In this document: positions 1 to 64,000 of the stretch, in pieces
How positions within the stretch are numbered: position 1 is the first letter of the stretch
How the letters are laid out: each line of letters starts with the position of its first letter
NCBI GenBank assembly: GCA_001508155.1
Contig: LGFI01000003.1
Coordinates: 1-64,000 of the forward strand
Source of the DNA: Acetothermia bacterium 64_32
GTDB lineage: Bacteria > Bipolaricaulota > Bipolaricaulia > Bipolaricaulales > Bipolaricaulaceae
Direction: 5' to 3'
DNA length: 64,000 nt
Made by a program: the position numbers and the translations under genes
The notes under the pieces: generated by a model
What the model saw: only the letters and a program-made list of their open reading frames with translations
What the model was told of the DNA's origin: nothing
The model's database searches: none

Positions 1-284
1 GCATAGAGGGCGAGGATGGCTTCCGAAAGCTCCAGGGAGGTGCGCCGAAGGAAGAGGATTTTGGGATGGAAGTCCCCTTCCCGCACCCTTGGGACGCGCA
101 GGTCCTTCACAGGACCTACAAGGGTGAGGAGATCGCCGGTGTAGTAGCCGTTGGCCTTAGTGGGATTCTTTTCCAGGTACATGGCGCGCTCCTCCACCAT
201 CAGCCTTTCCAGAAGCCCCTTCACCATCGCCTTGATCCTCTCCTCCAGTTCCTTTAGGATCTCTTCGCGGGTTTTGTCCCGCAT
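1..284 (-). CDS. IS256-family (Mutator type) transposase, N-terminal part, cut by window edge
   Basis: The minus strand reads from an ATG at 284 to the left window edge without a stop (94 codons). The start has a good ribosome site (AGGAGGGAAGGCC). The protein begins MRDKTREEILKELEERIKAM and contains NGYYTGDLLTLVG, then DLRVPRVREGDF and LELSEAILALY. This is the pattern of the N-terminal region of IS256/Mutator transposases (a short basic helix, then RxVGxLxLxVPRDR-like text, then a SEAIxxLY stretch). The DDE catalytic residues would lie outside the window, so it cannot be judged whether the element is intact. It is transcribed divergently from the LacI-type operon. The element's outer end probably lies in 285-400, but I could not define an inverted repeat with only one end in view. 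Confidence 0.8.
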   Translation of the reverse strand, partial: MRDKTREEILKELEERIKAMVKGLLERLMVEERAMYLEKNPTKANGYYTGDLLTLVGPVKDLRVPRVREGDFHPKILFLRRTSLELSEAILALY

Positions 285-410
285 GGTGGCCTTCCCTCCT
301 TTCCAAGGTCCGTTTTTATGGGAAAGCTACCATGCCTCCAAGGCAGACACACTCCGCGGGGCATTACCAGTAGTTTGCCTAGGATCTTACCAGCTTTAAC
401 ACGCCACTAC

Positions 411-439
411 TTGACAACCAAGTCCTTTAGCACTACCAT
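411..439 (+). promoter_or_regulatory. Sigma-70 promoter of the maltodextrin operon
   Basis: TTGACA (411-416), a 17-base spacer, then TACCAT (434-439, 4/6 match to TATAAT). It lies 41 bases upstream of the ribosome site of the LacI-family gene. No other promoter is evident before the binding-protein gene, so it probably drives the whole operon. Confidence 0.65.
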
Positions 440-444
440 ACAAC

Positions 445-463
445 AACGATTCCGGAAACGATT
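445..463 (+). promoter_or_regulatory. Candidate operator of the LacI-type regulator
   Basis: AACGATT occurs twice (445-451 and 457-463), 12 bases apart, just downstream of the -10 box. The AAACGATTTT context resembles half sites of LacI-family operators, though the arrangement is a direct repeat and not the usual palindrome. Its position over the initially transcribed region fits autorepression. This is inference; no binding data are implied. Confidence 0.35.
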
Positions 464-479
464 TTGGAAGGAGGGTTGC

Positions 480-1505
480 ATGGGGCAGGGGAAAGTCACG
501 ATCCTGGACGTGGCGAAGCATGCTGGGGTGGTGCCGAGCACCGTCTCCCGGGTGCTAAACGGCTACCCCGATGTCTCTGAGGAGACCCGCACTCGCGTAC
601 TTAAAGCGATCGAAACGCTGGGCTACAAACCAAATCGGGCCGCCCGGGTCTTCCGCACCGGGCGCACCCAGACGGTGTCCCTCATCCTCCCGATGGTGGG
701 GACCGACTTCTACATCCGGCTTATCAACGCCATCGACGGGGAACTGGCCCGTTACGACTACGACGCAGCCCTCTTCCCCTTGCTCAGCCAGCGACGCCTG
801 GAGAGGTATCGAGATCCAGGGGCGCTCCCATACCACGCCGATGGGTTACTGATAAGCTCCCTCAACCCCGACCACCTGTTCCCCGGAGGAAAGATCCCAG
901 CAGATCTTCCAACCGTTCTGATCGATATCTATCACCCCGCCTACGACACGGTCACCGTCGACAACGTTAAAGGTGGCTATCTTGCGGGCGAACACCTGGC
1001 AGAGCGCCCTGCCGAAACGTTCGCCGTCATGGTGGAGGAGCGGTTCAACACCCCCTTTGCAAGCGGGGTATTCCGCGATCGACTTCAAGGGTTCAAGCAA
1101 GCGCTTCTGGATGCTGGCCAGCCGCTTCCGGAGGAGAACGTTATCACGGTGGAGTTCAGCTGGGACGGTGGACGGATCGCCGCTCGGGAGATCCTGAACC
1201 GCTGCCGGGGCCCGATCAACGTCTTCGCAAGCTGCGATCTCCTGGCCCGGGACGTGATGGACGAACTGAGGCATCGTGACCTTCCCATAGGGCGGGAGGT
1301 CCGGCTGATGGGCTTCGATGACCAGCCGTGGGCCGAGGATTGCAATCTGAGCACCGTGCGCCAGCCCATCGAGGCCATGGGGGCTTTCGCCGTAAAGCTT
1401 CTGCTGAAGCGCATGAAGGAACCCGACCGAAAGCTCACCCACAAGGTCTTCGAGCCCCAACTTGCGGTGAGGGGCTCAACCAAAGGAGGTGAGAGCGGGG
1501 GATAA
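480..1505 (+). CDS. LacI/GalR-family transcriptional regulator (maltodextrin operon)
   Basis: 341 aa. The open frame extends upstream to 318, but the ATG at 480 is preceded by GGAAGGAGGG and starts right at the DNA-binding domain. The helix-turn-helix occupies about residues 7-28 (TILDVAKHAGVVPSTVSRVL), followed by the hinge helix region (YKPNRAARVFRTGRTQTVSL). The rest is a periplasmic-binding-protein-like effector domain (VLIDIYHPAYDTVTVDN, FASCDLLARDVMDEL, MGFDDQPWA, STVRQPIEAMG), all normal landmarks of the family. It is the first gene of the operon, 51 bases before the sugar-binding protein gene, so it likely represses the transporter and amylase genes until a maltodextrin-like effector binds. 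The exact effector cannot be read from sequence. Confidence 0.9.
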   Translation: MGQGKVTILDVAKHAGVVPSTVSRVLNGYPDVSEETRTRVLKAIETLGYKPNRAARVFRTGRTQTVSLILPMVGTDFYIRLINAIDGELARYDYDAALFPLLSQRRLERYRDPGALPYHADGLLISSLNPDHLFPGGKIPADLPTVLIDIYHPAYDTVTVDNVKGGYLAGEHLAERPAETFAVMVEERFNTPFASGVFRDRLQGFKQALLDAGQPLPEENVITVEFSWDGGRIAAREILNRCRGPINVFASCDLLARDVMDELRHRDLPIGREVRLMGFDDQPWAEDCNLSTVRQPIEAMGAFAVKLLLKRMKEPDRKLTHKVFEPQLAVRGSTKGGESGG

Positions 1506-1556
1506 CTTGGAGCACATAGAGAGCAGTTCATGCCAGTCTTTAATGAGGAGGTGGCG

Positions 1557-2789
1557 ATGAGGGCCATTAAGTTAACAGTGCTGATGTTGGCGGCCGTTGT
1601 CTTGGCCTCTGGGCTGGGGTTCGGTGAAAAGATCACATTTTGGCACTACTGGGACGGGGCAAACCTCCAAGCCCTTCAGAGTCTGATAAAACAGTATGAG
1701 GAGGCACACCCCGGTATCACGATCGAAGCCGTTTTTGTCCCGGGCGCGGAGCTTCTAACCAAGCTACAGACAGCCATCATCTCGGGGAAGACCCCAACGA
1801 TTGCCATCGCTGACCTAATCGCCATGCCCACCCTGGTTCGGAGCGGGGCTCTTATCCCCCTTGATGAGTACATCGAACAAACCGACATCGACATGAACGA
1901 TTTCTTTGAGGGGCCGCTTGCCTATGGCAGCTACGAGGGCAGGTTTTACAGCCTTCCCGTGAGCGCTTCTAACCTCGGCTTGTTCTGGAACAAGAACTTA
2001 TTCAAAGCCGCTGGGCTTGATCCCGAGCGACCTCCCCGAACCTGGGAAGAACTGGTAGAGTTTGGTCGCATTATCAAAGAGAAAACCGGAAAATGGGGAT
2101 ATGAGCTTTACACCGCGGGAGGGGAGGGAACGACCTGGCAGTGGCAGGTCTTCCTGTGGAGCGCTGGAGGGGAATTCCTGTCAGAGGACCTGAGCGCACC
2201 CGCGTTCAATTCCGAGGCAGGGGTACGGGCCCTCCAATTCTGGGTGGACCTCATCCACACGTACCAGATCAGCCCCTTAGCACCATGGGGGCTCTTCGGC
2301 CGTGGGGAGGCCGCCATGGTCATGGACGGCTCCTGGATGACCCAGTTCTTCCCCATGCAGGTCAACTTCGAGCTGGGGGCCGCGCCCTTCCCTTACCCAG
2401 CGGATGGGGAACCCGCTACCAACATGGGTGGGGAACAGATCTTCATCTTTAAAGGTGATCCCGATTTACAACAGGTCGCTTGGGACTTCATCACCTGGTT
2501 CACCGGCACGGAGATCCAGGTCCAATGGGACCGTCTCACCGGTTTCATGCCGATCAGGCGCTCTGTTGCCCAGGATCCTGCATATATAGCATGGGTGAAG
2601 AATGCCCGGCCTTTGCTGCTGCCATTCGTCGAATCCATGCAATACGCGCGGCCGCGCCCACCAGTCCCTGAATACCCGCGGATCTCCGATATCGTGGCTA
2701 ATTACATCCAGGAAGCCCTGTATGGCCGGATGACCCCTGCTGACGCTTTGGATAAGGCAGCTGCCGAGGTCGCACAACTGCTCCGGTAG
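1557..2789 (+). CDS. Sugar ABC transporter substrate-binding protein (extracellular family 1, MalE/UgpB-like)
   Basis: 410 aa, starting at the ATG at 1557 behind a GAGGAGGTG ribosome site; an in-frame upstream ATG at 1530 is less likely. Residues 1-23 form a signal peptide (basic start, hydrophobic core LTVLMLAAVVLASGLG). The mature protein opens with ITFWHYWDG, typical of family 1 solute-binding proteins, and carries ISGKTPTIAIADL, YSLPVSASNLGLFWNK and MVMDGSWM. It would capture an oligosaccharide outside the cytoplasmic membrane and deliver it to the permease pair encoded next. The adjoining GH13 amylase points to a maltodextrin or related alpha-glucan. No lipobox is seen, so it is probably soluble in the periplasm. 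Confidence 0.9.
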   Translation: MRAIKLTVLMLAAVVLASGLGFGEKITFWHYWDGANLQALQSLIKQYEEAHPGITIEAVFVPGAELLTKLQTAIISGKTPTIAIADLIAMPTLVRSGALIPLDEYIEQTDIDMNDFFEGPLAYGSYEGRFYSLPVSASNLGLFWNKNLFKAAGLDPERPPRTWEELVEFGRIIKEKTGKWGYELYTAGGEGTTWQWQVFLWSAGGEFLSEDLSAPAFNSEAGVRALQFWVDLIHTYQISPLAPWGLFGRGEAAMVMDGSWMTQFFPMQVNFELGAAPFPYPADGEPATNMGGEQIFIFKGDPDLQQVAWDFITWFTGTEIQVQWDRLTGFMPIRRSVAQDPAYIAWVKNARPLLLPFVESMQYARPRPPVPEYPRISDIVANYIQEALYGRMTPADALDKAAAEVAQLLR

Positions 2790-2830
2790 CCTTGGTTTTA
2801 GGGGTAAACCTGCGCTGGAAAGCGTTGCAC

Positions 2831-2857
2831 GAGAGGGGGGCTTGCCGCCCCCCTCTC
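2831..2857 (+). promoter_or_regulatory. Strong intercistronic hairpin after the sugar-binding protein gene
   Basis: GAGAGGGGGGC (2831-2841) and its perfect complement (2847-2857) flank a 5-base loop, TTGCC. There is no T-run, so it is more likely an mRNA-stabilising or ribosome-modulating element than a terminator. It lies between the binding-protein stop (2789) and the hydrophobic start of the permease, and it argues against the permease starting at 2792. Confidence 0.7.
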
Positions 2858-2866
2858 CGACGGGGG

Positions 2867-3736
2867 TTGCAGGAGTTTCCGGTCGCCTTTTGGTTTTTGC
2901 TTCCCGCCATCCTTGTCCTGGGGACGTTTAACTTTTACCCGGCTTTTTACTCCCTGTGGCTTAGCTTTTTCGAATGGGACGGGTTTAGTCCCCAGCGCAC
3001 TTTCATAGGCGTTGAGAACTACACCTCGCTGCTGAAAACAGGGGAATTTTGGAATTCGGTCAGGGTAACCCTCATCTACGCAGGTGGGGTGACGGTGGCG
3101 GCCCTATTGATCGGGTTGGGCGTAGCGGTCCTTCTGAACCGCCAAATCACTGGGCGTTCGTTTTACCGCACCCTGTACTTCTTGCCCGTCATCACCCCTA
3201 CAGTGGCTGCCGGGGTGGTGTGGAAGTACCTGTTTGACCCAACTCAGGGTGTGGTCAATCGGCTCTTGGCGCTCATCGGCGTTTCAGGGCCTGCGTGGCT
3301 TAACGATCCCTCCTGGGCATTGCTCTCCATAGTAATTGTGGGCACTTGGAAGCGCGTGGGCTTTAACATGGTCGTTTATCTTGCAGCCCTGCAGGGCGTA
3401 CCTCGCATGTACTATGAGGCGGCCGCGCTCGATGGGGCCAACGCCTGGGATGTTTTTCGGCGGATCACAGTTCCTCTACTGACACCTACCACGTTGTTCT
3501 TGATCATAACTTCATTGATCGAGGCTTTTCAGGTTTTCGACTTAGTTTACGTTATGACAGGCGGAGGGCCTTTGAGAAGCACGGACGTAGTGGGGTACTA
3601 CCTATATCGTCATGCCTTCCGGTACCATCAACTGGGGTACGCTTCCGCCATCGCTTACTTCATGTTCTTGCTGATCTTTGTGATCACGCTACTACAATTC
3701 CAGCTCGGACGCGGAGGTGGGGCAGTTGAAAGCTAA
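2867..3736 (+). CDS. Sugar ABC transporter permease, MalF/UgpA type
   Basis: 289 aa from TTG at 2867. The open frame could start at TTG 2792, but that would place an 11-bp hairpin inside the gene and add a non-conserved basic tail. Family members begin about where LQEFPVAFWFLLPAILVL starts. Six hydrophobic segments are visible, and the EAA loop that contacts the ATPase is present (YYEAAALDGANAWDVFRRIT, about residues 183-202). With the next gene it forms the inner-membrane channel. Its stop lies inside the next gene, so the two are translationally coupled. No ATPase (MalK/MsmX) gene is present in the locus. The start codon is uncertain. Confidence 0.88.
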   Translation: MQEFPVAFWFLLPAILVLGTFNFYPAFYSLWLSFFEWDGFSPQRTFIGVENYTSLLKTGEFWNSVRVTLIYAGGVTVAALLIGLGVAVLLNRQITGRSFYRTLYFLPVITPTVAAGVVWKYLFDPTQGVVNRLLALIGVSGPAWLNDPSWALLSIVIVGTWKRVGFNMVVYLAALQGVPRMYYEAAALDGANAWDVFRRITVPLLTPTTLFLIITSLIEAFQVFDLVYVMTGGGPLRSTDVVGYYLYRHAFRYHQLGYASAIAYFMFLLIFVITLLQFQLGRGGGAVES

Positions 3737-4547
3737 ACACTTCAAAAAGCTGCTCATCCACGGTTTACTGCTATCCGGCGCTTTCATCGCAGCTATGCCT
3801 TTCTTGTGGATGATTACCACCTCTCTAAAACCCCCAGGCAAGGTATACGATGCCCCCCTTTTTGTCCCTTTATACTTTTATTGGAGCAACTACGTTAAGG
3901 CTTGGTCTTTTGCTCCATTTCCTAGATTCTTCCTTAATAGTGCAATCATGGCGATCGGTATCACCCTCTCTCAAACCCTCCTCTCCGCCCTGGCTGGGTA
4001 TGCCCTTGCTCGGCTCAAATTTCCCGGTCGAAACACCCTTTTCTTTCTCATTTTAGGCACAATGATGATACCATTTCCTATTACCTTGATCCCAAGCTTT
4101 CTTATTGTAAATAGCTTGGGTTGGATTGACACTTATCAGGGACTCATTGTGCCACGAGCCGTTAGTGCGTTTGCTATCTTCTTGTTCAGGCAATTCTTCC
4201 TTTCCCTGCCGCGTGAGTTGGAAGAAGCTGCGCTCATTGACGGGGCCAACCGGTTCACGATCTTTTTTCGGATCATCCTGCCACTGTCATCCCCTGTTAT
4301 AGCGACGAGCGCCATTTTTTCTTTCCTCTTCGCTTGGAACGATTTCCTCTGGCCCCTGGTGGTGACCAATTCGACAAGGATGAGAACGATCCAAGTAGGG
4401 TTGGCCATGTTCCAAGGACAATACGGCATCTTTTGGACATTGCTTATGGCGGCTAGCACGATTGTTATAGCCCCTGCGATCATAGCTTTCCTGGTAGCCC
4501 AAAGGCGCTTTGTCGAGGGCATCACCACGACTGGTTTAAGGGGGTAA
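3726..4547 (+). CDS. Sugar ABC transporter permease, MalG/UgpE type
   Basis: 273 aa. I prefer TTG at 3726 because GGAGGTG (3713-3719) lies six bases before it; GTG at 3717 is the alternative and would overlap that ribosome site. The protein has about six membrane segments, the MPFLWMITTSLK opening typical of MalG-type permeases, and an EAA loop (ELEEAALIDGANRFTIFFRI) for ATPase contact. It overlaps the end of the MalF-type gene by a few codons and is followed four bases later by the amylase gene. It pairs with the preceding permease to import oligosaccharide. Confidence 0.9.
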   Translation: MKAKHFKKLLIHGLLLSGAFIAAMPFLWMITTSLKPPGKVYDAPLFVPLYFYWSNYVKAWSFAPFPRFFLNSAIMAIGITLSQTLLSALAGYALARLKFPGRNTLFFLILGTMMIPFPITLIPSFLIVNSLGWIDTYQGLIVPRAVSAFAIFLFRQFFLSLPRELEEAALIDGANRFTIFFRIILPLSSPVIATSAIFSFLFAWNDFLWPLVVTNSTRMRTIQVGLAMFQGQYGIFWTLLMAASTIVIAPAIIAFLVAQRRFVEGITTTGLRG

Positions 4548-4550
4548 GCC

Positions 4551-5948
4551 ATGCGGATCCCAAACTGGGTGCCCGATGCTGTGTTCTACCAGATCTTCCC
4601 CGACCGTTTTTACAACGGCGATCCGAGCAATGATCCGCCTGATACTGAGCCTTGGGGCGGTATTCCCACCCGGGAGAACCTCTTCGGAGGGGACCTTGAG
4701 GGCGTCATCCAGAAGTTGGATTACATCGCCGACCTTGGAGCAAACGCCATCTACCTCACCCCGATATTCAGAGCCGGAAGCAATCACAAATACGATACCT
4801 TCGACTACTTCGCAATAGACCCGGCGTTCGGGGACGATACGGTCTTCGACCGTTTAATTCATGAAGCCCATGCCCGCGGTATCCGCATCGTCTTAGACGG
4901 GGTATTCAATCACTGTGGGGTCGGATTTCCACCCTTCCAGGATCTGCTTAGGAAGGGGGCTTCCTCGCGCTACAAGGATTGGTTCATGCCCTACGATTTT
5001 CCGCTCCGCATGAAGCCCTATCCCAACTACGCAACCTGTGGCGGCGTAGCTTACATGCCGAAGCTGAACACGCGCAACCCCGATGTGGAGGCCTTCATCC
5101 ACCGGGTAGCTTTATACTGGCTTGAGCGCGGCATCGATGGTTGGCGCCTCGATATGGCCTATGAGATCCATCCAGGGTTTTGGCGGCGATTCAGAAAAGC
5201 GGTGAAAGAGCGCTTCCCGGACGCTTATTTGGTTGCCGAGGAATGGCGCGACCCTTCCCCTTTGCTCCAAGGCGAGGCTTTCGACGGGGCAACACACTAC
5301 CAGCTGCGGGAACTGCTTTTGGATTTCTTTGTCCGGAAGGCGCTTTCAGCCGACAGCTTCGCCCGTGCCCTTGAGGTCCTCAGAGGAAGGCTTCCTCCAG
5401 GTGCAGAATGGGGGATGCTCACCCCTCTTGGCAGCCACGACACCCCTCGGCTCCTGACCGTGTGCGGCGGGGATCCTAAGGTCGCCCTTCTCATGTTTTC
5501 CTTTTTGTTTACCTATCCTGGTGCACCCCTCATCTACTACGGGGATGAAAATGGGATGGAAGGAGGGGATGATCCCGACTGCCGGCGCCCCATGATCTGG
5601 GAGGAAGCGGCGTGGAACCAAGAGATCCGCGAGGGCGTCCGCCGCCTTGTCCGTCTTCGACACAAGATCGAGGCCTTACGGCGCGGCGTTTTCAAGATGG
5701 GCTACGCGGAGGACCGCATATTCAGCTTCTACCGTTTGGGACGGGGGGAAAGCGTGTTCGTAGTTCTTAACGATACTCCTGTGGCACGGGCTGCGACGAT
5801 TCCCGTGTTATACGAAGACGGCACAATCCTTAAGGATAGTTTGACCGGTGAGCTTTACAGGGTATCCCGAGGCTGCTTACGTTTCGATCCACTGCCCCCG
5901 CGGCGAAGCTTAGTCCTAGTCGCTGAATCCGAGGCCGCCATCAGGTAG
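4551..5948 (+). CDS. GH13 alpha-amylase family enzyme (cyclomaltodextrinase/neopullulanase-like), cytoplasmic
   Basis: 465 aa, ATG at 4551, no signal peptide, so probably cytoplasmic. The (beta/alpha)8 barrel motifs of GH13 are all present: DGVFNH (residues 116-121), the nucleophile Asp201 in GWRLDMA, the proton donor Glu230 in LVAEEW, and the third carboxylate Asp297 in GSHDTPRL. The opening VFYQIFPDRFYNGD matches the neopullulanase/cyclomaltodextrinase subfamily. Those enzymes usually have about 580 residues with an N-terminal CBM34 domain, which is absent here. It would hydrolyse the oligosaccharides imported by the three preceding gene products. Exact specificity (maltodextrin, cyclodextrin, pullulan fragments) cannot be settled from sequence. 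Confidence 0.9.
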   Translation: MRIPNWVPDAVFYQIFPDRFYNGDPSNDPPDTEPWGGIPTRENLFGGDLEGVIQKLDYIADLGANAIYLTPIFRAGSNHKYDTFDYFAIDPAFGDDTVFDRLIHEAHARGIRIVLDGVFNHCGVGFPPFQDLLRKGASSRYKDWFMPYDFPLRMKPYPNYATCGGVAYMPKLNTRNPDVEAFIHRVALYWLERGIDGWRLDMAYEIHPGFWRRFRKAVKERFPDAYLVAEEWRDPSPLLQGEAFDGATHYQLRELLLDFFVRKALSADSFARALEVLRGRLPPGAEWGMLTPLGSHDTPRLLTVCGGDPKVALLMFSFLFTYPGAPLIYYGDENGMEGGDDPDCRRPMIWEEAAWNQEIREGVRRLVRLRHKIEALRRGVFKMGYAEDRIFSFYRLGRGESVFVVLNDTPVARAATIPVLYEDGTILKDSLTGELYRVSRGCLRFDPLPPRRSLVLVAESEAAIR

Positions 5949-6035
5949 CCGGGTAATCCCGTGCTTTTAAAGGCTTGAGCTTGGAGATCCTCCTGAGCGA
6001 GGGGAGTTCCTGGCCTGCGTCTAGCGCGAAGGGGG

Positions 6036-6968
6036 CTATCGGCCCAGGCGTTCACCGGGCCTTGGGCGCCAGCCGTTTAGGAAATCGAGCCCGGACATGC
6101 GGCGCTTCCCCTCCGGTTGCACCTCGATGAGCTCCACCGCCCCCGCCCCGCACAGGACGCAAGGCCGTCTTCCTTGGGCGTAAATGGTCCCCGGAGGGCC
6201 GGCAGGGCCCCCTTCTAGAACCTTTGTGCGATGGATCTTTAGGAGGCGTCCGCGGAAGTGGGTGAAGGCCGAGGGCCAGGGGTTCATGCCCCGCACCCAG
6301 TTGTGCACCCGCTCCGCCGGCCAGGACCAATCTATCTCCCCATCCTCCTTGCGGAGCCGGGGGGCCAAGCTCCCCTCCTTCGGCTGCGGCCTTGGACGGA
6401 TGCGACCGGCTACGTACCCATCTATTGCCTCGAGGAGCAGCCTCCCCCCGAGCTCGGCCAGGCGCCCCTCAAGCTCCCCCCGCGTCTCATCCGGCCCGAT
6501 CTCCACCTCCTCCTGAAGCAGGATGGGACCGGTGTCCATGCCCTCATCCAGGAGGAAGATGGTAACCCCGGTCTTCCGTTCCCCATTCAGGATGGCCCAA
6601 GCCACCGGGGCCGCCCCCCGGTAGTGTGGAAGGAGCGAGGCATGCACGTTGATGCAGCCCAGCCGAGGGAGCTGGAGGACCTGCCTTTTCAGGAGTTGGC
6701 CGAAGGCGGCCACCACCAAAAGGTCCAGCTTGAGCGAGCGGAGCCGGCCCAAGGGCTCCGGGGCGTTGATTGAGGGGGGCTGGATCAAAGGGAGGCCGAG
6801 CTCCTCTGCGGCCGTCTTCACCGGCGGGGGCTTTGGGGAGAGCCCGCGGCCGGCCGGCCGGTCTGGCTGGGTGATCACAAGGAGGATCCGCCCGGCCCCG
6901 GCCAAAGCGCGGAGGACAGGCACGGCGAACTCCCCGGTCCCGGCAAAGGCGATCCTTAGGTCCCTCAA
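6036..6968 (-). CDS. fmt: Methionyl-tRNA formyltransferase
   Basis: 310 aa. Formylates initiator Met-tRNA using 10-formyltetrahydrofolate. The N-terminal formyltransferase domain begins LRIAFAGTGEFAVPVL and carries the folate-site block NVHASLLPHYRG (residues 107-118) and DEGMDTGPIL. The C-terminal OB-like domain (VHNWVRGMNPWPSAF) is complete. The start overlaps the stop of def by four bases (ATGA), the common def-fmt pairing that couples formylation with later deformylation. Length and motifs are normal. Confidence 0.96.
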   Translation of the reverse strand: MRDLRIAFAGTGEFAVPVLRALAGAGRILLVITQPDRPAGRGLSPKPPPVKTAAEELGLPLIQPPSINAPEPLGRLRSLKLDLLVVAAFGQLLKRQVLQLPRLGCINVHASLLPHYRGAAPVAWAILNGERKTGVTIFLLDEGMDTGPILLQEEVEIGPDETRGELEGRLAELGGRLLLEAIDGYVAGRIRPRPQPKEGSLAPRLRKEDGEIDWSWPAERVHNWVRGMNPWPSAFTHFRGRLLKIHRTKVLEGGPAGPPGTIYAQGRRPCVLCGAGAVELIEVQPEGKRRMSGLDFLNGWRPRPGERLGR

Positions 6969-7477
6969 ACCGAATGGGCTAAGCTCTTGTCCTCGTCCCT
7001 CTGGGAGCGCAGCCTGCGGTACTCCCGCAAAAGCCGGCGCCGCTCCCCGGCCGAGAGGTGATCCAGGTACAGGACCCCGTCCAGGTGATCGATCTCGTGC
7101 AAGAGGAGCCGGGCCTCAAGCCCCTCAAGGGAGAGGTCGACCTCCTCCCCATCCTCGAGGAGAGCCCGCACGCGGACCTCCTTTGGCCGTGCCAGGTCCG
7201 CCTCCACCCCGGGGATGGAAAGACAGGCCTCGCTTTCCAGCTCCAGCTCCTCCGAGCGCCAGATCACCCTTGGGTTTAATAGGATCCGCTCCTCCTCGCC
7301 CAAACGGACCAGGATCACCCGGTGAAGGAGCCCCACCTGGTTGGCGGCAAGGCCCAACCCCTCCACCTGGGAGAATGCCTCCCGCAACCTCTGAGCTGCC
7401 TTGCGGGCGGCCGGGCTTTGGGGCTCCACCTCCTTGGCCCGCCGCCGCAGCGCCCGATCGGGGTAAAGAAGGATCAT
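6965..7477 (-). CDS. def: Peptide deformylase
   Basis: 170 aa. Metalloenzyme removing the formyl group from nascent proteins. The three family motifs are visible: GLAANQVG (for GxGLAAxQ), EACLSIPG (for EGCLS, supplying the metal Cys) and HEIDHLDG (HExxH metal site). Two changes from consensus are Asn for Pro in the first motif and Ala for Gly in the second; neither removes a catalytic residue. It starts at ATG 7477 behind AAGGAGGAAAGGG and overlaps fmt. Its promoter overlaps that of divergent recG. Confidence 0.95.
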   Translation of the reverse strand: MILLYPDRALRRRAKEVEPQSPAARKAAQRLREAFSQVEGLGLAANQVGLLHRVILVRLGEEERILLNPRVIWRSEELELESEACLSIPGVEADLARPKEVRVRALLEDGEEVDLSLEGLEARLLLHEIDHLDGVLYLDHLSAGERRRLLREYRRLRSQRDEDKSLAHSV

Positions 7478-7488
7478 CCCTTTCCTCC

Positions 7489-7540
7489 TTGGCTATCGAG
7501 CAGGAACGCTTATTATAGATGGCACGTCATATGGCCACAA
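7489..7540. promoter_or_regulatory. Overlapping divergent promoters for recG (+) and def-fmt (-)
   Basis: Plus strand: TTGGCT (7489-7494), 16 bases, TATTAT (7511-7516). Minus strand: TTGTGG (7540-7535), 17 bases, a perfect TATAAT (7517-7512). The two -10 boxes share the same TA-rich bases, so the promoters should be mutually exclusive. The plus-strand -10 lies two bases before ATG 7519, which favours translation from the second in-frame ATG at 7531. Confidence 0.6.
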
Positions 7541-9807
7541 CGAAGTGGGGCCTGGAGGACAGGATCGAGCTCGTGCGCAAGGTGATGGAGCTCGAGCGGA
7601 CCCAGGGGTTTCAGGACCGTGCCGTCTTAGGGGGGCTTGAGGCCTTCGTAAGCCGCCACCTGCCCGAGGGGGGAAGGACCGTGGCCGGCTATTCCAAGAT
7701 GACCCTGGCAGCCCGGGCCAAGGCCTTGGAAGAGCTTGAGGAGCTTTTGACATCACTGGGGAGGGGCAGGCGCCCCCGCCCCGCGGACCTCTCCCGTCCG
7801 GTGGGGGAGGCCACCGGGGTGGGGGAAAAGCGGGCCGCCCTCCTCCAAAAGCTCGGCATCGAGACGATCGAGGACCTCCTCACCTTCTTCCCCCGCCGGC
7901 TGGAGGATCGGTCGGTGCAGAAGCCCATAGGCCAGCTGGCCGACGGGGACGCCGTGACGGTGGTGGGCACGGTGCGGGCCAAGTCCAGGATGCGGGTGAG
8001 GCCACACCTGGAGCTGATAAAGGCCGCAATAGACGACGGAACAGGCTTTCTTTTTGCCATCTGGTTCAACCAGCCCTGGCTTTGGGACGAGCTCCGGCAA
8101 GGGGAGAAGTACGCCTTTTACGGCAAGGTACAGCGCAGGTTCGGGGAGCTGCAGATGGAAAACCCGGTGTGGGAGCCGGCCGGGGCGGGCTTCCACACCG
8201 GCCGCTGGGTGCCCATCTACCCCTCCACCGAGGGGCTCTCTCAGGCCAGCCTGCGCTGGCTCATCCGGCGCAACCTGCGCCGCTACGGAGGCGTGGTCCC
8301 CGAGATCCTGCCCGAGGAGGTCCGCCGGAGGTTGGGCCTCCTCCCCCGCCGGGAGGCGGTCCGGAGGATCCACTTCCCCCGGGGCCCCCAGGATTTCGAG
8401 CGTGCCAGGAAAGCCCTGGCCTTCGAGGAGCTTTTCCTTTTGCAGCTTGGGCTGGCCTTGAGGTACAAGAAGGAGGCCCGCGGCCGCTCCCTTAAGCCGG
8501 ATCGAAAACTCGTGGAGCGCTTCGTGCAAGGCCTCGGCTTTGACCTCACCCCCTCTCAAAAGAGGGCCCTTAAGGCCATCGAACAGGACCTAAGGGCCCC
8601 TTACCCCATGCTACGCTTGCTTCAGGGGGACGTGGGGGCCGGAAAGACCGTGGTGGCCGCCGGGGCGTGCGTCATGACTGCCTCAGCCGGGGCCCAGGCC
8701 GCCTTCATGGCCCCCACGGAGATCCTGGCCGAACAGCACTTCTTCGTGCTTCAGGAGCTTTTCTCCGGCCTTCCTGTGCGTGTAGAGCTCTTGACAGGAG
8801 GAATCGGGACCAGAAGGCGACAGACCCTCTCCGAGATCGCCAAGGGCGAGGTGGACGTGGTGGTGGGCACCCATGCCCTGATCCAGGAAGACGTGTGCTT
8901 CCGCGACCTGGGGCTGGCGGTGGTGGACGAGCAGCACCGGTTCGGGGTGGTGCAGCGGGCGGCCCTGGAGAAGAAGGGCGAGGGAACCAACATCCTGGTC
9001 ATGTCCGCTACCCCCATCCCCCGCACGGTGGTCCTCACCCTGTACGGGGAGTTCGCCCTGTCGGTGCTGGAGGAGATGCCCATGTCCAGGGAAAAGGTTC
9101 GCACCGTGTGGGTGTCCGAGTCCCGTCGGGAAGAGGTGTACCGGGAGGTGGGGGGGTTCCTCGCCCGGGGGGAGAAGGGTTACGTGATCTTTCCGCTGGT
9201 GGAGGAGTCCGAGGAGCTGGACCTGCGGGCCGCCACCCAGGCCTACGAGGAGCTGGCCCGGCGGTTCGGAAGGGAAAGGGTAGGCCTCCTCCATGGCCGC
9301 ATGCCCCCGGAGGAAAAACGAGCGGCGATGTCCGCGTTTCGGGCGGGGGAGGTGAAGGTGCTTGTGGCCACCACGGTGGTGGAGGTGGGGCTGGACGTCC
9401 CGGACGCCTCGTTCATGGTGATCGAGCACGCCGACAGGTTCGGCCTGGCACAACTGCATCAGCTCCGGGGCCGGATCGGCCGGGGGGGGCAGGAAGCGGT
9501 GTGCTATGCCATCGCTGATCCCAAGACCGAGGAGGCAAGGCGGCGCCTTTCGGCCTTTCGCGACCTCACCGATGGGTTTAAGATCGCGGAAGCGGACCTC
9601 CAGATCCGGGGGCCGGGGGACCTCTTGGGGACGGCCCAGCATGGCTTTGTGTCCCGGCTCAAGGCGGCCAGCCTCACCCGGGACCTGGGGCTTTTGGAGC
9701 AGGCCCGGGCCGAGGCAAGGAGGCTCTTGGAAAAGGGGGTGCCCGAGCGGCTGCGCCGGGAGGTGGAGCGCAGGTTCGGGGAGGAGCTAGAGCTCTTGGG
9801 GGTGTGA
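7519..9807 (+). CDS. recG: ATP-dependent DNA helicase RecG
   Basis: 762 aa. Remodels stalled replication forks and branch-migrates Holliday junctions. An N-terminal helical extension (about residues 1-95) precedes a helix-hairpin-helix-like wedge start (GVGEKRAALLQKLGIETIEDLLTFFPRR) and the OB wedge domain. The helicase core shows Walker A GDVGAGKT (about residue 370), the DExH box VVDEQHRFG (about 469), MSATPIPRT and the terminal motif HQLRGRIGRGGQEAVCY. The family is usually 680-780 aa, so it is full length. ATG at 7519 has no ribosome site; ATG at 7531 gives a short-leader alternative. gatC follows without a gap. Confidence 0.95.
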   Translation: MARHMATTKWGLEDRIELVRKVMELERTQGFQDRAVLGGLEAFVSRHLPEGGRTVAGYSKMTLAARAKALEELEELLTSLGRGRRPRPADLSRPVGEATGVGEKRAALLQKLGIETIEDLLTFFPRRLEDRSVQKPIGQLADGDAVTVVGTVRAKSRMRVRPHLELIKAAIDDGTGFLFAIWFNQPWLWDELRQGEKYAFYGKVQRRFGELQMENPVWEPAGAGFHTGRWVPIYPSTEGLSQASLRWLIRRNLRRYGGVVPEILPEEVRRRLGLLPRREAVRRIHFPRGPQDFERARKALAFEELFLLQLGLALRYKKEARGRSLKPDRKLVERFVQGLGFDLTPSQKRALKAIEQDLRAPYPMLRLLQGDVGAGKTVVAAGACVMTASAGAQAAFMAPTEILAEQHFFVLQELFSGLPVRVELLTGGIGTRRRQTLSEIAKGEVDVVVGTHALIQEDVCFRDLGLAVVDEQHRFGVVQRAALEKKGEGTNILVMSATPIPRTVVLTLYGEFALSVLEEMPMSREKVRTVWVSESRREEVYREVGGFLARGEKGYVIFPLVEESEELDLRAATQAYEELARRFGRERVGLLHGRMPPEEKRAAMSAFRAGEVKVLVATTVVEVGLDVPDASFMVIEHADRFGLAQLHQLRGRIGRGGQEAVCYAIADPKTEEARRRLSAFRDLTDGFKIAEADLQIRGPGDLLGTAQHGFVSRLKAASLTRDLGLLEQARAEARRLLEKGVPERLRREVERRFGEELELLGV

Positions 9808-10095
9808 ATGATCGACGAGCGGCTGATGGCGAGGATCGAAAGGCTCTCCGGCCTTAAGCTTTCGCCGGCGGAGAGGGAAGCCCTCCGGGCCGACCTCACC
9901 CGCATCCTGGAGTACTTTCAAAAGCTCACCGAGCTCGATACGGAGGGGGTGCCCCCGTTTGAGCCCCTGCCGGGGAGGGTGAACGTCTGGCGGGAGGACG
10001 AGCCCCAAGGGTCCCTTCCGCAAGAGGCCGCCCTGGCAAACGCCCCGGACAAAGAGGACGGCTACTTCCGGGTGCCGCCGGTGTTCGGGGACTAG
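9808..10095 (+). CDS. gatC: Asp/Glu-tRNA amidotransferase subunit C
   Basis: 95 aa. Small subunit of the GatCAB transamidosome that converts misacylated Glu-tRNA(Gln) or Asp-tRNA(Asn). The helical N-terminus (RIERLSGLKLSPAEREAL) and the extended C-terminal segment (REDEPQGSLPQEAALANAP, then YFRVPPV) match GatC. It begins on the base after the recG stop, so it is translationally coupled. gatA and gatB are not in the window. Its TAG stop shares the palindrome CTAG with the stop of the convergent pyrH. Confidence 0.93.
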   Translation: MIDERLMARIERLSGLKLSPAEREALRADLTRILEYFQKLTELDTEGVPPFEPLPGRVNVWREDEPQGSLPQEAALANAPDKEDGYFRVPPVFGD

Positions 10096-10790
10096 CCGAT
10101 CAGGGAGCCCTCCTCCCCTTGCAGGGCGGAGAGGAGCCCCCCGGGCCGGTCCGCCCGGAAAACGAAGATGGGAAGCCTGTGCTCGCCGGCGATGGACACG
10201 GCCGCCAGGTCCATCACCCGCAGCCCCCGCGCCAGATACTCCTTGTGCGAGATCCGTGGGAGGGGCTGGGCCCCGGGCACCGCCTTGGGATCGGCGGGGT
10301 AAACCCCGGGCACCTTGGAGCCCTTGAGCACCACCTCGGCCTGGAGGGCCAAGGCCCGGATCACCGCCGCGGTGTCCGTGGTTACAAACGGGCTTCCGGT
10401 CCCGGCGGAAAGGAGCACCACCTTCCCTTCCCCCAGGGCCTCCCTGGCCCTCCAGGGGTCCACCGGCTCGGCAACCCCAGCACAGGGGATTGCGGACATG
10501 AGGAGGCTCGGCACCCCCGCTTGGAACAGGGCCTCCCGCAGGGCCAGGCCGTTGATCAAGGTGGCCAGCATCCCGATGGCGTGCCCTGCGGTTTGGGGGA
10601 TGTGCGGCAGGGAGGCCCCCCGCGCGATGTTCCCACCCCCGGGCACCACCGCCAGCTCCACCCCGGCCTTGTGCGCCTCACGGATCTCCTGGGCGAAAAA
10701 AACAAGGCCCCGCTCGTCCAAGGGGCCTTTTTCCCCACCCAGAAGCTCACCCGAGAGCTTCAGGACCGCCCGGCGCCAGCGCGGCCTCAC
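10092..10790 (-). CDS. pyrH: Uridylate kinase
   Basis: 232 aa. Phosphorylates UMP to UDP. The amino-acid-kinase fold is shown by AVLKLSGELLGGEKG, the glycine-rich VVPGGGNIARG, TDTAAVIRALALQAEVVLKGSKVPGVYP split around the nucleotide site, and the C-terminal LPIFVF. Last gene of the rpsB-tsf-pyrH operon, a classic order, with a four-base overlap with tsf. Length is normal. It converges on gatC with stop codons sharing CTAG (10092-10095). Confidence 0.95.
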   Translation of the reverse strand: MRPRWRRAVLKLSGELLGGEKGPLDERGLVFFAQEIREAHKAGVELAVVPGGGNIARGASLPHIPQTAGHAIGMLATLINGLALREALFQAGVPSLLMSAIPCAGVAEPVDPWRAREALGEGKVVLLSAGTGSPFVTTDTAAVIRALALQAEVVLKGSKVPGVYPADPKAVPGAQPLPRISHKEYLARGLRVMDLAAVSIAGEHRLPIFVFRADRPGGLLSALQGEEGSLIG

Positions 10791-11386
10791 CCCTCCCCCA
10801 CCTCAAACCGCACGAACCTCCGGATCACCACCGGCTCACCCAGCTTGGCCCCCAGATCGGCCAACAGGTCCTCCACCCTTGTCTTCCCTGAAGGGTCGCG
10901 GATATACGGCTGCTTAAGGAGACAGCTTTCCTCGTAGAACTTGGCAAGCCGCCCTTCCACGATCTTCTCCACGATGTGTGGAGGTTTTCCTTCCTTTTCA
11001 GCTTGCTTTTTCAGGATCTCCCGTTCCTCCGCGATTACCTCCTGCGGCACGTCCTCAGGCGAGATCCAGCGGGGCTTTGCGGCGGCGATCTGCATGGCCA
11101 GGTTGCGAACGAAGTCACGGAAATCCTGGGAGTTGGCGGCAAAATCAGTGTTGGTGTTAACCTCGACGAGCACCCCCACCTTGCCCGAGTGATGGACGTA
11201 GGCCTCTATCCTGCCTTCCTTGGCCTCCCGGGTCTGGTGGGCCAGGAACTCCTTCCCCTCGGTGCGCAGGATCTGCTTGGCCTTCTCCAGGTCCCCGCCC
11301 GCCTTGGTCAGGGCGGCCTTGCAGTCCATAATGCCCACCCCGGTCTCCTCCCGGAGGCGCTTGATCAAGTCCGTGGTGATCTCCAT
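10787..11386 (-). CDS. tsf: Translation elongation factor Ts
   Basis: 199 aa, the short form also found in Thermus and Thermotoga (the E. coli protein is about 283 aa). The N-terminal UBA-like domain (LIKRLREETGVGIMDCK) and the EF-Tu-contact region are present: KVGVLVEVNTNTDFAA, then DFVRNLAMQIAA and QPYIRDPSGKT. It recycles EF-Tu by GDP exchange. ATG abuts the rpsB stop. One core subdomain repeat is missing relative to enteric forms, as expected for the short family. Confidence 0.95.
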   Translation of the reverse strand: MEITTDLIKRLREETGVGIMDCKAALTKAGGDLEKAKQILRTEGKEFLAHQTREAKEGRIEAYVHHSGKVGVLVEVNTNTDFAANSQDFRDFVRNLAMQIAAAKPRWISPEDVPQEVIAEEREILKKQAEKEGKPPHIVEKIVEGRLAKFYEESCLLKQPYIRDPSGKTRVEDLLADLGAKLGEPVVIRRFVRFEVGEG

Positions 11387-12234
11387 CAGCCCTCCTTGTC
11401 TTCCTCTTCGATCAGCTCCTCCAGCATCTCCTCGTAGTGCTCCTCCAGTTCTGCCTCGTCCAAGGGGATCTCGTCCATGCTGGCAACGGCCTCTTCCTCT
11501 TTCTCCTGTTGGGATTCCGCTTCCGGGGCGGCCGGGGCCTCCGTGGTCTGAAGCCCTTCCCGCCCCTCGATCACCGCATCGGCTATTCGGGAGGTGATGA
11601 GCCGGGTGGCCTTTATGGCATCGTCGTTTCCCGGGATCGGATAGTCGATGAAGTCCGGATCACAATTGGTGTCGCAAATGGCTACGATGGGGATCCCAAG
11701 GATGTTGGCCTCCCGCACCGCGTGGACTTCCACCGTGGGGTCCACCACGTAAACCACCCCGGGGAGTTTTTCCATCTCCCGTAGGCCGTCCAGGTTCCTG
11801 CGGAGCTTGGTGAGCTCCTTTTCCAGCTTGATCCGCTCCTTCAAGGGCAGGCGCTCGAAGGTCCCCTCTTCTAGGTTCCGCTCAAGCTCGAGCATGTACA
11901 GTATCCGCCGGCGGATGGTTTCGAAGTTGGTGAGCGTCCCGCCCAGCCAGCGGCGGTTCACCCAATGGGCTCCACACCGCCTCGCCTCCTCCTCTATGGT
12001 GGCCTGCACCTGCTTTTTGGTGCCTACAAACAGCACCTCTTTGCCCTGGGCTACCTGATCCCGCACGAAGCTATACGCCCGCTCGAAAAGCTCGAGCGTT
12101 TTGCCGAGGTCGATTATGTGGATCCCCTTTCGTTCGGTGTAGATAAACCGGGCCATCTTGGGGTTCCACTTGCGGGTGCGATGCCCGAAGTGAACCCCAC
12201 ATTCAAGGAGCTCCTTCATCGTTAGCAGGGCCAA
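11386..12234 (-). CDS. rpsB: Ribosomal protein uS2
   Basis: 282 aa from TTG at 12234, behind AAAGGAGGAGG. The reading [20 protein letters not shown] aligns with other S2 starts (MxVxxMKxLLEAGVHFGHxT), so TTG is preferred over the ATG at 12219. Conserved blocks include [37 protein letters not shown] and [17 protein letters not shown]. The last 45 residues are a very acidic tail ([15 protein letters not shown] and many later Glu/Asp), longer than in E. coli but seen in other deep-branching bacteria. First gene of the operon. Confidence 0.96.
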
Positions 12235-12274
12235 GCTTCCTCCTCCTTTCCAAGACAGGGATTATGCGGGAGCA

Positions 12275-12303
12275 AGTATATCCGCCGGGGTGTCCGGCTA
12301 CAA
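12275..12303 (-). promoter_or_regulatory. Promoter of rpsB-tsf-pyrH
   Basis: On the minus strand: TTGTAG (12303-12298), 17-base spacer, TATACT (12280-12275). It lies 40 bases upstream of the rpsB TTG and leaves a leader carrying the ribosome site. It is divergent from the dnaB promoter. Confidence 0.6.
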
Positions 12304-12319
12304 AACGGGTCGGTTGTCC

Positions 12320-12349
12320 TTGGCCTGAAGGAGGGTGAGGGGATATGAT
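12320..12349 (+). promoter_or_regulatory. dnaB promoter, predicted to give a leaderless mRNA
   Basis: TTGGCC (12320-12325), 18-base spacer, TATGAT (12344-12349). The dnaB ATG follows only eight bases after the -10 box, so transcription should start at or next to the start codon. No ribosome site lies at a workable distance. Confidence 0.6.
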
Positions 12350-12357
12350 CTTTATCG

Positions 12358-13728
12358 ATGGCCGACGTCTTGGATGAGGGAATCAGGCCCATCCCTAAGA
12401 ACAAGGAGGCCGAGCAGGTGATCCTGGGGGCGGCCCTGCTTGAGCCCGAGGAGGCGGTTCCCCGGGTGGTGACCCGCCTGCGGCCCGAGCACTTCTACTT
12501 CAAGGCCCACCGGGAGATCTACCGGGCAATCGTGGAGCTTTTCAACCACGGCCAGCTCCCGGACGCGGTCACGGTGGCCAACTGGCTTGAGGAACACGAC
12601 AAGCTCGACGCCGTGGGGGGGCGGACTTATCTGCACGAGCTCTTGACCCGGGTGACCACCCTGGCGGCCCTGGATCACTACGTCGAGATCGTGGAGACCA
12701 AGGCCCTGCGGAGATGGTTGATCCAAGCCGGGGGACAGGTAGCGGAGCTCGGCTTCCGAGAGGAGCTGGACGTGGAGGAAGCCCTGGACCGGGCTGGTGA
12801 GCTCATCTTTGAGATCGCCCAGCGCCAGCAGAGCCCCGATTATCATCTCCTAAGCGACTTCCTCTATGAGCACCTGGATTTCCTTGAGGCCCTGCATAAG
12901 GACCCAGAGCGCCGCCCCCAAGGGGTGGTGTTCACCGGCTTCGAGCAGTTTGACGACCTCACCTCCGGCTTTCACGCAGCCGACCTGGTGGTGATCGCCG
13001 GCCGCCCGGGGACGGGCAAGACCTCGTTCGTCCTCTCGATCGCCCGGGATGCGGCCATCCGCCAGAAGAAGTCCGTGGGCATCTTCTCCTTGGAGATGAC
13101 AAAGGAACAGGTGCTGGAGCGGCTTCTCTGTGCGGAGGCCCAGGTCAACCTCCATTCCCTCCGCTCAGGGTATCTCCCCCCGGCCAAGTGGGGCCAGATC
13201 GCCGAGGCCGCCGGCCGCATCCACCAGGCCTCGATCCTGGTGGACGACACCCCCGGCGCGTCGGTCCTATCCATCAAGGCCAAGGCCCGTCGGATGGCCC
13301 TGGAGCACAAGCTGGACCTCCTGATCGTGGATTACCTGCAGCTCGTGGAAGCCGGGATCCGCACGGACGTGCGGGAACAGGAGATCGCCTACATCTCGCG
13401 GACCCTAAAGGGGTTGGCTCGGGAGCTCTCCATCCCGGTGATCGCCTGTTCCCAGCTCAATCGGGCGGTGGAGAGGAGGGAGTCCAAAAGGCCACAGCTT
13501 TCCGACCTGCGGGAGTCGGGGGCCATCGAGCAGGATGCGGACCTGGTGGCCTTTATCTACCGGCCGGACTACTATGAGGACCCCGATGGGTCCGGGCCGG
13601 TGGCGGAGGCCGAGGTCATCATCGCCAAGCAACGAAACGGCCCCACCGGGAAGGTGCGGCTCCTGTTCCACAAGGACTACGCCACCTTCTACTCGCCGGC
13701 ACGGCGGGCAGAGGAGGTGCCGTTCTAG
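12358..13728 (+). CDS. dnaB: Replicative DNA helicase
   Basis: 456 aa. Hexameric helicase that unwinds DNA at the fork. The N-terminal helical domain ([20 protein letters not shown]) is followed by a linker and a RecA-like domain with Walker [10 protein letters not shown] (about residues 216-224), [10 protein letters not shown], Walker B-like [12 protein letters not shown], and the C-terminal DNA-binding block [22 protein letters not shown]. No intein is present, and length matches the family. It is expressed from its own promoter, apparently as a leaderless message, divergent from rpsB. gcvH follows after 13 bases. Confidence 0.96.
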
Positions 13729-13741
13729 AAAGGAGGGGTTG

Positions 13742-14125
13742 GTGATCCCCGAAGGGCTGAGGTACACCAAGGACCACGAGTGGGCAAAGCCCGAGGACGG
13801 GACGGTTCGGGTGGGGATAACCCACCACGCCCAAAAGGAGCTCGGGGACATAGTGTTCGTGGAGCTCCCCGAGGTGGGAAGGACCGTAAGCAAAGGGGAG
13901 GAAGTTGCCACCGTGGAGTCGGTGAAGGCGGTGGGGGAGGTTTATGCCCCGGTCTCAGGGGAGGTGGTGGCCAGAAACGATGCCCTGGAGTCCTCCCCGG
14001 AGCTGGTGAACAAGGACCCCTACGGGGAGGGCTGGCTTTTCGTCCTCAAGATGGAAAACCCAGCGGAGCTGGATGAGCTCCTCGACGCGGCCGCCTACGA
14101 GAAACTGGTGGGAGGGGAAGGGTGA
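13742..14125 (+). CDS. gcvH: Glycine cleavage system H protein (lipoyl carrier)
   Basis: 127 aa from GTG at 13742, behind AAAGGAGGGG; the open frame runs back into dnaB, but that part has no H-protein similarity. [15 protein letters not shown] opens the family, and the lipoyl lysine sits in [18 protein letters not shown]. It shuttles the aminomethyl group between P, T and L proteins. It overlaps gcvPA by four bases (GTGA). gcvT, the dihydrolipoyl dehydrogenase gene and the lipoyl ligase genes are not in the window. Confidence 0.96.
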
Positions 14126-15459
14126 CGGAGTACATCCCCCACACCCCGGAGGACATCGAAGAGATGCTTTCGGCCATCGGCCTCAAGTCCCTGGAGGCCC
14201 TTTTTTCCGATATCCCGGAGGAGGTGCGGAGGCGGTACCGCCCCTTGGGGCTCCCCCGGGGGGACGAGGAGAAGGTCCGCCGCCACCTGGAGGGCCTTGC
14301 GAAGCGCTCCACCGGAAGGGGGCTCATCCCCTTCCTGGGCGGGGGGATCTACGACCACTTCGTGCCAGCCGTGGTGAACTACGTGATCTCCCTGCCGGGG
14401 TTTTACACCGCCTACACCCCCTACCAGCCCGAGGTCTCCCAGGGGACCCTCACCTGGATGTTCGAGTACCAGACGATGATCTGCGAGCTCACCGGGATGG
14501 AGGTGGCCAACTCCTCCATGTACGATGGGGCCACCGCCCTGGCCGAGGCGGCCCTCATGGCCCACCGCACGGTGGGCGGCCGCCGGGTGCTCGTCCCCAG
14601 GTCCCTGAACCCCCAGGTGCGGGAGGTGCTCGCCACCTACGCCTGGGGGGCGGGGCTCGAGCTCTTGGACGTCCCCTATAGCGAGGAGGGGAAGCTAGCG
14701 CTGGAGGGGGTCCCGGAGGGGCTCTGCGCCCTGGTCGTCCAGCAGCCCAACTTCTTCGGGGTCATCGAGGACCTTTCGGGGCTCAAGGAGCGCATCGGGA
14801 AGGCCTTCTTGATCGTTTACGTGAACCCAATTGCCCTGGGGGTGCTCGAGCCACCGGGGGCCTTTGGGGCCGATGTGGTGGTGGGGGAGGGGCAGGTGCT
14901 TGGGAACCCCATGGGCTTTGGGGGGCCGCTCCTCGGGATCTTCGCCACCAGGGGCGAGCACCTCCGGCGGATGCCGGGGCGCCTGGCCGGCAGGACGATG
15001 GACGCCGAGGGGAGGCCTGGGTACGTTATGGCCTTCCAGACCCGGGAGCAGCACATCCGCCGGGAACGGGCCACCTCCAACATCTGCACCAACTCCGCCC
15101 TTTGTGCCCTTGCAGCCACCGTGTACCTGGCCGCCCTGGGGCCGGAGGGCCTAAGGCGGGTGGCCCTGCTTTCCATCGAGCGGGCACACGATTTGGCAAG
15201 CAGGATCAAAATGCTTCCGGGTTACGAGCTCGCCTTCTCCAGGCCTTTCTTCAACGAATTCGCCGTGCGCTGTGCGGCCCCGGAGGAAGCGGTGGCCCGT
15301 CTCCGGGAGGCAGGCATCGCCGTCCTCCCCCCTGGGCTTGTGGCCAAAGCCGGGCTTGATGGGGCCTTCCTGGTGGCGGTTACGGAAAAGAGGACGGAGG
15401 AGGAGCTTTCCAGGTTCGTGGAGGCGCTGAAAGGGGAAGGCTATGGGGACGATCTATGA
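14122..15459 (+). CDS. gcvPA: Glycine dehydrogenase (decarboxylating) subunit 1
   Basis: 445 aa, GTG start overlapping gcvH. N-terminal half of the split P-protein, as found in thermophiles and Firmicutes. Family marks include [62 protein letters not shown] and [17 protein letters not shown]. It forms a heterotetramer with GcvPB to decarboxylate glycine. It overlaps gcvPB by 17 bases, so the two halves are coupled for balanced synthesis. Confidence 0.96.
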
Positions 15460-16888
15460 ATGTGGGGCCTCTGGCCGCAAGGGGACTTCCCTTCCCCCGC
15501 TCGGCCGGTCTGAAGAGGAAATACTCTCATTCATCCCAGAGGGGCTAAGGCGCAAGGCCCCCCCTTGGCTTCCAGAGGTCTCCCAGCCCGAACTCGTGCG
15601 ACACTACACTCGCCTTTCCCGGATGAACTACGGGGTGGACACTGGCTTTTACCCCTTGGGAAGCTGCACCATGAAGTACAACCCCAAGCTCCATGAGGAG
15701 CTCGCCCGGCTTCCGGGCTTCTCCGGCCTCCACCCCTTGCTCCCCGAGGAGGAGGTTCAAGGGGCGCTCGGAGTGCTGTGGGAGCTTTCGGAGTACCTGA
15801 AGGGGATCGCAGGGATGCCGGGGGTAACCCTGCAGCCGGCGGCGGGTGCCCATGGCGAGCTCACCGGGATGCTGCTCTTCAAGCGCTACTTCGAGGACCG
15901 GGAGGAGCTTGAAAAGCGCGTCAAGATCCTGCTCCCCGACTCCGCCCACGGCACGAACCCTGCTTCGGCCACCATGGCCGGTTTCAAGGTGGTTTCCATC
16001 CCCTCCGATGCTCGGGGGATGGTGGACCTGGCCGCCCTCAAGGCGGCCTTGGGGGAGGATGTGGCCGGGATCATGCTCACCGTGCCCAACACCTTGGGGA
16101 TCTTCGAGGAGGACATCCTGGAGATCACCCGGCTCGTCCACGAGGCCGGGGGGCTGTGCTATTTCGACGGGGCGAACCTGAACGCGTATCTTGGCCGTGC
16201 CCGACCCGGGGACATGGGCGCCGATGTGTTCCACTTCAATTTGCACAAGACCTTTTCCACCCCCCACGGCGGGGGAGGGCCGGGGGCAGGGCCGCTGGCC
16301 GTCTCCGAGCCTTTGGTCCCTTACCTCCCCTTGCCCCAAATCGTACGGCAGGGGAACCGGTACGCCCTGGACTGGGATCGCCCCAAGTCGATCGGCCGGG
16401 TCCATCCTTACTTTGGAAACTTCCTGGTCATGGTGAAGGCCCTGGCGTACATCTTGCTCCTTGGGGACGAGGGGCTGAGGGAGGTGTCCAACGGGGCGGT
16501 GCTGGCGGCAAACTACCTAAAGGAGAGGCTGAAGAAGACCTACAAGCTCCCCCACGATCGCCTGTGCAAGCACGAGTTCGTCCTGTCCGGGGAAGGCCTG
16601 GGGGAGGGCATAAGGACGCTGGATATCGCCAAGCGCCTCATCGACTACGGCTTTCATCCACCCACGATCTACTTTCCCCTGATCGTAAAGGAGGCGCTTA
16701 TGATCGAGCCCACCGAGACCGAGCCCAAGGAGGTCCTGGACGCCTTCTGTCAGGCTATGGAAGAGATCGCTCAAGAAGCGCAAAAGTCCCCGGAGCTTTT
16801 GAAGGAGGCGCCCCACCGGGCCCCGGTCCGGCGGCTGGACGAGGCCCGGGCAGTGCGCCAGCCCATCCTGCGGGAATCCCCCGCTTGA
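15443..16888 (+). CDS. gcvPB: Glycine dehydrogenase (decarboxylating) subunit 2
   Basis: 481 aa. PLP-carrying half of the split P-protein. The cofactor lysine lies in HFNLHKTFSTPHGGGGPGAG, and the conserved blocks FYPLGSCTMKYNPK, LQPAAGAHGELTG, DSAHGTNPASA and YFDGANLNAYLG are all visible. Together with GcvPA and GcvH it releases CO2 from glycine or, run in reverse, fixes CO2 into glycine. The C-terminal RAVRQPILRE tail is short. The gene ends at a TGA inside a candidate promoter for the next gene. Confidence 0.96.
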   Translation: MGTIYECGASGRKGTSLPPLGRSEEEILSFIPEGLRRKAPPWLPEVSQPELVRHYTRLSRMNYGVDTGFYPLGSCTMKYNPKLHEELARLPGFSGLHPLLPEEEVQGALGVLWELSEYLKGIAGMPGVTLQPAAGAHGELTGMLLFKRYFEDREELEKRVKILLPDSAHGTNPASATMAGFKVVSIPSDARGMVDLAALKAALGEDVAGIMLTVPNTLGIFEEDILEITRLVHEAGGLCYFDGANLNAYLGRARPGDMGADVFHFNLHKTFSTPHGGGGPGAGPLAVSEPLVPYLPLPQIVRQGNRYALDWDRPKSIGRVHPYFGNFLVMVKALAYILLLGDEGLREVSNGAVLAANYLKERLKKTYKLPHDRLCKHEFVLSGEGLGEGIRTLDIAKRLIDYGFHPPTIYFPLIVKEALMIEPTETEPKEVLDAFCQAMEEIAQEAQKSPELLKEAPHRAPVRRLDEARAVRQPILRESPA

Positions 16889-16914
16889 CGGGACACCCCT
16901 CGGGGCTGTAGCCT
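16885..16914 (+). promoter_or_regulatory. Candidate promoter of the secreted repeat protein gene
   Basis: TTGACG (16885-16890), 18-base spacer, TAGCCT (16909-16914). The -35 box overlaps the gcvPB stop codon. The next gene has a strong ribosome site (AAAGGAGG) downstream of it. Confidence 0.45.
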
Positions 16915-16932
16915 GGTCCAAAAGGAGGCACC

Positions 16933-17634
16933 ATGAGGTACGCAGCGCTGGTCGTCTGTATCCTGATAGGAATTGGGGCCGCTGGGGTCGCCCAACATCA
17001 GTATGCGTTTTACTACGACCTCTCCGGGGGACAAGATCTCGTGATAAACATGATGAATACCATGGAGGAAAGCTCCGCTTATCTGATAGAGGTCTATGAC
17101 GCTTGGGGGAACCTCTTGTGGCAGAAGACAGGGGAACTTGGAGCCTACGAGGCGGAGTTCTACAGGCTGGGGGAGTTTGTGGCCGCCGAGGAGATGAACT
17201 GGGGGGTGGTCACCCTGGCCTCCGAGCAGGAACTTGTGTTCGGGCTGGAGTACCTGGCGGGGGGAGAGCTCGCCTCCATAGACAACATCAGTCGGGAGGT
17301 CCCGGAAGTTGAGAGTGGGGTGCCCTACTGGCTGGGGGCCTACTACACTCAGGCGGAGGGCCTATCCACCGGGGTCATCATCATGAACCCGCATGCCGAG
17401 GCCACTTCGGTGAACGTCTCCCTTCGGAACCCCAACGGCGCCCTCCTCTACAGCCAAGACATAGACCTTGGTCCCCACGAGTCCGAATACCTTGACCTAG
17501 ACAAGCTCGTTGGCCAAGGGGGTTTGATCTGGGGCTTGGTAGACGTTCAGATGCAGGAAAAAGCGGTTGTAGTGGCCGTGGAGTACTACGGGGAACGGCT
17601 TGAGGTAGATAACATCACCGAGTACTACTTCTGA
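16933..17634 (+). CDS. Secreted protein of unknown function with two tandem homologous domains
   Basis: 233 aa, ATG behind AAAAGGAGG. Residues 1-20 are a signal peptide (AALVVCILIGIGAAGVA). The mature part consists of two similar stretches. The first (about 32-120) reads DLVINMMNTMEESSAYLIEV, then LLWQKTGELGAYEAEFYRL, then MNWGVVTLASEQELVFGLEY and SIDNI. The second (about 143-229) reads STGVIIMNPHAEATSVNVSL, then LLYSQDIDLGPHESEYLDL, then LIWGLVDVQMQEKAVVVAVEYY and VDNI. Each looks like a beta-sandwich. I do not recognise a named family. It stands alone between gcvPB and the convergent glmM, whose end it overlaps by 20 bases. It may be an extracellular or periplasmic binding or surface protein. 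Confidence 0.8.
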   Translation: MRYAALVVCILIGIGAAGVAQHQYAFYYDLSGGQDLVINMMNTMEESSAYLIEVYDAWGNLLWQKTGELGAYEAEFYRLGEFVAAEEMNWGVVTLASEQELVFGLEYLAGGELASIDNISREVPEVESGVPYWLGAYYTQAEGLSTGVIIMNPHAEATSVNVSLRNPNGALLYSQDIDLGPHESEYLDLDKLVGQGGLIWGLVDVQMQEKAVVVAVEYYGERLEVDNITEYYF

Positions 17635-18940
17635 AGCCGCTTTTTTCAAGGGCACATTCGATCGCCTCCACCGCCTGGTGGAGGCGATCCTCTTCTTCCC
17701 CTTCGGCCAGGATGCGGATCAAGGGCTGGGTCCCCGAGGGGCGGACGACCAGCCGCCCGCCCTTTCCCAGCATGGCCTTGGCCTCCTCGATCGCCTGCCT
17801 CACCTTGAGGTCCTCCAGGGCGCCTTTTCTGTCCACAACCGGGACGTCAACCCTCACCTGGGGGTAGACGGGAACCGGGGCTGCCAATGTGGCAAGATCC
17901 CTTTCCAATCTCTGGAGGGCGTGGAGGGTGAGGAGGGCGGTGAGGATCCCGTCCCCGGTGGGGGAAAACCGGGCGAACACGATGTGGCCGGAGGGCTCCC
18001 CGCCGAGCTGGATCCCCTCCTTTCGCATGGCCCAAGACACATGTCGATCCCCCACCGGCACCCGCACCACCTGGAAACCCTGTTCCTTCAGGTAGCGCTC
18101 TGCCCCCATGTTCGCAAGCACGGTGAATACCACCGCCCGGGGGGAGAGTTCCCCCAGCCGGTGGAGCTGGGGGGCCAGGGCGGCCATAAGCCGGTCCCCC
18201 TCCACCACCTGTCCCTGTCCGTCCACCAAGAGCGCCCGATCCCCGTCCCCGTCGAAGGCGACCCCCAAGTCCGCCCCCTCGGCCCGCACCAAGGCTTGAA
18301 GGGGCTCGGTGGCCGCCGCCCCGGTGGCGTTGATCCTGGTCCCGTCAAGTTCCCCCCCGATCACCGAAAGCCTCGCCCCCAGGGCCTCGAATACCCTGGG
18401 CGCCACCTTGGCGGTGGCCCCATGGGCGCAGTCCAGGGCGATCTTGAGCCCAGAGAGGGAAAGCCCCTCCACCGCCCGCAGGAGGAAGGATAGGTAGCTC
18501 TCCTCGGCCTCCGGCCAGGGGGCCACCCAGCCCAAGCGCTGACCCTCCGGCCGGCCATCCAGGAGCGCCTCCACCCGCTCCTCTTCCTGGGGGGATAGCT
18601 TCAGCCCCTGGGGATCGTAGAACTTGACGCCGTTATCTTCCGGGGGGTTATGGGAGGCCGAGATGACGGCCCCTAGCTCGAACCTCCCTTGGCGCACCAG
18701 GTGTGACACCGCCGGCGAGGGGAGTATCCCGGCCAGGCTCACCTCACAGCCCGCCTCGGCCAGGCCGGCAGCGCAGGCCGCCTCCAGGGCCGGCCCGGAG
18801 ACCCGGGTGTCCCGGGCCAGCAAGGCCCTCCTTGGGCTGAAGGCCCTCCCCGCCGCACGCCCCAGCCGGAACGCCAGCTCACAGGTGAGCTCCAGCCCCG
18901 CTACCCCCCGTACCCCATCCGTCCCGAAATACTTCGGCAT
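17615..18940 (-). CDS. glmM: Phosphoglucosamine mutase
   Basis: 441 aa. Interconverts glucosamine-6-P and glucosamine-1-P for cell-wall and lipopolysaccharide precursors. It begins MPKYFGTDGVRGVAGLEL and carries the phosphoserine loop ISASHNPPEDNGVKFY, the metal loop FDGDGDRALLVD, the sugar-binding GGEPSGHIVF and the phosphate-binding RPSGTQPLIRILAEG. The GTDGVRG start and length favour GlmM over phosphomannomutase. Its end overlaps the convergent secreted-protein gene by 20 bases. Confidence 0.94.
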   Translation of the reverse strand: MPKYFGTDGVRGVAGLELTCELAFRLGRAAGRAFSPRRALLARDTRVSGPALEAACAAGLAEAGCEVSLAGILPSPAVSHLVRQGRFELGAVISASHNPPEDNGVKFYDPQGLKLSPQEEERVEALLDGRPEGQRLGWVAPWPEAEESYLSFLLRAVEGLSLSGLKIALDCAHGATAKVAPRVFEALGARLSVIGGELDGTRINATGAAATEPLQALVRAEGADLGVAFDGDGDRALLVDGQGQVVEGDRLMAALAPQLHRLGELSPRAVVFTVLANMGAERYLKEQGFQVVRVPVGDRHVSWAMRKEGIQLGGEPSGHIVFARFSPTGDGILTALLTLHALQRLERDLATLAAPVPVYPQVRVDVPVVDRKGALEDLKVRQAIEEAKAMLGKGGRLVVRPSGTQPLIRILAEGEEEDRLHQAVEAIECALEKSGFRSSTR

Positions 18941-19106
18941 CCCCTCTCCATCCTCACATGGGTTGTCCGGATGTTACCCCAAAGGGAGGAGACAGCCAAC
19001 CCACCACAAACCCGGTCCAGTCGACCCTCCCCGGGGGGAAACATGAGAGCTTTTCGGGGGGCGGGCTGGGAGGCGGGCCGGAGGAGCACCCCTTAAGCTT
19101 TGGGGT

Positions 19107-19916
19107 GTGATGACGGGATTCGATCGCCTCTCCACGGAGGAGCTTTTGGCCCGGTTGCGAGAGGCCGAGGCAAAGGGGGAAGAGGAGCTCGCCGACTCCA
19201 TCCGACAGGAGCTCGTGCAGCGCCACACAGGGCTGGTGCGGGCGATAGCCGCCGAGTTCAGCTTCACCGGGGAGCCGATCGAGGACCTGGTGCAGGCCGG
19301 CTACCTAGGGCTCCTGGGGGCGGTGGCCAACTTCGACCTGGCCCGGGGCACCAAGTTCTCCACCTACGCCACCCACCTCATCAAGGGGGAAATCCGCCAC
19401 TACGTCCGCGATAAGCATGGGACGGTGCACGTGCCCATGTGGATCAGATCACTGGCCAGCCGGGTGACCCAAGCCCAGGATCACCTTTACCAGGCCCTGG
19501 GCCGTCCCCCTACCCTGGAGGAGATTGCCGGCCATTTGAAATTGAAACCGGGGGTGGTGCGTGAGGCCCTGAAGGCCCGGGACGCCATGACCTACGTCTC
19601 CCTGGATGCGGAACGTCGCGCCCACGATCCCCGGCCCAGCTTCGATCTGGAGGACATCCTGACGGAGGAAGGGGGGGAGCTCCCCCTGGAGGTGCGCCTC
19701 AGGATCGCAGGGGCTGTGGAACGGCTGTCGGAGCTGCAAAGGCGCATCATAGAGGGGCTGTTTTACCAAGGGAAGTCGCAGTCCCAGGTGGGCAAGGAGG
19801 TGGGTCTCTCCCAGCGGCAGGTTTCCCGCCTGAAAGATCGCATCCTAAAGGAGCTAAAGGAGGAGCTGTTCGGGGAGCCCTCTTCGTCTAAGGGGGGCAA
19901 AGATGTGGAAGAATGA
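19107..19916 (+). CDS. RNA polymerase sigma factor, group 3 (SigB/SigF/SigG-like)
   Basis: 269 aa from GTG at 19107 (ATG follows directly). Region 2 shows EDLVQAGYLGLLGAVANFDL and FSTYATHLIKGEIRHYVRD, region 3 LGRPPTLEEIAGHLKLKPG, and region 4 the helix-turn-helix KSQSQVGKEVGLSQRQVSRL. No region 1.1 or 1.2 of a primary sigma is present, so it is an alternative sigma of the 70 family, the type used for stress, motility or development. No anti-sigma of recognisable type is adjacent, but a small helical protein gene overlaps its end. Upstream (18941-19106) no clear promoter is seen. Confidence 0.9.
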   Translation: MMTGFDRLSTEELLARLREAEAKGEEELADSIRQELVQRHTGLVRAIAAEFSFTGEPIEDLVQAGYLGLLGAVANFDLARGTKFSTYATHLIKGEIRHYVRDKHGTVHVPMWIRSLASRVTQAQDHLYQALGRPPTLEEIAGHLKLKPGVVREALKARDAMTYVSLDAERRAHDPRPSFDLEDILTEEGGELPLEVRLRIAGAVERLSELQRRIIEGLFYQGKSQSQVGKEVGLSQRQVSRLKDRILKELKEELFGEPSSSKGGKDVEE

Positions 19917-20202
19917 AAACAAGATGCAAGGGAAGGTGGCGATGGAGCTTTTGGTTTCAATCGGCGGGATCGTGGAGATGATCCGCAGCGCGGTGGGCTT
20001 CCTTGAGCGCGGAAGAAGGGATGAGGGGATGGCCCAGCTTCAGGCGGCCATAGATAGCGTTCGGGGGGAGATCACAAGCTGGCAAAGCAGCACCATTGAG
20101 TGGCCCCTGCCCCGGGAGCAGCTGGTGGGGGAGCTCGAGGCGGTGCTCGATGAGCTCCTCGCCGCCAGGCAGGCCCTGGAGGCGGCCGGCTCAAGGGGTT
20201 AG
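19903..20202 (+). CDS. Small helical protein of unknown function downstream of the sigma factor gene
   Basis: 99 aa, ATG at 19903 overlapping the sigma gene stop by 14 bases; ATG at 19924 or 19942 are alternatives, the latter behind GGGAAGGTGGCG. It is predicted mostly alpha-helical (VEMIRSAVGFLERGRRDEGM, then AQLQAAIDSVRGEITSW, then LVGELEAVLDELLAARQALE) with no membrane segment and no cysteine. I do not recognise a family. Overlap with the sigma factor suggests co-translation and a possible regulatory partnership, but there is no motif evidence for an anti-sigma factor. Confidence 0.65.
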   Translation: MWKNENKMQGKVAMELLVSIGGIVEMIRSAVGFLERGRRDEGMAQLQAAIDSVRGEITSWQSSTIEWPLPREQLVGELEAVLDELLAARQALEAAGSRG

Positions 20203-20253
20203 TCCGCTTTCCCCATTTCAGCCCCTCCCAGGCTCGCTTACCCTGCTCTCAAG

Positions 20254-21570
20254 GTGAGGGAGGTGGTGCTGGCCGCCGCGCACCTTGGTTACGACCCCCG
20301 GACCGTGCCCATCGGCGGGGGGGCCCAGGTAGCCATACACCTCCTCCGACATTGGGCCGAGTCCGCCCCCTTTTCCCTGACCGTGCTCGGCTCGGGCCCC
20401 ATGCCGCCCGCCCTCGCCCAGGGCAGGGTTCGGTATCAGCACATCCCCTGGCACCTGCCGGGATGGAGTGGGGCCCTCACCGAGCTTGGGGTCAGGGGTT
20501 ACGCCTCGTTCTCCAGGCAGTTCGAACGGGGGGTCACGGAGTTCCTCCGCCGGCGGGCCTGCGAAGTGGACCCCACAGGGGTTTGCGTTGTCCACAACGA
20601 CATATGCGAGGCGGGTGACTTCAGGGCCATCGCCGGCTTCGGGTACCGCCAGGTGGCGATCTTCCATGTGGACGTGGTGGATTATGCGGCCAACATATAC
20701 CTTGGGGGGAAGGTGAGCGCCCCTGCCCTGGCCAGGCTGTGGCGGGGGGTGGCCCGCCTGCGGGCCCGTCGGCTCTTCCCGGATGTGGTCCGGCTGATCC
20801 TGGAGAAGCAGGAGGCCTGCGCTAGGTTTTGCCAGCTCCTCGTGGTCCCTTCCGAACAGATGGCCCAGGTACTTCTTTCCTCCTACCCATGGCTCTCCCC
20901 GGGGAGGGTGCTGGTGGTGCCATGGGGGGCGATCGTGGACCGGGAGGTCCCGGGGGTGGAAGAGGAGAAAGAGGGGATCAAAGAGGAGTATAGGCTGGAT
21001 GCCGACACCCCGGTCCTAATATCCCTGAGCCGCATCTCCCCTGAGAAGGGGCAGGACCTCTTCCTCAAGGCATTGTGCCTATGGGAGCGGAGGAGGGGGG
21101 AGCGGCTGGTGGCCTTCATCTGCGGGGCGCCAGCCTTCATCCACGGCAAGAGCTACCTGCGCCGGCTCCTGCGGCTGGCCCGCCGGCTGCGCCGGGTGGA
21201 GGTTCACTTCCCCGGGTACGTGAGCGGGGCCCGCAAGGCGGCGTTCCTCGAGCTCTCCGACCTCTACGTCTTTCCCTCCCGGCACGAGTCATATGGCCTC
21301 ACCCTGGTGGAGGCCCTGGCCGCCGGGCTGCCCGTGCTCACCACGGATCACCGGTCCGCCCGCGACCTCGTCCGCCCCCAGTTCGGCCTGGTGGTGAGGA
21401 AAACCCCGGAGGACCTGTACCGAGGGCTGGTGGAGCTCCTTAAGGGGCGGGAGCGGCTGCCCGCCATGGGGGCCCAGGCCCGGGCCTTCGCCCGTGACCT
21501 CAGCTTCCGGAAGGCGGCCGAGCGCCTGACCCAGGCCATCGCCGGCTCTTATAATGACAGGGAGGGTTGA
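20254..21570 (+). CDS. Glycosyltransferase family 4 protein
   Basis: 438 aa from GTG at 20254. The GT-B fold C-terminal donor domain is clear: VLISLSRISPEKGQDLFLKA, FPGYVSGARKAAFLELSDLY, then FPSRHESYGLTLVEALAAGL with the conserved nucleotide-sugar Glu, and PVLTTDHRSARDLV. The N-terminal acceptor domain begins REVVLAAAHLGYDPRTVPIG GGAQVA-like text. Such enzymes transfer a sugar from an activated donor in polysaccharide, glycolipid or sucrose/trehalose-type synthesis; the substrate cannot be read here. No ribosome site precedes the GTG. A weak -10 (TACCCT, 20239-20244) lies nine bases before it, compatible with a leaderless message. Confidence 0.85.
   Translation: MREVVLAAAHLGYDPRTVPIGGGAQVAIHLLRHWAESAPFSLTVLGSGPMPPALAQGRVRYQHIPWHLPGWSGALTELGVRGYASFSRQFERGVTEFLRRRACEVDPTGVCVVHNDICEAGDFRAIAGFGYRQVAIFHVDVVDYAANIYLGGKVSAPALARLWRGVARLRARRLFPDVVRLILEKQEACARFCQLLVVPSEQMAQVLLSSYPWLSPGRVLVVPWGAIVDREVPGVEEEKEGIKEEYRLDADTPVLISLSRISPEKGQDLFLKALCLWERRRGERLVAFICGAPAFIHGKSYLRRLLRLARRLRRVEVHFPGYVSGARKAAFLELSDLYVFPSRHESYGLTLVEALAAGLPVLTTDHRSARDLVRPQFGLVVRKTPEDLYRGLVELLKGRERLPAMGAQARAFARDLSFRKAAERLTQAIAGSYNDREG
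21526..21555 (+). promoter_or_regulatory. Candidate promoter of the small membrane protein gene
   Basis: CTGACC (21526-21531), 18-base spacer, perfect TATAAT (21550-21555), located inside the end of the glycosyltransferase gene and 18 bases upstream of the ATG at 21573. Confidence 0.5.
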
Positions 21571-21572
21571 CC

Positions 21573-21758
21573 ATGCGGGCGATCGGATTTTGGGTTTACC
21601 ATGCGATCTGGGCTGTGGGAGCCGCCCTGGTGGGCCTGGTAATCGGTTTTTTGGTGAAGACCCCGCCCACCGCGGTGAGTTCCGTCCTTTTGGTGATCGG
21701 GCTCATCCTGTTGGGCCTCGGCGGGCTTTGGGGAAGGAAGATGCAGCGCCGAGGCTAG
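21573..21758 (+). CDS. Small two-segment membrane protein
   Basis: 61 aa from ATG at 21573, with GGGAGGG upstream; an in-frame TTG at 21567 overlaps the preceding stop. Two hydrophobic helices are separated by a short loop with KTPPT: the first GFWVYHAIWAVGAALVGLVI, the second VSSVLLVIGLILLGLGGLWG. The protein ends in a basic cap (GRKMQRRG). No family recognised. It lies directly after the glycosyltransferase gene and just before a decayed region. Confidence 0.6.
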   Translation: MRAIGFWVYHAIWAVGAALVGLVIGFLVKTPPTAVSSVLLVIGLILLGLGGLWGRKMQRRG

Positions 21759-21821
21759 CGAAGCCCCAAACGAGGGTAATCTGCGTTACCTTAGGCGGCC
21801 CGGCCGCAGGGCCGGGTCGGC

Positions 21822-22490
21822 ATCCCCAGGGTCCTGCTCAGGCAGTAGCTCTTCCCCTTCTTCTGCGCGTTCTTCCGGACATCAGGCTATGAGGTCGGGC
21901 TACCACGCCTCCAGGTTCGATTTCCCCTTCTATCAGGGGGGCTTGCAAGGAGGGAGTTTTGCGGCGGCCCAGAGGGCAAAGGAGAAAAGAAAGCGGCTCC
22001 TTGCGCTGGGGAGGGAGGCCCCGCCAGACAAGCCCTGCCTCATCCTTGAGCTGGACGGCCGAGCCGGGATCATCACGAGGCTCGAAGCGTACCTTGACCC
22101 CATCGCCCTGCTTGCGCGCCGGCCCCGGGAGGCCTTCGACCCCAAGAAGATCATCTGCCTCCCCTACATGGCGGACCACAACTTCGCCCTCGAGGGGGCG
22201 CTGGCGCACTTCGGCTACCACGCGGAGAGCCTGCCCCCGCCGGACGAGGAGTCCCTGGCCCTGGGGAGGAAATACGCCACCGGCGGGGAATGCCTCCCCT
22301 TCATCCTCACCACCGGCGATTTTTTGAAGCTGGTAAAAAGACCCAGAAGATGCTCCTCCCCCTTCAGCAACGCGGGCCTGGTGAGGATCTTGGAGGAGCT
22401 GGGGGGAGATGTTCGCATCGCCCCCATTCTACAAGAAGCTTGGGGACACCCGCCTCCGGGGTGAGTGGCCCCTTCACATGAAGACCCGCC
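21822..22490 (+). pseudogene. Remnant of a CoA-activase / acyl-CoA dehydratase-like gene (DUF2229/COG3581 type)
   Basis: Three frames must be joined to read it. At 21822 one frame reads IPRVLLRQ, then a TAG stop (21846-21848), then LFPFFCAFFRTSGYEVGLP, which resembles the start of DUF2229 proteins (IPRALLYYEYFPFWKTFFEELG). From about 21889 a second frame reads PCLILELDGRAGIITRLEAY, then KKIICLPYMADHNFALEGAL, DEESLALGRKYATGGECLPF and ILTTGDFLKLVK, matching the dehydratase-like domain of large CoA-activase fusions. Text then jumps to SPFSNAGLVRILEELGGDVR, another block of that family normally further away, so sequence is missing between. The family acts with radical 2-hydroxyacyl-CoA dehydratases. 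The call rests on remembered family motifs. Confidence 0.6.
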
Positions 22491-22897
22491 TGGAGAGGCT
22501 TGTGCTGAGGCTGGATGAGAGCCGTCTTGCGCGGGCCTTCCGAGAGGGCCTTCCCCGGCTCAACTGGCACCGGGTGCTGTGGCGGCACGCCGAGCTCCTT
22601 TCGACCTATGGCGTCCCTGAGACCGAGGCCCGAAAGGCAGCCGGGAGCTGGTGCGGGAATTTGCAGCTCGGGACCACGCGGCCAACTACGGGCACGTTCC
22701 CGCCGCGGCCCGGGCGTTGGGCCTACATCCACTGCTCGGAGGCGGCGACGAGGAAGCTCGCGGCGGAGTTTCCGGGAAAGAATTTGGTGGTCACCGGGCA
22801 CATCGCCTCGGATTCCCTGGGGATCAACCCATTCCTCAGCGAGCTTTCGAAGCGGGGTGTCGAGGTGCTGCCCCTGGACGTGGTAGCGGGAGGCTAG
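22491..22897 (+). pseudogene. Broken gene remnant, C-terminal part possibly NIF3-like
   Basis: From about 22480 one frame reads KTRLERLVLRLDESRLARAF, still consistent with the end of the preceding dehydratase-like remnant. From about 22640 a second frame gives RELVREFAARDHAANYGHVP, and from about 22710 the first frame returns with YIHCSEAATRKLAAEFPGKN, LVVTGHIASDSLGINPFLSE and LSKRGVEVLPLDV. The GHIASDSLGIN block recalls NIF3-type dinuclear metal proteins; this is a tentative assignment. The frame switches imply at least two indels. The longest single open frame (22409-22897) is therefore probably not a functional gene. Confidence 0.45.
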
Positions 22898-22964
22898 GTA
22901 TCCGGTATGTGCCTGCCGCAGTCATCAACGGGTGGCTGGCAGTGATGTGCAGTCTTGATCGCTC

Positions 22965-23390
22965 TTACTCTTCTGTTTCTGGACGCCAGACGGTGATTTC
23001 GAGGGAGTCTTTCCCCTTATTCCCTGCATCGTCATACACATAAAGCGTGACGTAATAGGTCTTTTCGAAGACGCCCTCCGGAAGGGAATACGTATGGGTG
23101 ACCTCTTCGCGCTCTATCGAGACAACCGCCATCGGTTCAGGGCGGAAGCTCTCTCCATCACCGAAGCTAACCCAATAGAATTCAATCTTACGCCCCTCCC
23201 TGGCCTGGGCTGAAACGTAAAACTCCATGGGTTCACCGGCCGCAACTGAGATGGTGTAAGCCTCCAGAACGGCAATAGGGCCAACCTCGCTGGGGCCAAA
23301 AAGCTGGACACAACCGGAAAGCCCCAAAATCGAACCGACCATAAACAAAGCTATCCCTAGACCCCTGAGGATACTGATCCCCCTCCCCAT
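22965..23390 (-). CDS. Lipoprotein with PKD-like domain
   Basis: 141 aa. Basic start, hydrophobic core (ILRGLGIALFMVGSILGL) and lipobox LSGC, so lipid-anchored at Cys27. The mature part resembles a PKD/Ig-like beta-sandwich: AVLEAYTISVAAGEPMEFYV, FYWVSFGDGESF (a WxxGDG-like turn), VTHTYSLPEGVFEKTYYVTL and YVYDDAGNKGKDSLEITV. PKD folds usually mediate protein or polysaccharide contacts at the cell surface. It lies 25 bases after the frameshifted secreted protein gene on the same strand, so the two probably form one unit. GC content is lower than in neighbours. Confidence 0.75.
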   Translation of the reverse strand: MGRGISILRGLGIALFMVGSILGLSGCVQLFGPSEVGPIAVLEAYTISVAAGEPMEFYVSAQAREGRKIEFYWVSFGDGESFRPEPMAVVSIEREEVTHTYSLPEGVFEKTYYVTLYVYDDAGNKGKDSLEITVWRPETEE

Positions 23391-23415
23391 CGTTCAACTC
23401 ACCTCCCTTGACCCG

Positions 23416-23882
23416 TCAACGGCTGATGTAAACAAAGCCCTGAAACGGTCCGAATGTGACAAGATCCCCCAGCCACGTATCCTTAACCGTGGCGCGGTAG
23501 ATGTAAGCCCCGCTCCGCAACTCTCCCCCTGACCACCAGACCTCGGTGCAGTTTTCACAAGCAACAGAAGCTACCTGTCTTCCAGTCAATAGACCTTGAC
23601 CTCGATCCAGTAAAAGGATCCATCCCAGAGCCCTTCAGGATCACGGTCAGAAAAATAATGATAAATAACTTCAAAGCACGTTCCCCCATTTCTTATGATT
23701 TCGGGATCGGGTACAACATCGTAGACCTCGACTGGATAGGAGTAACTCGAGCTATTTTTATTAGGTTGTGCTTCGATTGCTTCCGGAGACGCGGTTACAA
23801 ACCCAAGTGGGGTTAGGCTCAATAAGATCGCCGCCGCAACCGATACCACCCCACGCACCTGAACAGGTTCACCACCTCCCAA
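23416..23882 (-). pseudogene. Secreted protein gene interrupted by one frameshift
   Basis: A frame from ATG 23882 encodes 98 aa: a signal peptide (RGVVSVAAAILLSLTPLGFV), then YPVEVYDVVPDPEIIRNGGT and GSFYWIEVKVY, ending at a TGA (23586-23588). Shifting frame there gives a further 57 codons without a stop: GRQVASVACENCTEVWWSGG, ELRSGAYIYRATVKDTWLGD, then FGPFQGFVYISR and a TGA at 23416-23418. The second part looks like the SGxYxYRxxV end of a secreted beta-sandwich. Joined, the protein would be about 155 aa. It may be a true mutation, an assembly error or a programmed shift; no slippery heptamer is evident. Family not recognised. Confidence 0.6.
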
Positions 23883-24052
23883 AGCGGGATTTATCGCGTA
23901 GCGTCCCTCCGGTCAAGTCCCCGAGGTTGCCCCGTTGAAATGGTCACCAAAAGGAAGAGCGATCGCCTGGAACGAGGGTTCCATGAGGAGGAGCACCGGT
24001 GCTCCGGGGGGCCTTCACCGCCTCTATGGGTGCCGTTGGCGGGGGGTGAGGT

Positions 24053-24475
24053 CTAGGCGCTCTTAAAACGCCGGAAGTCGAGCCAGGCTTGGAGTATGAG
24101 GACGGCGGAAAGCTGGTCCCGCACCCTTCGCTTTTTTTGCTCCCTGAGGCCTGCCTCCCGAAGGACCCGGTTTGCCTCCACCGTGGTCAATCTCTCGTCC
24201 AAGAACTCCACCGGAAGGCCGGTCCGCGCCCCCAAAGCCTCGCCGAACGCTCGCGCCTTGGCGGCCTGTTCCCCCTCGCTTCCGTTCATGTGTAAAGGGA
24301 GCCCCACCACGATTTTTTCTACCCCTTCTCTACGGCAGAGCTCAACGAAGTAGGAAAGGTCTTCTTCTCCCCCCTGGCGGATGTACACCCCGCGCCCCTG
24401 GGCCACGGTGCCGGTCTCGTCCGAGAGGGCGATCCCGATGCGCCGGTCGCCGACGTCCAGCCCCAGCACCCTCAT
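24053..24475 (-). CDS. ruvX: Holliday junction resolvase-like / pre-16S rRNA nuclease YqgF
   Basis: 140 aa from ATG at 24475, overlapping the ruvA stop by four bases; the open frame extends further upstream inside ruvA. RNase H-like fold: MRVLGLDVGDRRIGIALSDE with the catalytic Asp, VEKIVVGLPLHMNGSEG with the conserved Pro-x-x-x-x-Gly, FLDERLTTVEANRVLRE and DQLSAVLILQAWLD with the final acidic residue. The family matures the 5' end of 16S rRNA in E. coli and may have recombination roles. Its pairing with ruvA is unusual but makes sense functionally. Confidence 0.9.
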   Translation of the reverse strand: MRVLGLDVGDRRIGIALSDETGTVAQGRGVYIRQGGEEDLSYFVELCRREGVEKIVVGLPLHMNGSEGEQAAKARAFGEALGARTGLPVEFLDERLTTVEANRVLREAGLREQKKRRVRDQLSAVLILQAWLDFRRFKSA

Positions 24476-25056
24476 GAGCCGGAGAGGATGAAGAGGGCCC
24501 GGCGGATCATCTCCTCCACCGGGGCCTGGGGGCACTCCCTCCGGAGCCGGTCAAGCGCCTTCCTGGCCTCGGACTCGGAAAAACCCAGGGCTTTGGAGGT
24601 GAGGGCGCGGAGCACCACCTGCTCCTTCTCCCCCAGGGGGGTGGGAACGGGGGCCGTGATCTTAGATAGGCGCCCGGCGAGCTCCACCATCACCCGCTGG
24701 GCGGTGCGGCGGCCGATCCCCTTCACCTGTTCCAGTGCGGAGAGGTCCCCGCTTCGCACCGCCCTGGCCAGCTCCTCCGGGGGCAGGGCGGAAACAAGCC
24801 GGAACGCAAGCCGCGGCCCGAGTTGGGGCACTGAGAGGAGCCCGGCGAACAGCTCCCGCTCCTCCCGGGTGGCAAAGCCGTAGAGCTCAAATGAATCCTC
24901 CCGCACAACCAGGTGTGTAAAAAGCCGCACCAGGGCCGGATCTACCTCATTTACAGTGCGGGGGGGCACCGTAACCTTGAGCCCCACCCCGCCCAGGGAA
25001 AGAACCAGGTACTCATCCCCCTTTTCTACCACCGCCCCCTCTAAGTACTCCAGCAT
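24472..25056 (-). CDS. ruvA: Holliday junction branch migration protein RuvA
   Basis: 194 aa. Binds four-way junctions and recruits RuvB. Domain I (OB fold) begins MLEYLEGAVVEKGDEYLVLS and includes GVGLKVTVP; the helix-hairpin-helix region shows FAGLLSVPQLGPRLAFRLVS and LEQVKGIGRRTAQRVMVELA; the C-terminal RuvB-contact domain is ALTSKALGFSESEARKALDR. In the second half, REELFAGL stands for the usual ERELFRxL. Complete. It overlaps the IMPACT-family gene upstream by 16 bases and ruvX downstream by four. ruvB and ruvC are not in the window. Confidence 0.93.
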   Translation of the reverse strand: MLEYLEGAVVEKGDEYLVLSLGGVGLKVTVPPRTVNEVDPALVRLFTHLVVREDSFELYGFATREERELFAGLLSVPQLGPRLAFRLVSALPPEELARAVRSGDLSALEQVKGIGRRTAQRVMVELAGRLSKITAPVPTPLGEKEQVVLRALTSKALGFSESEARKALDRLRRECPQAPVEEMIRRALFILSGS

Positions 25057-25634
25057 CCCGCTTGTACCCCCAAGGCCTGTGCCCGTCTTTTCAGCTCCTC
25101 GAGCTTTTCCTCAGGCAGGGAAAGCGTAAGGCTGGGCATCCCATCGTATCCCTGCTTAAGGACCTTCGCCCCCATCCGCCCGGCCAAGGCCAGGGCCTCA
25201 CCGAGTCTATCGGCGGGCACCCGGATCCTGACCTGCACCTCTGGGGTCTCCTCCACCATCCCGACGGCTTGGAGCGCCATCCGGGCCGCCTCCCGGTATG
25301 CCCGCGCCAGGCCCCCCACCCCCAGCTTCACCCCCCCGAAATAGCGCACCACGACGACGAGCACGTTCCAAAGCCCTTCCCCCTCGAGGAGCTGGAGGAT
25401 GGCCCGCCCGGCTGAACCCGCCGGCTCACCCGCATCATCGGCCCTCACCCGCTCCTCTCCCTTCTCCTTAAGCCGGTAGGCGTACACGATGTGCCGGGCG
25501 TCGTGAAAGCGCCGCCTGAGGGCCGCGAGGTGTTCCTCGACCTCCTCTTGGGAGCGAACCGGGAAGGCGAACGCCAAAAACCGCGAGCGCCTTTCCGCGA
25601 GCTTTGCCTCTCCGGCCTTAGCGATCGTACGCAT
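25041..25634 (-). CDS. IMPACT/YigZ family protein
   Basis: 197 aa from ATG at 25634; no ribosome site is visible, but translation may be coupled to the upstream gene, whose stop lies 17 bases downstream of this start. The UPF0029 domain is clear: SRFLAFAFPVRSQEEVEEHL, FHDARHIVYAYRL, DDAGEPAGSAGRAILQLLEG, LWNVLVVVVRYFGGVKLGVG and GLARAYREAARMAL. A second small ferredoxin-like domain follows (ETPEVQVRIRVPADRLGEAL). Eukaryotic IMPACT regulates GCN2; bacterial YigZ is of unknown function. It sits in a minus-strand operon with ruvA and ruvX. Confidence 0.9.
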   Translation of the reverse strand: MRTIAKAGEAKLAERRSRFLAFAFPVRSQEEVEEHLAALRRRFHDARHIVYAYRLKEKGEERVRADDAGEPAGSAGRAILQLLEGEGLWNVLVVVVRYFGGVKLGVGGLARAYREAARMALQAVGMVEETPEVQVRIRVPADRLGEALALAGRMGAKVLKQGYDGMPSLTLSLPEEKLEELKRRAQALGVQAGCWST

Positions 25635-26394
25635 CGAAGGAAAGGGGCGGCTCCTCGCGCGCCAGGGCCGCAAGTTCCTGGAAGGCCCGGTCCACCTTTT
25701 CCTCCTCCCCGGAGAGGAGCAGCACCACGGCACCCTCCCCGGCCCCCACTCCACCGCTTGCGATGTGGGTGGCCTCGACCCCGTAAAGGAGGGCTGTCGC
25801 CTCCGTCTCGGTGACCACGGTGCCCACCAGGGGGTACAGGCCCACAGAAAGGCCAGTGGCCCGCACCCTTTGTGCCCCGAGCTCACGCGCTAGGTCCACC
25901 ACCCTCCGGTGGACGCTCTTAAGCTTCGAGATGGGGATCACGATTTCCACCCCCCGGGCCAGGGCCGCGGCCACGTACCTCCCCACCGTCCCGCCGGTCC
26001 CAGAGGCCATGAACACCCCGCATACCCCCTCGGGATCGAGGACGTTCCCGCCCTTTATGATCACGTCCCCGGCCTTGAGGCGGGCAAGGACCTCCTCCGG
26101 GGAGAGCTCCACCGGCCTTCCCTGCTCCAGCACGAGCTCCCTCCCCCGCCGCGCCTCCGGGACCACGGAAAGGGTCCTCCCCACATAGCCTGCACAGTGG
26201 GAGGCCGGATCCACGCGCCTTCCGGTGAGCTCCTCGGCCACGTAGGCATTGGTGGTCCCCAGGGTGACCACCACAAGGCCCTGCTCCAAGGCCCTGCGCA
26301 CCTGTGGCAGGGCAGCCACCCCCCGGGCGATGAGCCGCTTGGCCGCCGCCGGGGGCAACACCACCGTCGCCTTTGCCCGACTGTCCCGCTGCAT
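25618..26394 (-). CDS. Conserved protein of unknown function
   Basis: 258 aa. No signal peptide or membrane helix. Notable glycine-rich blocks are LVVVTLGTTNAYVAEEL, DVIIKGGNVLDPEGVCGVFM, ASGTGGTVGRYVAAALARGV and THIASGGVGAGEGAVVLLLS. Together with IVIPISKLKSVHRRVVDLAR they look like a cytoplasmic enzyme binding a phosphate-containing ligand. I recall similar hypothetical proteins in other anaerobic lineages but cannot name a family. It is the first gene of the unit running into the IMPACT-family, ruvA and ruvX genes. ATG 26394 lies two bases from a TA-rich box, so an internal start is possible. Confidence 0.7.
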   Translation of the reverse strand: MQRDSRAKATVVLPPAAAKRLIARGVAALPQVRRALEQGLVVVTLGTTNAYVAEELTGRRVDPASHCAGYVGRTLSVVPEARRGRELVLEQGRPVELSPEEVLARLKAGDVIIKGGNVLDPEGVCGVFMASGTGGTVGRYVAAALARGVEIVIPISKLKSVHRRVVDLARELGAQRVRATGLSVGLYPLVGTVVTETEATALLYGVEATHIASGGVGAGEGAVVLLLSGEEEKVDRAFQELAALAREEPPLSFDAYDR

Positions 26395-26402
26395 GCTATA
26401 AA
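26373..26402 (+). promoter_or_regulatory. Candidate promoter of the secreted protein gene at 26460
   Basis: TTGCCC (26373-26378), 18-base spacer, TATAAA (26397-26402), 57 bases upstream of the TTG start. The box overlaps the start region of the divergent gene. Confidence 0.45.
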
Positions 26403-26459
26403 GCTAGCGGAGCGGCGGCGGTTTGGCAAAGGGGGACGGTTGGGGAAGAGGGGGAGAAG

Positions 26460-27107
26460 TTGAGGACTGGGCTTATTTTGGTCGCTTTGGCCGTGTTCCC
26501 CTGGGTGGCGGCTGCCCAGGGGATGGGGGGCGGCCTCTGGGTAGAAAGCCTCGACATCGAAGGGACCAAGGCCGCGCTTCTGGGGTGGGCGGAGGGGCAA
26601 GATCTGCCGGAGGAGACCTTAGGCGAGCTGGGGGCCCTGCTAGGGGGGTTGCCGGCTGTGATCCCGGTCCCCCTTTTTGGGGTGGCGCTGGGGGTTCCCC
26701 TCGGGCCGGTGGAGTTTGAGCTTGAGGGGGCCTTGCTCACGGATGGGATGTTGCGGAGCCTGGGCGGCTGGCCGGCCCAAGGGTTGGAGCTGGACCTGGC
26801 GTTCCGGGCCTGTTACCTTGCCCTGGGCCTCTCCCCCCGGCTCGACCTGGGCCTGATCGCCGTGGCGGGGACCTGCGGCCTGTTCCTTTGGGCAGGGGAC
26901 CTTTCCTTTCAACTGGCCACCTACGGGTGGAAGCTGACTTGGCGGGGGATCGGGGGGACCCTGGGGGCCCGGCTTGAGCTGGGGCTCCCGTTTTTTCGCC
27001 TGTTTTGCTCGGGGGCGCTTCTCTTCCCCTGGGGGCAGGTTCAGGACGCCTGGGGCATCCGGGTCGGCCCATGGCAGGGGAGGGTAGGGGTGGTGATCAG
27101 GTTTTGA
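26460..27107 (+). CDS. Secreted, probably outer-membrane beta-structured protein of unknown function
   Basis: 215 aa from TTG at 26460 behind GGGGGAGAAG; the frame is open upstream, but only this start puts a signal peptide (LRTGLILVALAVFPWVAAAQ) at the N-terminus. The mature protein alternates hydrophobic and glycine-rich stretches (VEFELEGALLTDGMLRSLGG, DLAFRACYLALGLSPRLDLG, LTWRGIGGTLGARLELGLPF) and ends in GRVGVVIRF, a terminal aromatic as in outer-membrane barrels. Family not recognised. It overlaps cdd by four bases. Confidence 0.65.
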   Translation: MRTGLILVALAVFPWVAAAQGMGGGLWVESLDIEGTKAALLGWAEGQDLPEETLGELGALLGGLPAVIPVPLFGVALGVPLGPVEFELEGALLTDGMLRSLGGWPAQGLELDLAFRACYLALGLSPRLDLGLIAVAGTCGLFLWAGDLSFQLATYGWKLTWRGIGGTLGARLELGLPFFRLFCSGALLFPWGQVQDAWGIRVGPWQGRVGVVIRF

Positions 27108-27520
27108 TCGACGAGGCGAGATTGATCAAGCTTGCGGTGGAGGCACGTAAGAGGGCCTACTGCCCGTATTCGAACTTCCCGGTGGGGGCGGCCCTGCTCG
27201 CCAAGGACGGCAGGATATTCACCGGCTGCAACGTGGAGAACGCCTCCTACGGGCTCACCATGTGTGCCGAGCGGGTGGCCCTGTTCAAGGCCGTCTCTGA
27301 GGGGGCAAGGGGGTTTCTGGCGATCGCCATCGCCTGTGGGGAGGGACCATGCGCCCCTTGTGGGGCCTGCCGGCAGGTCCTCCACGAGCTTGCCCCGGGC
27401 CTTGAGGTGATCATGACGGACGGGGAGGGGAAGACGGTGCGCCGGGGGAAGCTGGCCGACCTCCTGCCCCAGGCCTTCACCCCCTCCCACCTGGAAGACC
27501 AGCCGGACCTTCCAAGGTAA
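27104..27520 (+). CDS. cdd: Cytidine deaminase
   Basis: 138 aa from TTG at 27104, which overlaps the preceding TGA (TTGA), so it is translationally coupled. Converts (deoxy)cytidine to (deoxy)uridine for salvage. The zinc and catalytic residues are visible: CNVENASYG, TMCAERVALFKAV with the zinc Cys and catalytic Glu, and CAPCGACRQVLHEL with the other two Cys. Start motif AYCPYSNFPVGAALLAKDG is canonical. Homotetrameric short form; length normal. Confidence 0.95.
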   Translation: MIDEARLIKLAVEARKRAYCPYSNFPVGAALLAKDGRIFTGCNVENASYGLTMCAERVALFKAVSEGARGFLAIAIACGEGPCAPCGACRQVLHELAPGLEVIMTDGEGKTVRRGKLADLLPQAFTPSHLEDQPDLPR

Positions 27521-27560
27521 CTTTCATTTTGGGAAACTTTTCTTTTCCCGGAAGCCTGGC

Positions 27561-27589
27561 TTGACGTTGAAGTTCCCGCTCGATAAACT
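27561..27589 (+). promoter_or_regulatory. Promoter of the disrupted XRE-cupin regulator
   Basis: TTGACG (27561-27566), 17-base spacer, TAAACT (27584-27589), followed by a GGAGGAG ribosome site and the TTG start at 27608. Confidence 0.6.
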
Positions 27590-27607
27590 AATCTCGGAGG
27601 AGAGAAG

Positions 27608-27730
27608 TTGTCTAAAAAGCAAGTTCGGGAGCCTTCGTTGGGGGAGCGGCTGCGCCGGCTGAGGAAGGCCAAGGGGCTTACCCTGGCGCAGCTTGCCGAG
27701 CGGGTGGGCAGGTCTGAGGCCTATCTTTGA
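27608..27730 (+). pseudogene. XRE-family regulator with cupin domain, N-terminal fragment (interrupted by an IS)
   Basis: TTG at 27608 behind CGGAGGAGAGAAG. Forty codons encode the first helices of an XRE helix-turn-helix (GERLRRLRKAKGLTLAQLAE RVGRSEAYL-like text), then a TGA formed at the insertion boundary. The remainder of the HTH and the cupin domain resume at 29528 on the far side of the IS1634-type element. Intact proteins of this kind are about 180-190 aa, equal to the sum of the two fragments. They usually control the adjacent amino-acid, polyamine or peptide operon. As it stands the gene cannot give a full-length product. Confidence 0.85.
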
Positions 27731-27749
27731 CACTTAGGCCTTCGATTTG
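27726..27749 (+). repeat. Left terminal inverted repeat of the IS1634-type element
   Basis: Begins TTTGACACT and ends GATTTG; the complementary right end is at 29503-29527. The outer nine bases match perfectly. Confidence 0.7.
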
Positions 27750-27837
27750 ATCCCTTCGGAGGGCTGAAGTGCCCAAGAGATGGCATCGATTCCCTCGCCC
27801 AACGGAAATTGTAGTGCCTAGAGATTTTCGGTATATC

Positions 27838-27866
27838 TTGACATCTAGCGATCAACATGCTATGAT
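27838..27866 (+). promoter_or_regulatory. Strong transposase promoter inside the IS (leaderless)
   Basis: Consensus TTGACA (27838-27843), 17-base spacer, TATGAT (27861-27866). The transposase ATG is nine bases after the -10 box, with no ribosome site, so the message is predicted to start at the ATG or within a few bases of it. Confidence 0.75.
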
Positions 27867-27875
27867 TCCTGTGCT

Positions 27876-29459
27876 ATGTATTTGAGGGTGAAAAGGTTCC
27901 GCAACAAGGACGGCTCGGTCAGGGAGTACCTGTACATCGTGAAGGGCGTGCGGGTGGATGGGAAGCCCCGCCAGAAGGTGGTGGCCTATCTTGGCCGCCT
28001 GGACGAGCTGCGGGAGGAAGGCGCCATTGACTCCCTGGTGGAGGGGCTTTCCCGCTACGCCGAGAGGGCAAAGGTGATGGATGTGGCCCAGGACCTTTTT
28101 TGCCACTCTGCCAAGGAGTACGGGCCGGCCTTGGTGTTCAAGCGGCTGTGGGAGGAGCTTGGGCTTGGGGAGTTCCTTACTAGGTACGTAGCCGAGCGGG
28201 GGTTTGAGTTCGATGTGGTGGCGGCCATCTACGCCATGGTGCTGAATCGTCTTTTGGCTCCCTGTTCCAAGCTGGGGGTGTCCCGGTGGATAGAGGAGGT
28301 GGAGGAGCCTTCTTTCAGGGGGCTTTCCCTGCATCACTTCTACCGGGCGCTGGACGTACTCTACGAGTACAAAGGAAGGCTTGAAGAGGATCTTTTCCGC
28401 AGGAGGCGGGATCTTTTCTCGCAAGAGGTAGACTTGGTGTTTTTCGACACCACCACGGTGTCGTTCCACGGTGAGGGGCCGGAGGGGCTAGCGGAGTACG
28501 GCTACTCACGGGACAGGCGTCCGGACTTAAAGCAGATCGTGGTGGCGGTGGCGATGACCAAGGGAGGGATGCCGATCGCACACGAGGTTTTCCCTGGGTC
28601 CACCTCCGATGTGCGGAGCTTTGCCCGGGTGATCGCTTCCTTGAAGGAGCGGTTTCCCATTGGGCGGGTGATCATGGTGTCGGACCGGGGGACGGTGAGT
28701 GAGGGGAACCTTTCGCTTCTTTCTGGGCTTGGGCTTTCCTACATCGTGGGGGTGAGGATGAGGCGGGTGCGGGAGGTGGGGGAGGAGGTACTTTCCCGGC
28801 CGGGCCGCTACCGGGAGGTGGCGGAGAACCTGAAGGTGAAGGAGGTCCGGCATGAGGGGAGAAGGTACATCGTGTGCCTGAACGAGGAGGAGGCTGAAAG
28901 GGAAAGAAAAGCCCGGGAGGAGATGGTGGAAAAGCTCCGGGAGAAGCTAGCCCGGGGTGGAGTGAAGAGTTTGGTGGGCAACCGGGGCTACCGGAGGTAC
29001 CTGAATGTCAAGGGGGCAGAGGCGGAGATCGATGAGGAGGCGCTCGAGCGGGAGGCCCGCTACGACGGCAAATACGTGCTTTTGACCGACAGCGACCTTC
29101 CGGCGGAGGAGGTGGCGCTGGCGTACAAGGGGCTGTGGCAGGTGGAGGCGGCGTTCCGGGAGCTGAAGGACCAGCTTGAGCTGGGACCGATCTACCACTG
29201 GACCGAGCCCAGAGTGCGGGCGCATGTGGCCGTGTGTTTCCTGGCTTTCCTTCTTGAGGTGGAGTTTGAGCGGCGGCTTTCTGAGCTTGGGGTAGAAGTG
29301 AGCTTCCGGGAGGTGCTTTCGGATCTTAGGCGGGTGAAGGCGGTACACCTTGAGGTGAAGGGCAAGCCCTATCTTGCACGCACCGAGCTTTCCGGGCAGG
29401 CGTACCAGGGATTCCGGGCAGCCGGGGTAGCGGTGCCGCCCCGGGTGGTGGAGCTGTAG
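27876..29459 (+). CDS. IS1634-family transposase (IS4 superfamily, DDE type)
   Basis: 527 aa, intact reading frame. It begins MYLRVKRFRNKDGSVREYLY, typical of IS1634. Catalytic-core landmarks are DLVFFDTTTVSFHGEG with the first Asp, YGYSRDRRPDLKQIVVAVAM, GMPIAHEVFPGSTSDVRSFA, VIMVSDRGTVSEGNLSLL with the second Asp, and the YREK-like block containing the Glu (LWQVEAAFRELKDQLELGPI YHW). Because the frame is open and the promoter strong, the element may be active. Base and codon use resemble the host, suggesting long residence or a related source. Confidence 0.92.
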   Translation: MYLRVKRFRNKDGSVREYLYIVKGVRVDGKPRQKVVAYLGRLDELREEGAIDSLVEGLSRYAERAKVMDVAQDLFCHSAKEYGPALVFKRLWEELGLGEFLTRYVAERGFEFDVVAAIYAMVLNRLLAPCSKLGVSRWIEEVEEPSFRGLSLHHFYRALDVLYEYKGRLEEDLFRRRRDLFSQEVDLVFFDTTTVSFHGEGPEGLAEYGYSRDRRPDLKQIVVAVAMTKGGMPIAHEVFPGSTSDVRSFARVIASLKERFPIGRVIMVSDRGTVSEGNLSLLSGLGLSYIVGVRMRRVREVGEEVLSRPGRYREVAENLKVKEVRHEGRRYIVCLNEEEAERERKAREEMVEKLREKLARGGVKSLVGNRGYRRYLNVKGAEAEIDEEALEREARYDGKYVLLTDSDLPAEEVALAYKGLWQVEAAFRELKDQLELGPIYHWTEPRVRAHVAVCFLAFLLEVEFERRLSELGVEVSFREVLSDLRRVKAVHLEVKGKPYLARTELSGQAYQGFRAAGVAVPPRVVEL

Positions 29460-29502
29460 TGGGTACGTCTGCCTATTAGCCGTTGAAACGCTGGTTCCAA
29501 GG

Positions 29503-29527
29503 CAAATCTCTGTCCCACAGTGTCAAA
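29503..29527 (-). repeat. Right terminal inverted repeat of the IS1634-type element
   Basis: Read on the minus strand it begins TTTGACACT and contains GATTTG 19 bases further in, pairing with 27726-27749. Confidence 0.7.
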
Positions 29528-29987
29528 CTTGGGTGAGGGTTATCTCAGCCGGCTGGAGAGGGGGCAGGTGAACCCCTCTTTAAGCACGCTAAAGAGGATT
29601 GCGGACGTTTTGGGGAGGCCGGTGGTGCAGCTTTTGGATGATGTGGTATTGCCCTTGGCGCGGGCGGCGCAGGATGGGGGGCACAGGCGGCTTGTCGTCT
29701 CCCCTGAGCTGGAGTACGTGATCCTGTCGGCGCCCAACGACCGGTTTGCTCTTTTTAAGGTGATTCTGGCAAAAGGGGGAACGAGTGGGGAGGAGCCTTA
29801 CTGTCATGAGGGGCTTGAGGCCGGGATTGTCCTTAAAGGGAAGGTGCGGATCACGGTGGGCGGGAAGAGCTTTGTGCTTGGGGCAGGGGACAGCATAACT
29901 TATAGGTCGGATCTACCCCACCGGTTTGAGAACGTGGGGGAGGAGGAGGCGATAGGGATCTGGGTGGTAAGCCCTCCCACCTTTTAG
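29528..29987 (+). pseudogene. XRE-family regulator with cupin domain, C-terminal fragment
   Basis: Continuation of the gene broken at 27730: YLSRLERGQVNPSLSTLKRI completes the helix-turn-helix, followed by ADVLGRPVVQLLDD and a cupin domain (GGTSGEEPYCHEGLEAGIVL KGKV, then GDSITYRSDLPHRFENVGEE and IGIWVVSPPTF). The cupin probably senses a small ligand. A GTG at 29520 inside the IS end could permit translation of this fragment (155 aa), which would keep the cupin but lack the first HTH helices. It lies 67 bases before the ABC importer operon it probably controlled. Confidence 0.85.
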
Positions 29988-30054
29988 GGAAGGAGGTGAT
30001 AGCTGAAGCAATTCTTAAAGCAAAAACATCTTAAATTCTGCGGAGGTGATGACT

Positions 30055-31638
30055 TTGAAAAGGAAATTGGTTTTTGTGATTCTGTTTTTGACGACGATTG
30101 CGGCCGTAGGGCTCGGCTACGAGGTTGTGGACGGCAAGATCCACATCGTATATGCCGCCCGCCAGCCGGTGGAGAACCTGGACCCAAGCATCCATTATGA
30201 CTGGTCTACCCGGAACCTTCAGCAGTCGGTATACGATGCCCTGCTTAAGTACGTGGGCGATCCGCCAACCCTTGAGCCCTGGCTGGCGGAGAAGTGGGAG
30301 GGTTCTCCGGACGCCACGGTGTGGACGTTCCACCTGGTAAAGAACGCCCGCTTCCACAACGGGGATCCGGTGACCGCTGAGGCGGTGAAGTTCTCGTTCG
30401 AACGGACTCTCACGCTGAAACAAGGGCCGGCTTGGATGTTGCTCGATGTCCTCGATCCTTCCGGAATAGAAATCGTGGATGATTACACAATCAGATTCCA
30501 CCTAAATGAACCGTACGCTCCGTTCCCCTCGGTAGTGCCCTGGTGGTACATCATGAATCCCAACGAGGTCATGGCCCACGAGGTGGACGGCGACTACGGC
30601 CAAGGATGGCTGCAGGACCACGAGGCGGGCTCGGGCCCCTTCGTCATCAAGGAGTGGAAGCACGGGGAGTACTACTGGCTCGAAGCCTGGGACGAATACT
30701 GGAAGGGGTGGCCAAATCCTGACCATATCGGTGGATTCATCTTCAAGCTCGTCCGTGAGGCGGCTACCCAAAGGATGATGATTGAGTCCGGTGAGGCGGA
30801 CATCGTAGAGGGGGTAACGCCGCGCGACTTTGATGAACTAGCGAAAACTCCGGGCATCTATGTGCCCGAGTACCCCGGGATGACCACGTTTGGCATCAAG
30901 ATGAACACCCAGAAGGGCATGACGGCGAACCCCATGATCCGGAAAGCGATCTGTTACGCGTTTGACTACGATGCCCTCATAGACATCTACGAAGGCCACG
31001 CAGTGCTTGAAGACAGCCCGTTCCCCATGGCCACGAAGGGGCACGTGGACCTGTCCCAGTGGATCTACCGTCAGGACCTGGCCAAGGCCAAGGAGTTCAT
31101 GGCCAGGGCCGGGTACCCGGACGGGGGCTTTGAGCTGGAGTACGTGTACGTGGCCGGGCTTGAGGAAGAGCGCCTGATCGGGCTTGCCCTCCAAAGCTCA
31201 CTGGCGCAGATCGGGATCAAGGTAAATCTGGTGCCGCTCATCTGGCCTCAGATGGTGGAGCGGGGCTCAAAGCCGGAGACCTCTCCGGACATGATGGCCG
31301 TGTTCACCACGCCGATCTCTAACGATCCCGATGCTGTGGCCATTCAGTACCATCCCATGTCCGCCGGGCGGTATTACTACTCCCACTGGTACTCGAATCC
31401 TCGCGTGACCTATTTGGTGGAACAGGCACGGAGCATCTCCGACTGGGATGCCCGGGCCAAGATGTATGATGAGATCCAGCGGATCGTCCTTTACGATGCC
31501 CCAGAGGTTTTCGGGATGCTGTACAACCGCCGGTGGGCACTGCGGGACTACGTGCAAGGGTTCCGGTTCTGCCCAGTGCGGATGACTTCTGAAATCGACA
31601 TGTACACTCTTTATATCGACAAGTCCAAGCTGCCCTGA
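30055..31638 (+). CDS. Oligopeptide/dipeptide-type ABC transporter substrate-binding protein (family 5)
   Basis: 527 aa from TTG at 30055: GGAGGTG (30042-30048) lies six bases before it, whereas ATG 30049 and GTG 30046 overlap that site. A signal peptide (RKLVFVILFLTTIAAVGLG) precedes a family 5 binding protein: LDPSIHYDWSTRNLQQSVYD, LAEKWEGSPDATVWTFHLVK, ARFHNGDPVTAEAVKFSFER (the family signature), GSGPFVIKEWKHGEYYWLEA and MNTQKGMTANPMIRKAICYA. It captures a peptide-like or other amphipathic ligand in the periplasm. A hairpin follows the stop, then the two permease genes. The presence of DUF917, DUF1177 and AroM downstream suggests a substrate other than ordinary peptides. Confidence 0.92.
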   Translation: MKRKLVFVILFLTTIAAVGLGYEVVDGKIHIVYAARQPVENLDPSIHYDWSTRNLQQSVYDALLKYVGDPPTLEPWLAEKWEGSPDATVWTFHLVKNARFHNGDPVTAEAVKFSFERTLTLKQGPAWMLLDVLDPSGIEIVDDYTIRFHLNEPYAPFPSVVPWWYIMNPNEVMAHEVDGDYGQGWLQDHEAGSGPFVIKEWKHGEYYWLEAWDEYWKGWPNPDHIGGFIFKLVREAATQRMMIESGEADIVEGVTPRDFDELAKTPGIYVPEYPGMTTFGIKMNTQKGMTANPMIRKAICYAFDYDALIDIYEGHAVLEDSPFPMATKGHVDLSQWIYRQDLAKAKEFMARAGYPDGGFELEYVYVAGLEEERLIGLALQSSLAQIGIKVNLVPLIWPQMVERGSKPETSPDMMAVFTTPISNDPDAVAIQYHPMSAGRYYYSHWYSNPRVTYLVEQARSISDWDARAKMYDEIQRIVLYDAPEVFGMLYNRRWALRDYVQGFRFCPVRMTSEIDMYTLYIDKSKLP

Positions 31639-31650
31639 TTTGAGAGACTA

Positions 31651-31675
31651 GGGGGCTGTCCGCCGGGCAGCCCCC
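31651..31675 (+). promoter_or_regulatory. Intercistronic hairpin between binding-protein and permease genes
   Basis: GGGGGCTG (31651-31658), nine-base loop, CAGCCCCC (31668-31675), followed by TTTCT. It could act as a partial terminator or 3' stabiliser, giving more binding protein than permease. It lies 12 bases before the permease ATG. Confidence 0.7.
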
Positions 31676-31687
31676 TTTCTGCTTGCC

Positions 31688-32698
31688 ATGCTGGCGTACA
31701 TCGTACGGCGACTGTTTTTCCTGGCCTTGACACTGCTCGGCCTGTCTGTGGTGACCTTCTTCATCTCCCGGGTTGTGCCCTCAGATCCCGCTCGGCTTGC
31801 GGCCGGCCCTTACGCAACCGATGAGATGGTACAGAAGATTCGACAGGAATTCGGGCTGGATAAGCCGCTTGCCGTGCAATACTGGAATTACATATCTGGG
31901 ATCTTCCGGGGCGACTTTGGTCGGTCTATACGGACCCGCCGCCCGGTATCCCAGGACCTGGGGCGTTTCTACCCAGCGACATTGGAGCTAGTCCTCTTTT
32001 CACTTGTGGTTTTCGGTGCCATTCCCGGGGTAACGCTTGGCGTACTGTCCGCATACTATCACGATCGGTGGGTGGATCAACTGGTCCGGCCTATCTCCAT
32101 CATTGGCCTTGGTCTTCCGGGATTTTGGCTAGCGTTGATGTTGCAGTCGTTGATCGCGTCCAAGCTGGGCCTGCTTCCCGTGGGGGGGAGGCTGTCCCTT
32201 GGGTTAAGCTCGCCCATGTCCATCACCCACTTCTTCTTGATCGACAGCCTCGTCACGGGGAACGGCCGCGCCTTCCTCGACGCCCTCAAGCATATCCTGC
32301 TTCCTTCCATTTCCCTTGCTTTCCCAGCGTTTGCTTCGATCACCCGGCTGACGCGGGCCGAAGCACTTGACGTCCTCAATGCAGACTACGTCCGGACTGC
32401 TTGGGCTAAGGGTGTAAGCGGCCGGTGGGTGCTGTGGCGACACATCCTGCGAAATGCGCTGATCCCCACCACTACCATGATCGGCCTTCGGTTTGGCTGG
32501 ATGCTAGGGGGCACGATTATGGTGGAGACGGTTTTCAACTGGCCCGGGTTAGGCCTATATGCCGTTCAGGCGGCTACGTTTTCCGACTTCAACGCCATCA
32601 TGGGGGTTACGCTGCTCATAGGGCTGAACTTCGGAGTAGCTAACCTGATCGTGGATCTCCTATACGGAGTGCTCGACCCACGGATTCGCTATGAGTGA
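31688..32698 (+). CDS. ABC transporter permease, DppB/OppB type
   Basis: 336 aa. It begins MLAYIVRRLFFLALTLLGLS, the standard DppB opening, with SVVTFFISRVVPSDPARLAA and EFGLDKPLAVQYWNYISGIF next. About six membrane segments and the ATPase-contact loop (TRAEALDVLNADYVRTAWAK GVSG) are visible, and it ends with FGVANLIVDLLYGVLDPRIR Y. With DppC-type protein it forms the inner-membrane channel. The stop overlaps the DppC gene by eight bases. Confidence 0.93.
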   Translation: MLAYIVRRLFFLALTLLGLSVVTFFISRVVPSDPARLAAGPYATDEMVQKIRQEFGLDKPLAVQYWNYISGIFRGDFGRSIRTRRPVSQDLGRFYPATLELVLFSLVVFGAIPGVTLGVLSAYYHDRWVDQLVRPISIIGLGLPGFWLALMLQSLIASKLGLLPVGGRLSLGLSSPMSITHFFLIDSLVTGNGRAFLDALKHILLPSISLAFPAFASITRLTRAEALDVLNADYVRTAWAKGVSGRWVLWRHILRNALIPTTTMIGLRFGWMLGGTIMVETVFNWPGLGLYAVQAATFSDFNAIMGVTLLIGLNFGVANLIVDLLYGVLDPRIRYE

Positions 32699-33593
32699 TC
32701 TCAGGGGGATGAAGACGATCAAAGGACGCTCGGCCACTGAAACGCGCCGGGTGATGCGCGTGTTCTTGCGTAATCCACTTTCGATCCTAGGCATGAGCAT
32801 GGTAATTGCCTTTTTCGTCCTGGCAGCGTTCGCGCCCCTGCTCGTCCCGTATCCGGAAGATGTGAGTGGGGCAATCCATATGAAGCAGCGTCATCTCCCG
32901 CCGAGCTCTGAACATTGGTTCGGCACGGATGAGGTGGGGAGGGACCTGTTCAGCCGCGTCATCTATGGAACTCGGATTTCGCTGGAGATCGGGCTAATCG
33001 TGGTCGCGGTTGGAGCGGGGATCGGGGTCCCCTTGGGCCTTGTGGCCGGCTTCTTCGGGGGCTGGACGGAGCAAGTGATTATGAGGATTACGGATATCTT
33101 CCTTGCGGTACCTGGAATTCTACTAGCCATTGCCATTGTGGCGGCGCTCGGGCCCGGGATGACCAACGCCATGGTGGCGCTATCCATAGTCTGGTGGCCA
33201 GGATATGTACGCATCGTTCACGGGAAAGTGAAGACCGTGAGGGAGGAAGCCTACGTGGAGGCGGGCCGGGCGCTAGGGCTCAATTCCATGAGGATCCTGT
33301 TTCGTCATGTGCTGCCAAACTGCATGTCCCCCATCTTGGTCAAGGCCTCCATGGACATGGGGATGGCCATCTTGTCGGCGGCGGGCCTAGGGTTCATCGG
33401 GATCGGTGCCCAGCCGCCGATTCCGGAATGGGGTGCGATCATCAGTGAAGGCCGTCGATACTTTTCGGTAGCATGGTGGCACAGCACGTTTCCCGGACTT
33501 GCCATCTGGTTCACGGTGCTCGGGTTCAACTTCTTGGGGGATGCGCTTAGGGATGCGCTGGATCCCAAGATGCGGATGCAAGCCCTGAGCTAA
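32691..33593 (+). CDS. ABC transporter permease, DppC/OppC type
   Basis: 300 aa. The DppC pattern is plain: a cytoplasmic start, FLRNPLSILGMSMVIAFFVL, HWFGTDEVGRDLFSRVIYGT, LEIGLIVVAVGAGIGVPLGL, the coupling loop VREEAYVEAGRALGLNSMRI, and the closing LGDALRDALDPKMR. The partner ATPases DppD/DppF are not encoded in this locus. Instead a DUF917 gene follows 12 bases later, which suggests the operon is specialised. Confidence 0.93.
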   Translation: MSDLRGMKTIKGRSATETRRVMRVFLRNPLSILGMSMVIAFFVLAAFAPLLVPYPEDVSGAIHMKQRHLPPSSEHWFGTDEVGRDLFSRVIYGTRISLEIGLIVVAVGAGIGVPLGLVAGFFGGWTEQVIMRITDIFLAVPGILLAIAIVAALGPGMTNAMVALSIVWWPGYVRIVHGKVKTVREEAYVEAGRALGLNSMRILFRHVLPNCMSPILVKASMDMGMAILSAAGLGFIGIGAQPPIPEWGAIISEGRRYFSVAWWHSTFPGLAIWFTVLGFNFLGDALRDALDPKMRMQALS

Positions 33594-33605
33594 AAGGAGG
33601 GAGAC

Positions 33606-34676
33606 TTGGAACTGACCGAATCAACGGTTCAGGCGTTGGCGGTGGGGGGAGCTGTCCTCGGTGGGGGCGGAGGAGGGGCACTCTCCGAAGGTCTGGAGGT
33701 AGGTAAGCTTGCGCTTGCCTTAGGAACACCAAGGTTGGTTGAGCTAGATGAGCTTCAACCGGAAGACCTGGTGGTCACTGTCGCAGCCGTGGGCGCCCCG
33801 GCTGCGAAGGAAGCGTATGTGAAGCCTGTGGACTACGTCCACGCCGTGGAATTTCTCCTTCAGCTTCTCGACGAGCCCGTGGCAGGGTTGATCACCAATG
33901 AGATGGGGGGATTGGCCTCCGTAAACGGACTCCTCCAGTCCGCTCTGCTCGGCATCCCGGTTGTGGACGCCCCATGTAACGGCCGTGCACACCCTATATC
34001 GCTTATGGGGGCCATGGGGCTCCATCGTCTAGAGAGTTACCGCTCTGTGCAGGCTGCCTGTGGGGGTGAGCCGGCACGCCGGCGGCGTGTGGAACTGGTA
34101 GTCCTGGGGGATCTGGACCGCTGCTCCCGACTGGTCCGAGAGGCCTCGGTCCAGGCAGGAGGGGTGGTTGCAGTGGCGCGCAATCCGGTGCGTGCGGACT
34201 ACTTGGTCCAGAATGCGGCCGTGGGGGCGATGAGGGACGCGATTGCGCTCGGCGAGCTCATACTAGGGGCTGCTCCTGGCGATGAGGTGGAAATGCAGGT
34301 TGCTCGCAAGCTTGGTGGAGAAGTAGTGGCGCGGGGACGCGTCTCGGGGATGGAACTCACCACCGTGGGGGGGTTCGACGTGGGGCAAGTTTGGGTCGAG
34401 GGTGGGTGCGAGCTCGTGTTCTGGAACGAGTACATGCTCCTTGAGCGGGCGGGAAAGCGGCTATTCACCTTTCCTGACCTCATCGCTACCTTCGATGCCG
34501 ATTCCCACCTCCCGGTGACCAGCGCTGAAGTCCGTGAAGGGATGGAAGTGGTTGTAGTAGCCACACACAAGGAGAACCTGAAGCTGGGTGCGGGGATGCG
34601 TGATCAGGACCTGTTCGCCCGGATCGAAGAGGCTATCGCCAGGCCCATCGTGCCCTACGTCTTTGGAAAGAGGTGA
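33606..34676 (+). CDS. DUF917 family protein
   Basis: 356 aa from TTG at 33606 behind AAAAGGAGGGAGAC. The glycine-rich AVLGGGGGGALSEGLEVGKL near the start, VTVAAVGAPAAKEAYVKP and LITNEMGGLASVNGLLQSAL match the DUF917 family; the C-terminal part has GRVSGMELTTVGGFDVGQVW and MVVVVATHKENLKL-like text. Family members are often annotated as hydantoinase-related or S-methyl thiohydantoin desulfurase proteins, and their reaction is mostly unproven. Position after the importer genes and before DUF1177 and aroM-like genes suggests it processes the imported compound. Confidence 0.85.
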   Translation: MELTESTVQALAVGGAVLGGGGGGALSEGLEVGKLALALGTPRLVELDELQPEDLVVTVAAVGAPAAKEAYVKPVDYVHAVEFLLQLLDEPVAGLITNEMGGLASVNGLLQSALLGIPVVDAPCNGRAHPISLMGAMGLHRLESYRSVQAACGGEPARRRRVELVVLGDLDRCSRLVREASVQAGGVVAVARNPVRADYLVQNAAVGAMRDAIALGELILGAAPGDEVEMQVARKLGGEVVARGRVSGMELTTVGGFDVGQVWVEGGCELVFWNEYMLLERAGKRLFTFPDLIATFDADSHLPVTSAEVREGMEVVVVATHKENLKLGAGMRDQDLFARIEEAIARPIVPYVFGKR

Positions 34677-34682
34677 TCAAAG

Positions 34683-35618
34683 GTGTTGCGAGAAGTCGTG
34701 GAGGCCATGGAGTTGCTGGAGGGGGCGGATGCAGGTAGCCAGGCCACCCGGGAGTGGCTCCGCACCTTCGGCCTCCAGGAAGACGAGATCCAGGTCACCC
34801 AAATAGAAGGGGAAAAGGGGACGACCGAGTTCATCAAGGTGACCATCTCACCCGAAGGGGCCACGGGGCCAACCCTGGGGATCATCGGCCGCCTGGGCGG
34901 GGTCGGCGCCCGCCCCCACAAGCTGGGCCTCGTCTCCGACGCCGACGGGGCCATCGTGGCCCTGGCCTGCGCCGCCAAGCTCGCCCGCATGCGCGCCCGC
35001 GGCGACCTTCTCCCCGGAACCGTGATCATCTCCACCCACATCTGCCCCCACGCCCCCATCATCCCCCATGACCCCACCCCCTTCATGGGGGCCCCGGTGG
35101 ACATGGCCGCCATGAACCGCTACGAGGTGGACCCCAGGATGGAGGCCATCCTGTCCATCGATGCCACCAAAGGGAACTGGATCTTAAACCGGAGGGGTTT
35201 TGCCATTACGCCTACGGTCAAAGAGGGCTACATCCTCAGGGTGAGCCCCGACCTCCTTGAGATCATGCGCTTCGTGGCAGGCGAGCCCCCGGCGGTGCTC
35301 CCCATCACCACCCAGGACATCACCCCCTACGGGAATGGCCTTTACCACATAAACAGCATCATGCAGCCGGCCTGCGCCACCTCCGCCCCAGTAGTGGGGG
35401 TGGCCACCTGCGCCTCCACCCCCATCCCGGGCTGCGCCACCGGGGCCAACCACCCCCTGTCCCTGGAGCAGGCGGCCCGGTTCTGTGTCGAGGTGGCCAA
35501 GGCCTTCAGCAGGGGTGAGTGCAGCTTCTATGATCCAGAGGAATTTCGGAAACTTGTCAGCCTGTATGGATCGATGCGCCATCTGCAGACCTTGGGGAAG
35601 CAGGGAGGGGATCGATGA
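34683..35618 (+). CDS. DUF1177 family protein
   Basis: 311 aa from GTG at 34683. LREVVEAMELLEGADAGSQA, GIIGRLGGVGARPHKLGLVS DADGAI, TVIISTHICPHAPIIPHDPT and PFMGAPVDMAAMNRYEVD are characteristic of DUF1177. Near the C-terminus there are several cysteines in PACATSAPVVGVATCASTPI PGCATG, possibly catalytic or metal-binding. The HICPHAP block with two His and a Cys could also bind metal. No reaction is established for the family. It overlaps the aroM-like gene by four bases (ATGA), so the two are likely made together. Confidence 0.85.
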   Translation: MLREVVEAMELLEGADAGSQATREWLRTFGLQEDEIQVTQIEGEKGTTEFIKVTISPEGATGPTLGIIGRLGGVGARPHKLGLVSDADGAIVALACAAKLARMRARGDLLPGTVIISTHICPHAPIIPHDPTPFMGAPVDMAAMNRYEVDPRMEAILSIDATKGNWILNRRGFAITPTVKEGYILRVSPDLLEIMRFVAGEPPAVLPITTQDITPYGNGLYHINSIMQPACATSAPVVGVATCASTPIPGCATGANHPLSLEQAARFCVEVAKAFSRGECSFYDPEEFRKLVSLYGSMRHLQTLGKQGGDR

Positions 35619-36274
35619 GGCGGCTTGGTCTTATAACGATCGGGCAAAGCCCCCGGGACGATGTGGTCCCGGAGCTAAAGACCCTCCTCCCCAAAGACGT
35701 GACCATCGTCGAGGCCGGGGCCCTCGACGGGCTTTCCAGGGAGGAGATACCGCCTCCGCAAGCCCCGGAAAGGACCCTGGTCACCCGCATGTCCGATGGG
35801 ACCGAGCTTGCAGTGGACAGGGAGTTCATCCACCCCCGACTTGAGGGGGCGGTTCGCGCCCTGGAAGCCAGCGCAGACCTCATCGCCTACTTGTGCTCAG
35901 GGGACCTCCCGGACTTCCCCGCCCGGGTCCCCCTCCTAATCCCCTACCGCCTGCTGGAGGGGTACCTGAAGGCGGTCAGGTTCCCGGGCCCCATCGGGTT
36001 ATTGGTCCCGGCCCCCGCACAAGTGAAGCCCGCCTTGGAGGAACTGGAGTCCTGGGGGATCCCCGCCCTGGGGCAGGCGATCTCCCCTTACTCCCAGGCC
36101 CCCAAGGTGGGGGAGGCAGCCGCGCAGCTTGCCAGGAAGGGGGCGGTGGCCATCCTCCTTCACTGTTTCGGATTCAGCCTCGCCATGCGGGAGCAAGCGG
36201 CCCGGGCCTCGGGGCTCCCGGTGATCTCCGTCCGCAGCCTGCTTGCCCGAGCGCTCTCCGAGCTTTTGGCTTGA
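35615..36274 (+). CDS. AroM family protein (racemase-like fold)
   Basis: 219 aa. RRLGLITIGQSPRDDVVPEL is the AroM signature, followed by VEAGALDGLSREEI. Two cysteines occupy positions expected for the acid/base pair of Asp/Glu/hydantoin racemases: Cys94 in AYLCSGDLPDF and Cys184 in ILLHCFGFSLA, the latter followed by LPVISVRSLLARALSELL. E. coli AroM has no known function. The arrangement here supports an enzyme acting on an amino acid or hydantoin-like compound. Last gene of the importer operon. Confidence 0.85.
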   Translation: MRRLGLITIGQSPRDDVVPELKTLLPKDVTIVEAGALDGLSREEIPPPQAPERTLVTRMSDGTELAVDREFIHPRLEGAVRALEASADLIAYLCSGDLPDFPARVPLLIPYRLLEGYLKAVRFPGPIGLLVPAPAQVKPALEELESWGIPALGQAISPYSQAPKVGEAAAQLARKGAVAILLHCFGFSLAMREQAARASGLPVISVRSLLARALSELLA

Positions 36275-36295
36275 CTTCCAGCTTCGAGGGATAAT
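36266..36295 (+). promoter_or_regulatory. rsmI promoter, predicted leaderless
   Basis: TTGGCT (36266-36271), 18-base spacer, GATAAT (36290-36295), six bases before the rsmI ATG. The -35 overlaps the end of the aroM-like gene. Confidence 0.5.
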
Positions 36296-36301
36296 CCGGC
36301 G

Positions 36302-37144
36302 ATGGCCGGGACCCTTTACGTTTGCTCCACCCCGATCGGGAACCTTGAGGACATCACCTTACGGGCACTGCGGGTGCTGCGGGAGGTGGACCTCATCGTG
36401 GGGGAGGACTCCCGCCACACACGTAAGCTCCTTTCGCACTACGGGATTCACACCCCGTTTGCCCCCAGCCTTTTCCAAGGGGTGGAAGAGGAGCGGACGG
36501 AGGGGGTGCTGCGGGAGCTCCGCCAGGGGAGGGACGTGGCACTGGTTTGTGATGCCGGCACACCCCTCATCTCGGACCCCGGCTACCCCCTGGTGAGGGC
36601 ATGTTTGGCCGAGGGGATCCGGGTGGTGCCGGTGCCGGGGGCGTCGGCGCTTTTGGCCGCCCTGGTGGCCTCCGGGCTCCCCTGCGATCGTTTCCTGTTT
36701 TTGGGGTACCTTCCCCGCAAGGCGGGCCCCCGGCGCCGGGCCCTGGAAGCCCTGCTAGGTCTCCCTTACACCGCCGTCATGTACGAGTCCCCCCGGCGGA
36801 TCGTCTCCACCCTAAAGGAGCTGGCACGCTTGTCCCCCAAGCGGGGGATTGTGCTCGCCCGCGAGCTCACCAAGCTGCACGAGGAGTTCATCCGTGGCCC
36901 CGTCGAGGAGGTGCTTGCGGAAGTGAACAGGCGCGGTGGGGTCAAGGGGGAACTCGTCCTCCTCATCGCCCCCGCCTCTCCGAACAAAGCCGAAAGGCCG
37001 GATCCCCAAGCGCTCAGGGCCCGATACGAGGAACTTCTGGGGGCCGCAATTCCCCCACGAGAGGCCCTGCGCGAGCTGGCCGCTGAGTTCGGTATTCCCA
37101 AGCGGGAGATCTATCGGCTCATCCACATCCCGGACGATCCTTAA
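36302..37144 (+). CDS. rsmI: 16S rRNA (cytidine-1402-2'-O) methyltransferase
   Basis: 280 aa. Tetrapyrrole-methylase fold: GTLYVCSTPIGNLEDITLRA, EVDLIVGEDSRHTRKLLSHY, VALVCDAGTPLISDPGYPLV, VVPVPGASALLAALVASGLP and MYESPRRIVSTLKELA are the standard RsmI blocks. Methylates the ribose of C1402 in the decoding centre using SAM. It apparently has its own promoter directly at the ATG. Its TAA stop shares the palindrome TTAA (37141-37144) with the convergent GNAT gene. Confidence 0.95.
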   Translation: MAGTLYVCSTPIGNLEDITLRALRVLREVDLIVGEDSRHTRKLLSHYGIHTPFAPSLFQGVEEERTEGVLRELRQGRDVALVCDAGTPLISDPGYPLVRACLAEGIRVVPVPGASALLAALVASGLPCDRFLFLGYLPRKAGPRRRALEALLGLPYTAVMYESPRRIVSTLKELARLSPKRGIVLARELTKLHEEFIRGPVEEVLAEVNRRGGVKGELVLLIAPASPNKAERPDPQALRARYEELLGAAIPPREALRELAAEFGIPKREIYRLIHIPDDP

Positions 37145-37722
37145 AGCTCCCGCACGAGCTCATAAGCCCCGGCCAGGCCCACAAGCCTGCTCCAGGGGAA
37201 GGGGAGCGGTTGGAACCGCCTGACCACAAAGTGGTGCCGCAGGTAGAAGCGCAGGGCGCGCTGGTTGTCAAAGGCCACATAAAGGCGCACACGCGAAAGG
37301 CCCTCCCTTTTTGCCCAGGCCCCCGCCGCCTCCAGGAGGAGTCCCCCAATCCCCTGGCCGCGGAGCTCGGGGACCACCGCCAGGGACTCCACCACCAGCT
37401 CACCAGGGGCCGCCCGCTCCTCAAAGACGCTCCCAACCAACATCACCCGGAAGGCCGCCAGGGAGAAGTCCCGGAACAGGTCCCACAGCCCCAGGTCCAG
37501 GAAGCGCCCTTTACCGTAGCTTATCCCACATACCCCCACCACCCTTCCCTCCAGCCGGGCGGTGATCGTCCGATCCCCCCTGAGGTGCTTTGCGATGGCC
37601 CGCACCGCCTTTGGGCGCGCCCCGAACACGGGGCGATACACCCCCGCGAGGGAGTCGTAAAGTATCTCCGCTGCCCTCTCCCTCTCCCCTGCGGGGAAAC
37701 CCAAGCCCACCTGAGGCCGCAT
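37141..37722 (-). CDS. GNAT-family N-acetyltransferase
   Basis: 193 aa. The acetyl-CoA binding loop VPELRGQGIGGLLLEAAGAW follows the beta4 strand GELVVESLAVVPE, and the C-terminal part has RVRLYVAFDNQRALRFYLRH, the usual RimI-like ending. The acceptor cannot be read; small molecules, peptides and protein N-termini are all possible. It is the last gene of the long minus-strand operon that starts at accB, seven bases after lepB. Confidence 0.85.
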   Translation of the reverse strand: MRPQVGLGFPAGERERAAEILYDSLAGVYRPVFGARPKAVRAIAKHLRGDRTITARLEGRVVGVCGISYGKGRFLDLGLWDLFRDFSLAAFRVMLVGSVFEERAAPGELVVESLAVVPELRGQGIGGLLLEAAGAWAKREGLSRVRLYVAFDNQRALRFYLRHHFVVRRFQPLPFPWSRLVGLAGAYELVREL

Positions 37723-37728
37723 CCCCGG

Positions 37729-38625
37729 TCAAGGGGCGGCCCACAGATAGCCGTTCATGGGGCCGAACCGGGAGAAGGGCCACACCCGGAAGAAGGGCTC
37801 GCCGATGAAATCCTCCTCGGGGACAAACCCCCAGTAACGGGAGTCATAGGAGTTCATGGTGTTGTCTCCCAGCACGAAGTAGTGCCCTTCCGGAACCCGG
37901 GTGGGCTCGATCCCATAGCGCATGCCCGGGCCATGGGTCCAGTAGGTGCGGGAGGCGATGCTGGGCACTTCCAGGGGATCCCCATCCACGTAGATCTTCC
38001 CGCCCTCCCCGATCCAGACTTCCTGGCCGCCTACGGCGATGAGGCGCTTTACGTACCGGGCCCTCCTTATCTTGGCCTGGATCCCCAGGTCCGAGAGGGA
38101 GTCGGCCCCTTGGGGCACGGCCACCTCCAGGGCGATCTGGCCCACCCCCTCCCGCAGGAGGGTCAGGGAGACCCTTCCGCCGGTCGCGGCCTGGAGCCTT
38201 CGCCTGAGGGTGACCGTGCTGGGGACCGGCTCCCCCGCAAGCTCCAGGAGCTGGTCCCCGGGCCTGACCCCGGCCTCCGCGGCCGGGCTCCCCGACTCCA
38301 CCCCCCTCACCGTGATGTCCTCCACATGCCAGAACACGATCACATCCCCCACATCCGGCTGGCGAAAATAATAGGAGATACGGTCCACGAAAAACGAGTC
38401 ACCGGGCATGATGGTGGGGATCATGGACCCGGTGGGCACCGTCATCCTGACGGTGACATAGGTGATGATGAGCCACACCGCCAGGCCCACCTCGACGATG
38501 GTCTCGACCCAACCAAGGGCCCACTCCGCCCGGCGGGAAAGGCGCACCCCCCGACGCCGGAGGAGCCGCACCACCCAAGGGGGCTTGGGCTCCTTCTTGC
38601 GCCGCCACGGCCACTTCCATTTCAT
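37729..38625 (-). CDS. lepB: Signal peptidase I with an inserted PDZ domain
   Basis: 298 aa. One membrane anchor (about residues 42-58) is followed by the catalytic Ser67 in VPTGSMIPTIMPGD, the catalytic Lys193 in RYVKRLIAVGGQEVW and the box E motif GDNTMNSYDSRYWG (253-266). Between the Ser and Lys strands, where short LepB enzymes have only about 50-60 residues, lies a PDZ-like domain (about 101-172): VRGVESGSPAAEAGVRPGDQ LLEL, then VTLRRRLQAATGGRVSLTLL. It cleaves signal peptides outside the inner membrane. The PDZ domain could recognise C-termini or regulate access. It lies in the rplS operon, as in several bacteria. Confidence 0.93.
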   Translation of the reverse strand: MKWKWPWRRKKEPKPPWVVRLLRRRGVRLSRRAEWALGWVETIVEVGLAVWLIITYVTVRMTVPTGSMIPTIMPGDSFFVDRISYYFRQPDVGDVIVFWHVEDITVRGVESGSPAAEAGVRPGDQLLELAGEPVPSTVTLRRRLQAATGGRVSLTLLREGVGQIALEVAVPQGADSLSDLGIQAKIRRARYVKRLIAVGGQEVWIGEGGKIYVDGDPLEVPSIASRTYWTHGPGMRYGIEPTRVPEGHYFVLGDNTMNSYDSRYWGFVPEEDFIGEPFFRVWPFSRFGPMNGYLWAAP

Positions 38626-38639
38626 GCGAGAACCCTCAA

Positions 38640-38714
38640 ACCACAGGGCTCACAGAGAACAAAATATCGGTCCCTTTTCCTCTGCGATCCCCGTGCCCTC
38701 TGTGATCTCATGGT
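38640..38714. repeat. Palindromic CACAGAG-type intergenic repeat
   Basis: ACCACAGGGCTCACAGAG (38640-38657) and CTCTGTGATCTCATGGT (38698-38714) form an imperfect inverted repeat around a 40-base centre containing GCGATCCCCGTGCCCTCTG. It fills the gap between rplS and lepB. Related pieces occur at 40593-40618 and 43671-43690. This resembles the short dispersed CTCTGTG/CACAGAG repeats scattered between genes in many bacterial genomes. Confidence 0.65.
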
Positions 38715-38718
38715 TTTT

Positions 38719-39057
38719 TTATTGGATCTTGTGTAGACGGGTGACGCGCCTGAGCCAGTATGGCCGGGATTGGCGGATCTGGTGTCGTTTGATCACCTCG
38801 ATCCGCTCCAGCTTGGGGGAGTGCAGGGGGATGGTGCGCTCCACCCCCACCCCCGCGGCGATCCGGCGGATGGTCACCATCTCCCGGGTGCCGGAGCCGG
38901 AGCGCCTGAGCACCACCCCCTCGAAGGGTTGTAGGCGCTCCCTGGCGCCCTCGGACACCCGCTCGTAGATGCGGATGATGTCCCCGGGCCGGAACTCCGG
39001 CCACTCCTTTACATGCTCCTCCTCCAGGGCGTGAATGAGATCATCCATTCCCGTCAT
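38719..39057 (-). CDS. rplS: Ribosomal protein bL19
   Basis: 112 aa. DLIHALEEEHVKEWPEFRPG, GDIIRIYERVSEGARERLQP FEGVVL, then GTREMVTIRRIAAGVGVERT and HSPKLERIEVIKRHQIRQSR cover the whole conserved protein. It lies at the interface with the 30S subunit. It overlaps the SPOUT methyltransferase gene by 17 bases; the order rpsP, trmD, rplS is classic. Confidence 0.96.
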   Translation of the reverse strand: MTGMDDLIHALEEEHVKEWPEFRPGDIIRIYERVSEGARERLQPFEGVVLRRSGSGTREMVTIRRIAAGVGVERTIPLHSPKLERIEVIKRHQIRQSRPYWLRRVTRLHKIQ

Positions 39058-39622
39058 GATCCTCTCCTTTAAGTCGGTCCAAGATGATGGCTACCGCAGC
39101 CCTAACCGACAGGTTATTGTATCCGCCCTCCCGCAGGGGCGGGAGGATGAAGTCGCAGGCCGCCAGAAGCTCCTCGGCCATCCCGTTTCCCGTGCCGAAG
39201 AGGATCAATATCGGCCGTTTCCCCAGCCGCCGGCGGGCCTCCTCCCAGCTCAGCTTGGGATAGGGAAGCCCGGACCGCCCGCTGGTGCCCCATACCTCCG
39301 GCTCCTCCCCCTCCTCCCTGGCGATCTCCAGATAGCACTCCTCCAGGTCCTCCCGCACCGCCACCAGCTCCAGGGCCTCCTGCCGTAGGGGCCAGTCTTC
39401 TTCCTCAACCCAGAAGTCCCGCAACCTCTGGGCGATGGCCCGCTGAGAGGGAAGGGGGGTCACCACAAAATAGCGCCGCACCCCATAGGTACGGGCGGTG
39501 CGGGCGATGTCGGGGACGTTTATCGGGGTCACCGCGGTGGCCATCACTCGCCCCCGCCGATCCACCATCGGAAAGTGAAGCAAAGCGATATAAAGATCTT
39601 TCACTGGCAAATCCACCGGCAC
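39041..39622 (-). CDS. SPOUT-type RNA methyltransferase (RNA_Me_trans, PF09936-like)
   Basis: 193 aa. VKDLYIALLHFPMVDRRGRV, MATAVTPINVPDIARTARTY, RRYFVVTPLPSQRAIAQRL and the SAM-binding knot ILILFGTGNGMAEELLAACD FILPPLREGGYNNLSVRAAV match the family usually found fused to or next to TrmD. Substrate is unknown, perhaps tRNA or rRNA. It abuts trmD (stop to start one base apart) and overlaps rplS, so the four genes are co-translated. Confidence 0.9.
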   Translation of the reverse strand: MPVDLPVKDLYIALLHFPMVDRRGRVMATAVTPINVPDIARTARTYGVRRYFVVTPLPSQRAIAQRLRDFWVEEEDWPLRQEALELVAVREDLEECYLEIAREEGEEPEVWGTSGRSGLPYPKLSWEEARRRLGKRPILILFGTGNGMAEELLAACDFILPPLREGGYNNLSVRAAVAIILDRLKGEDHDGNG

Positions 39623-40324
39623 CTATGTGGTTGGAGCTTCTAGCCTTAGGCCGAGGAGATCGGGGCGGTGGCGCAAGGTCTTCCGCCAGGCCTCCCGCAT
39701 CCTGAAGCGGCGGATCCGCTCGTGATCCCCGGAAAGCAGCACCTCGGGGACCCTCATCCCGCGGAAGGTCCGGGGCCTGGTGTACTGGGGGAAGCCGAGC
39801 TGAGGGCCTTGGTAGAAGGAGTCCGTGGCCGCCGAGGCGTGTCTTCCCACCACCCCGGGGATCATGCGGGCCGTGGCCTCCACCACCACCGCCGCCGGGA
39901 GCTCCCCCCCGGCTAGCACATAATCCCCGATGGAAAGCTCCAGGTCCGCCATCCCGGCCACCCGCTCGTCCACCCCCTCATAGCGGCCGCAGAGCAACGT
40001 CACCGCCCGATGCCTGGCCAGCCGCTTAGCCAGCCCCTGCTCGAACCGCACCCCTTGGGCCGAAAGCAGGATCACGAAGGGACGCCCCCCCACCTCCTGG
40101 GAGATGGCGTCCACCGCCCGGAAGAAGGGCTCAGGACGCATCACCATCCCCGCCCCGCCCCCGAACGGCCGGTCGTCCACTATCCCCCGGGGATCGGGGG
40201 AGAAGACCCTGAGGTCGTGAAGCTGTATCTCTATCAGGCCCTTCTCCTGGGCACCGAGCAGCACCCCCTGACTGAAAAAGGGGCGCAGCATCTCAGGGTA
40301 AAGGGTGACAATGTCAAACCTCAT
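39623..40324 (-). CDS. trmD: tRNA (guanine-37-N1)-methyltransferase
   Basis: 233 aa. MRFDIVTLYPEMLRPFFSQG opens the protein; VDDRPFGGGAGMVMRPEPFF, VTLLCGRYEGVDERVAGMAD and LELSIGDYVLAGGELPAAVV form the trefoil-knot SAM site, with FYQGPQLGFPQYTRP and PEVLLSGDHERIRRFRM after it. Methylates G37 next to the anticodon to prevent frameshifting. Start overlaps the small khpA-like gene by four bases. Confidence 0.96.
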   Translation of the reverse strand: MRFDIVTLYPEMLRPFFSQGVLLGAQEKGLIEIQLHDLRVFSPDPRGIVDDRPFGGGAGMVMRPEPFFRAVDAISQEVGGRPFVILLSAQGVRFEQGLAKRLARHRAVTLLCGRYEGVDERVAGMADLELSIGDYVLAGGELPAAVVVEATARMIPGVVGRHASAATDSFYQGPQLGFPQYTRPRTFRGMRVPEVLLSGDHERIRRFRMREAWRKTLRHRPDLLGLRLEAPTT

Positions 40325-40548
40325 CTAAGGTCCACCACCAGCTCCCGATCCGGCTTTTTGCCGAGCCGCTCCACCACCCGCACCAGGGCCTCCAGGTCCT
40401 CTTTACGGAGGCAGCGCCGATCCCGGGCCGGAAGCCTCAGGAAGATCAGGTCGGCATTAGGGGTCCAAAGGTGCTCCACCCTGGCCTCCTCCGGCCGGCT
40501 GCTCACCGCCTCCAAGAGGAACCTCGCCAACCTCACCACATCAGCCAT
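40321..40548 (-). CDS. Small protein in the khpA (YlqC) position, KH motif degenerate
   Basis: 75 aa. Position between rpsP and trmD and size match KhpA, the KH-domain RNA chaperone. The start ADVVRLARFLLEAVSSRPEE and the end KPDRELVVDLR resemble KhpA termini, but the RNA-contacting GxxG loop expected in the middle (GKxIGKxG) is replaced by ARDRRCLRKEDLEALVRVVE. It either no longer binds RNA in the usual way or is an unrelated small protein occupying the slot. It overlaps trmD by four bases. Confidence 0.65.
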   Translation of the reverse strand: MADVVRLARFLLEAVSSRPEEARVEHLWTPNADLIFLRLPARDRRCLRKEDLEALVRVVERLGKKPDRELVVDLR

Positions 40549-40592
40549 AGTTCCTTATCAAGCAGTTTGGAGCCTGGCAGAGGAATTTCGCG

Positions 40593-40618
40593 CCTGTGAG
40601 CTCCGTGTTCCCGGTGGT
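40593..40618. repeat. CTCTGTG-type intergenic repeat fragment
   Basis: The stretch 40593-40618 (CCTGTGAGCTCCGTG, then TTCCCGGTGGT) resembles, base for base, the complement of the left end of the 38640 element (CTCTGTGAGCCCTGTGGT). It abuts and overlaps the last base of the rpsP stop codon and fills part of the rpsP-khpA gap. Confidence 0.45.
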
Positions 40619-40914
40619 CAGTTCCGGTCTGCCTCGGCGGTGGGGCGGCCGTAGCGCTGCTCGTGGAAGGCCTTGAGCACCCCCATGCGCGAGAGGAGCC
40701 GCCGGGCGGCCGGGGTGGGCTGGGCCCCCCTCCCAAGCCAGTCGAGGGCCGCCGCCACATCCAAGTCCAGCTCCTCGGGCTCGGCCAGGGGATCATAGCG
40801 GCCGATCTCAGCCACCGTCCTGCCATCGCGCTTCGCCGCCTCCTCCACCACCACTATGCGGTAGCTGGGCTGCCGCTTCTTCCCCATCCGCTTAAGTCGG
40901 ATCTTCACCGCCAC
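40618..40914 (-). CDS. rpsP: Ribosomal protein bS16
   Basis: 98 aa from GTG at 40914. AVKIRLKRMGKKRQPSYRIV VVEEAAKRDG, then AEIGRYDPLAEPE and ALDWLGRGAQPTPAARRLLS RMGVL are complete bS16 text, followed by a short extension. It helps assemble the 30S subunit. It starts four bases after the ffh stop, a common order (ffh-rpsP). Confidence 0.96.
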   Translation of the reverse strand: MAVKIRLKRMGKKRQPSYRIVVVEEAAKRDGRTVAEIGRYDPLAEPEELDLDVAAALDWLGRGAQPTPAARRLLSRMGVLKAFHEQRYGRPTAEADRN

Positions 40915-40918
40915 GTTA

Positions 40919-42211
40919 TCACCCCATGTCGAAAGGTTTTAACCCCGGTGGGATGCGCCCCCGCCGCATCCTCTTCACCAGCTTCCTCGCCTGCTCATAC
41001 TGGGCCAGGAGCCGGTTCACCTCCTGAACGGTGGTCCCCGAGCCCCTGGCGATGCGGCGTTTGCGACTGGCCCCGATTATATGGGGATTGCGCCTTTCTT
41101 CAAGTGTCATAGACTGGATGATGGCCCGGTTGCGGCGCAGGTCCCTTTCCAGTTGCGGGTCCTCAAGGCCCCCTTTGAACCCCGGGATGCGCGCTAGAAG
41201 CTGGGAGAGGGAACCGGCCTTCCCCATGGCCTCAAGTTGGGCCAGGAAGTCCTCCAGGGTGAGCATCCCCTCCCTCAGGTGGGCGGCGGTCCCAGCCAGC
41301 TCCTCCGCCGCTTCCTCCTCCAGCTTTTCCACCAGGCCCTGCAGGTCCCCCAGCCCCAGGATCCTGTCCGCCATCCGGGCCGGGTGGAATGGCTCAAGGT
41401 CCTGGGGGCGTTCCCCCACCCCGACGAACAACACCGGAAGCCCGGTGCGGGAGGGGACCGAGAGGGCTGCCCCTCCTCGGGCGTCCCCATCGAGCTTGGT
41501 CAGCACCGTGCCGGTGACCCCCAAGGGGAGGAAGGCCTCGGCGATCCGGGCTGCTTCCTGTCCGGTGAGGGCATCGAGCACCAACAGGACATCCCCCGGC
41601 TTGTGCCGGGCGGCCAGCTCCACGACGAAGTCCGGGGGCGGCTCCCCCGGAGGGACGCCGGGGGTGTCCACGATCACCACGTCCCGTAGCGTCCTTTTCG
41701 CCTCCCGCAGGGCATCCTCCACCCCGGCGCGGGCCTCCCGGAACGGGACCCCCACCCTCTCGGCCAGGATCGAAAGCTGCTCGGAGGCGGCAGGCCGCAG
41801 CGGGTCACAACAGACAAGCAGGGGCCGGCGCCCCCTCCGGGAAAGGTAACGAGCCAGCTTCCCGGCAGTGGTGGTCTTCCCCGATCCCCCCGGCCCCACC
41901 AAGAGCACCACCGCCGGCCTCCCGGACAGGTTGAGGGCTCGGGCCGACTGCCCCATGACGGCGGTCATCTCCTGGCGCACTATGGCAAGGAGCTGCTGAG
42001 AGGGGGTGAGCGAGTTCAAAACCCTGCTCCCTATCGCTTGCTCCTCCACCCGCCGGAGCAGGTCCCGCGCCACCTGCCAGTGGACGTCGGCGGCCAGGAG
42101 CGCCTGGCGGATCTCCCGGAGGCCAGCCCGCACGTCCGCCTCGGACAGCTTCCCCTTTCCCCCAAGCCCCTTGAAGATCTGGGTGAGCCGCTCGGTCAAT
42201 GACTCGAACAT
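40919..42211 (-). CDS. ffh: Signal recognition particle protein Ffh
   Basis: 430 aa. GTPase that with SRP RNA targets nascent membrane proteins. The N domain (LTERLTQIFKGLGGKGKLSE) leads to the G domain with GPGGSGKTTTAGKLARYLSR (P-loop), VIVDTPGVPPGEPP (DTAGR position, here DTPGV) and LTKLDGDARGGAALS (TKLDG). The M domain follows with LPFxKG-like and SMTLEERRNPHIIGASRKRR, RIARGSGTTVQEVNRLLAQY EQ. The DTAGR box is changed to DTPGV and the following segment is proline-rich, a noticeable deviation. Length is slightly below average because the C-terminus is short. Confidence 0.95.
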   Translation of the reverse strand: MFESLTERLTQIFKGLGGKGKLSEADVRAGLREIRQALLAADVHWQVARDLLRRVEEQAIGSRVLNSLTPSQQLLAIVRQEMTAVMGQSARALNLSGRPAVVLLVGPGGSGKTTTAGKLARYLSRRGRRPLLVCCDPLRPAASEQLSILAERVGVPFREARAGVEDALREAKRTLRDVVIVDTPGVPPGEPPPDFVVELAARHKPGDVLLVLDALTGQEAARIAEAFLPLGVTGTVLTKLDGDARGGAALSVPSRTGLPVLFVGVGERPQDLEPFHPARMADRILGLGDLQGLVEKLEEEAAEELAGTAAHLREGMLTLEDFLAQLEAMGKAGSLSQLLARIPGFKGGLEDPQLERDLRRNRAIIQSMTLEERRNPHIIGASRKRRIARGSGTTVQEVNRLLAQYEQARKLVKRMRRGRIPPGLKPFDMG

Positions 42212-42222
42212 CCCCTGGCAGT

Positions 42223-43560
42223 CTACGTGGCTTCAGCCAACCGCTCAAGGAAGTCGGTGGAAAGCCTCCCACTTGCGAAGTCCGGATGGGCGATGACCTC
42301 CAGGAGGAGGTCCCGGTTGGTGGTCACCCCCCGGACCCGGAAGCGTCTCAGGGCTGAGTACATGCGCACCCTGGCCTCCTCCCGGGTCTCCCCGTGGGTG
42401 ATGACCTTGGCGAGCAGGGGGTCGTAGAATGGGAGGACCTCCATCCCTTGGAAGATGGCGGAGTCCACCCGCACCCCAACCCCACCGGGAAGGCACTCGA
42501 TGAAAAGCCTCCCGGATGAGGGGAGGAACCCACGGGCCGGGTCCTCGGCGTTGACCCGGCACTCGATGGCGTGCCCCCAGAGCTCCACCTGCTCCTGCCT
42601 GTATCCCAGGGGGTCGCCTCGGGCTATCCTAAGCTGTTCCCGCACCAGGTTCCTGCCCACCAGGGCCTCTGAGACCGGGTGTTCCACCTGGATGCGGGCG
42701 TTGACCTCGATGAAGTAGAAATCTTCTCCCTCCACCAGGAACTCGATGGTGCCCACCCCCACGTAGCCCAGGGCGCGGGCCGCCTCCACCGCCGCCCGCT
42801 GGAGCCGCTCCCGCAGGGGCGGGGGCAGCCCCGGGGCAGGGGCCTCCTCCACCAGCTTCTGATGGCGCCGCTGCACGGTGCAGTCCCGGGTGCCCCAGTG
42901 GACCACTCCCCCATGGGCGTCGGCTAGGATCTGCACCTCCACATGGCGGGGGGAGGGGACGTACCGCTCCAGGAAGAGACTCCCGTCCCCGAAGGCCAGG
43001 CGGGCCTCCTCCCGGGCCCGGGGGAGCAGGGCCACCAGCTCCTCGGGGGAGCCCACCACCCGGATCCCCCGCCCCCCTCCCCCGGCCGCCGCCTTGAGGA
43101 GCAGGGGATAACCCAGCTTTTCGGCCCAGTGAACGGCCTCCTCCGGGGAGGAGACGGCCGGGGAGCCGGGGAGCACCGGCACCCCGGCCCGGGCCACCCT
43201 TTCCTTGGCCCTGATCTTGTCCCCGCAAAGCCGCAGCACCTCAGGAGGGGGGCCTACGAACGTGATCCCGTGGGCCTGACAGACCTCGGCCAGGTCAGCC
43301 GACTCGGAGAGAAACCCGTAACCGGGGTGGAGGGCATCCGCCCCGGTGACCTCACAGGCGGCCATGAGGGCGGGGATGGAAAGATAGGAACGGGCTGGAT
43401 CCGCCGGGCCGATGCACACCGCCTCCGACGCCTCCCTGACGTGCAGCGCCCCCCGCTCGGGCTCGGAGAACACCGCCACCGCCGAAAGGCCCTCCTCCCG
43501 ACAGGCCTCCAACACCCGCAGGGCGATCTCCCCCCGGTTGGCTACCAAAACCTTTTCCAT
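42223..43560 (-). CDS. accC: Acetyl-CoA carboxylase, biotin carboxylase subunit
   Basis: 445 aa. Carboxylates biotin on AccB using ATP and bicarbonate. MEKVLVANRGEIALRVLEAC, DALHPGYGFLSESADLAEVC, the ATP-grasp glycine loop LLKAAAGGGGRGIRVV, HVEVQILADAHGGVVHWGTR DCTVQRRHQK, IEFLVEGEDFYFIEVNARIQ VEHPVSE and AIECRVNAEDPARGFLPSSG are all canonical. Downstream of accB and 11 bases upstream of ffh. accA/accD (carboxyltransferase) are not in the window, so use by another biotin enzyme is possible. Confidence 0.96.
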   Translation of the reverse strand: MEKVLVANRGEIALRVLEACREEGLSAVAVFSEPERGALHVREASEAVCIGPADPARSYLSIPALMAACEVTGADALHPGYGFLSESADLAEVCQAHGITFVGPPPEVLRLCGDKIRAKERVARAGVPVLPGSPAVSSPEEAVHWAEKLGYPLLLKAAAGGGGRGIRVVGSPEELVALLPRAREEARLAFGDGSLFLERYVPSPRHVEVQILADAHGGVVHWGTRDCTVQRRHQKLVEEAPAPGLPPPLRERLQRAAVEAARALGYVGVGTIEFLVEGEDFYFIEVNARIQVEHPVSEALVGRNLVREQLRIARGDPLGYRQEQVELWGHAIECRVNAEDPARGFLPSSGRLFIECLPGGVGVRVDSAIFQGMEVLPFYDPLLAKVITHGETREEARVRMYSALRRFRVRGVTTNRDLLLEVIAHPDFASGRLSTDFLERLAEAT

Positions 43561-43670
43561 CCCGCTAAAAGACTATCACGAAGCGGCCATCCACCCCAGG
43601 GGGCACGGGACGTGAAGTTCAGGTCCCAAACGTCCAGACTCCAGTTTAGGGCTGTTGGGGCTTTTCCGCC

Positions 43671-43720
43671 GCGATCTCGGTGCCCTCTGCTATCCCCCTT
43701 CTGTTCCTTTTTTCTTGGCG
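43671..43720. repeat. Dispersed repeat remnant in the accB-accC gap
   Basis: GCGATCTCGGTGCCCTCTGC (43671-43690) matches GCGATCCCCGTGCCCTCTGT inside the 38640 element in all but three or so positions, and TTCTTGGCGTCCTTG follows (43711 on), a phrase also common in short intergenic repeats. The rest of the 174-base gap holds no recognisable gene. Confidence 0.45.
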
Positions 43721-43734
43721 TCCTTGTGGGGAGC

Positions 43735-44130
43735 TCATTCGGGCCGGAGACGGAACAGCGGTTGACCGTATTCCACCGGCCGGCCCTCCTCCACCAGTAC
43801 CTCCTCGATCACCCCTGCTTGCTCTGCCCGCACCTCGTTCATCACCTTCATGGCCTCCACGATGCACAGGACCTGTCCGGGTTTTACCCGATCCCCTACC
43901 TCCACGAACGGGGCCTCCCCCGGCGCGGGGCGCCGCCAGAACGTCCCCACCACCGGCGAGCGGACCAGTTCCCCCTCAGCTTGGGGCGGTGCCAGCTCCG
44001 GAGCGGGGGAGGGGGCCTGGCCTACCGGCCGGCGCAGGGTGATCCGGCGCCCCTCCTCCTCCAGGGTGAGCTCGCTCAAGCCCTCCTGCCGCATCAGTTC
44101 ACACAGCCGGCGCAGTTCCTCTAGCTCCAA
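43735..44130 (-). CDS. accB: Biotin carboxyl carrier protein of acetyl-CoA carboxylase
   Basis: 131 aa from TTG at 44130, behind GAGGAGG. A helical start (LEELRRLCELMRQEGLSELT LEEEGRRITLRR) is joined by a Pro/Ala linker to the biotinyl domain with the biotin lysine in CIVEAMKVMNEV and the thumb PVVGTFWRRPAPGEAPFVEV GD. First gene of the accB-accC-ffh operon; the likely promoter lies in 44131-44240, but its boxes are unclear on this strand. Confidence 0.95.
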   Translation of the reverse strand: MELEELRRLCELMRQEGLSELTLEEEGRRITLRRPVGQAPSPAPELAPPQAEGELVRSPVVGTFWRRPAPGEAPFVEVGDRVKPGQVLCIVEAMKVMNEVRAEQAGVIEEVLVEEGRPVEYGQPLFRLRPE

Positions 44131-44183
44131 GTTGCCTCCTCAGCCCCATTTTACGCCGCTTGCGCCCTCCGCAGGACGCACCC

Positions 44184-44214
44184 CGGACACATTCCGGCCT
44201 GCAAGCGCTATAAT
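44184..44214 (+). promoter_or_regulatory. Promoter of the CNNM-family gene
   Basis: Perfect TATAAT (44209-44214) with CGGACA (44184-44189) 19 bases upstream as a weak -35. The GTG start at 44241 lies 26 bases downstream, with GAGGTGATGTAAAGG as ribosome site. Confidence 0.5.
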
Positions 44215-44240
44215 CCTAGACGCGTGAGGTGATGTAAAGG

Positions 44241-45536
44241 GTGTCGCCAGGATCGCAATGTGCTTTACTGCTGGTGCTTTTGGCCCTTTCGGCGTTCTTC
44301 TCAGGCTCGGAAACCGCCCTCACCTCCATCTCCGAGCTCAGGTTAAAGAACCTGGTCGAGCGGGAGAAGAACAGGAAGCGAGCCAAGGCCCTGGAGCATC
44401 TGCTTTCAGAGCCAAACGACCTCATCACTTGCCTGCTTGTGTGGAACAACCTGGTCAACGTGGGGGCGTCCGCCCTGGCCACCTTGCTCTTTCTGAGGCT
44501 GCTTCCCGCTGACCTTCCCTCCTATGTGTCCGGGCTTTTGACCACGTTCGTGATGACGGCCTTGCTGCTTCTCTTTGGGGAGATCACCCCCAAGAACCTG
44601 GCCAAGAACCGGGCGGAGACGCTGGCGTTGCGGGTGATAGTCCCCGTATGGCAGCTCACCCGGGCCACCTTCCCGGTGGTGCGGGCCCTGCGCGCCATCT
44701 CCAGTGGGATGGTGCGCCCCTTTGGCGCCCAGCTGCTCTCCCGGGAGGGCACCCCCCTCTCTGAGGACCAGCTCATCACCTTCATCGAGGAGGGGGAGGA
44801 GCGCGGCATCATCCCAGTCCAGGATGGGGAGATGATGAAAAGGATCTTGGCCCTGGACGAGATCACCGCAGAGGAGGTCATGGTCCCACGCACCGAGATG
44901 CGGGCCATCGAGGCCGATACCCCCTTGGAAGAGGTGCTCCGCTTCGTGGTGGAGGACGGGCACTCCCGGTATCCGGTGTACGAGGACGTGCGCGACAACG
45001 TGATCGGGATCCTTTATGTGAAGGACCTCCTCCGCAGCGCCACCGGTGGCAAGCCGACCCAGCTGCGCCAGCTGCTTCGCCCGGCTTACTATACCCCCAC
45101 TGCAAAGCCGGTGAACGTCCTGCTCAGGGAATTCCAAAGGGAGCGGGTACACATGGCCGTGGTGGTGGACGAGTACGGGGGGGTGGCCGGGATCGTGACC
45201 CTGGAGGACATCCTGGAGGAGATCGTGGGGGAGATAGAGGACGAGTACGATCGCCCCCGCTCCCGACAGCTCATCAGGAGGCTTTCTTCCACCGAAGCGG
45301 TGGTGGATGGGGATGCGGAGGTGCGCTTGGTGAACAGGACCTTGGGCCTTGAGCTCCCGGAGGGGGAGGCGGTGACCATCGCCGGCCTCATCCTGGAGAA
45401 GCTGGGGGACATCCCGGACCCCGGGGCCCGCCTGCAGATAGACGGTGCCCTCCTCACCGTGGAGGGCGCCACCGAGCGCGAGATCACCTCGGTACGCATC
45501 ACCCTGCTCCCCGAGGAGGAATCCGCTCAGGATTGA
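44241..45536 (+). CDS. CNNM/CorC-family membrane protein with CBS pair (HlyC/CorC type)
   Basis: 431 aa from GTG at 44241. The N-terminal DUF21/CNNM domain (about 1-180) shows LLVLLALSAFFSGSETALTS, LVEREKNRKRAKALEHLL, NDLITCLLVWNNLVNVGASA and LLLLFGEITPKNLAKNRAET. Two CBS repeats follow (about 200-325: TAEEVMVPRTEMRAIEADTP, then HSRYPVYEDVRDNVIGILYV KDLL and VDEYGGVAGIVTLEDILEEI VGEIEDEYD), then a CorC_HlyC domain. Such proteins export or sense magnesium or other divalent ions, with CBS binding ATP. The older name haemolysin C is misleading. Confidence 0.92.
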   Translation: MSPGSQCALLLVLLALSAFFSGSETALTSISELRLKNLVEREKNRKRAKALEHLLSEPNDLITCLLVWNNLVNVGASALATLLFLRLLPADLPSYVSGLLTTFVMTALLLLFGEITPKNLAKNRAETLALRVIVPVWQLTRATFPVVRALRAISSGMVRPFGAQLLSREGTPLSEDQLITFIEEGEERGIIPVQDGEMMKRILALDEITAEEVMVPRTEMRAIEADTPLEEVLRFVVEDGHSRYPVYEDVRDNVIGILYVKDLLRSATGGKPTQLRQLLRPAYYTPTAKPVNVLLREFQRERVHMAVVVDEYGGVAGIVTLEDILEEIVGEIEDEYDRPRSRQLIRRLSSTEAVVDGDAEVRLVNRTLGLELPEGEAVTIAGLILEKLGDIPDPGARLQIDGALLTVEGATEREITSVRITLLPEEESAQD

Positions 45537-45547
45537 AAGGAGATTCT

Positions 45548-48220
45548 ATGTCCAGCTATGCCGGCCGGTACACAGGTTCCAAGAGGGAACGCGTTGCTTT
45601 CCTCTTGGGGGTTTTTGCCCTGGCATTTTCCACCTCGGGCCTGGGGGCCACGGTGGAGATAGCCGCGGATTTCGACCCGGAAAAACACCTGATCACGGGG
45701 AGCCAGTGGGTGTCCTGGGGGGAGCCCCCCGCCGAGGCAAGCTTCTTCCTCCTGGCTAACTTGGGGCGGGAGAAGAACCCTTACCTCTCCGAACGCGCCC
45801 TTGACGAAACCTACGCCTGGGGTTTTGATCCCGCCTGGACCGAGATCGACGGCGTCTTCTGGGAAACCCCCGAGGGGACAAGGGAGCTCCCCTACCAGCT
45901 CCTCCCCGCTCCCCCCACCCTCCAGACCTATTCCCTGGAAGATGTCTTCCTCAAGGTGCCCCTCCCGGGAGGGGAAGGTCGGCTGCGCATCGACTTCCGT
46001 ACCCGCTTCCCCCATATCCTGACAGGGGAGCCGGGGCGCCTTGGGGACATTTACACCTGGCGGTTCGGGTGGCATCCCATTCCCACTCGGCTCCCTCAAG
46101 GTGACCGGTGGCCCTTCCTCCTTCCCGCACACGATTACTCCCTGGAGCTCACCGTGCCCCAGGGGTGGGAGGCGGCGCTCCCTGGGGAGGTGGAGGAGTT
46201 GGCCGAGGAAGGGGAAAGGTTGTACAGGGTGAGCTTTCCAACCCCGGTCCGCTCCATCACCCTGTTCATCGGGCCGGAGGAGGAGCTTGGCCGGGTGTCC
46301 TTGTCCCTGGAAGGCCTTTTCCTGGAGGCGGTGTCCCTGCCGGGGGACGAGGACAAACTGCGGCAACTTGCCACCTACATCCCGGAGATCCTCTCGCACT
46401 ACGAGAGCCGGTTCGGCCCCTACCCCTACCGGCGGCTCCTGCTGGTAGAACACCCCAATAAGGTGGGGGTGGCGTTCGCCGCCGACGGGGTGGTGTTCAT
46501 CCCCAAGTGGTTCTTCGACCGGTTGAACATCACCGCCGAGGGGATGCTGTCCCGCTACAGCCAATTCGCCTTGGCCCACGAGCTCGCCCACCAGTGGTGG
46601 GGGGTGGGGGTGGGGGTGGACCTGGACGCCGAGAACTGGCTTTCGGAGGGATTGGCCCAGTACGCCTCTGTCAGCTGGTACGAGGAAAGGTACGGGTCAG
46701 AGGGCGGAAACGTCTTTTTGTTCGAAAACGAGGGGCTGGGGGAGGCCATGGCCGAAAGCGCCGTGGGCTTCGTTAACCTACGCGAACACCTCATAGAGCT
46801 CCCTTACCTACAGATGGCCTTTCAGGGGTTCGACGAGGCGGTGGTAAAGCCCCTGGCGGAACTGGATTACACGCAAGCGAGCTCCGTGCGCCTTTACGAC
46901 AAGGGGTACCTGGTCTTCCGTGCCCTGGCCCACCTGGTGGGGGAGGACCTGTTCGACCAGGTGCTCTCCGAGGTGGCGGGGCGGTTCCGGAGCGGCAACC
47001 TGACCGTTGAGGAGCTGAAGCTCATCCTGGAGGAGCGTTCAGGGATGGACCTTGCGGGGTTCTTCGAGGGCTGGGTGTGGGGGGAGGCCCGGGCCGACTA
47101 CGGGATCGAACGGGTCCTGCGCCGCAAGGGCGACGAGGGGTATGTGACCGAGGTGTACCTCTTCCGGGAGGGGACTGGTTTCTTGCCGGTGGAGGTGGAA
47201 GCCCAGGGGCCGGACGGGGAGTCCATGTCCCAAACCTGGCCCTCAGGGGAGGCGCCTCGCGAGGTCTTGGTCTTTGAAACCACATTCCCGGTGGTCAGGG
47301 TGGAGGTCGACCCCGGACACTACGTCCTGGATGAGGACCGGCTGAACAACGTGTGGCCAGCTAAGTTCGTGTTTGTGACCACCGAAAACGAGGTCCCGCT
47401 GGATGGGTACCTCGTCTATGCCGATCCGAACTCGCGGGCCGTGCAGGTACAGTACCTGGACCGGTTCGGCTGGGCCATCTACCCAGAGGAGCTGGCGGTG
47501 GAGGGGTTCGTGAGCTACGGCCGCCAGGCCACCGTGTGGGGGTTCGCCCGGGTTAAGGGGACGCTGATCGGGGCCATCTCCCTTACCCGGCACCTGTGGG
47601 ACACGCCTCCCACCGGCGATCCTGGGACCTACTGGGAGTCCGTTGGGGACTTCACCGTCTCCTTTTCCCGCCGCCCTTACCCCGTCCTCGGGGTGGGCCT
47701 GTCTTGGCAGGCCAGCTTGACGAACACGTACTCGGGAGGGCTTTCGCTCCTAATCGTCCCGGGCAAGGGGGGCAGGCTTTACCTCGAGCATACCCAAGGG
47801 CTTTCCCTGTTTCCCCGCACCTATCTGGACCTAACCTTTGGGCTGGGCATCGCCTCCCCTGAGATTCCAGATGAGCTTCGTTTCGGGCTTTCTGAGCTAC
47901 ACACCCTGGAGGACGGGCCGTGGGGGGGAAGGAAGCTCTTTTTAGGGACCCGCGTTTCTCTCCCCTCCGGCCAGGGGGACTACAGCCTGGCCGGGATGGC
48001 CCTGGTGAGCGGGATCACCCCTTATCTTTACTTAAGTTGGGGCGGGGTGTGGACGGAAGGGGCTTCCTCGGGGAAAATAACGGCCTATTCGGAAGTGGGC
48101 GGGGGGATAGAGTTCAGGTTGGAGCTCTTTGGGGGGCTGCTTGTGCTTCCGGGGGAGGTGGGGATGGCCTGGCCCCTCCCCCAGGGAGAGGGGGTGTTCT
48201 TCTTCGAGCTTGGAAGTTAG
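45548..48220 (+). CDS. Secreted M1-type metallopeptidase with a C-terminal beta-rich, possibly barrel, domain
   Basis: 890 aa from ATG at 45548 behind AAAGGAG; an upstream TTG at 45533 is less likely. A signal segment (RVAFLLGVFALAFSTSGLGA) is followed by an aminopeptidase N-like domain with the zinc site HELAHQWWG (about residues 344-352) and the third ligand Glu367 in WLSEGLAQYAS. The GxMEN exopeptidase motif is not obvious; the equivalent stretch reads VGVAFAADGVVFIP. From about residue 650 the chain becomes a series of glycine- and aromatic-rich strands (VLGVGLSWQASLTNTYSGGL, GGRLYLEHTQGLSLFPRTYL, ELRFGLSELHTLEDGPWGGR) and ends FFFELGS, like bacterial surface-antigen barrels. It may hold the peptidase at the outer membrane. 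Confidence 0.85.
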   Translation: MSSYAGRYTGSKRERVAFLLGVFALAFSTSGLGATVEIAADFDPEKHLITGSQWVSWGEPPAEASFFLLANLGREKNPYLSERALDETYAWGFDPAWTEIDGVFWETPEGTRELPYQLLPAPPTLQTYSLEDVFLKVPLPGGEGRLRIDFRTRFPHILTGEPGRLGDIYTWRFGWHPIPTRLPQGDRWPFLLPAHDYSLELTVPQGWEAALPGEVEELAEEGERLYRVSFPTPVRSITLFIGPEEELGRVSLSLEGLFLEAVSLPGDEDKLRQLATYIPEILSHYESRFGPYPYRRLLLVEHPNKVGVAFAADGVVFIPKWFFDRLNITAEGMLSRYSQFALAHELAHQWWGVGVGVDLDAENWLSEGLAQYASVSWYEERYGSEGGNVFLFENEGLGEAMAESAVGFVNLREHLIELPYLQMAFQGFDEAVVKPLAELDYTQASSVRLYDKGYLVFRALAHLVGEDLFDQVLSEVAGRFRSGNLTVEELKLILEERSGMDLAGFFEGWVWGEARADYGIERVLRRKGDEGYVTEVYLFREGTGFLPVEVEAQGPDGESMSQTWPSGEAPREVLVFETTFPVVRVEVDPGHYVLDEDRLNNVWPAKFVFVTTENEVPLDGYLVYADPNSRAVQVQYLDRFGWAIYPEELAVEGFVSYGRQATVWGFARVKGTLIGAISLTRHLWDTPPTGDPGTYWESVGDFTVSFSRRPYPVLGVGLSWQASLTNTYSGGLSLLIVPGKGGRLYLEHTQGLSLFPRTYLDLTFGLGIASPEIPDELRFGLSELHTLEDGPWGGRKLFLGTRVSLPSGQGDYSLAGMALVSGITPYLYLSWGGVWTEGASSGKITAYSEVGGGIEFRLELFGGLLVLPGEVGMAWPLPQGEGVFFFELGS

Positions 48221-48234
48221 CTTCAGGGGGTGCG

Positions 48235-50628
48235 ATGAGGGTACCGCTGAGCTGGTTGGCGGAGCACGTTGACATCTCCGGGATCGAGCCCGGGGAGCTG
48301 GTGGAGCGACTCACCCTGGCGGGCCTGGAGGTTGAGGGGATAAGGGAGCTGGGGGCGGTGGAGGGGGTGGTGGTAGGCCGGGTGCTGGAGGCCTCACCCC
48401 ATCCCCAGGCTGACCGCCTTTTGGTTTGCCAGGTGGAAGCCGGGGGCAGGGTGTACACGGTGGTGTGCGGCGCCCCCAACCTGAGGGTAGGGGCGCTTGT
48501 GCCCTTGGCCCTGCCCGGGGCCCGGCTCCCGGCCGGGGAGGTGAAGGAGGCCCGGATCCGGGGGGTGAAAAGCCAGGGGATGATCCTTTCCCAAGCCGAA
48601 CTGGGGCTGGAACAGAAATCCGCTGGCATCTGGAACCTGCCTGAGGGCCCCAAGGTGGGGGAGGAGCTGACCCCGCTTTTGGAGCTGCCGGACCGGGTCC
48701 TTGAGCTCAAGGTCACCTCCAATCGCCCGGATCTTCTGGGGATCTATGGGGTTGCCCGTGAGGTGGCGGCCCTTTTCGGCCTTGAGCTCAGGGAGCTCGA
48801 TCTGGACTATCCGGAAGAGGGCCCTCCGGCGGAGGAGCTGGTTCAAGTCGAGGTTGAGTCCCCCGAGGACTGTCCTCGGTATCTGGCCCGGGTGATCCTG
48901 GACCTCGAGTGGGGGCCTTCCCCGGCCCGGCTGGCCGCGCGCCTCCTAAAGGCGGGCATGCGGGCCCTATCCCTGGTGGTGGACGTCACTAACTACGTGA
49001 TGTTAGAGCTGGGACATCCCCTGCATGCCTTCGACTACGACCGCCTCCGCGGTGGGCGCATCGGGGTGCGGCGGGCCCGGCCCGGCGAGCGCATTCGCAC
49101 CTTGGACGGGGTGGAGCGTGCCCTGGGGGGCGAGGTGCTTTTGATCACGGACGGGGAAAGGCCGGTAGCCCTGGCCGGGATCATGGGGGGCGAGGAGACA
49201 GAGGTCTCTGGGGATACCCACAGGGTCCTCTTGGAGGCGGCCTGTTTCTCCCCGGGGCGGATCCGACGGTCCGCGCGGGCCCTGGGGCTCTACACCGAGG
49301 CCTCCCTCAGGTTCGAGCGGGGGTTGGCTCCCCAATTGGCGGAGGTCGCCTCCAGGCGGGCCTGTTCCCTGCTCTCCAGGCTCGCCCCGGTGGTGATCGC
49401 CCGGGGGGCGGTGGATGCCTATCCTAGGCCGGCCCGGCTCAAGGTGGTGCGCCTTCGCAAGGCCAGGGTGGAACAGGTGCTGGGGATGAAGGTCCCCGAG
49501 GAGGGGATCGTCTCCGGCCTCTCCGCTTTGGGCCTGGTGCTCAGGGAGGAAGGGGAGGCCTGGGAGGCCAGGATCCCTCCCTGGCGGGGGGATCTAGCGC
49601 GGGAGATCGACCTAATCGAGGAGGTGGCGCGGCTTCACGGCTATGAGAAGATCCCCTCCCGGGCCCCGGTGGTGCCCCTGCGGGCGGGGGAGAAGGCCCC
49701 CCGGGAGGCCTTCTGCGATCGGGTAAGGCGCCTCATGGCCGCCCTGGGCCTCACCGAGATCTACAGCCTCGGCCTCGTCCCCAAGGACGAAGCGGAGGTG
49801 GTCCTGAGGAACCCCCAGGCCCGGGGGCAGGAGGGCCTGCGGGCGTCCCTCCTCCCCGGGCTCCTTTCGGCCGTGAAAGCAAACCTTGAGGCCCAAAACC
49901 CAGGGGTGGCGCTGTTCGAGGTGGGAAGGACCTTCCACCTCAGGGATGGGGGGATCGTGGAGGAAGACCGCCTGGGGGTGGCCCTGGCCGGCCGGATCCC
50001 CCTCCCCCTTTCGGGGAAGGCCGAGTACTCCCTCGCCGAACTCAAGGGCATCCTCGACGGCCTGCTCTCCGCCCTCAAGGTGGAGGACATAGCCCTGGAC
50101 AAGGTGGACGACCCCCGCCTTCACCCCTACCGCCGCGCCGGCATCTATCTACAGTCGCAAGTCGAAAGCCCCAAGTCCCAAGAACCGTCACGCGTCACCC
50201 GTCACCCGTCACGAAAATTGATTGGCTGGTTGGGGGAGCTTGTCCCGGAACTCTGCCGGGACCTCCCCGGGGAGAGGAGGGTGCTGGCGATGGAGCTGGC
50301 CCTCGCCCCGCTGGCCGAGGCCTCCCGGGAGGCGGAACACCGGCCGCTGCCCCGGTTCCCCGTCGCCCGCCGGGACCTGTCGCTCCTCGCCCCCTTGTCC
50401 CTGGAAGAAGCCAGGCTCCGGGAGGCCCTCATGGCCGAGCCCTTACTGGAATCGTGTTTTCTATACGACGTTTACCAGGGAAGGGGCGTCCCGGAAGGGC
50501 ACCGCTCCCTCACCTATGAGCTCACCTTCCGCCACCCGGACCGCACCTTGGCTTCCGAGGAGGTGGATGAGGCCATATCCAGGATCCTCTCCCGCCTGGA
50601 AGTGCTTGGAGTCCGCCTCCGAAGCTGA
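48235..50628 (+). CDS. pheT: Phenylalanine-tRNA ligase beta subunit
   Basis: 797 aa from ATG at 48235. MRVPLSWLAEHVDISGIEPG EL, the tRNA-binding EMAP-like domain (ASPHPQADRLLVCQVEAGGR), the B3/B4 editing domain (LVVDVTNYVMLELGHPLHAF DYD), B5 (LKVVRLRKARVEQVLGMKV) and the C-terminal anticodon-binding domain (FRHPDRTLASEEVDEAISRI L) are all present. At residues about 640-660 an in-frame stretch (QSQVESPKSQEPSRVTRHPS) made of repeat DNA separates HPYRRAGIYL from KLIGWLGELVPEL, text normally nearly contiguous. pheS is not upstream and must be elsewhere; the usual pheST pair is split. Confidence 0.94.
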   Translation: MRVPLSWLAEHVDISGIEPGELVERLTLAGLEVEGIRELGAVEGVVVGRVLEASPHPQADRLLVCQVEAGGRVYTVVCGAPNLRVGALVPLALPGARLPAGEVKEARIRGVKSQGMILSQAELGLEQKSAGIWNLPEGPKVGEELTPLLELPDRVLELKVTSNRPDLLGIYGVAREVAALFGLELRELDLDYPEEGPPAEELVQVEVESPEDCPRYLARVILDLEWGPSPARLAARLLKAGMRALSLVVDVTNYVMLELGHPLHAFDYDRLRGGRIGVRRARPGERIRTLDGVERALGGEVLLITDGERPVALAGIMGGEETEVSGDTHRVLLEAACFSPGRIRRSARALGLYTEASLRFERGLAPQLAEVASRRACSLLSRLAPVVIARGAVDAYPRPARLKVVRLRKARVEQVLGMKVPEEGIVSGLSALGLVLREEGEAWEARIPPWRGDLAREIDLIEEVARLHGYEKIPSRAPVVPLRAGEKAPREAFCDRVRRLMAALGLTEIYSLGLVPKDEAEVVLRNPQARGQEGLRASLLPGLLSAVKANLEAQNPGVALFEVGRTFHLRDGGIVEEDRLGVALAGRIPLPLSGKAEYSLAELKGILDGLLSALKVEDIALDKVDDPRLHPYRRAGIYLQSQVESPKSQEPSRVTRHPSRKLIGWLGELVPELCRDLPGERRVLAMELALAPLAEASREAEHRPLPRFPVARRDLSLLAPLSLEEARLREALMAEPLLESCFLYDVYQGRGVPEGHRSLTYELTFRHPDRTLASEEVDEAISRILSRLEVLGVRLRS
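50152..50213 (+). repeat. Simple repeat DNA inserted in frame within pheT
   Basis: First part: AGTCGCAAGTCGAAAG and CCCCAAGTCCCAAG (AAGTC-type repeats). Second part: four adjoining heptamers CGTCACG, CGTCACC, CGTCACC, CGTCACG (50186-50213). Such sequence is typical of non-coding repeat DNA yet stays in frame with no stop. Confidence 0.75.
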
Positions 50629-50630
50629 TC

Positions 50631-51050
50631 ATGGAACGGGTGGTTATCACCGAGGGGCCGGAGGAGACGATCCGCCTGGGGGAGGAGCTGGCAGGCAGGC
50701 TTGCCGAGGGCGATGTGGTGGCCCTGGTGGGGGGCTTGGGGAGCGGCAAGACCACATTGGTCAAGGGGATCGCCCTGGGGTTGTTTGTGCGCCAGGCGGT
50801 GACCTCCCCCAGTTTCCTGCTTGCCCGCACCTACCAGGGGCGGATCCCCCTGCATCACCTGGATGCCTATCGGGTGCAGCACGTGGACGAGTTCAGGGAG
50901 GCGGGGCTGGAGGAGTTCTTACCCCCTGAGGAGGGGATAACCGTGGTGGAGTGGGCGGATCGGGTGGCCGAGCTCATCCCACCCGGGAGCCTGTGGATCC
51001 ACTTTACCTACCTGGACGGGGAAAGGCGCAAGCTCACCATCCGGCGCTAG
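50631..51050 (+). CDS. tsaE: tRNA threonylcarbamoyladenosine biosynthesis ATPase TsaE
   Basis: 139 aa. Walker A VALVGGLGSGKTTLVKGIAL, switch-like VTSPSFLLARTYQGRIPLHH LDAYR and GITVVEWADRVAELIPPGSL are the TsaE blocks. It works with TsaB, TsaC and TsaD to make t6A37 in ANN-decoding tRNAs. ATG two bases after the pheT stop. It converges on the DUF458 gene, with stop codons directly adjacent. Confidence 0.95.
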   Translation: MERVVITEGPEETIRLGEELAGRLAEGDVVALVGGLGSGKTTLVKGIALGLFVRQAVTSPSFLLARTYQGRIPLHHLDAYRVQHVDEFREAGLEEFLPPEEGITVVEWADRVAELIPPGSLWIHFTYLDGERRKLTIRR

Positions 51051-51533
51051 TCAGGTGTGTTTGTCGGCCACGGTGGAGGCGGCATAGGCCTCGGGTTTGG
51101 TCCGAACCGGCAGCCCCACACCGATGATCATCCCCACCACTTCCTCCACCAGCTCCCGGGTGCGCCCCGCCCGGCCTACGTCCACGTGGATCTCCAGGTG
51201 AAACCCCAACACCTCCCGCTCCTTCAAGGCCTCGATCACCATCTGGGCCACCTCGTAGGACAGCCAGGCCTCGCGCCAGATGCGTTCCCGGAGGCTCTTA
51301 AGCCGAGGCCCCCGGGTGCGACGCCAAAAGTAGCGGCCGCCCTTCCCCACCCGGTGCACCACCACGGCCGTCACGTACTCGGTGGAGTTTTGATAGGTCT
51401 GGGAATCGGTGCCCACCACCAGATGGTACTCGGCCTTTGGATCGGCCCCCATCATCCCCACGATCTCGTCGATCACCCGGGGGAAGGAAAGCTGCCCTAG
51501 GCTGGGGCTGTGGAAGCTGCTTTCCTCTTCCAT
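51051..51533 (-). CDS. DUF458 family protein (RNase H-like, YkuK type)
   Basis: 160 aa from ATG at 51533; the open frame upstream overlaps the kinase gene and shows no similarity. LGQLSFPRVIDEIVGMM, then EYHLVVGTDSQTY, STEYVTAVVVHRVGKGGRYF WRR, and FHLEIHVDVGRAGRTRELVE EVVGMI match the RNase H-like DUF458 family, with conserved acidic residues in GTDSQ and HVDVG. Function is not established. It lies 13 bases after the sensor kinase stop on the same strand. Confidence 0.88.
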   Translation of the reverse strand: MEEESSFHSPSLGQLSFPRVIDEIVGMMGADPKAEYHLVVGTDSQTYQNSTEYVTAVVVHRVGKGGRYFWRRTRGPRLKSLRERIWREAWLSYEVAQMVIEALKEREVLGFHLEIHVDVGRAGRTRELVEEVVGMIIGVGLPVRTKPEAYAASTVADKHT

Positions 51534-51546
51534 GGCGATCCGAATA

Positions 51547-52920
51547 TTACGATTTGTGGGGATCCTCCGCAATGAGGGGAAGGGCGAAGGTAAAGACGGC
51601 ACCCTTTTTGTTTGTGGCCCAGATGCGCCCTCCGTGGAGGCGCACCAGTTCCCGGGCGATGGCAAGGCCCAGCCCGGTTCCCTCCCCGCTTCTGGCCGGA
51701 TCCCCTCGATAGAACCGTTCGAAGATATGGGGCAGGTCCTGTGGGGGGATGCCGGGGCCCTGATCCCCCACCTCCACCCAGGCCTCCTTGCCCTGGCGGA
51801 AGGCGCGCACCCGGATGGTCCCCCCTTTAGGGGAGTGTCGCAGGGCGTTGGCGAGGAGGTTTCCGAGCACCTGCCTGATGCGGATGGGGTCGGCCTCCAC
51901 CAGGAGGCCGGGCTCCGGCTCCACTGCAAGTTCGATCCCCTCGTCGGCGGCGGCCGGCCGCACCGCCTCACACGCCCCTTCCACCAGCTCCCCCAGGTCC
52001 AGCCTCTCCTTGGAGAGCGGCAGGTGGCCGGCTTCGGCCAAGGTGAGCACCCGTAGGTCCTCTATCAGCGCCCCCAGATGCAGGGTCTCCTCGTACACCG
52101 GGGCCAGGGACTCCTGGCTCAAGGGGAACACCCCGTCCAGCATGGCCTCCAGGTTCCCCTGGATCACCGTGAGGGGGGTGCGGAGCTCGTGGGCCACATC
52201 GGCCAGGAGGTTTTTCCGGGCCGCCTCGGAGCGCTGGAGGGTCTCCGCCATCCGGTCGAAGGCCTGGGCCAGCTGGCCCACCTCATCCCGGCTCCGGATC
52301 CCCACCCGGTGGGCAAGGTCCCCGCGGGCGATGCGTTCCGTGGCCCGGATCAGCCGGCGCAGCGGCGCCGAAAGCTGCACGATGAGCAAAGACCCCAGGA
52401 TGGCGGCCACCGCCAGGGCCACGACCCCCCCTACCAGGGCCGCCCGCTGTACCGACCGGAGGAAATCCTGCTCCAGGGGGGTGAGGGCCGCCGGGTCCAG
52501 GGGGACCAGGGTGCCCACCTTCCTGCCCCCCACCGTCACCGGAATCCCCTGGGAGGCAAGCTCATAAAGCCTTTCCGAGGAGAGCCGTCTCACCCACCCT
52601 TCCTCCGCACAGGCCACCACGTTCAGGTTCTGATCCACCAAGGCAAACCGCCCAAGCAGGCTCTTCTGGTAGACCACCTGCCCCCGGCTCCGCACGAAAA
52701 CCTGGGCAGCAAAGAGCTTCTCCACCCCCGCCCATGAACCTTGCGCCTGCCAGTACTCCCCGAGTAGCCCGGCCAGATCCTGGGCGGCCAGTTGCAGGTC
52801 CTGGGCCCGGAACTCGTCGAACCTGGTGCTCAAGGCCCGGGTGGTGAGAAGGTAGGTGCCCATCACGGCGCACAGGGCGGTAATCGTAAGCGCCCCGATG
52901 AGTTTCCAGCCAAAGGACAT
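51547..52920 (-). CDS. Sensor histidine kinase (BaeS/PhoR-like)
   Basis: 457 aa. Two membrane helices (about 7-26 and 160-182) bracket a roughly 130-residue extracytoplasmic sensor; HAMP (LSAPLRRLIRATERIARGDL AHRV) follows. The phosphoacceptor His244 lies in LLADVAHELRTPLTVIQGN. The ATPase domain shows IRQVLGNLLANALRHSPKGG (N box), VEVGDQGPGIPPQDLPHIFE RFYRGD (G1/F) and GTGLGLAIARELVRLHGGRI (G2). It phosphorylates the response regulator encoded three bases upstream in the same operon. The signal is unknown. Confidence 0.94.
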   Translation of the reverse strand: MSFGWKLIGALTITALCAVMGTYLLTTRALSTRFDEFRAQDLQLAAQDLAGLLGEYWQAQGSWAGVEKLFAAQVFVRSRGQVVYQKSLLGRFALVDQNLNVVACAEEGWVRRLSSERLYELASQGIPVTVGGRKVGTLVPLDPAALTPLEQDFLRSVQRAALVGGVVALAVAAILGSLLIVQLSAPLRRLIRATERIARGDLAHRVGIRSRDEVGQLAQAFDRMAETLQRSEAARKNLLADVAHELRTPLTVIQGNLEAMLDGVFPLSQESLAPVYEETLHLGALIEDLRVLTLAEAGHLPLSKERLDLGELVEGACEAVRPAAADEGIELAVEPEPGLLVEADPIRIRQVLGNLLANALRHSPKGGTIRVRAFRQGKEAWVEVGDQGPGIPPQDLPHIFERFYRGDPARSGEGTGLGLAIARELVRLHGGRIWATNKKGAVFTFALPLIAEDPHKS

Positions 52921-52923
52921 CCC

Positions 52924-53619
52924 CTATCCCCCCTCACGCGGAGGTTGGAATTTGTAGCCCACCCCGTGTACGGTGACGATGTAGGTGGGCTGGGAGGGAT
53001 CCGGCTCGATCTTGTGCCGCAGGTTCTTGATGTGGGAGTCGATGGTGCGGGGGAGGGAGGCATAGGACCTCTCCTGGATCGCCTCAAGGAGCTCGGTGCG
53101 GGTAAACACCCGCCCCGGATGGCGGGCGAAGAAGGAGAGGAGGTCGAACTCGGTAGGGGTGAGCTCAACCGGCATTCCCGCTAGGCGCACCTCCCGCGCC
53201 GCCAGGTCGATCCTCAAGGGGCCGGCTTCGATGACCTTATGGCTCCCCGCCCCTTCCACCCGGCGGAGGACGGCCCGCACCCTGGCGGCAAGCTCCCTCA
53301 GGGAGAAGGGCTTGGTTACGTAGTCGTCCGCCCCCAACTCCAGGCCGGCCACCCGGTCCGCCTCCTCTGCCCGGGCGGTGAGCATGATGATGGGGACGCC
53401 TGAGGCACCGCGGATCAGGCGGGCGAGCTCCAGGCCGTGGAGGCGAGGCAGCATCAGGTCCAGGATCACCAGATCCGGGGCCAGGGCCTGGAACTGCCGC
53501 CAGCCCTCCTCCCCGTCGAAGGCCACCTCCACCTTGTAGCCCTCTCGGGAAAGGTAGGCCTGCACCATCCGGGCGATCTGCCGTTCGTCCTCCACCAGCA
53601 AGATCCTCTTCATCTCCAC
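52924..53619 (-). CDS. OmpR/PhoB-family response regulator
   Basis: 231 aa from GTG at 53619 with GGAGG eight bases before it. Receiver domain with acidic pocket LLVEDERQIARM, phosphoacceptor Asp54 in LVILDLMLPRL, and conserved Thr and Lys (MLTAR, DDYVTKPFSLREL). The C-terminal winged helix (VELTPTEFDLLSFFARHPGR VFTRTELLEAI, SHIKNLRHKIEPDPSQPTYI) binds direct-repeat DNA. It forms a pair with the next gene's sensor kinase. The 190-base gap upstream (53620-53810) shared with the divergent acyl-CoA synthetase gene shows no convincing boxes. Confidence 0.95.
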   Translation of the reverse strand: MEMKRILLVEDERQIARMVQAYLSREGYKVEVAFDGEEGWRQFQALAPDLVILDLMLPRLHGLELARLIRGASGVPIIMLTARAEEADRVAGLELGADDYVTKPFSLRELAARVRAVLRRVEGAGSHKVIEAGPLRIDLAAREVRLAGMPVELTPTEFDLLSFFARHPGRVFTRTELLEAIQERSYASLPRTIDSHIKNLRHKIEPDPSQPTYIVTVHGVGYKFQPPREGG

Positions 53620-53810
53620 GAGGTTAACCTCCAGGGGGAGGGGGGTCTAGGGCCGTGCCCCGACCCCCCTCCGCAGGGTGGGCGGCTGTGGCGGCTTGCG
53701 GGCTCTCGCACTTACCCATACCGCTTGACCGCCACCACCTTACCCGGGTCAGGTCGAGAAACCGTGAAGAGGTTGTGGAGGTTCCGTGGAGGCGGCTACC
53801 ATGGGGGGCC

Positions 53811-55907
53811 ATGGAACGTGACCTTGCGGGGCTTCTCTTTCCCGGCTCGGTGGCGGTGGTGGGGGCCTCGGGGACCCCGGGGAAGGTGGGCCATGCCCTG
53901 TTCAGGAACGTGGCCGCCTCCTTCAACGGACCGGTTTACGCCGTTAACCCCAAGTACAAGGAGCTTTTGGGGCGTCCCTGTGTGGCCAGCGTGGAGGGGT
54001 TGCCCGAGCCTGTGGACCTGGCGGTGGTGGTGATCCCCGCCGAGCAGGTGGCCGGGGTGCTCAAATCCTGTGGGGAGCGGGGCATAAGGAACGTGGTGGT
54101 GATCTCGGCCGGGTTCAAGGAGGCCGGCGAGGAGGGGGCAAGGAGGGAGAGGGAACTGGTCCGGATCGCCAGGGAATATGACATGAACCTGCTTGGGCCG
54201 AACGTGCTGGGGCTCATCTCCACCCGGGTGGGGCTCAACGCCACCTTCGCCCCCCGAGGGGCCTTCCCCGGGGAGATAGCCTTCATGTCACAGTCGGGGG
54301 CGTTCTGCACCTCGGTTCTGGACTGGGCTTGGCACGAACGCCTGGGCTTTTCCCATTTTGTGTCCCTGGGAAACAAGGCCGTGCTCACCGAGGTGGAGTT
54401 CCTCTCCGCCTTCGGCGCTGACCCCCAGACCCGGGTCATCGTGGCTTACCTTGAGGGGGTATCGGATGGGGAGGCCTTCATCCGGGTGGCCAGCCAGGTG
54501 ACCAGGGAGAAGCCGGTGGTGGTGCTCAAGGCGGGGCGGGCGGAGGCGGGCGCGCGGGCGGTCTCCTCCCATACCGGGACCCTGGCCGGCTCCGACCGGG
54601 CCTACCAGGCGGCCTTCGAGAAATGTGGGATCATCCGGGCCCGGAACGTGGAGGAGCTTTTCGACTACGCCTACGCCCTGGCCAAGCAGCCCTTGCCCCG
54701 GGGAAGGGGGGTGGGGATCGTAACCAACGCCGGGGGGGCCGGGGTCATGGCCACCGACGCGGTGGAATGGGAGGGGCTCGAGGTGGCCCGCTTCACGGAG
54801 GACACGGCCCGTAGGCTCGCCGAGTGCATGCCAAAGGCGGCCAACATCTACAACCCGGTGGACATCCTGGGGGATGCCCGGGCCGACAGGTACAAGAAGG
54901 CGGTGGAGCTGGTGGCCGGGGACCCGAATGTGGACATGGTGGTGGCCTTATCGGCCCCGGTGGCCATCCTCACCTACGCCGAGCTTGCCGAGATCCTGGC
55001 CCAGGCAAGGCGCAGGTTCGAAAAACCCTTTGTCTGCAGCTTCATGGCCGGGGAGCTGGGGGAGGAGGCCGAGGGGCTGCTGCGGGGGGCGGGGATCCCC
55101 TCCTTCTTCGATCCGGCCCGGGCCGTGCGGACGTTGCGGGTCTTGTGCGACTACCTGGAGATAAGAAGGAGGCCCAGGCCGGAGCCACGCCCCCTTGAGG
55201 TGGACCGGGAAAGCGTCCGGAGGCTGGTGCGCGAGGCCATCTCCTCCGCCCGCCCCCGCCTCGGCCTTGAGGCCATGGAGATCCTCTCCGCCTACGGGAT
55301 CCCCACCGCCCGAGGAGGGCTCGCCCGTTCCCCGGAGGAGGCGGCCCGGCTGGCCCAGGGGCTGGGGGAGAGGGTGGTGCTCAAGATCGCCTCCCCAGAG
55401 ATCCCCCACAAGTCGGACGCCGGGGGCGTCCTGGTGGGGGTGGACCAAAGGGCGGTGGAGGAGCGGGCAGCCATGCTGTTGCGCCAGATAAGGAGGAAGT
55501 TCCCCGGGGCCCGCCTGGAAGGGGTGTACGTACAGGAGATGCTGCCCCCGGGACGGGAGGTGATCGTGGGCGTCCTGCGGGACCCCACCTTCGGCCCCCT
55601 GGTGATGTTCGGCCTTGGGGGGATCCACGTGGAGGTGCTCCGGGACGTGGCCTTCTCCGTGGCCCCCCTCTCCCGCGATGAGGCCCAAGCCCTGGTACAC
55701 AGGATCCGGGGCTTTCCCATCCTGAAGGGGGTGCGGGGGGAGCCCGGGGTGGACGTCCCCGGGCTGGTGGAGGTGGTGGAAAGGTTAGGGCGCTTGGCGG
55801 CCGATTTCCGCGAGATCGTGGAGTTGGACGTAAACCCCCTCCTCTGCTACCCGGACAGGGTGGTGGCGGTGGATCTAAGGCTTACGATCAGTGGGGAGGA
55901 AGGATGA
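53811..55907 (+). CDS. Acyl-CoA synthetase (NDP-forming), fused alpha-beta ACD type
   Basis: 698 aa from ATG at 53811; the frame is open further upstream but without similarity. The CoA-binding/ligase alpha part begins LAGLLFPGSVAVVGASGTPG KVGHAL and carries the catalytic His254 in SSHTGTLAGSDRAYQAAF; the beta part is an ATP-grasp domain (LGLEAMEILSAYGIPTARGG, VVLKIASPEIPHKSDAGGVL VGV, VYVQEMLPPGREVIVGVLRD, FGLGGIHVEVLRDVAF). It makes ATP (or GTP) from ADP while releasing acetate or another acid from its CoA ester. This is the archaeal-style route of substrate-level phosphorylation, used in some bacteria in place of Pta-AckA. Confidence 0.94.
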   Translation: MERDLAGLLFPGSVAVVGASGTPGKVGHALFRNVAASFNGPVYAVNPKYKELLGRPCVASVEGLPEPVDLAVVVIPAEQVAGVLKSCGERGIRNVVVISAGFKEAGEEGARRERELVRIAREYDMNLLGPNVLGLISTRVGLNATFAPRGAFPGEIAFMSQSGAFCTSVLDWAWHERLGFSHFVSLGNKAVLTEVEFLSAFGADPQTRVIVAYLEGVSDGEAFIRVASQVTREKPVVVLKAGRAEAGARAVSSHTGTLAGSDRAYQAAFEKCGIIRARNVEELFDYAYALAKQPLPRGRGVGIVTNAGGAGVMATDAVEWEGLEVARFTEDTARRLAECMPKAANIYNPVDILGDARADRYKKAVELVAGDPNVDMVVALSAPVAILTYAELAEILAQARRRFEKPFVCSFMAGELGEEAEGLLRGAGIPSFFDPARAVRTLRVLCDYLEIRRRPRPEPRPLEVDRESVRRLVREAISSARPRLGLEAMEILSAYGIPTARGGLARSPEEAARLAQGLGERVVLKIASPEIPHKSDAGGVLVGVDQRAVEERAAMLLRQIRRKFPGARLEGVYVQEMLPPGREVIVGVLRDPTFGPLVMFGLGGIHVEVLRDVAFSVAPLSRDEAQALVHRIRGFPILKGVRGEPGVDVPGLVEVVERLGRLAADFREIVELDVNPLLCYPDRVVAVDLRLTISGEEG

Positions 55908-56956
55908 AGAGGCTTTATCTTGCGGCGGCGGAGGAGAAGGCAGGGAAGACCTCCCTTTCGGTGGGGCTTGCCCGGGCGCTCCTGGACCGGGGGGCGGCTG
56001 TGACCTGGCGGAAGCCGGTGGGCTGGGCAACCACATATCGCTTAGGGCGGCCGTTCGATCGGGACGCCGAGGTGGTGGCCACCGCCCTGGGGATCGAGGG
56101 GGATCCGGCTGAGCTCGTGCCGGTGCTGGGGGGGGAGACCCCGCGGGCCTGGCGCCCCCCGGAGGGGGCATGGGAGAGGATCGAGTCCATGCTGGCTGCC
56201 ACGGTGGATTATCTGATCCTGGAGGGAAGGGAGTGGCTGGGGAGGGGGCTCCTCTCGGGGCTTTCGGACATCGCCATCGCCGGGAGGCTGGACGCTCCCA
56301 TCCTGCTCGTGGCCCGCTATCGGGGTGAACCCACCGTGGATCGGATCCTGGCCTGCGTGCGCCTCATCCGTGATGAGACAAGGCTTTTGGGGGTGGTTAT
56401 AAACGAGGTATCGGCGGACACGGAGCTCGACGAGGTGCGGGGGTACGTGGTGCCGTTCCTGGAGGAGCGGGGGGTCCCGGTGCTGGGGGTGATCCCCTTT
56501 GAGCGCCGGTTGCGGGTGGTCCAGGTGGGGGCTGTGGTCCAGGAGCTGGGGGCGGACCTGCTCGTGACCGGGGATCTCGCCGGGGAGGTAGAACGGTTCC
56601 TGGTGGGGGCCATGGGGGGCGAGGCCGCCCTGAGGTATCTCCGGAGGATTCCCGGCCAATTGGGCGTGGTCACCGGCGGTGACCGTACCGACATCCAGGC
56701 CGCGGCCCTGGCCTCCCCCCGGGTGCGGGTGCTGATCCTCACCGGGGGGCTGAGGCCGGAGCAGGCCATCGTAACCCGGGCTGCGGAAAGGGGGGTGACC
56801 GTGGCCCTGGCCCATCAGGACACCATGACGGTGGCCGAGGCCGCCGAGGGGCTGCTAGGGCGCCTGCCCCTCACCGGGGAGCGGCAGCTGGCCCTCGTGG
56901 ACCAGCTTGTCCGGGAGGGGATGGACCTGGACCGGCTGCTTGAGCTCTTAGGGTAG
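55904..56956 (+). CDS. BioD-like P-loop protein with DRTGG domain (COG0857 type)
   Basis: 350 aa, overlapping the synthetase by four bases. The N-terminal dethiobiotin-synthetase-like domain has a P-loop variant AAAEEKAGKTSLSVGL, in which the usual first Gly is Glu, and later LLVARYRGEPTVDRILACVR, LLGVVINEVSADTE and VPVLGVIPFERRL. The C-terminal DRTGG-type domain shows GQLGVVTGGDRTDIQAAALA and VRVLILTGGLRPEQAIVTRA. Such proteins form the N-terminus of long phosphotransacetylases and also stand beside ACD genes, where they may sense nucleotides or regulate acetyl-CoA turnover. Function here is inferred from context. Confidence 0.85.
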   Translation: MKRLYLAAAEEKAGKTSLSVGLARALLDRGAAVTWRKPVGWATTYRLGRPFDRDAEVVATALGIEGDPAELVPVLGGETPRAWRPPEGAWERIESMLAATVDYLILEGREWLGRGLLSGLSDIAIAGRLDAPILLVARYRGEPTVDRILACVRLIRDETRLLGVVINEVSADTELDEVRGYVVPFLEERGVPVLGVIPFERRLRVVQVGAVVQELGADLLVTGDLAGEVERFLVGAMGGEAALRYLRRIPGQLGVVTGGDRTDIQAAALASPRVRVLILTGGLRPEQAIVTRAAERGVTVALAHQDTMTVAEAAEGLLGRLPLTGERQLALVDQLVREGMDLDRLLELLG

Positions 56957-57349
56957 CGCCTCCACCGAAAAGGAAAGCTCGGCGGAAAGCGAGTGGGCAA
57001 CCGAGCAGTACCTCTCCTGGGAGAGCTGGGCCGCCTTCCTTAGGTTCTCCTCCGGCACCCCTTCGGCCCGGTAGGTGATGTGTACCCTTCGCACCGCCTT
57101 GGGATGCTCGGGGGCCCTCTCCGCCGAGACGAGGACCTCGAGCTTGCGGGGCGGGGTGCGCATCTTACTCAGGATGGAAACCACGTCCATTCCGGTGCAG
57201 CCCCCCAGGGCGAGGAGCAAAAGCTCGGTGGGCCGGGGGCCTGTGTCCTCGCCGCCCACGTCCGGGGAGGCATCCAGGACCACCCCATGTCCGGAGGGGC
57301 CGACGCCCACAAACCTCATTCCGGTATGCCATACGACCTTGGCCTGCAT
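56948..57349 (-). CDS. OsmC/Ohr-family peroxiredoxin-like protein
   Basis: 133 aa from ATG at 57349 (GTG at 57361 is an alternative). Two conserved cysteines lie in LALGGCTGMDVVSILSKM and SQERYCSVAHSL, the pair used to reduce organic peroxides. Start text QAKVVWHTGMRFVGVGPSGH and GPRPTELLLLALGGC fit the OsmC branch. It converges with the DRTGG gene (9-base overlap) and is divergent from the ArsR-glutaredoxin-PDO operon across a 100-base region that holds a dyad operator, so it may be co-regulated with those redox genes. Confidence 0.9.
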   Translation of the reverse strand: MQAKVVWHTGMRFVGVGPSGHGVVLDASPDVGGEDTGPRPTELLLLALGGCTGMDVVSILSKMRTPPRKLEVLVSAERAPEHPKAVRRVHITYRAEGVPEENLRKAAQLSQERYCSVAHSLSAELSFSVEALP

Positions 57350-57395
57350 CTCCACCTCCACCCCAAGGCTACCGGGCTGCAGAAAAATTTCAAGT

Positions 57396-57411
57396 TTTCA
57401 GAATTCCGAAA
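57396..57411 (+). promoter_or_regulatory. Dyad operator, probably of the ArsR-family regulator
   Basis: Perfect inverted repeat TTTC-A-GAATTC-C-GAAA centred at 57403.5, lying just upstream of the -35 box. A second, wider repeat (TTTCAAG 57388-57394 / CTTGAAA 57414-57420) surrounds it with nearly the same centre and overlaps the -35 box. Position suits repression of both divergent genes. Confidence 0.65.
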
Positions 57412-57414
57412 TCC

Positions 57415-57442
57415 TTGAAAAAAATCCCGGCCCGGGTATACT
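57415..57442 (+). promoter_or_regulatory. Promoter of the arsR-glutaredoxin-PDO operon, predicted leaderless
   Basis: TTGAAA (57415-57420), 16-base spacer, TATACT (57437-57442); the ATG follows seven bases later and no ribosome site is present. Confidence 0.65.
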
Positions 57443-57449
57443 CCCGGGG

Positions 57450-57746
57450 ATGGACATAAGGAATCTGGCGCGGGAGTTCTCGGCCTTGGGCAGCGAGGAT
57501 CGCCTCAAGATCCTGGCGCTGCTCCTGCGGGGGGAGCTTCCCACCTGTGGGGAGATAGCCGGAAGGCTCGGCCTATCAGGGCCGGCGGTCTCCTATCACC
57601 TGCGCACCCTGGAGGGGGCGGGGTTCATCCAGCGCACCCGCCGGGGGCGCACCCGCTGCCTCACCCTCACCCCCCGCCTGGGGGAGCTCCTAAGGGCCGA
57701 GCTCCTGCACCGCCTGAAGGAGGAGGTGGATCTCGATGGAACATGA
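57450..57746 (+). CDS. ArsR-family transcriptional regulator
   Basis: 98 aa from ATG at 57450 (the open frame upstream is spurious). Winged helix: REFSALGSEDRLKILALLLR GELPTCGEIAGRLGLSGPAV SYHLRTLEGAGFIQRTRRGR TRCLTLTP. One Cys lies in the ELPTCGEI stretch, where metal-sensing members have ELCVCD; a second is in TRCLTL. A thiol-redox or metal signal is plausible given that the following genes encode a glutaredoxin and a disulfide oxidoreductase. It overlaps the glutaredoxin gene by 11 bases. Confidence 0.88.
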   Translation: MDIRNLAREFSALGSEDRLKILALLLRGELPTCGEIAGRLGLSGPAVSYHLRTLEGAGFIQRTRRGRTRCLTLTPRLGELLRAELLHRLKEEVDLDGT

Positions 57747-57975
57747 GGTGATCGTCTATACCACCCCCACTTGCCCCTGGTGCCAGGCCGTAAAACAGTA
57801 CCTGGAGGCCCGCGGCATCCCCTACCGAGAGGTGGACGTGGCCGCCGACGCGCAGGCGGCCATGGAAATGATCAGGAAGTCCGGCCAGCAAGGGGTGCCG
57901 GTGGTGGAGATAGACGGGGAGATCGTAGTGGGGTTCGACCGGGGACGCATCGACGCCCTGCTCGGACTGGAGTAA
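57736..57975 (+). CDS. Glutaredoxin-like protein (NrdH/Grx type)
   Basis: 79 aa. Thioredoxin-fold with active site CPWC in VIVYTTPTCPWCQAVKQYLE, and the cis-Pro/ligand loop GVPVVEIDGEIVVGFDRGRI, typical of small glutaredoxins. It would transfer electrons to protein disulfides. No glutathione pathway gene is visible, so the donor may be the next-encoded PDO or a thioredoxin reductase elsewhere. It lies within a three-gene redox operon. Confidence 0.92.
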   Translation: MEHEVIVYTTPTCPWCQAVKQYLEARGIPYREVDVAADAQAAMEMIRKSGQQGVPVVEIDGEIVVGFDRGRIDALLGLE

Positions 57976-57990
57976 AAAAGGGGGACAAAG

Positions 57991-58626
57991 TTGCCCTACA
58001 TCCAAGAAGAGGACAGAAGGTACCTGGAGGACCAGTTCGCAAAACTGGGCCGCGATGTGACCCTGCGGCTTTTCGTGCGCCGGGAGGGTTGCCCCACCTG
58101 CGAGGTGGAAGAGGATCTCCTCTCCGAACTGGCCGGGATCAGCCCCAGGCTGCACCTGCTCGTGCACGATCTGGATGCCGAGCCCGCCCTGGGGGAGGAG
58201 TGGGGGGTGGACAAGGTGCCGGCCCTGGCCATAGAGGCCGACAGGGACTACGGGATCCGGTTCTACGGCATCCCCTCAGGGTATGAATTCGCCTCCCTGA
58301 TCGAGGACATCCTGGACGTGGGGGCCGGAGAGGTGGACCTCCCCGAGGAGGTAAGCCAGGGGCTGGAAGGGCTGGACAGGGACGTGCACATCCAGGTGTT
58401 CGTCACCCCCACCTGCCCCTATTGCCCGGTGGCCGTCCGAACGGCCCACAAGTTCGCCATGCTATCCGAGCGGGTGCGGGCGGACATGGTGATGGCAAAC
58501 GAATTCCCCATCCTGACCGATCACTACCAGGTGATGGCGGTGCCGAAAGTGGTGATCAACGAGACCACCAGCTTCGAGGGGGCGGTCCCGGAGGAGGTGT
58601 TCCTGGACAGGGTCCTGCGCGGCTAA
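57991..58626 (+). CDS. Protein disulfide oxidoreductase (two-thioredoxin-fold PDO)
   Basis: 211 aa from TTG at 57991. Two thioredoxin-like domains: the first with CPTC in LFVRREGCPTCEVEEDLLSE, the second with CPYC in VFVTPTCPYCPVAVRTAHKF; the second also has the cis-Pro in AVPKVVIN. This architecture is typical of thermophilic archaea and bacteria, in which it maintains disulfides in cytoplasmic proteins. A hairpin terminator follows the stop. The usual partner thioredoxin reductase is not in the window. Confidence 0.93.
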   Translation: MPYIQEEDRRYLEDQFAKLGRDVTLRLFVRREGCPTCEVEEDLLSELAGISPRLHLLVHDLDAEPALGEEWGVDKVPALAIEADRDYGIRFYGIPSGYEFASLIEDILDVGAGEVDLPEEVSQGLEGLDRDVHIQVFVTPTCPYCPVAVRTAHKFAMLSERVRADMVMANEFPILTDHYQVMAVPKVVINETTSFEGAVPEEVFLDRVLRG

Positions 58627-58634
58627 GGCCTTAG

Positions 58635-58666
58635 CCTGGTGGCTGCCTCCCGAGGCAGCCACCAGG
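58635..58666. terminator. Bidirectional hairpin between PDO and Crp/Fnr genes
   Basis: 14-base perfect stem CCTGGTGGCTGCCT / AGGCAGCCACCAGG with loop CCCG, in the 43-base gap between convergent genes. There is no T-run, but the stem is strong enough to end transcription with Rho or to act as a 3' barrier. Confidence 0.7.
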
Positions 58667-58669
58667 GGA

Positions 58670-59332
58670 CTAGCTGGGCCCACATTTCTCCTTAAGGCCG
58701 TCTACATCCTTGATGATGATCTGATAGCGCCTTTTGGCCAGGATCCCCTCCCGGGCGAAGCGGTTCAAGGCCATGGTGGTGTTCTCCCGGGCCGAGCCGA
58801 TCATCTCCGCCAGGTCCCGGTGGGTGAGCCGGAAGCTGATGAGGATCCCGTCCTTGGTCTTCACCCCGTACTCGTGGGAAAGCCTGAGGAGCTGCCTTGA
58901 CAGGCGGGCCTGGATGTCCCGGAACGCCAAATCCTCCACGATCTCCTCCAGGTCCCGGATCCAAAGGCCAAATAGCTGCAGGAGCTGGTAAAGGACGTCG
59001 GGCCGGCTTCTCACCCAATGGAGCATCCTCTCCCGCGGGATCCTGATGAGTACGGAGTCCTCCATGGCCTCGGCGTGATGGCGATGACGCTGTTCCCCTA
59101 CCAGGGCCATCTCCCCGAACAGCTCCCCGGTGGCCCGGAGGGCCAGGGTGATCCGTTTCCCCGAGGGGTCAAGATACGAGAGCTTTACCTTACCATCCTC
59201 TACGAAGTAGACGGAGGTGCTGGGGGTGCCGGGGTAATATATGGTCTCCCGGGCAGGGATTTCCTCCCGTTCCCCTTGTTCAAGCAGCGGTTCTATCCCC
59301 TCTATCAGCCATTTCTCCTGTACGTTCTGCAT
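58670..59332 (-). CDS. Crp/Fnr-family transcriptional regulator
   Basis: 220 aa. cNMP-binding-like beta barrel (IYYPGTPSTSVYFVEDGKVK LSYLDPSGKRITLALRATGE LFGEMALVGE), dimer helix, then a winged helix (FRLTHRDLAEMIGSARENTT MALNRFAREGILA) with the recognition helix ARENTTMAL. No N-terminal cysteine cluster of Fnr is present; the cyclic-nucleotide Arg-Ser signature is replaced by LVGEQRHRHHAEA, so the effector is uncertain. It starts at 59332, downstream of the 16S terminator on the same strand. Confidence 0.9.
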   Translation of the reverse strand: MQNVQEKWLIEGIEPLLEQGEREEIPARETIYYPGTPSTSVYFVEDGKVKLSYLDPSGKRITLALRATGELFGEMALVGEQRHRHHAEAMEDSVLIRIPRERMLHWVRSRPDVLYQLLQLFGLWIRDLEEIVEDLAFRDIQARLSRQLLRLSHEYGVKTKDGILISFRLTHRDLAEMIGSARENTTMALNRFAREGILAKRRYQIIIKDVDGLKEKCGPS

Positions 59333-59410
59333 GGCGGGGCTAGCCTAGCCTGTGGGGGGCAGGGGCCCAAGGAACTGGGAAGTTTCGGCTTGGCCCCTGG
59401 GGGGCATGAG

Positions 59411-59438
59411 GAAAAGAAAAGCGTCCGTCTCCGGACGC
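59411..59438 (-). terminator. Rho-independent terminator of the 16S rRNA transcript
   Basis: On the minus strand, GCGTCCG, loop GAGA, CGGACGC (59438-59421), then TTTTCTTTTC (59420-59411). It lies just past the processing stem that closes 16S, so the transcript ends without reaching a 23S gene. Confidence 0.8.
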
Positions 59439-59449
59439 GCACAGGTTCT

Positions 59450-59481
59450 GTGGACAGGGCTCAGACGGGACCTCATCGGGA
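59450..59481 (-). other. 3' arm of the 16S rRNA processing stem
   Basis: GTGGACAGGGC (59450-59460), AGACGG, GACC and TCGGGA (to 59481) are complementary to 61103-61134 upstream of the 16S 5' end, with one two-base mismatch and small bulges, about 27 pairs in all. This is the expected RNase III processing stem bracketing precursor 16S. Confidence 0.85.
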
Positions 59482-59512
59482 GGAAGGGCTGGCTTTAGGA
59501 CATGCTGCTCCC

Positions 59513-61090
<1,578 letters not shown>

Positions 61091-61102
61091 TAGCCTCAAG
61101 GG

Positions 61103-61134
61103 TCCCGACGGGTCTCCGTCTTCGCCCTGTCCAC
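61103..61134 (-). other. 5' arm of the 16S rRNA processing stem
   Basis: Contains TCCCGA, GGTC, CCGTCT and GCCCTGTCCAC (61124-61134), pairing with 59450-59481 on the other side of 16S. Confidence 0.85.
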
Positions 61135-61161
61135 CTGTCAAAGACCAGCCCTTGCGCCCGA

Positions 61162-61190
61162 AGTATAGCACCCTCCTCCAAGGCAGTCAA
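61162..61190 (-). promoter_or_regulatory. Promoter of the 16S rRNA unit
   Basis: On the minus strand: TTGACT (61190-61185), 17-base spacer, TATACT (61167-61162). Spacing and strength fit an rRNA promoter; predicted start near 61155, about 20 bases before the processing stem. Confidence 0.75.
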
Positions 61191-61196
61191 GTGTAC

Positions 61197-61225
61197 TTGC
61201 CCCACCCAGCCGCACCGGGCATCAT
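61197..61225 (+). promoter_or_regulatory. Candidate ddl promoter
   Basis: TTGCCC (61197-61202), 17-base spacer, CATCAT (61220-61225). The -10 overlaps ATG 61224 and lies seven bases before ATG 61233, so a leaderless message starting at 61233 is possible. It is divergent from the rRNA promoter. Confidence 0.4.
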
Positions 61226-62192
61226 GATGCCCATGGGCCCAAAGCACGTCAAGGTCGCCGTGCTCTGCGGGGGGGACTCCCCGGAAAGGGAGGTATCCCT
61301 GCGCTCAGGCCAGGGGGTCCACGCCGCCCTCCTTGAGACAGGGTTTTCCTCCGAGCTCATCGAGATAGATTCCTATGACGGCTTGCCCCAAAGGCTTGCT
61401 CCCTTTGACGTCGTGTTCATCGCCCTCCACGGGGGGGCGGGGGAGGACGGCACCGTCCAGCTCCTTTTGGAGCTCCTTGGAAAGCCATACGTGGGCTCGG
61501 GGCCGCTTGCCTCCGCCCGGGCCATGGACAAGGTGGAGACCCATCGGCTGCTTTCCGGCAAGGGGATCCCGGTGCCGGCCTGGCTCCCCTACCAGGGGGA
61601 GGAGCTCACGGCCTTTTTGGCGCGAGCCGAGGAACTGGGGTTCCCGCTGGTGGTGAAGCCCCGAAGCGCGGGCTCCAGCCTGGGGTTACATCTTGCGCGG
61701 GACATGAACGAGCTTTCCACCTGTGTAAGGGAGGTTCTTGTGAAATTCGGAGATTTCCTTGTGGAGCAGTACATCCCGGGGAGGGAGCTCACCTGTGCCC
61801 TGCTGGAGGGAGAGGGAGGGGTTGAGGCGCTGCCCTTGGTGGAGCTCAGGCCGAAGGGGAGGGAGCTTTTTGACTGGGGGGCCAAGTACTCCCCGGGCGA
61901 GTGTGAGTTCATCTGCCCGGCGGACCTCCCCGGGAAGCAGGCGGAAAAGGCAAAGGAGGTCTCCCAGAAGGCCTTCTTGGCCTTGGGGTGTCGGGACCTG
62001 GCCCGGGTGGACCTGCGCCTGGCGCAGGACAGCACCCCCTACGTATTGGAGGTGAACACCCTGCCCGGGATGACCGAGATGTCCACCTTCCCCCGGGCGG
62101 CGGCCGCCGCCGGCATCCCCTACGGGGAGCTGGTTAAGCGGCTTGTACGGCGAGCCCTGGCCCGCTTGCCCGCCCCCGACCCCAGCGGTTAG
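61224..62192 (+). CDS. ddl: D-alanine--D-alanine ligase
   Basis: 322 aa from ATG 61224 (also ATG at 61227 and 61233, the last favoured by promoter position; the open frame from 61152 would run through the rRNA promoter). KVAVLCGGDSPEREVSLRSG, VVFIALHGGAGEDGTVQLLL, the ATP-grasp loop VKPRSAGSSLGLH, VEQYIPGRELTCALLEGEG, and the metal/ligand block DLARVDLRLAQDSTPYVLEV NTLPGMTEMSTFP are canonical. Makes the D-Ala-D-Ala dipeptide of peptidoglycan. No ribosome site is visible. Confidence 0.95.
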   Translation: MMPMGPKHVKVAVLCGGDSPEREVSLRSGQGVHAALLETGFSSELIEIDSYDGLPQRLAPFDVVFIALHGGAGEDGTVQLLLELLGKPYVGSGPLASARAMDKVETHRLLSGKGIPVPAWLPYQGEELTAFLARAEELGFPLVVKPRSAGSSLGLHLARDMNELSTCVREVLVKFGDFLVEQYIPGRELTCALLEGEGGVEALPLVELRPKGRELFDWGAKYSPGECEFICPADLPGKQAEKAKEVSQKAFLALGCRDLARVDLRLAQDSTPYVLEVNTLPGMTEMSTFPRAAAAAGIPYGELVKRLVRRALARLPAPDPSG

Positions 62193-62218
62193 AGTTACCC
62201 ACGATGGAGGTGATCGCC

Positions 62219-62866
62219 TTGAGGATAAAGTGGTTCGGGCACGCCTGCTTCCTCATCACCACCGCCGAAGGGATCAAGATCCTCACCGACCCGTTCGACG
62301 AGTCCGTCCCCTATCCCTTCCCCGAGGAGGAGGCCGATGTAGTCACCGTGTCCCATGAACACTTCGACCACAACGCCGTGGGTAGGGTGAAGGGGACCCC
62401 GGAAGTGGTGCGGGGGTTGGGGGAGCACACGGTAAAGGGGGTTTCCATCTGGGGGATCCCTTCCTTCCACGATCAAAAGGGCGGCCGTGAACGGGGGAGG
62501 AACACCATCTTCCGCCTGCGGGCCGATGGGATAACCCTGGCCCACCTGGGGGACCTGGGACACACCCTTAACGCCGAGCAGCAGAAGCCCCTGGAGGGGG
62601 TGGAGGTGGTGCTGATCCCGGTGGGGGGGCACTACACCATCGGGCCCCAGGAGGCCGTGGAGGTGATCCGGATGCTCCCTGCGCTCAAGATCGCCATCCC
62701 CATGCATGTGAAGACCGAGCTCATAAAGGACTGGCCCATCGCCCCGGTGGAGGAGTTCCTCTCCCAAGTGGACCTGCCGGTGCAACGGGTGGGGGGCGCC
62801 GAGGTGGAGATCACCCGGGAAGGGCTCCCCAGAGAAAAGGAGGTGTGGGTTTTAAGCCATGCCTAA
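62219..62866 (+). CDS. MBL-fold metal-dependent hydrolase (UlaG/YtkL-like)
   Basis: 215 aa from TTG 62219. The frame also has ATG at 62204, but GGAGGTGA (62206-62213) inside that stretch is a perfect ribosome site for the TTG. Metallo-beta-lactamase motifs: LRIKWFGHACFLITTAEGIK ILTDPFD, then VTVSHEHFDHNAVG (metal-binding HxHxDH), LAHLGDLGHTLN and IPVGGHYTIGPQEAVEVIRM. These are the marks of the UPF0173-like branch. The natural substrate is unknown. The next gene starts inside its last codons. Confidence 0.88.
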   Translation: MRIKWFGHACFLITTAEGIKILTDPFDESVPYPFPEEEADVVTVSHEHFDHNAVGRVKGTPEVVRGLGEHTVKGVSIWGIPSFHDQKGGRERGRNTIFRLRADGITLAHLGDLGHTLNAEQQKPLEGVEVVLIPVGGHYTIGPQEAVEVIRMLPALKIAIPMHVKTELIKDWPIAPVEEFLSQVDLPVQRVGGAEVEITREGLPREKEVWVLSHA

Positions 62867-64000
62867 GGTATCCAAGAGGAGTGCCACTGCCCCCATGTCG
62901 CCAATCCGCCGGTTGGTTCCCCTGGCGGACGAGGCAAAACGTAAAGGGAAGCGGGTTTACCACCTGAACATCGGCCAGCCGGACATCCCCACCCCCAGGG
63001 AGTACCTGGAGGGGATCCGAGACGCCCGGGTGGAGGTCCTGGCCTATTCCCCCTTCCAGGGGCTGCCCGAGGCGATAGAGGCCTTCCGGGCCTACTACGC
63101 CGAGTACGGCCTGGAGCTCTCCCCCGAGGAGATTCTTGTGACCACCGGGGGGTCCGAGGCAGTGCTGTTTGCCCTGAAGGTGGTCTGTGACCCCGGGGAC
63201 CAGGTAATCGTTCCCGAGCCCTTTTACCCCAACTACAACGGGTTTGCCCGCCTGTCGGAGGTGGAGATCGTTCCCCTGACCACCTCCCGGGAGGAGGGGT
63301 TTCACCTGCCCCCCAGGGAGGAGGTGGAGAGGCTCATCACCCCCCGTACCAAGGGGATCCTGTTCTCCAATCCGGGGAACCCTACCGGCGCCGTGTACCG
63401 GGAGGAGGAGCTTTCGATGCTGGGGGAGTTGGCCCTCCGGCACGACCTTTTCCTGATAGCCGACGAAGTCTATCGGGAGTTCGTGTACGTGGGAGAGCAC
63501 AGGAGCATCCTTTCCTTCCCCGAGCTCCGGGACCATGCCATCATGGTGGACTCCATCTCCAAGCGGCTTTCGGCCTGTGGGGCGCGGGTTGGGGCCATCG
63601 TCTCCCGCAACCGGGAGGTGATGGCGGCGATCAGGCGCTGTGCCATGGCCCGCCTTTCCCCGCCCACCCTGGAGCAGCTGGGGCTGGTCGCCTTCATGGC
63701 CCATCCCCGCCACCGGCAGGTGCTCAAGGGGATGGTCGAGGAGTACCGCAGGAGGAGGGAGGTCCTGGCCGAGGGGCTTTCCCAGGTGCCCGGGGTAACC
63801 TTCCAGCCCCCGGAGGGGGCGTTCTACATGATGCTGGGGCTTCCGGTGGACGATTCCGAGGGGTTCGTGCGCTGGATGCTAACCGACTTCCCCGGGGAAG
63901 AGACGGTGATGCTGGCCCCCGGGGAGGGCTTCTACCGGACCCCAGGCCTGGGGCATGACGAGGCCAGGATAGCCTATGTGCTAAACGAATGGGACCTGCG
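62859..64000 (+). CDS. Class I aminotransferase (PLP-dependent), cut by the right window edge
   Basis: At least 380 codons from ATG at 62859, overlapping the previous stop by eight bases, and open to the end of the window. Fold type I aminotransferase text: MSPIRRLVPLADEAKRKGKR VYHLNIGQPDIPTPREYL, YSPFQGLPEAIEAFRAYYAE, VTTGGSEAVLFALKVVCDPG, FSNPGNPTGAVYREEEL, LIADEVYREFVYVG (the Asp that binds PLP), and SISKRLSACGARVGAIVS with the PLP lysine. It resembles aspartate/tyrosine or alanine-type enzymes; substrate cannot be told apart. The reading ends near the expected C-terminus. Confidence 0.9.
   Translation, partial: MPKVSKRSATAPMSPIRRLVPLADEAKRKGKRVYHLNIGQPDIPTPREYLEGIRDARVEVLAYSPFQGLPEAIEAFRAYYAEYGLELSPEEILVTTGGSEAVLFALKVVCDPGDQVIVPEPFYPNYNGFARLSEVEIVPLTTSREEGFHLPPREEVERLITPRTKGILFSNPGNPTGAVYREEELSMLGELALRHDLFLIADEVYREFVYVGEHRSILSFPELRDHAIMVDSISKRLSACGARVGAIVSRNREVMAAIRRCAMARLSPPTLEQLGLVAFMAHPRHRQVLKGMVEEYRRRREVLAEGLSQVPGVTFQPPEGAFYMMLGLPVDDSEGFVRWMLTDFPGEETVMLAPGEGFYRTPGLGHDEARIAYVLNEWDL

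Follow-up and report, generated by a model that had tools for sequence, protein, structure and literature searches.

The genes for a family 5 substrate-binding protein (SBP5), DppB- and DppC-type permeases, DUF917, DUF1177 and AroM form a single tight operon on the plus strand of the window (the whole stretch of DNA analysed, 64,000 nucleotides from a Bipolaricaulota metagenome genome), and this gene set, which is widespread in bacteria and archaea and looks real, appears to serve the import of a small compound, peptide-like or hydantoin-like, and its breakdown to amino acids. We tentatively read the operon as an uptake-and-catabolism cassette for a cyclic-amide (hydantoin-type) amino-acid derivative, which may be imported, stereo-inverted and hydrolysed stepwise. 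The six tightly spaced same-strand genes described in an earlier note on this DNA were recovered with the same coordinates and spacing, and all six proteins exceeded their Pfam cut-offs. The binding protein (30046-31638, + strand; SBP_bac_5, PF00496, 275 bits) carries a signal peptide and reached no specific equivalog among the NCBIfam models; an alternative TTG start is possible at 30055. Between its gene and the first permease gene lies a gap of 49 bp containing the hairpin that the note had reported, which was computed to have 12 pairs plus a T-rich tail (31650-31676, +; z = -2.1). The DppB-type permease (31688-32698, +; PF00528 and PF19300) is overlapped by 8 bp by the DppC-type permease (32691-33593, +; PF00528 and PF12911), which is followed after 12 bp by the DUF917 (S-Me-THD-like) enzyme (33606-34676, +; PF06032/PF20906, 82 and 87 bits), after a further 6 bp by DUF1177 (34683-35618, +; PF06675, 421 bits), and, with an overlap of 4 bp, by the racemase-fold protein AroM (35615-36274, +; PF07302, 189 bits, with weak PF01177).

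The DUF1177 loci number 246 in all; neighbourhoods were compared in 80 non-redundant loci from bacteria and archaea, counting neighbours on the same strand. AroM was present in 44 of the 80, DUF917 in 25, a Dpp permease or binding protein in 23, an Asp/Glu/hydantoin racemase in 18 and an M29-like protein in 10; when near-copies are included, 39 loci have AroM no more than 150 bp from DUF1177 and 27 have DUF917 at such a distance. DUF917, DUF1177 and AroM come in the same order in bacteria and archaea that are unrelated, an arrangement not due to chance, and public annotation places the cassette in Salinigranum, Klebsiella, Sodalis and Paenibacillus. Within the Bipolaricaulota, DUF1177 and AroM occurred together in 14 of the 17 genomes with DUF1177 (Fisher p = 1.5e-10, a value that is only indicative at phylum level, the genomes not being phylogenetically independent). 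Of 65 loci examined, 29 lacked any same-strand match to AroM, DUF917 or a racemase over a distance of 4 kb, which counts against the proposed cassette but is due in part to short contigs. DUF1177 was absent from the phage collection searched. Conserved co-occurrence in other genomes, on which the earlier note had staked its proposal, was thus found, and because the linkage is conserved the operon is supported as a functional unit. In Aminicenantes and others the place of Dpp is taken by permeases of the NCS1 family, to which hydantoin and allantoin permeases belong; since the transporter varies between Dpp, OPT and NCS1 types, DUF1177-AroM looks like the core of the cassette. M20 hydrolases were found in nine of the 80 loci, some occupying the DUF917 slot and never alongside DUF917, so an M20 amidohydrolase may stand in where DUF917 is absent; among the M20 proteins tested were two ArgE/DapE deacylases and one amidase of the hydantoinase/carbamoylase family over cut-off.

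NCBIfam holds equivalog models for thiohydantoin and S-methyl-thiohydantoin desulfurases. The operon's DUF917 scored 297 bits against the thiohydantoin desulfurase model NF058529 (equivalog cut-off 440) and 263 bits against NF058532 (cut-off 450), and these shortfalls count against a hydantoin-type reading. With the thiohydantoin desulfurase model, every DUF1177-linked DUF917 tested reached 250-297 bits, compared with 55-86 bits for the genome's four other DUF917 copies. In the tree, a 100/100 branch unites 23 DUF1177-linked DUF917 proteins with five from ergothioneine-type clusters and leaves the HyuA-type proteins outside, and residues N107, Q149, R192, D258, R285 and T288 are common only to this united group. 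By sequence comparison, the operon's DUF917 is thus a sister of the thiohydantoin desulfurases that act in the breakdown of ergothioneine, and not a HyuA-linked DUF917. It keeps Glu99, whereas most ergothioneine-type members have Gln, and because of this residue and the sub-cut-off scores the reaction of the operon enzyme may differ from that of the desulfurases. The earlier view of DUF917 as a family lacking a proven reaction has been overtaken, as the NCBIfam desulfurase equivalogs now name one, though the operon protein lies below their cut-offs; the origin of these names was not found in the literature.

For DUF1177, AlphaFold2 models (pLDDT 79 and 88) suggest a hydrolase fold like that of M17 aminopeptidases: Foldseek matched the predicted model to M17 aminopeptidases with E of about 1e-8 to 8.5e-10 and prob 1.00, at TMq 0.51-0.58, a fold-level resemblance of the predicted model only. 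Since hhalign against four M17 proteins found no sequence-profile similarity (probability 3%), the link to M17 is one of predicted fold. The invariant residues D86, D88, D160, D212 and H222 are candidate metal ligands only. The only PDB sequence matches of DUF1177, to designed 'Cake' propeller proteins, were rejected as spurious, no stretch passing alone. In the open literature, no paper with both DUF917 and DUF1177 was found, and the single paper naming DUF1177 concerns another family. AroM, a putative cofactor-independent racemase by fold, keeps both racemase cysteines: Cys94 and Cys184 were both present in 56 of 56 AroM rows.

The binding protein and the two permeases are, by Pfam, components of a Dpp/Opp importer. 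The operon carries no DppD/DppF ATPases of its own, and the earlier note took this to argue against a plain peptide importer. The argument fails: by family searches the genome has only seven DppD/F pairs, all encoded outside the operon, for 21 permease genes of DppB type and 23 binding proteins of family 5, and the equivalent cassettes of Thermotogae, Chloroflexota, Enterococcus, Vagococcus and Haloferax do carry DppD/F. Haloferax, a genus amenable to laboratory genetics, has DppBCDF together with DUF917, DUF1177, AroM and an M29-like gene.

The XRE-cupin regulator upstream proved to be broken, as the note had described, and its two halves flank an IS1634-family insertion element. The N-terminal, helix-turn-helix fragment (27608-27727, +) was matched by tblastn with three intact relatives, the first 31-40 residues aligning at 58-62% identity, and the C-terminal fragment, comprising the HTH end plus the cupin domain (29526-29987, +; Cupin_2 and partial HTH_3), is 59-63% identical to intact relatives. 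The element (27727-29527, +; NF033559, 431 bits against a cut-off of 100) has 9-bp inverted ends, TTTGACACT and AGTGTCAAA, and encodes a transposase at 27876-29459 (+); a clean target-site duplication was sought and not found, the flanks showing a diverged overlap only. The XRE-cupin protein was probably the local regulator, and because the IS1634 element has split it the operon is probably deregulated in this genome.

We propose that the operon may be one version of a mobile uptake-and-catabolism cassette with DUF1177 and AroM as its core. The binding protein with DppB and DppC would import a small peptide-like, cyclic-amide amino-acid derivative with a hydantoin-type ring, with energy from a DppD/F pair whose genes lie in another part of the genome; the two cysteines of AroM would invert its acidic alpha carbon; DUF917 would act like its thiohydantoin-desulfurase sisters and attack the five-membered ring at the C2-like carbon; and the metal-hydrolase-like DUF1177 would cut the remaining amide to yield an ordinary amino acid for fermentation. 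Hydantoin-type chemistry is a sensible guess for the operon because of the sister relationship of DUF917 and the two-cysteine racemase fold of AroM. Of the earlier claim that the operon converts an amino-acid-like compound, the functional unit is borne out by conserved co-occurrence and the hydantoin suggestion keeps this standing as a guess.

Dpp and OPT are peptide transporters, and linear peptides are suggested just as much by the content of sister cassettes, in which OPT transporters and the peptidases PepE, M29-like and PepQ occur. It is possible, if rather doubtful, that the cassette imports linear peptides with D-, beta-linked or N-acylated residues, with DUF1177 acting as an aminopeptidase or dipeptidase, DUF917 or M20 stripping off a group that blocks the peptide, and the freed D-amino acids being converted by AroM together with the other racemase. 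The transporters, the peptidases and the ArgE/DapE deacylases recurring beside DUF1177, and the predicted M17-type fold of DUF1177 would all suit such a diet, whereas the DUF917 clade is sister to desulfurases that act on rings, and the NCS1 permeases of some cassettes are not peptide transporters. That the operon adjoins unrelated enzymes to an ordinary peptide importer by chance is already disfavoured and very unlikely. In its favour, cassettes differ in the kind of transporter, and the genome has many Dpp paralogues similar to the window's permeases; against it, the spacing is tight and DUF917-DUF1177-AroM recurs with Dpp genes across Bacteria and Archaea.

The relationship of DUF917 to the thiohydantoin desulfurases, together with one urocanase-family protein in the genome, could also place the operon as a branch of ergothioneine or thiohydantoin-propionate degradation. 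This is quite unlikely, and the pathway is disfavoured because its marker genes are lacking: the operon contains no (thio)urocanate hydratase, in the loci examined neither this nor an ammonia-lyase marker was identified next to DUF1177, the DUF917 scores fall under the equivalog cut-offs, and no carbamoylase in the genome exceeds its cut-off. Catabolism of cyclic dipeptides (diketopiperazines), with Dpp import, epimerisation by AroM, ring opening by DUF917 and dipeptide cleavage by DUF1177, is unlikely too, though less so; PMC11055893 (Nat Commun 2024), which gives no activity for DUF917 or AroM, reports that the surroundings of cyclodipeptide oxidases are enriched in genes for DUF917, AroM and hydantoin racemase and for Dpp ABC and OPT transporters, but no cyclodipeptide oxidase appeared among the DUF1177 neighbours as classified without a dedicated model.

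Many genomes carry genes annotated as DUF1177 or AroM, for neither of which a reaction is proven. With a conserved core, swappable transporters and a swappable third enzyme (DUF917 or M20), what were three unknowns become a single testable pathway, and the relationship of DUF917 to a named desulfurase, with the conserved core, restricts the range of likely substrates to unusual peptides and cyclic amides derived from amino acids. It is conceivable, though short of probable, that DUF1177 represents a new family of amide hydrolases, metal-dependent and M17-like in fold, and forms with AroM the core of an undescribed, horizontally mobile pathway. The substrate of that pathway would be a natural compound of wide occurrence, either a cyclic amide or a stereo-inverted peptide, that serves many bacteria and archaea as food.

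The hydantoin utilisation (Hyu) pathway consists of a racemase, a hydantoinase and a carbamoylase. Like it, the operon combines a racemase-fold protein, amide hydrolases and an importer, and some DUF1177 loci carry a carbamoylase-family M20 or an NCS1 permease; unlike it, the operon contains no hydantoinase or carbamoylase, and the genome's dihydropyrimidinase-like protein, near-threshold at 380 of 393 bits, is unlinked to the operon, which counts against the hydantoin-type reading. The ergothioneine/thiohydantoin degradation clusters (NF058529, NF058532 and ErtE NF058540, an N-carbamyl-L-glutamate amidohydrolase) have a DUF917 of the same major clade with the clade-specific residues in common; there the sister genes adjoin urocanate hydratase, amidohydrolase, Zn-dependent hydrolase and sometimes ammonia-lyase, with no DUF1177 or AroM within the stretches inspected. 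The cyclodipeptide oxidase clusters resemble DUF1177 cassettes in DUF917, AroM, PF01177 racemase, Dpp/OPT transporters and peptidases (PMC11055893), and differ in their oxidase, none being identified among the DUF1177 neighbours classified. The pathway is thus less novel than the earlier note proposed, clusters of DUF917 and AroM with Dpp or OPT having been reported in 2024, but DUF1177 is not mentioned in that paper's passage on them. Also close to the operon are the OPT-DUF1177-AroM-PepE-racemase cassettes on Klebsiella and Sodalis plasmids, which have the DUF1177-AroM core in common with the operon, a transporter and a racemase adjoining it, and carry OPT and PepE where the operon has Dpp and DUF917.

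Gene calls and profile matches placed the six genes of the plus-strand operon, from the family 5 binding protein SBP5 (30046-31638) through DppB, DppC, DUF917 and DUF1177 to AroM (ending at 36274), at the positions and with the intergene spacing given by the earlier note, and a 12-pair hairpin lies between the binding-protein gene and dppB. An rsmI-like gene called from 36302, the next after AroM, is probably unrelated to the operon. The genome is 1.81 Mb and 92% complete, with the window on its contig C12, and its kin in public collections are metagenome genomes of Bipolaricaulota/Acetothermia. The XRE-cupin regulator upstream was confirmed to be broken: comparison with intact relatives of ~180 residues located its first 31-40 residues at 27608-27727 and the remainder at 29526-29987, with an IS1634-family element that has short inverted ends between them. 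A promoter-like site of this element (27838-27866) is directed towards the operon, so that readthrough into it is possible. Other operons of this kind, in Bipolaricaulota and Thermotogae, likewise contain XRE-cupin genes, and the regulator is therefore part of the system.

Of 100 genomes of the phylum, 17 encode DUF1177 and 19 a strong AroM match, with 14 encoding the two together (Fisher p = 1.5e-10, uncorrected for relatedness), and DUF1177 also co-occurred with DUF917 (p = 8e-6). A scan of GTDB species genomes yielded 246 DUF1177 relatives, the best 80 of which come from Bipolaricaulota, Chloroflexota, Thermotogota, Bacillota, Aminicenantes, Spirochaetes, Pseudomonadota and several archaeal groups. 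Neighbours were counted at 80 DUF1177 loci (best GTDB matches, phylum set and plasmid loci, near-copies removed), a non-random sample of the best-matching part of the family: AroM at 44, DUF917 at 25, a Dpp permease or binding protein at 23, an Asp/Glu/hydantoin racemase at 18, M29-like proteins at 10 and M20 at 9. DUF917 and M20 stood together at none of the 80; as ~2.8 joint loci are expected from these counts, their mutual exclusion beside DUF1177 is suggestive, not strong.

DUF1177 and AroM are the constant part of the cassette, which has three layouts inside the phylum. One is the window's own gene order; another (loci L036, L037, L038 and L040) has a regulator followed by an Asp/Glu racemase, with an M20 protein of the ArgE/DapE type in place of DUF917; in the third (L032, with DppD/F, L043 and L045), DUF917-DUF1177 lies upstream of the transporter. 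The window's binding protein shares 61-62% identity with those of L043 and L045 and only ~24% with those of the M20 layout, the DUF1177 of which is 71-76% identical to the window's. The transporter is OPT in KSB1, Chromobacterium, Pantoea, Klebsiella and Sodalis, and NCS1 in Aminicenantes and others. The Klebsiella pneumoniae plasmid pRHB26-C08_2 (L130), which is conjugative, carries an IclR-OPT-DUF1177-AroM-PepE-racemase cassette flanked by transposases. L045 has two tandem DUF917 genes (7693-9863) upstream of DUF1177, and frameshifts, from decay or assembly error, split DUF1177 in L047 and DUF917 in L034.

Family searches of the window's genome found 21 DppB-type genes, 23 family 5 binding proteins and seven DppD/F pairs, all seven adjoining their own permeases. 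Most Dpp permease sets thus lack a private ATPase, and sharing of DppD/F in trans is therefore the simplest view; with these numbers, the argument that an operon without DppD/F is not a plain peptide importer fails. A second operon (L049, contig C10:11001-31000, at 7876-14295), encoding DUF917, Asp/Glu racemase, SBP5, DppB, DppC and DUF917, likewise has no DppD/F among the next genes; it lacks DUF1177 and AroM and is a parallel system. Elsewhere (L153, C31:86501-97673), a urocanase-family protein lies by the contig end, ~3 kb from an SBP5/DppB set.

The genome has five DUF917 copies. The operon's scored 297 bits against the thiohydantoin desulfurase equivalog (NF058529, cut-off 440 bits) and is not assigned to it; the other four scored 55-86 bits. 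In a tree of 37 DUF917 proteins, 23 of 26 DUF1177-linked members and 5/5 from urocanate hydratase, amidohydrolase or Zn-dependent hydrolase clusters fall on a single branch (support 100/100, length 1.0), with HyuA-type members on the opposite side; the separation of two subclades within this desulfurase-side clade is weaker (89/81 and 90/85). D121, R127, N274, E275 and D291 are shared by all or almost all of the members compared, and N107, Q149, R192, D258, R285 and T288 are confined to the desulfurase side. In the same genome, L048 (C27:111001-130114) carries at 10079-18559 a row of HyuA, DUF917, Xaa-Pro dipeptidase-like, DUF917, proline racemase-like and 2Fe-2S/FAD oxidoreductase genes, which resembles a catabolic cluster of the proline or hydroxyproline type and carries DUF917 of another kind. 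Putative ergothioneine-type clusters with urocanate hydratase, DUF917 and amidohydrolase occur on plasmids (L136, L138, L139 and L141), with a Zn-dependent hydrolase listed in all but L141 and an aromatic ammonia-lyase additionally in L138.

Two AlphaFold2 models of DUF1177, from 10 and 62 sequences (pLDDT 79 and 88), both matched M17 leucyl aminopeptidases best in the PDB (E ~1e-8 and 1e-9, 10-14% identity). The TM-scores of 0.51-0.58 indicate that the predicted likeness is a fold resemblance only, and no sequence-profile support for an M17 link was found. The invariant D86, D88, D160, D212 and H222 and the nearly invariant H119, C121 and H129 are candidates for metal binding or catalysis. 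Cys94 and Cys184 occur in 56/56 AroM sequences, a pair that two-base racemases of the Asp/Glu/hydantoin superfamily would be expected to have; a structural resemblance of AroM to this superfamily is likewise described in PMC11055893.

The best reading of the operon is that a cyclic-amide amino-acid derivative would be imported, then stereo-inverted and finally hydrolysed stepwise. Linear peptides containing D- or blocked residues are nearly as likely a substrate, given that related cassettes repeatedly include peptidases and peptide transporters. Breakdown of ergothioneine is unlikely, since genes that mark that pathway were not seen next to DUF1177 among the loci examined.

A classical Hyu route is not evident here: no carbamoylase scored over the cut-off in the genome, and a dihydropyrimidinase-like protein is near threshold and unlinked to the operon. 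In the open-access literature, no earlier description was found of the DUF1177 partnership, the DUF917/M20 alternation, the DUF917 clade placement or the predicted DUF1177 fold. The pathway suggested by the earlier note is not entirely new to the literature: the clustering of DUF917, AroM, racemase and Dpp/OPT was already published in 2024 (PMC11055893).
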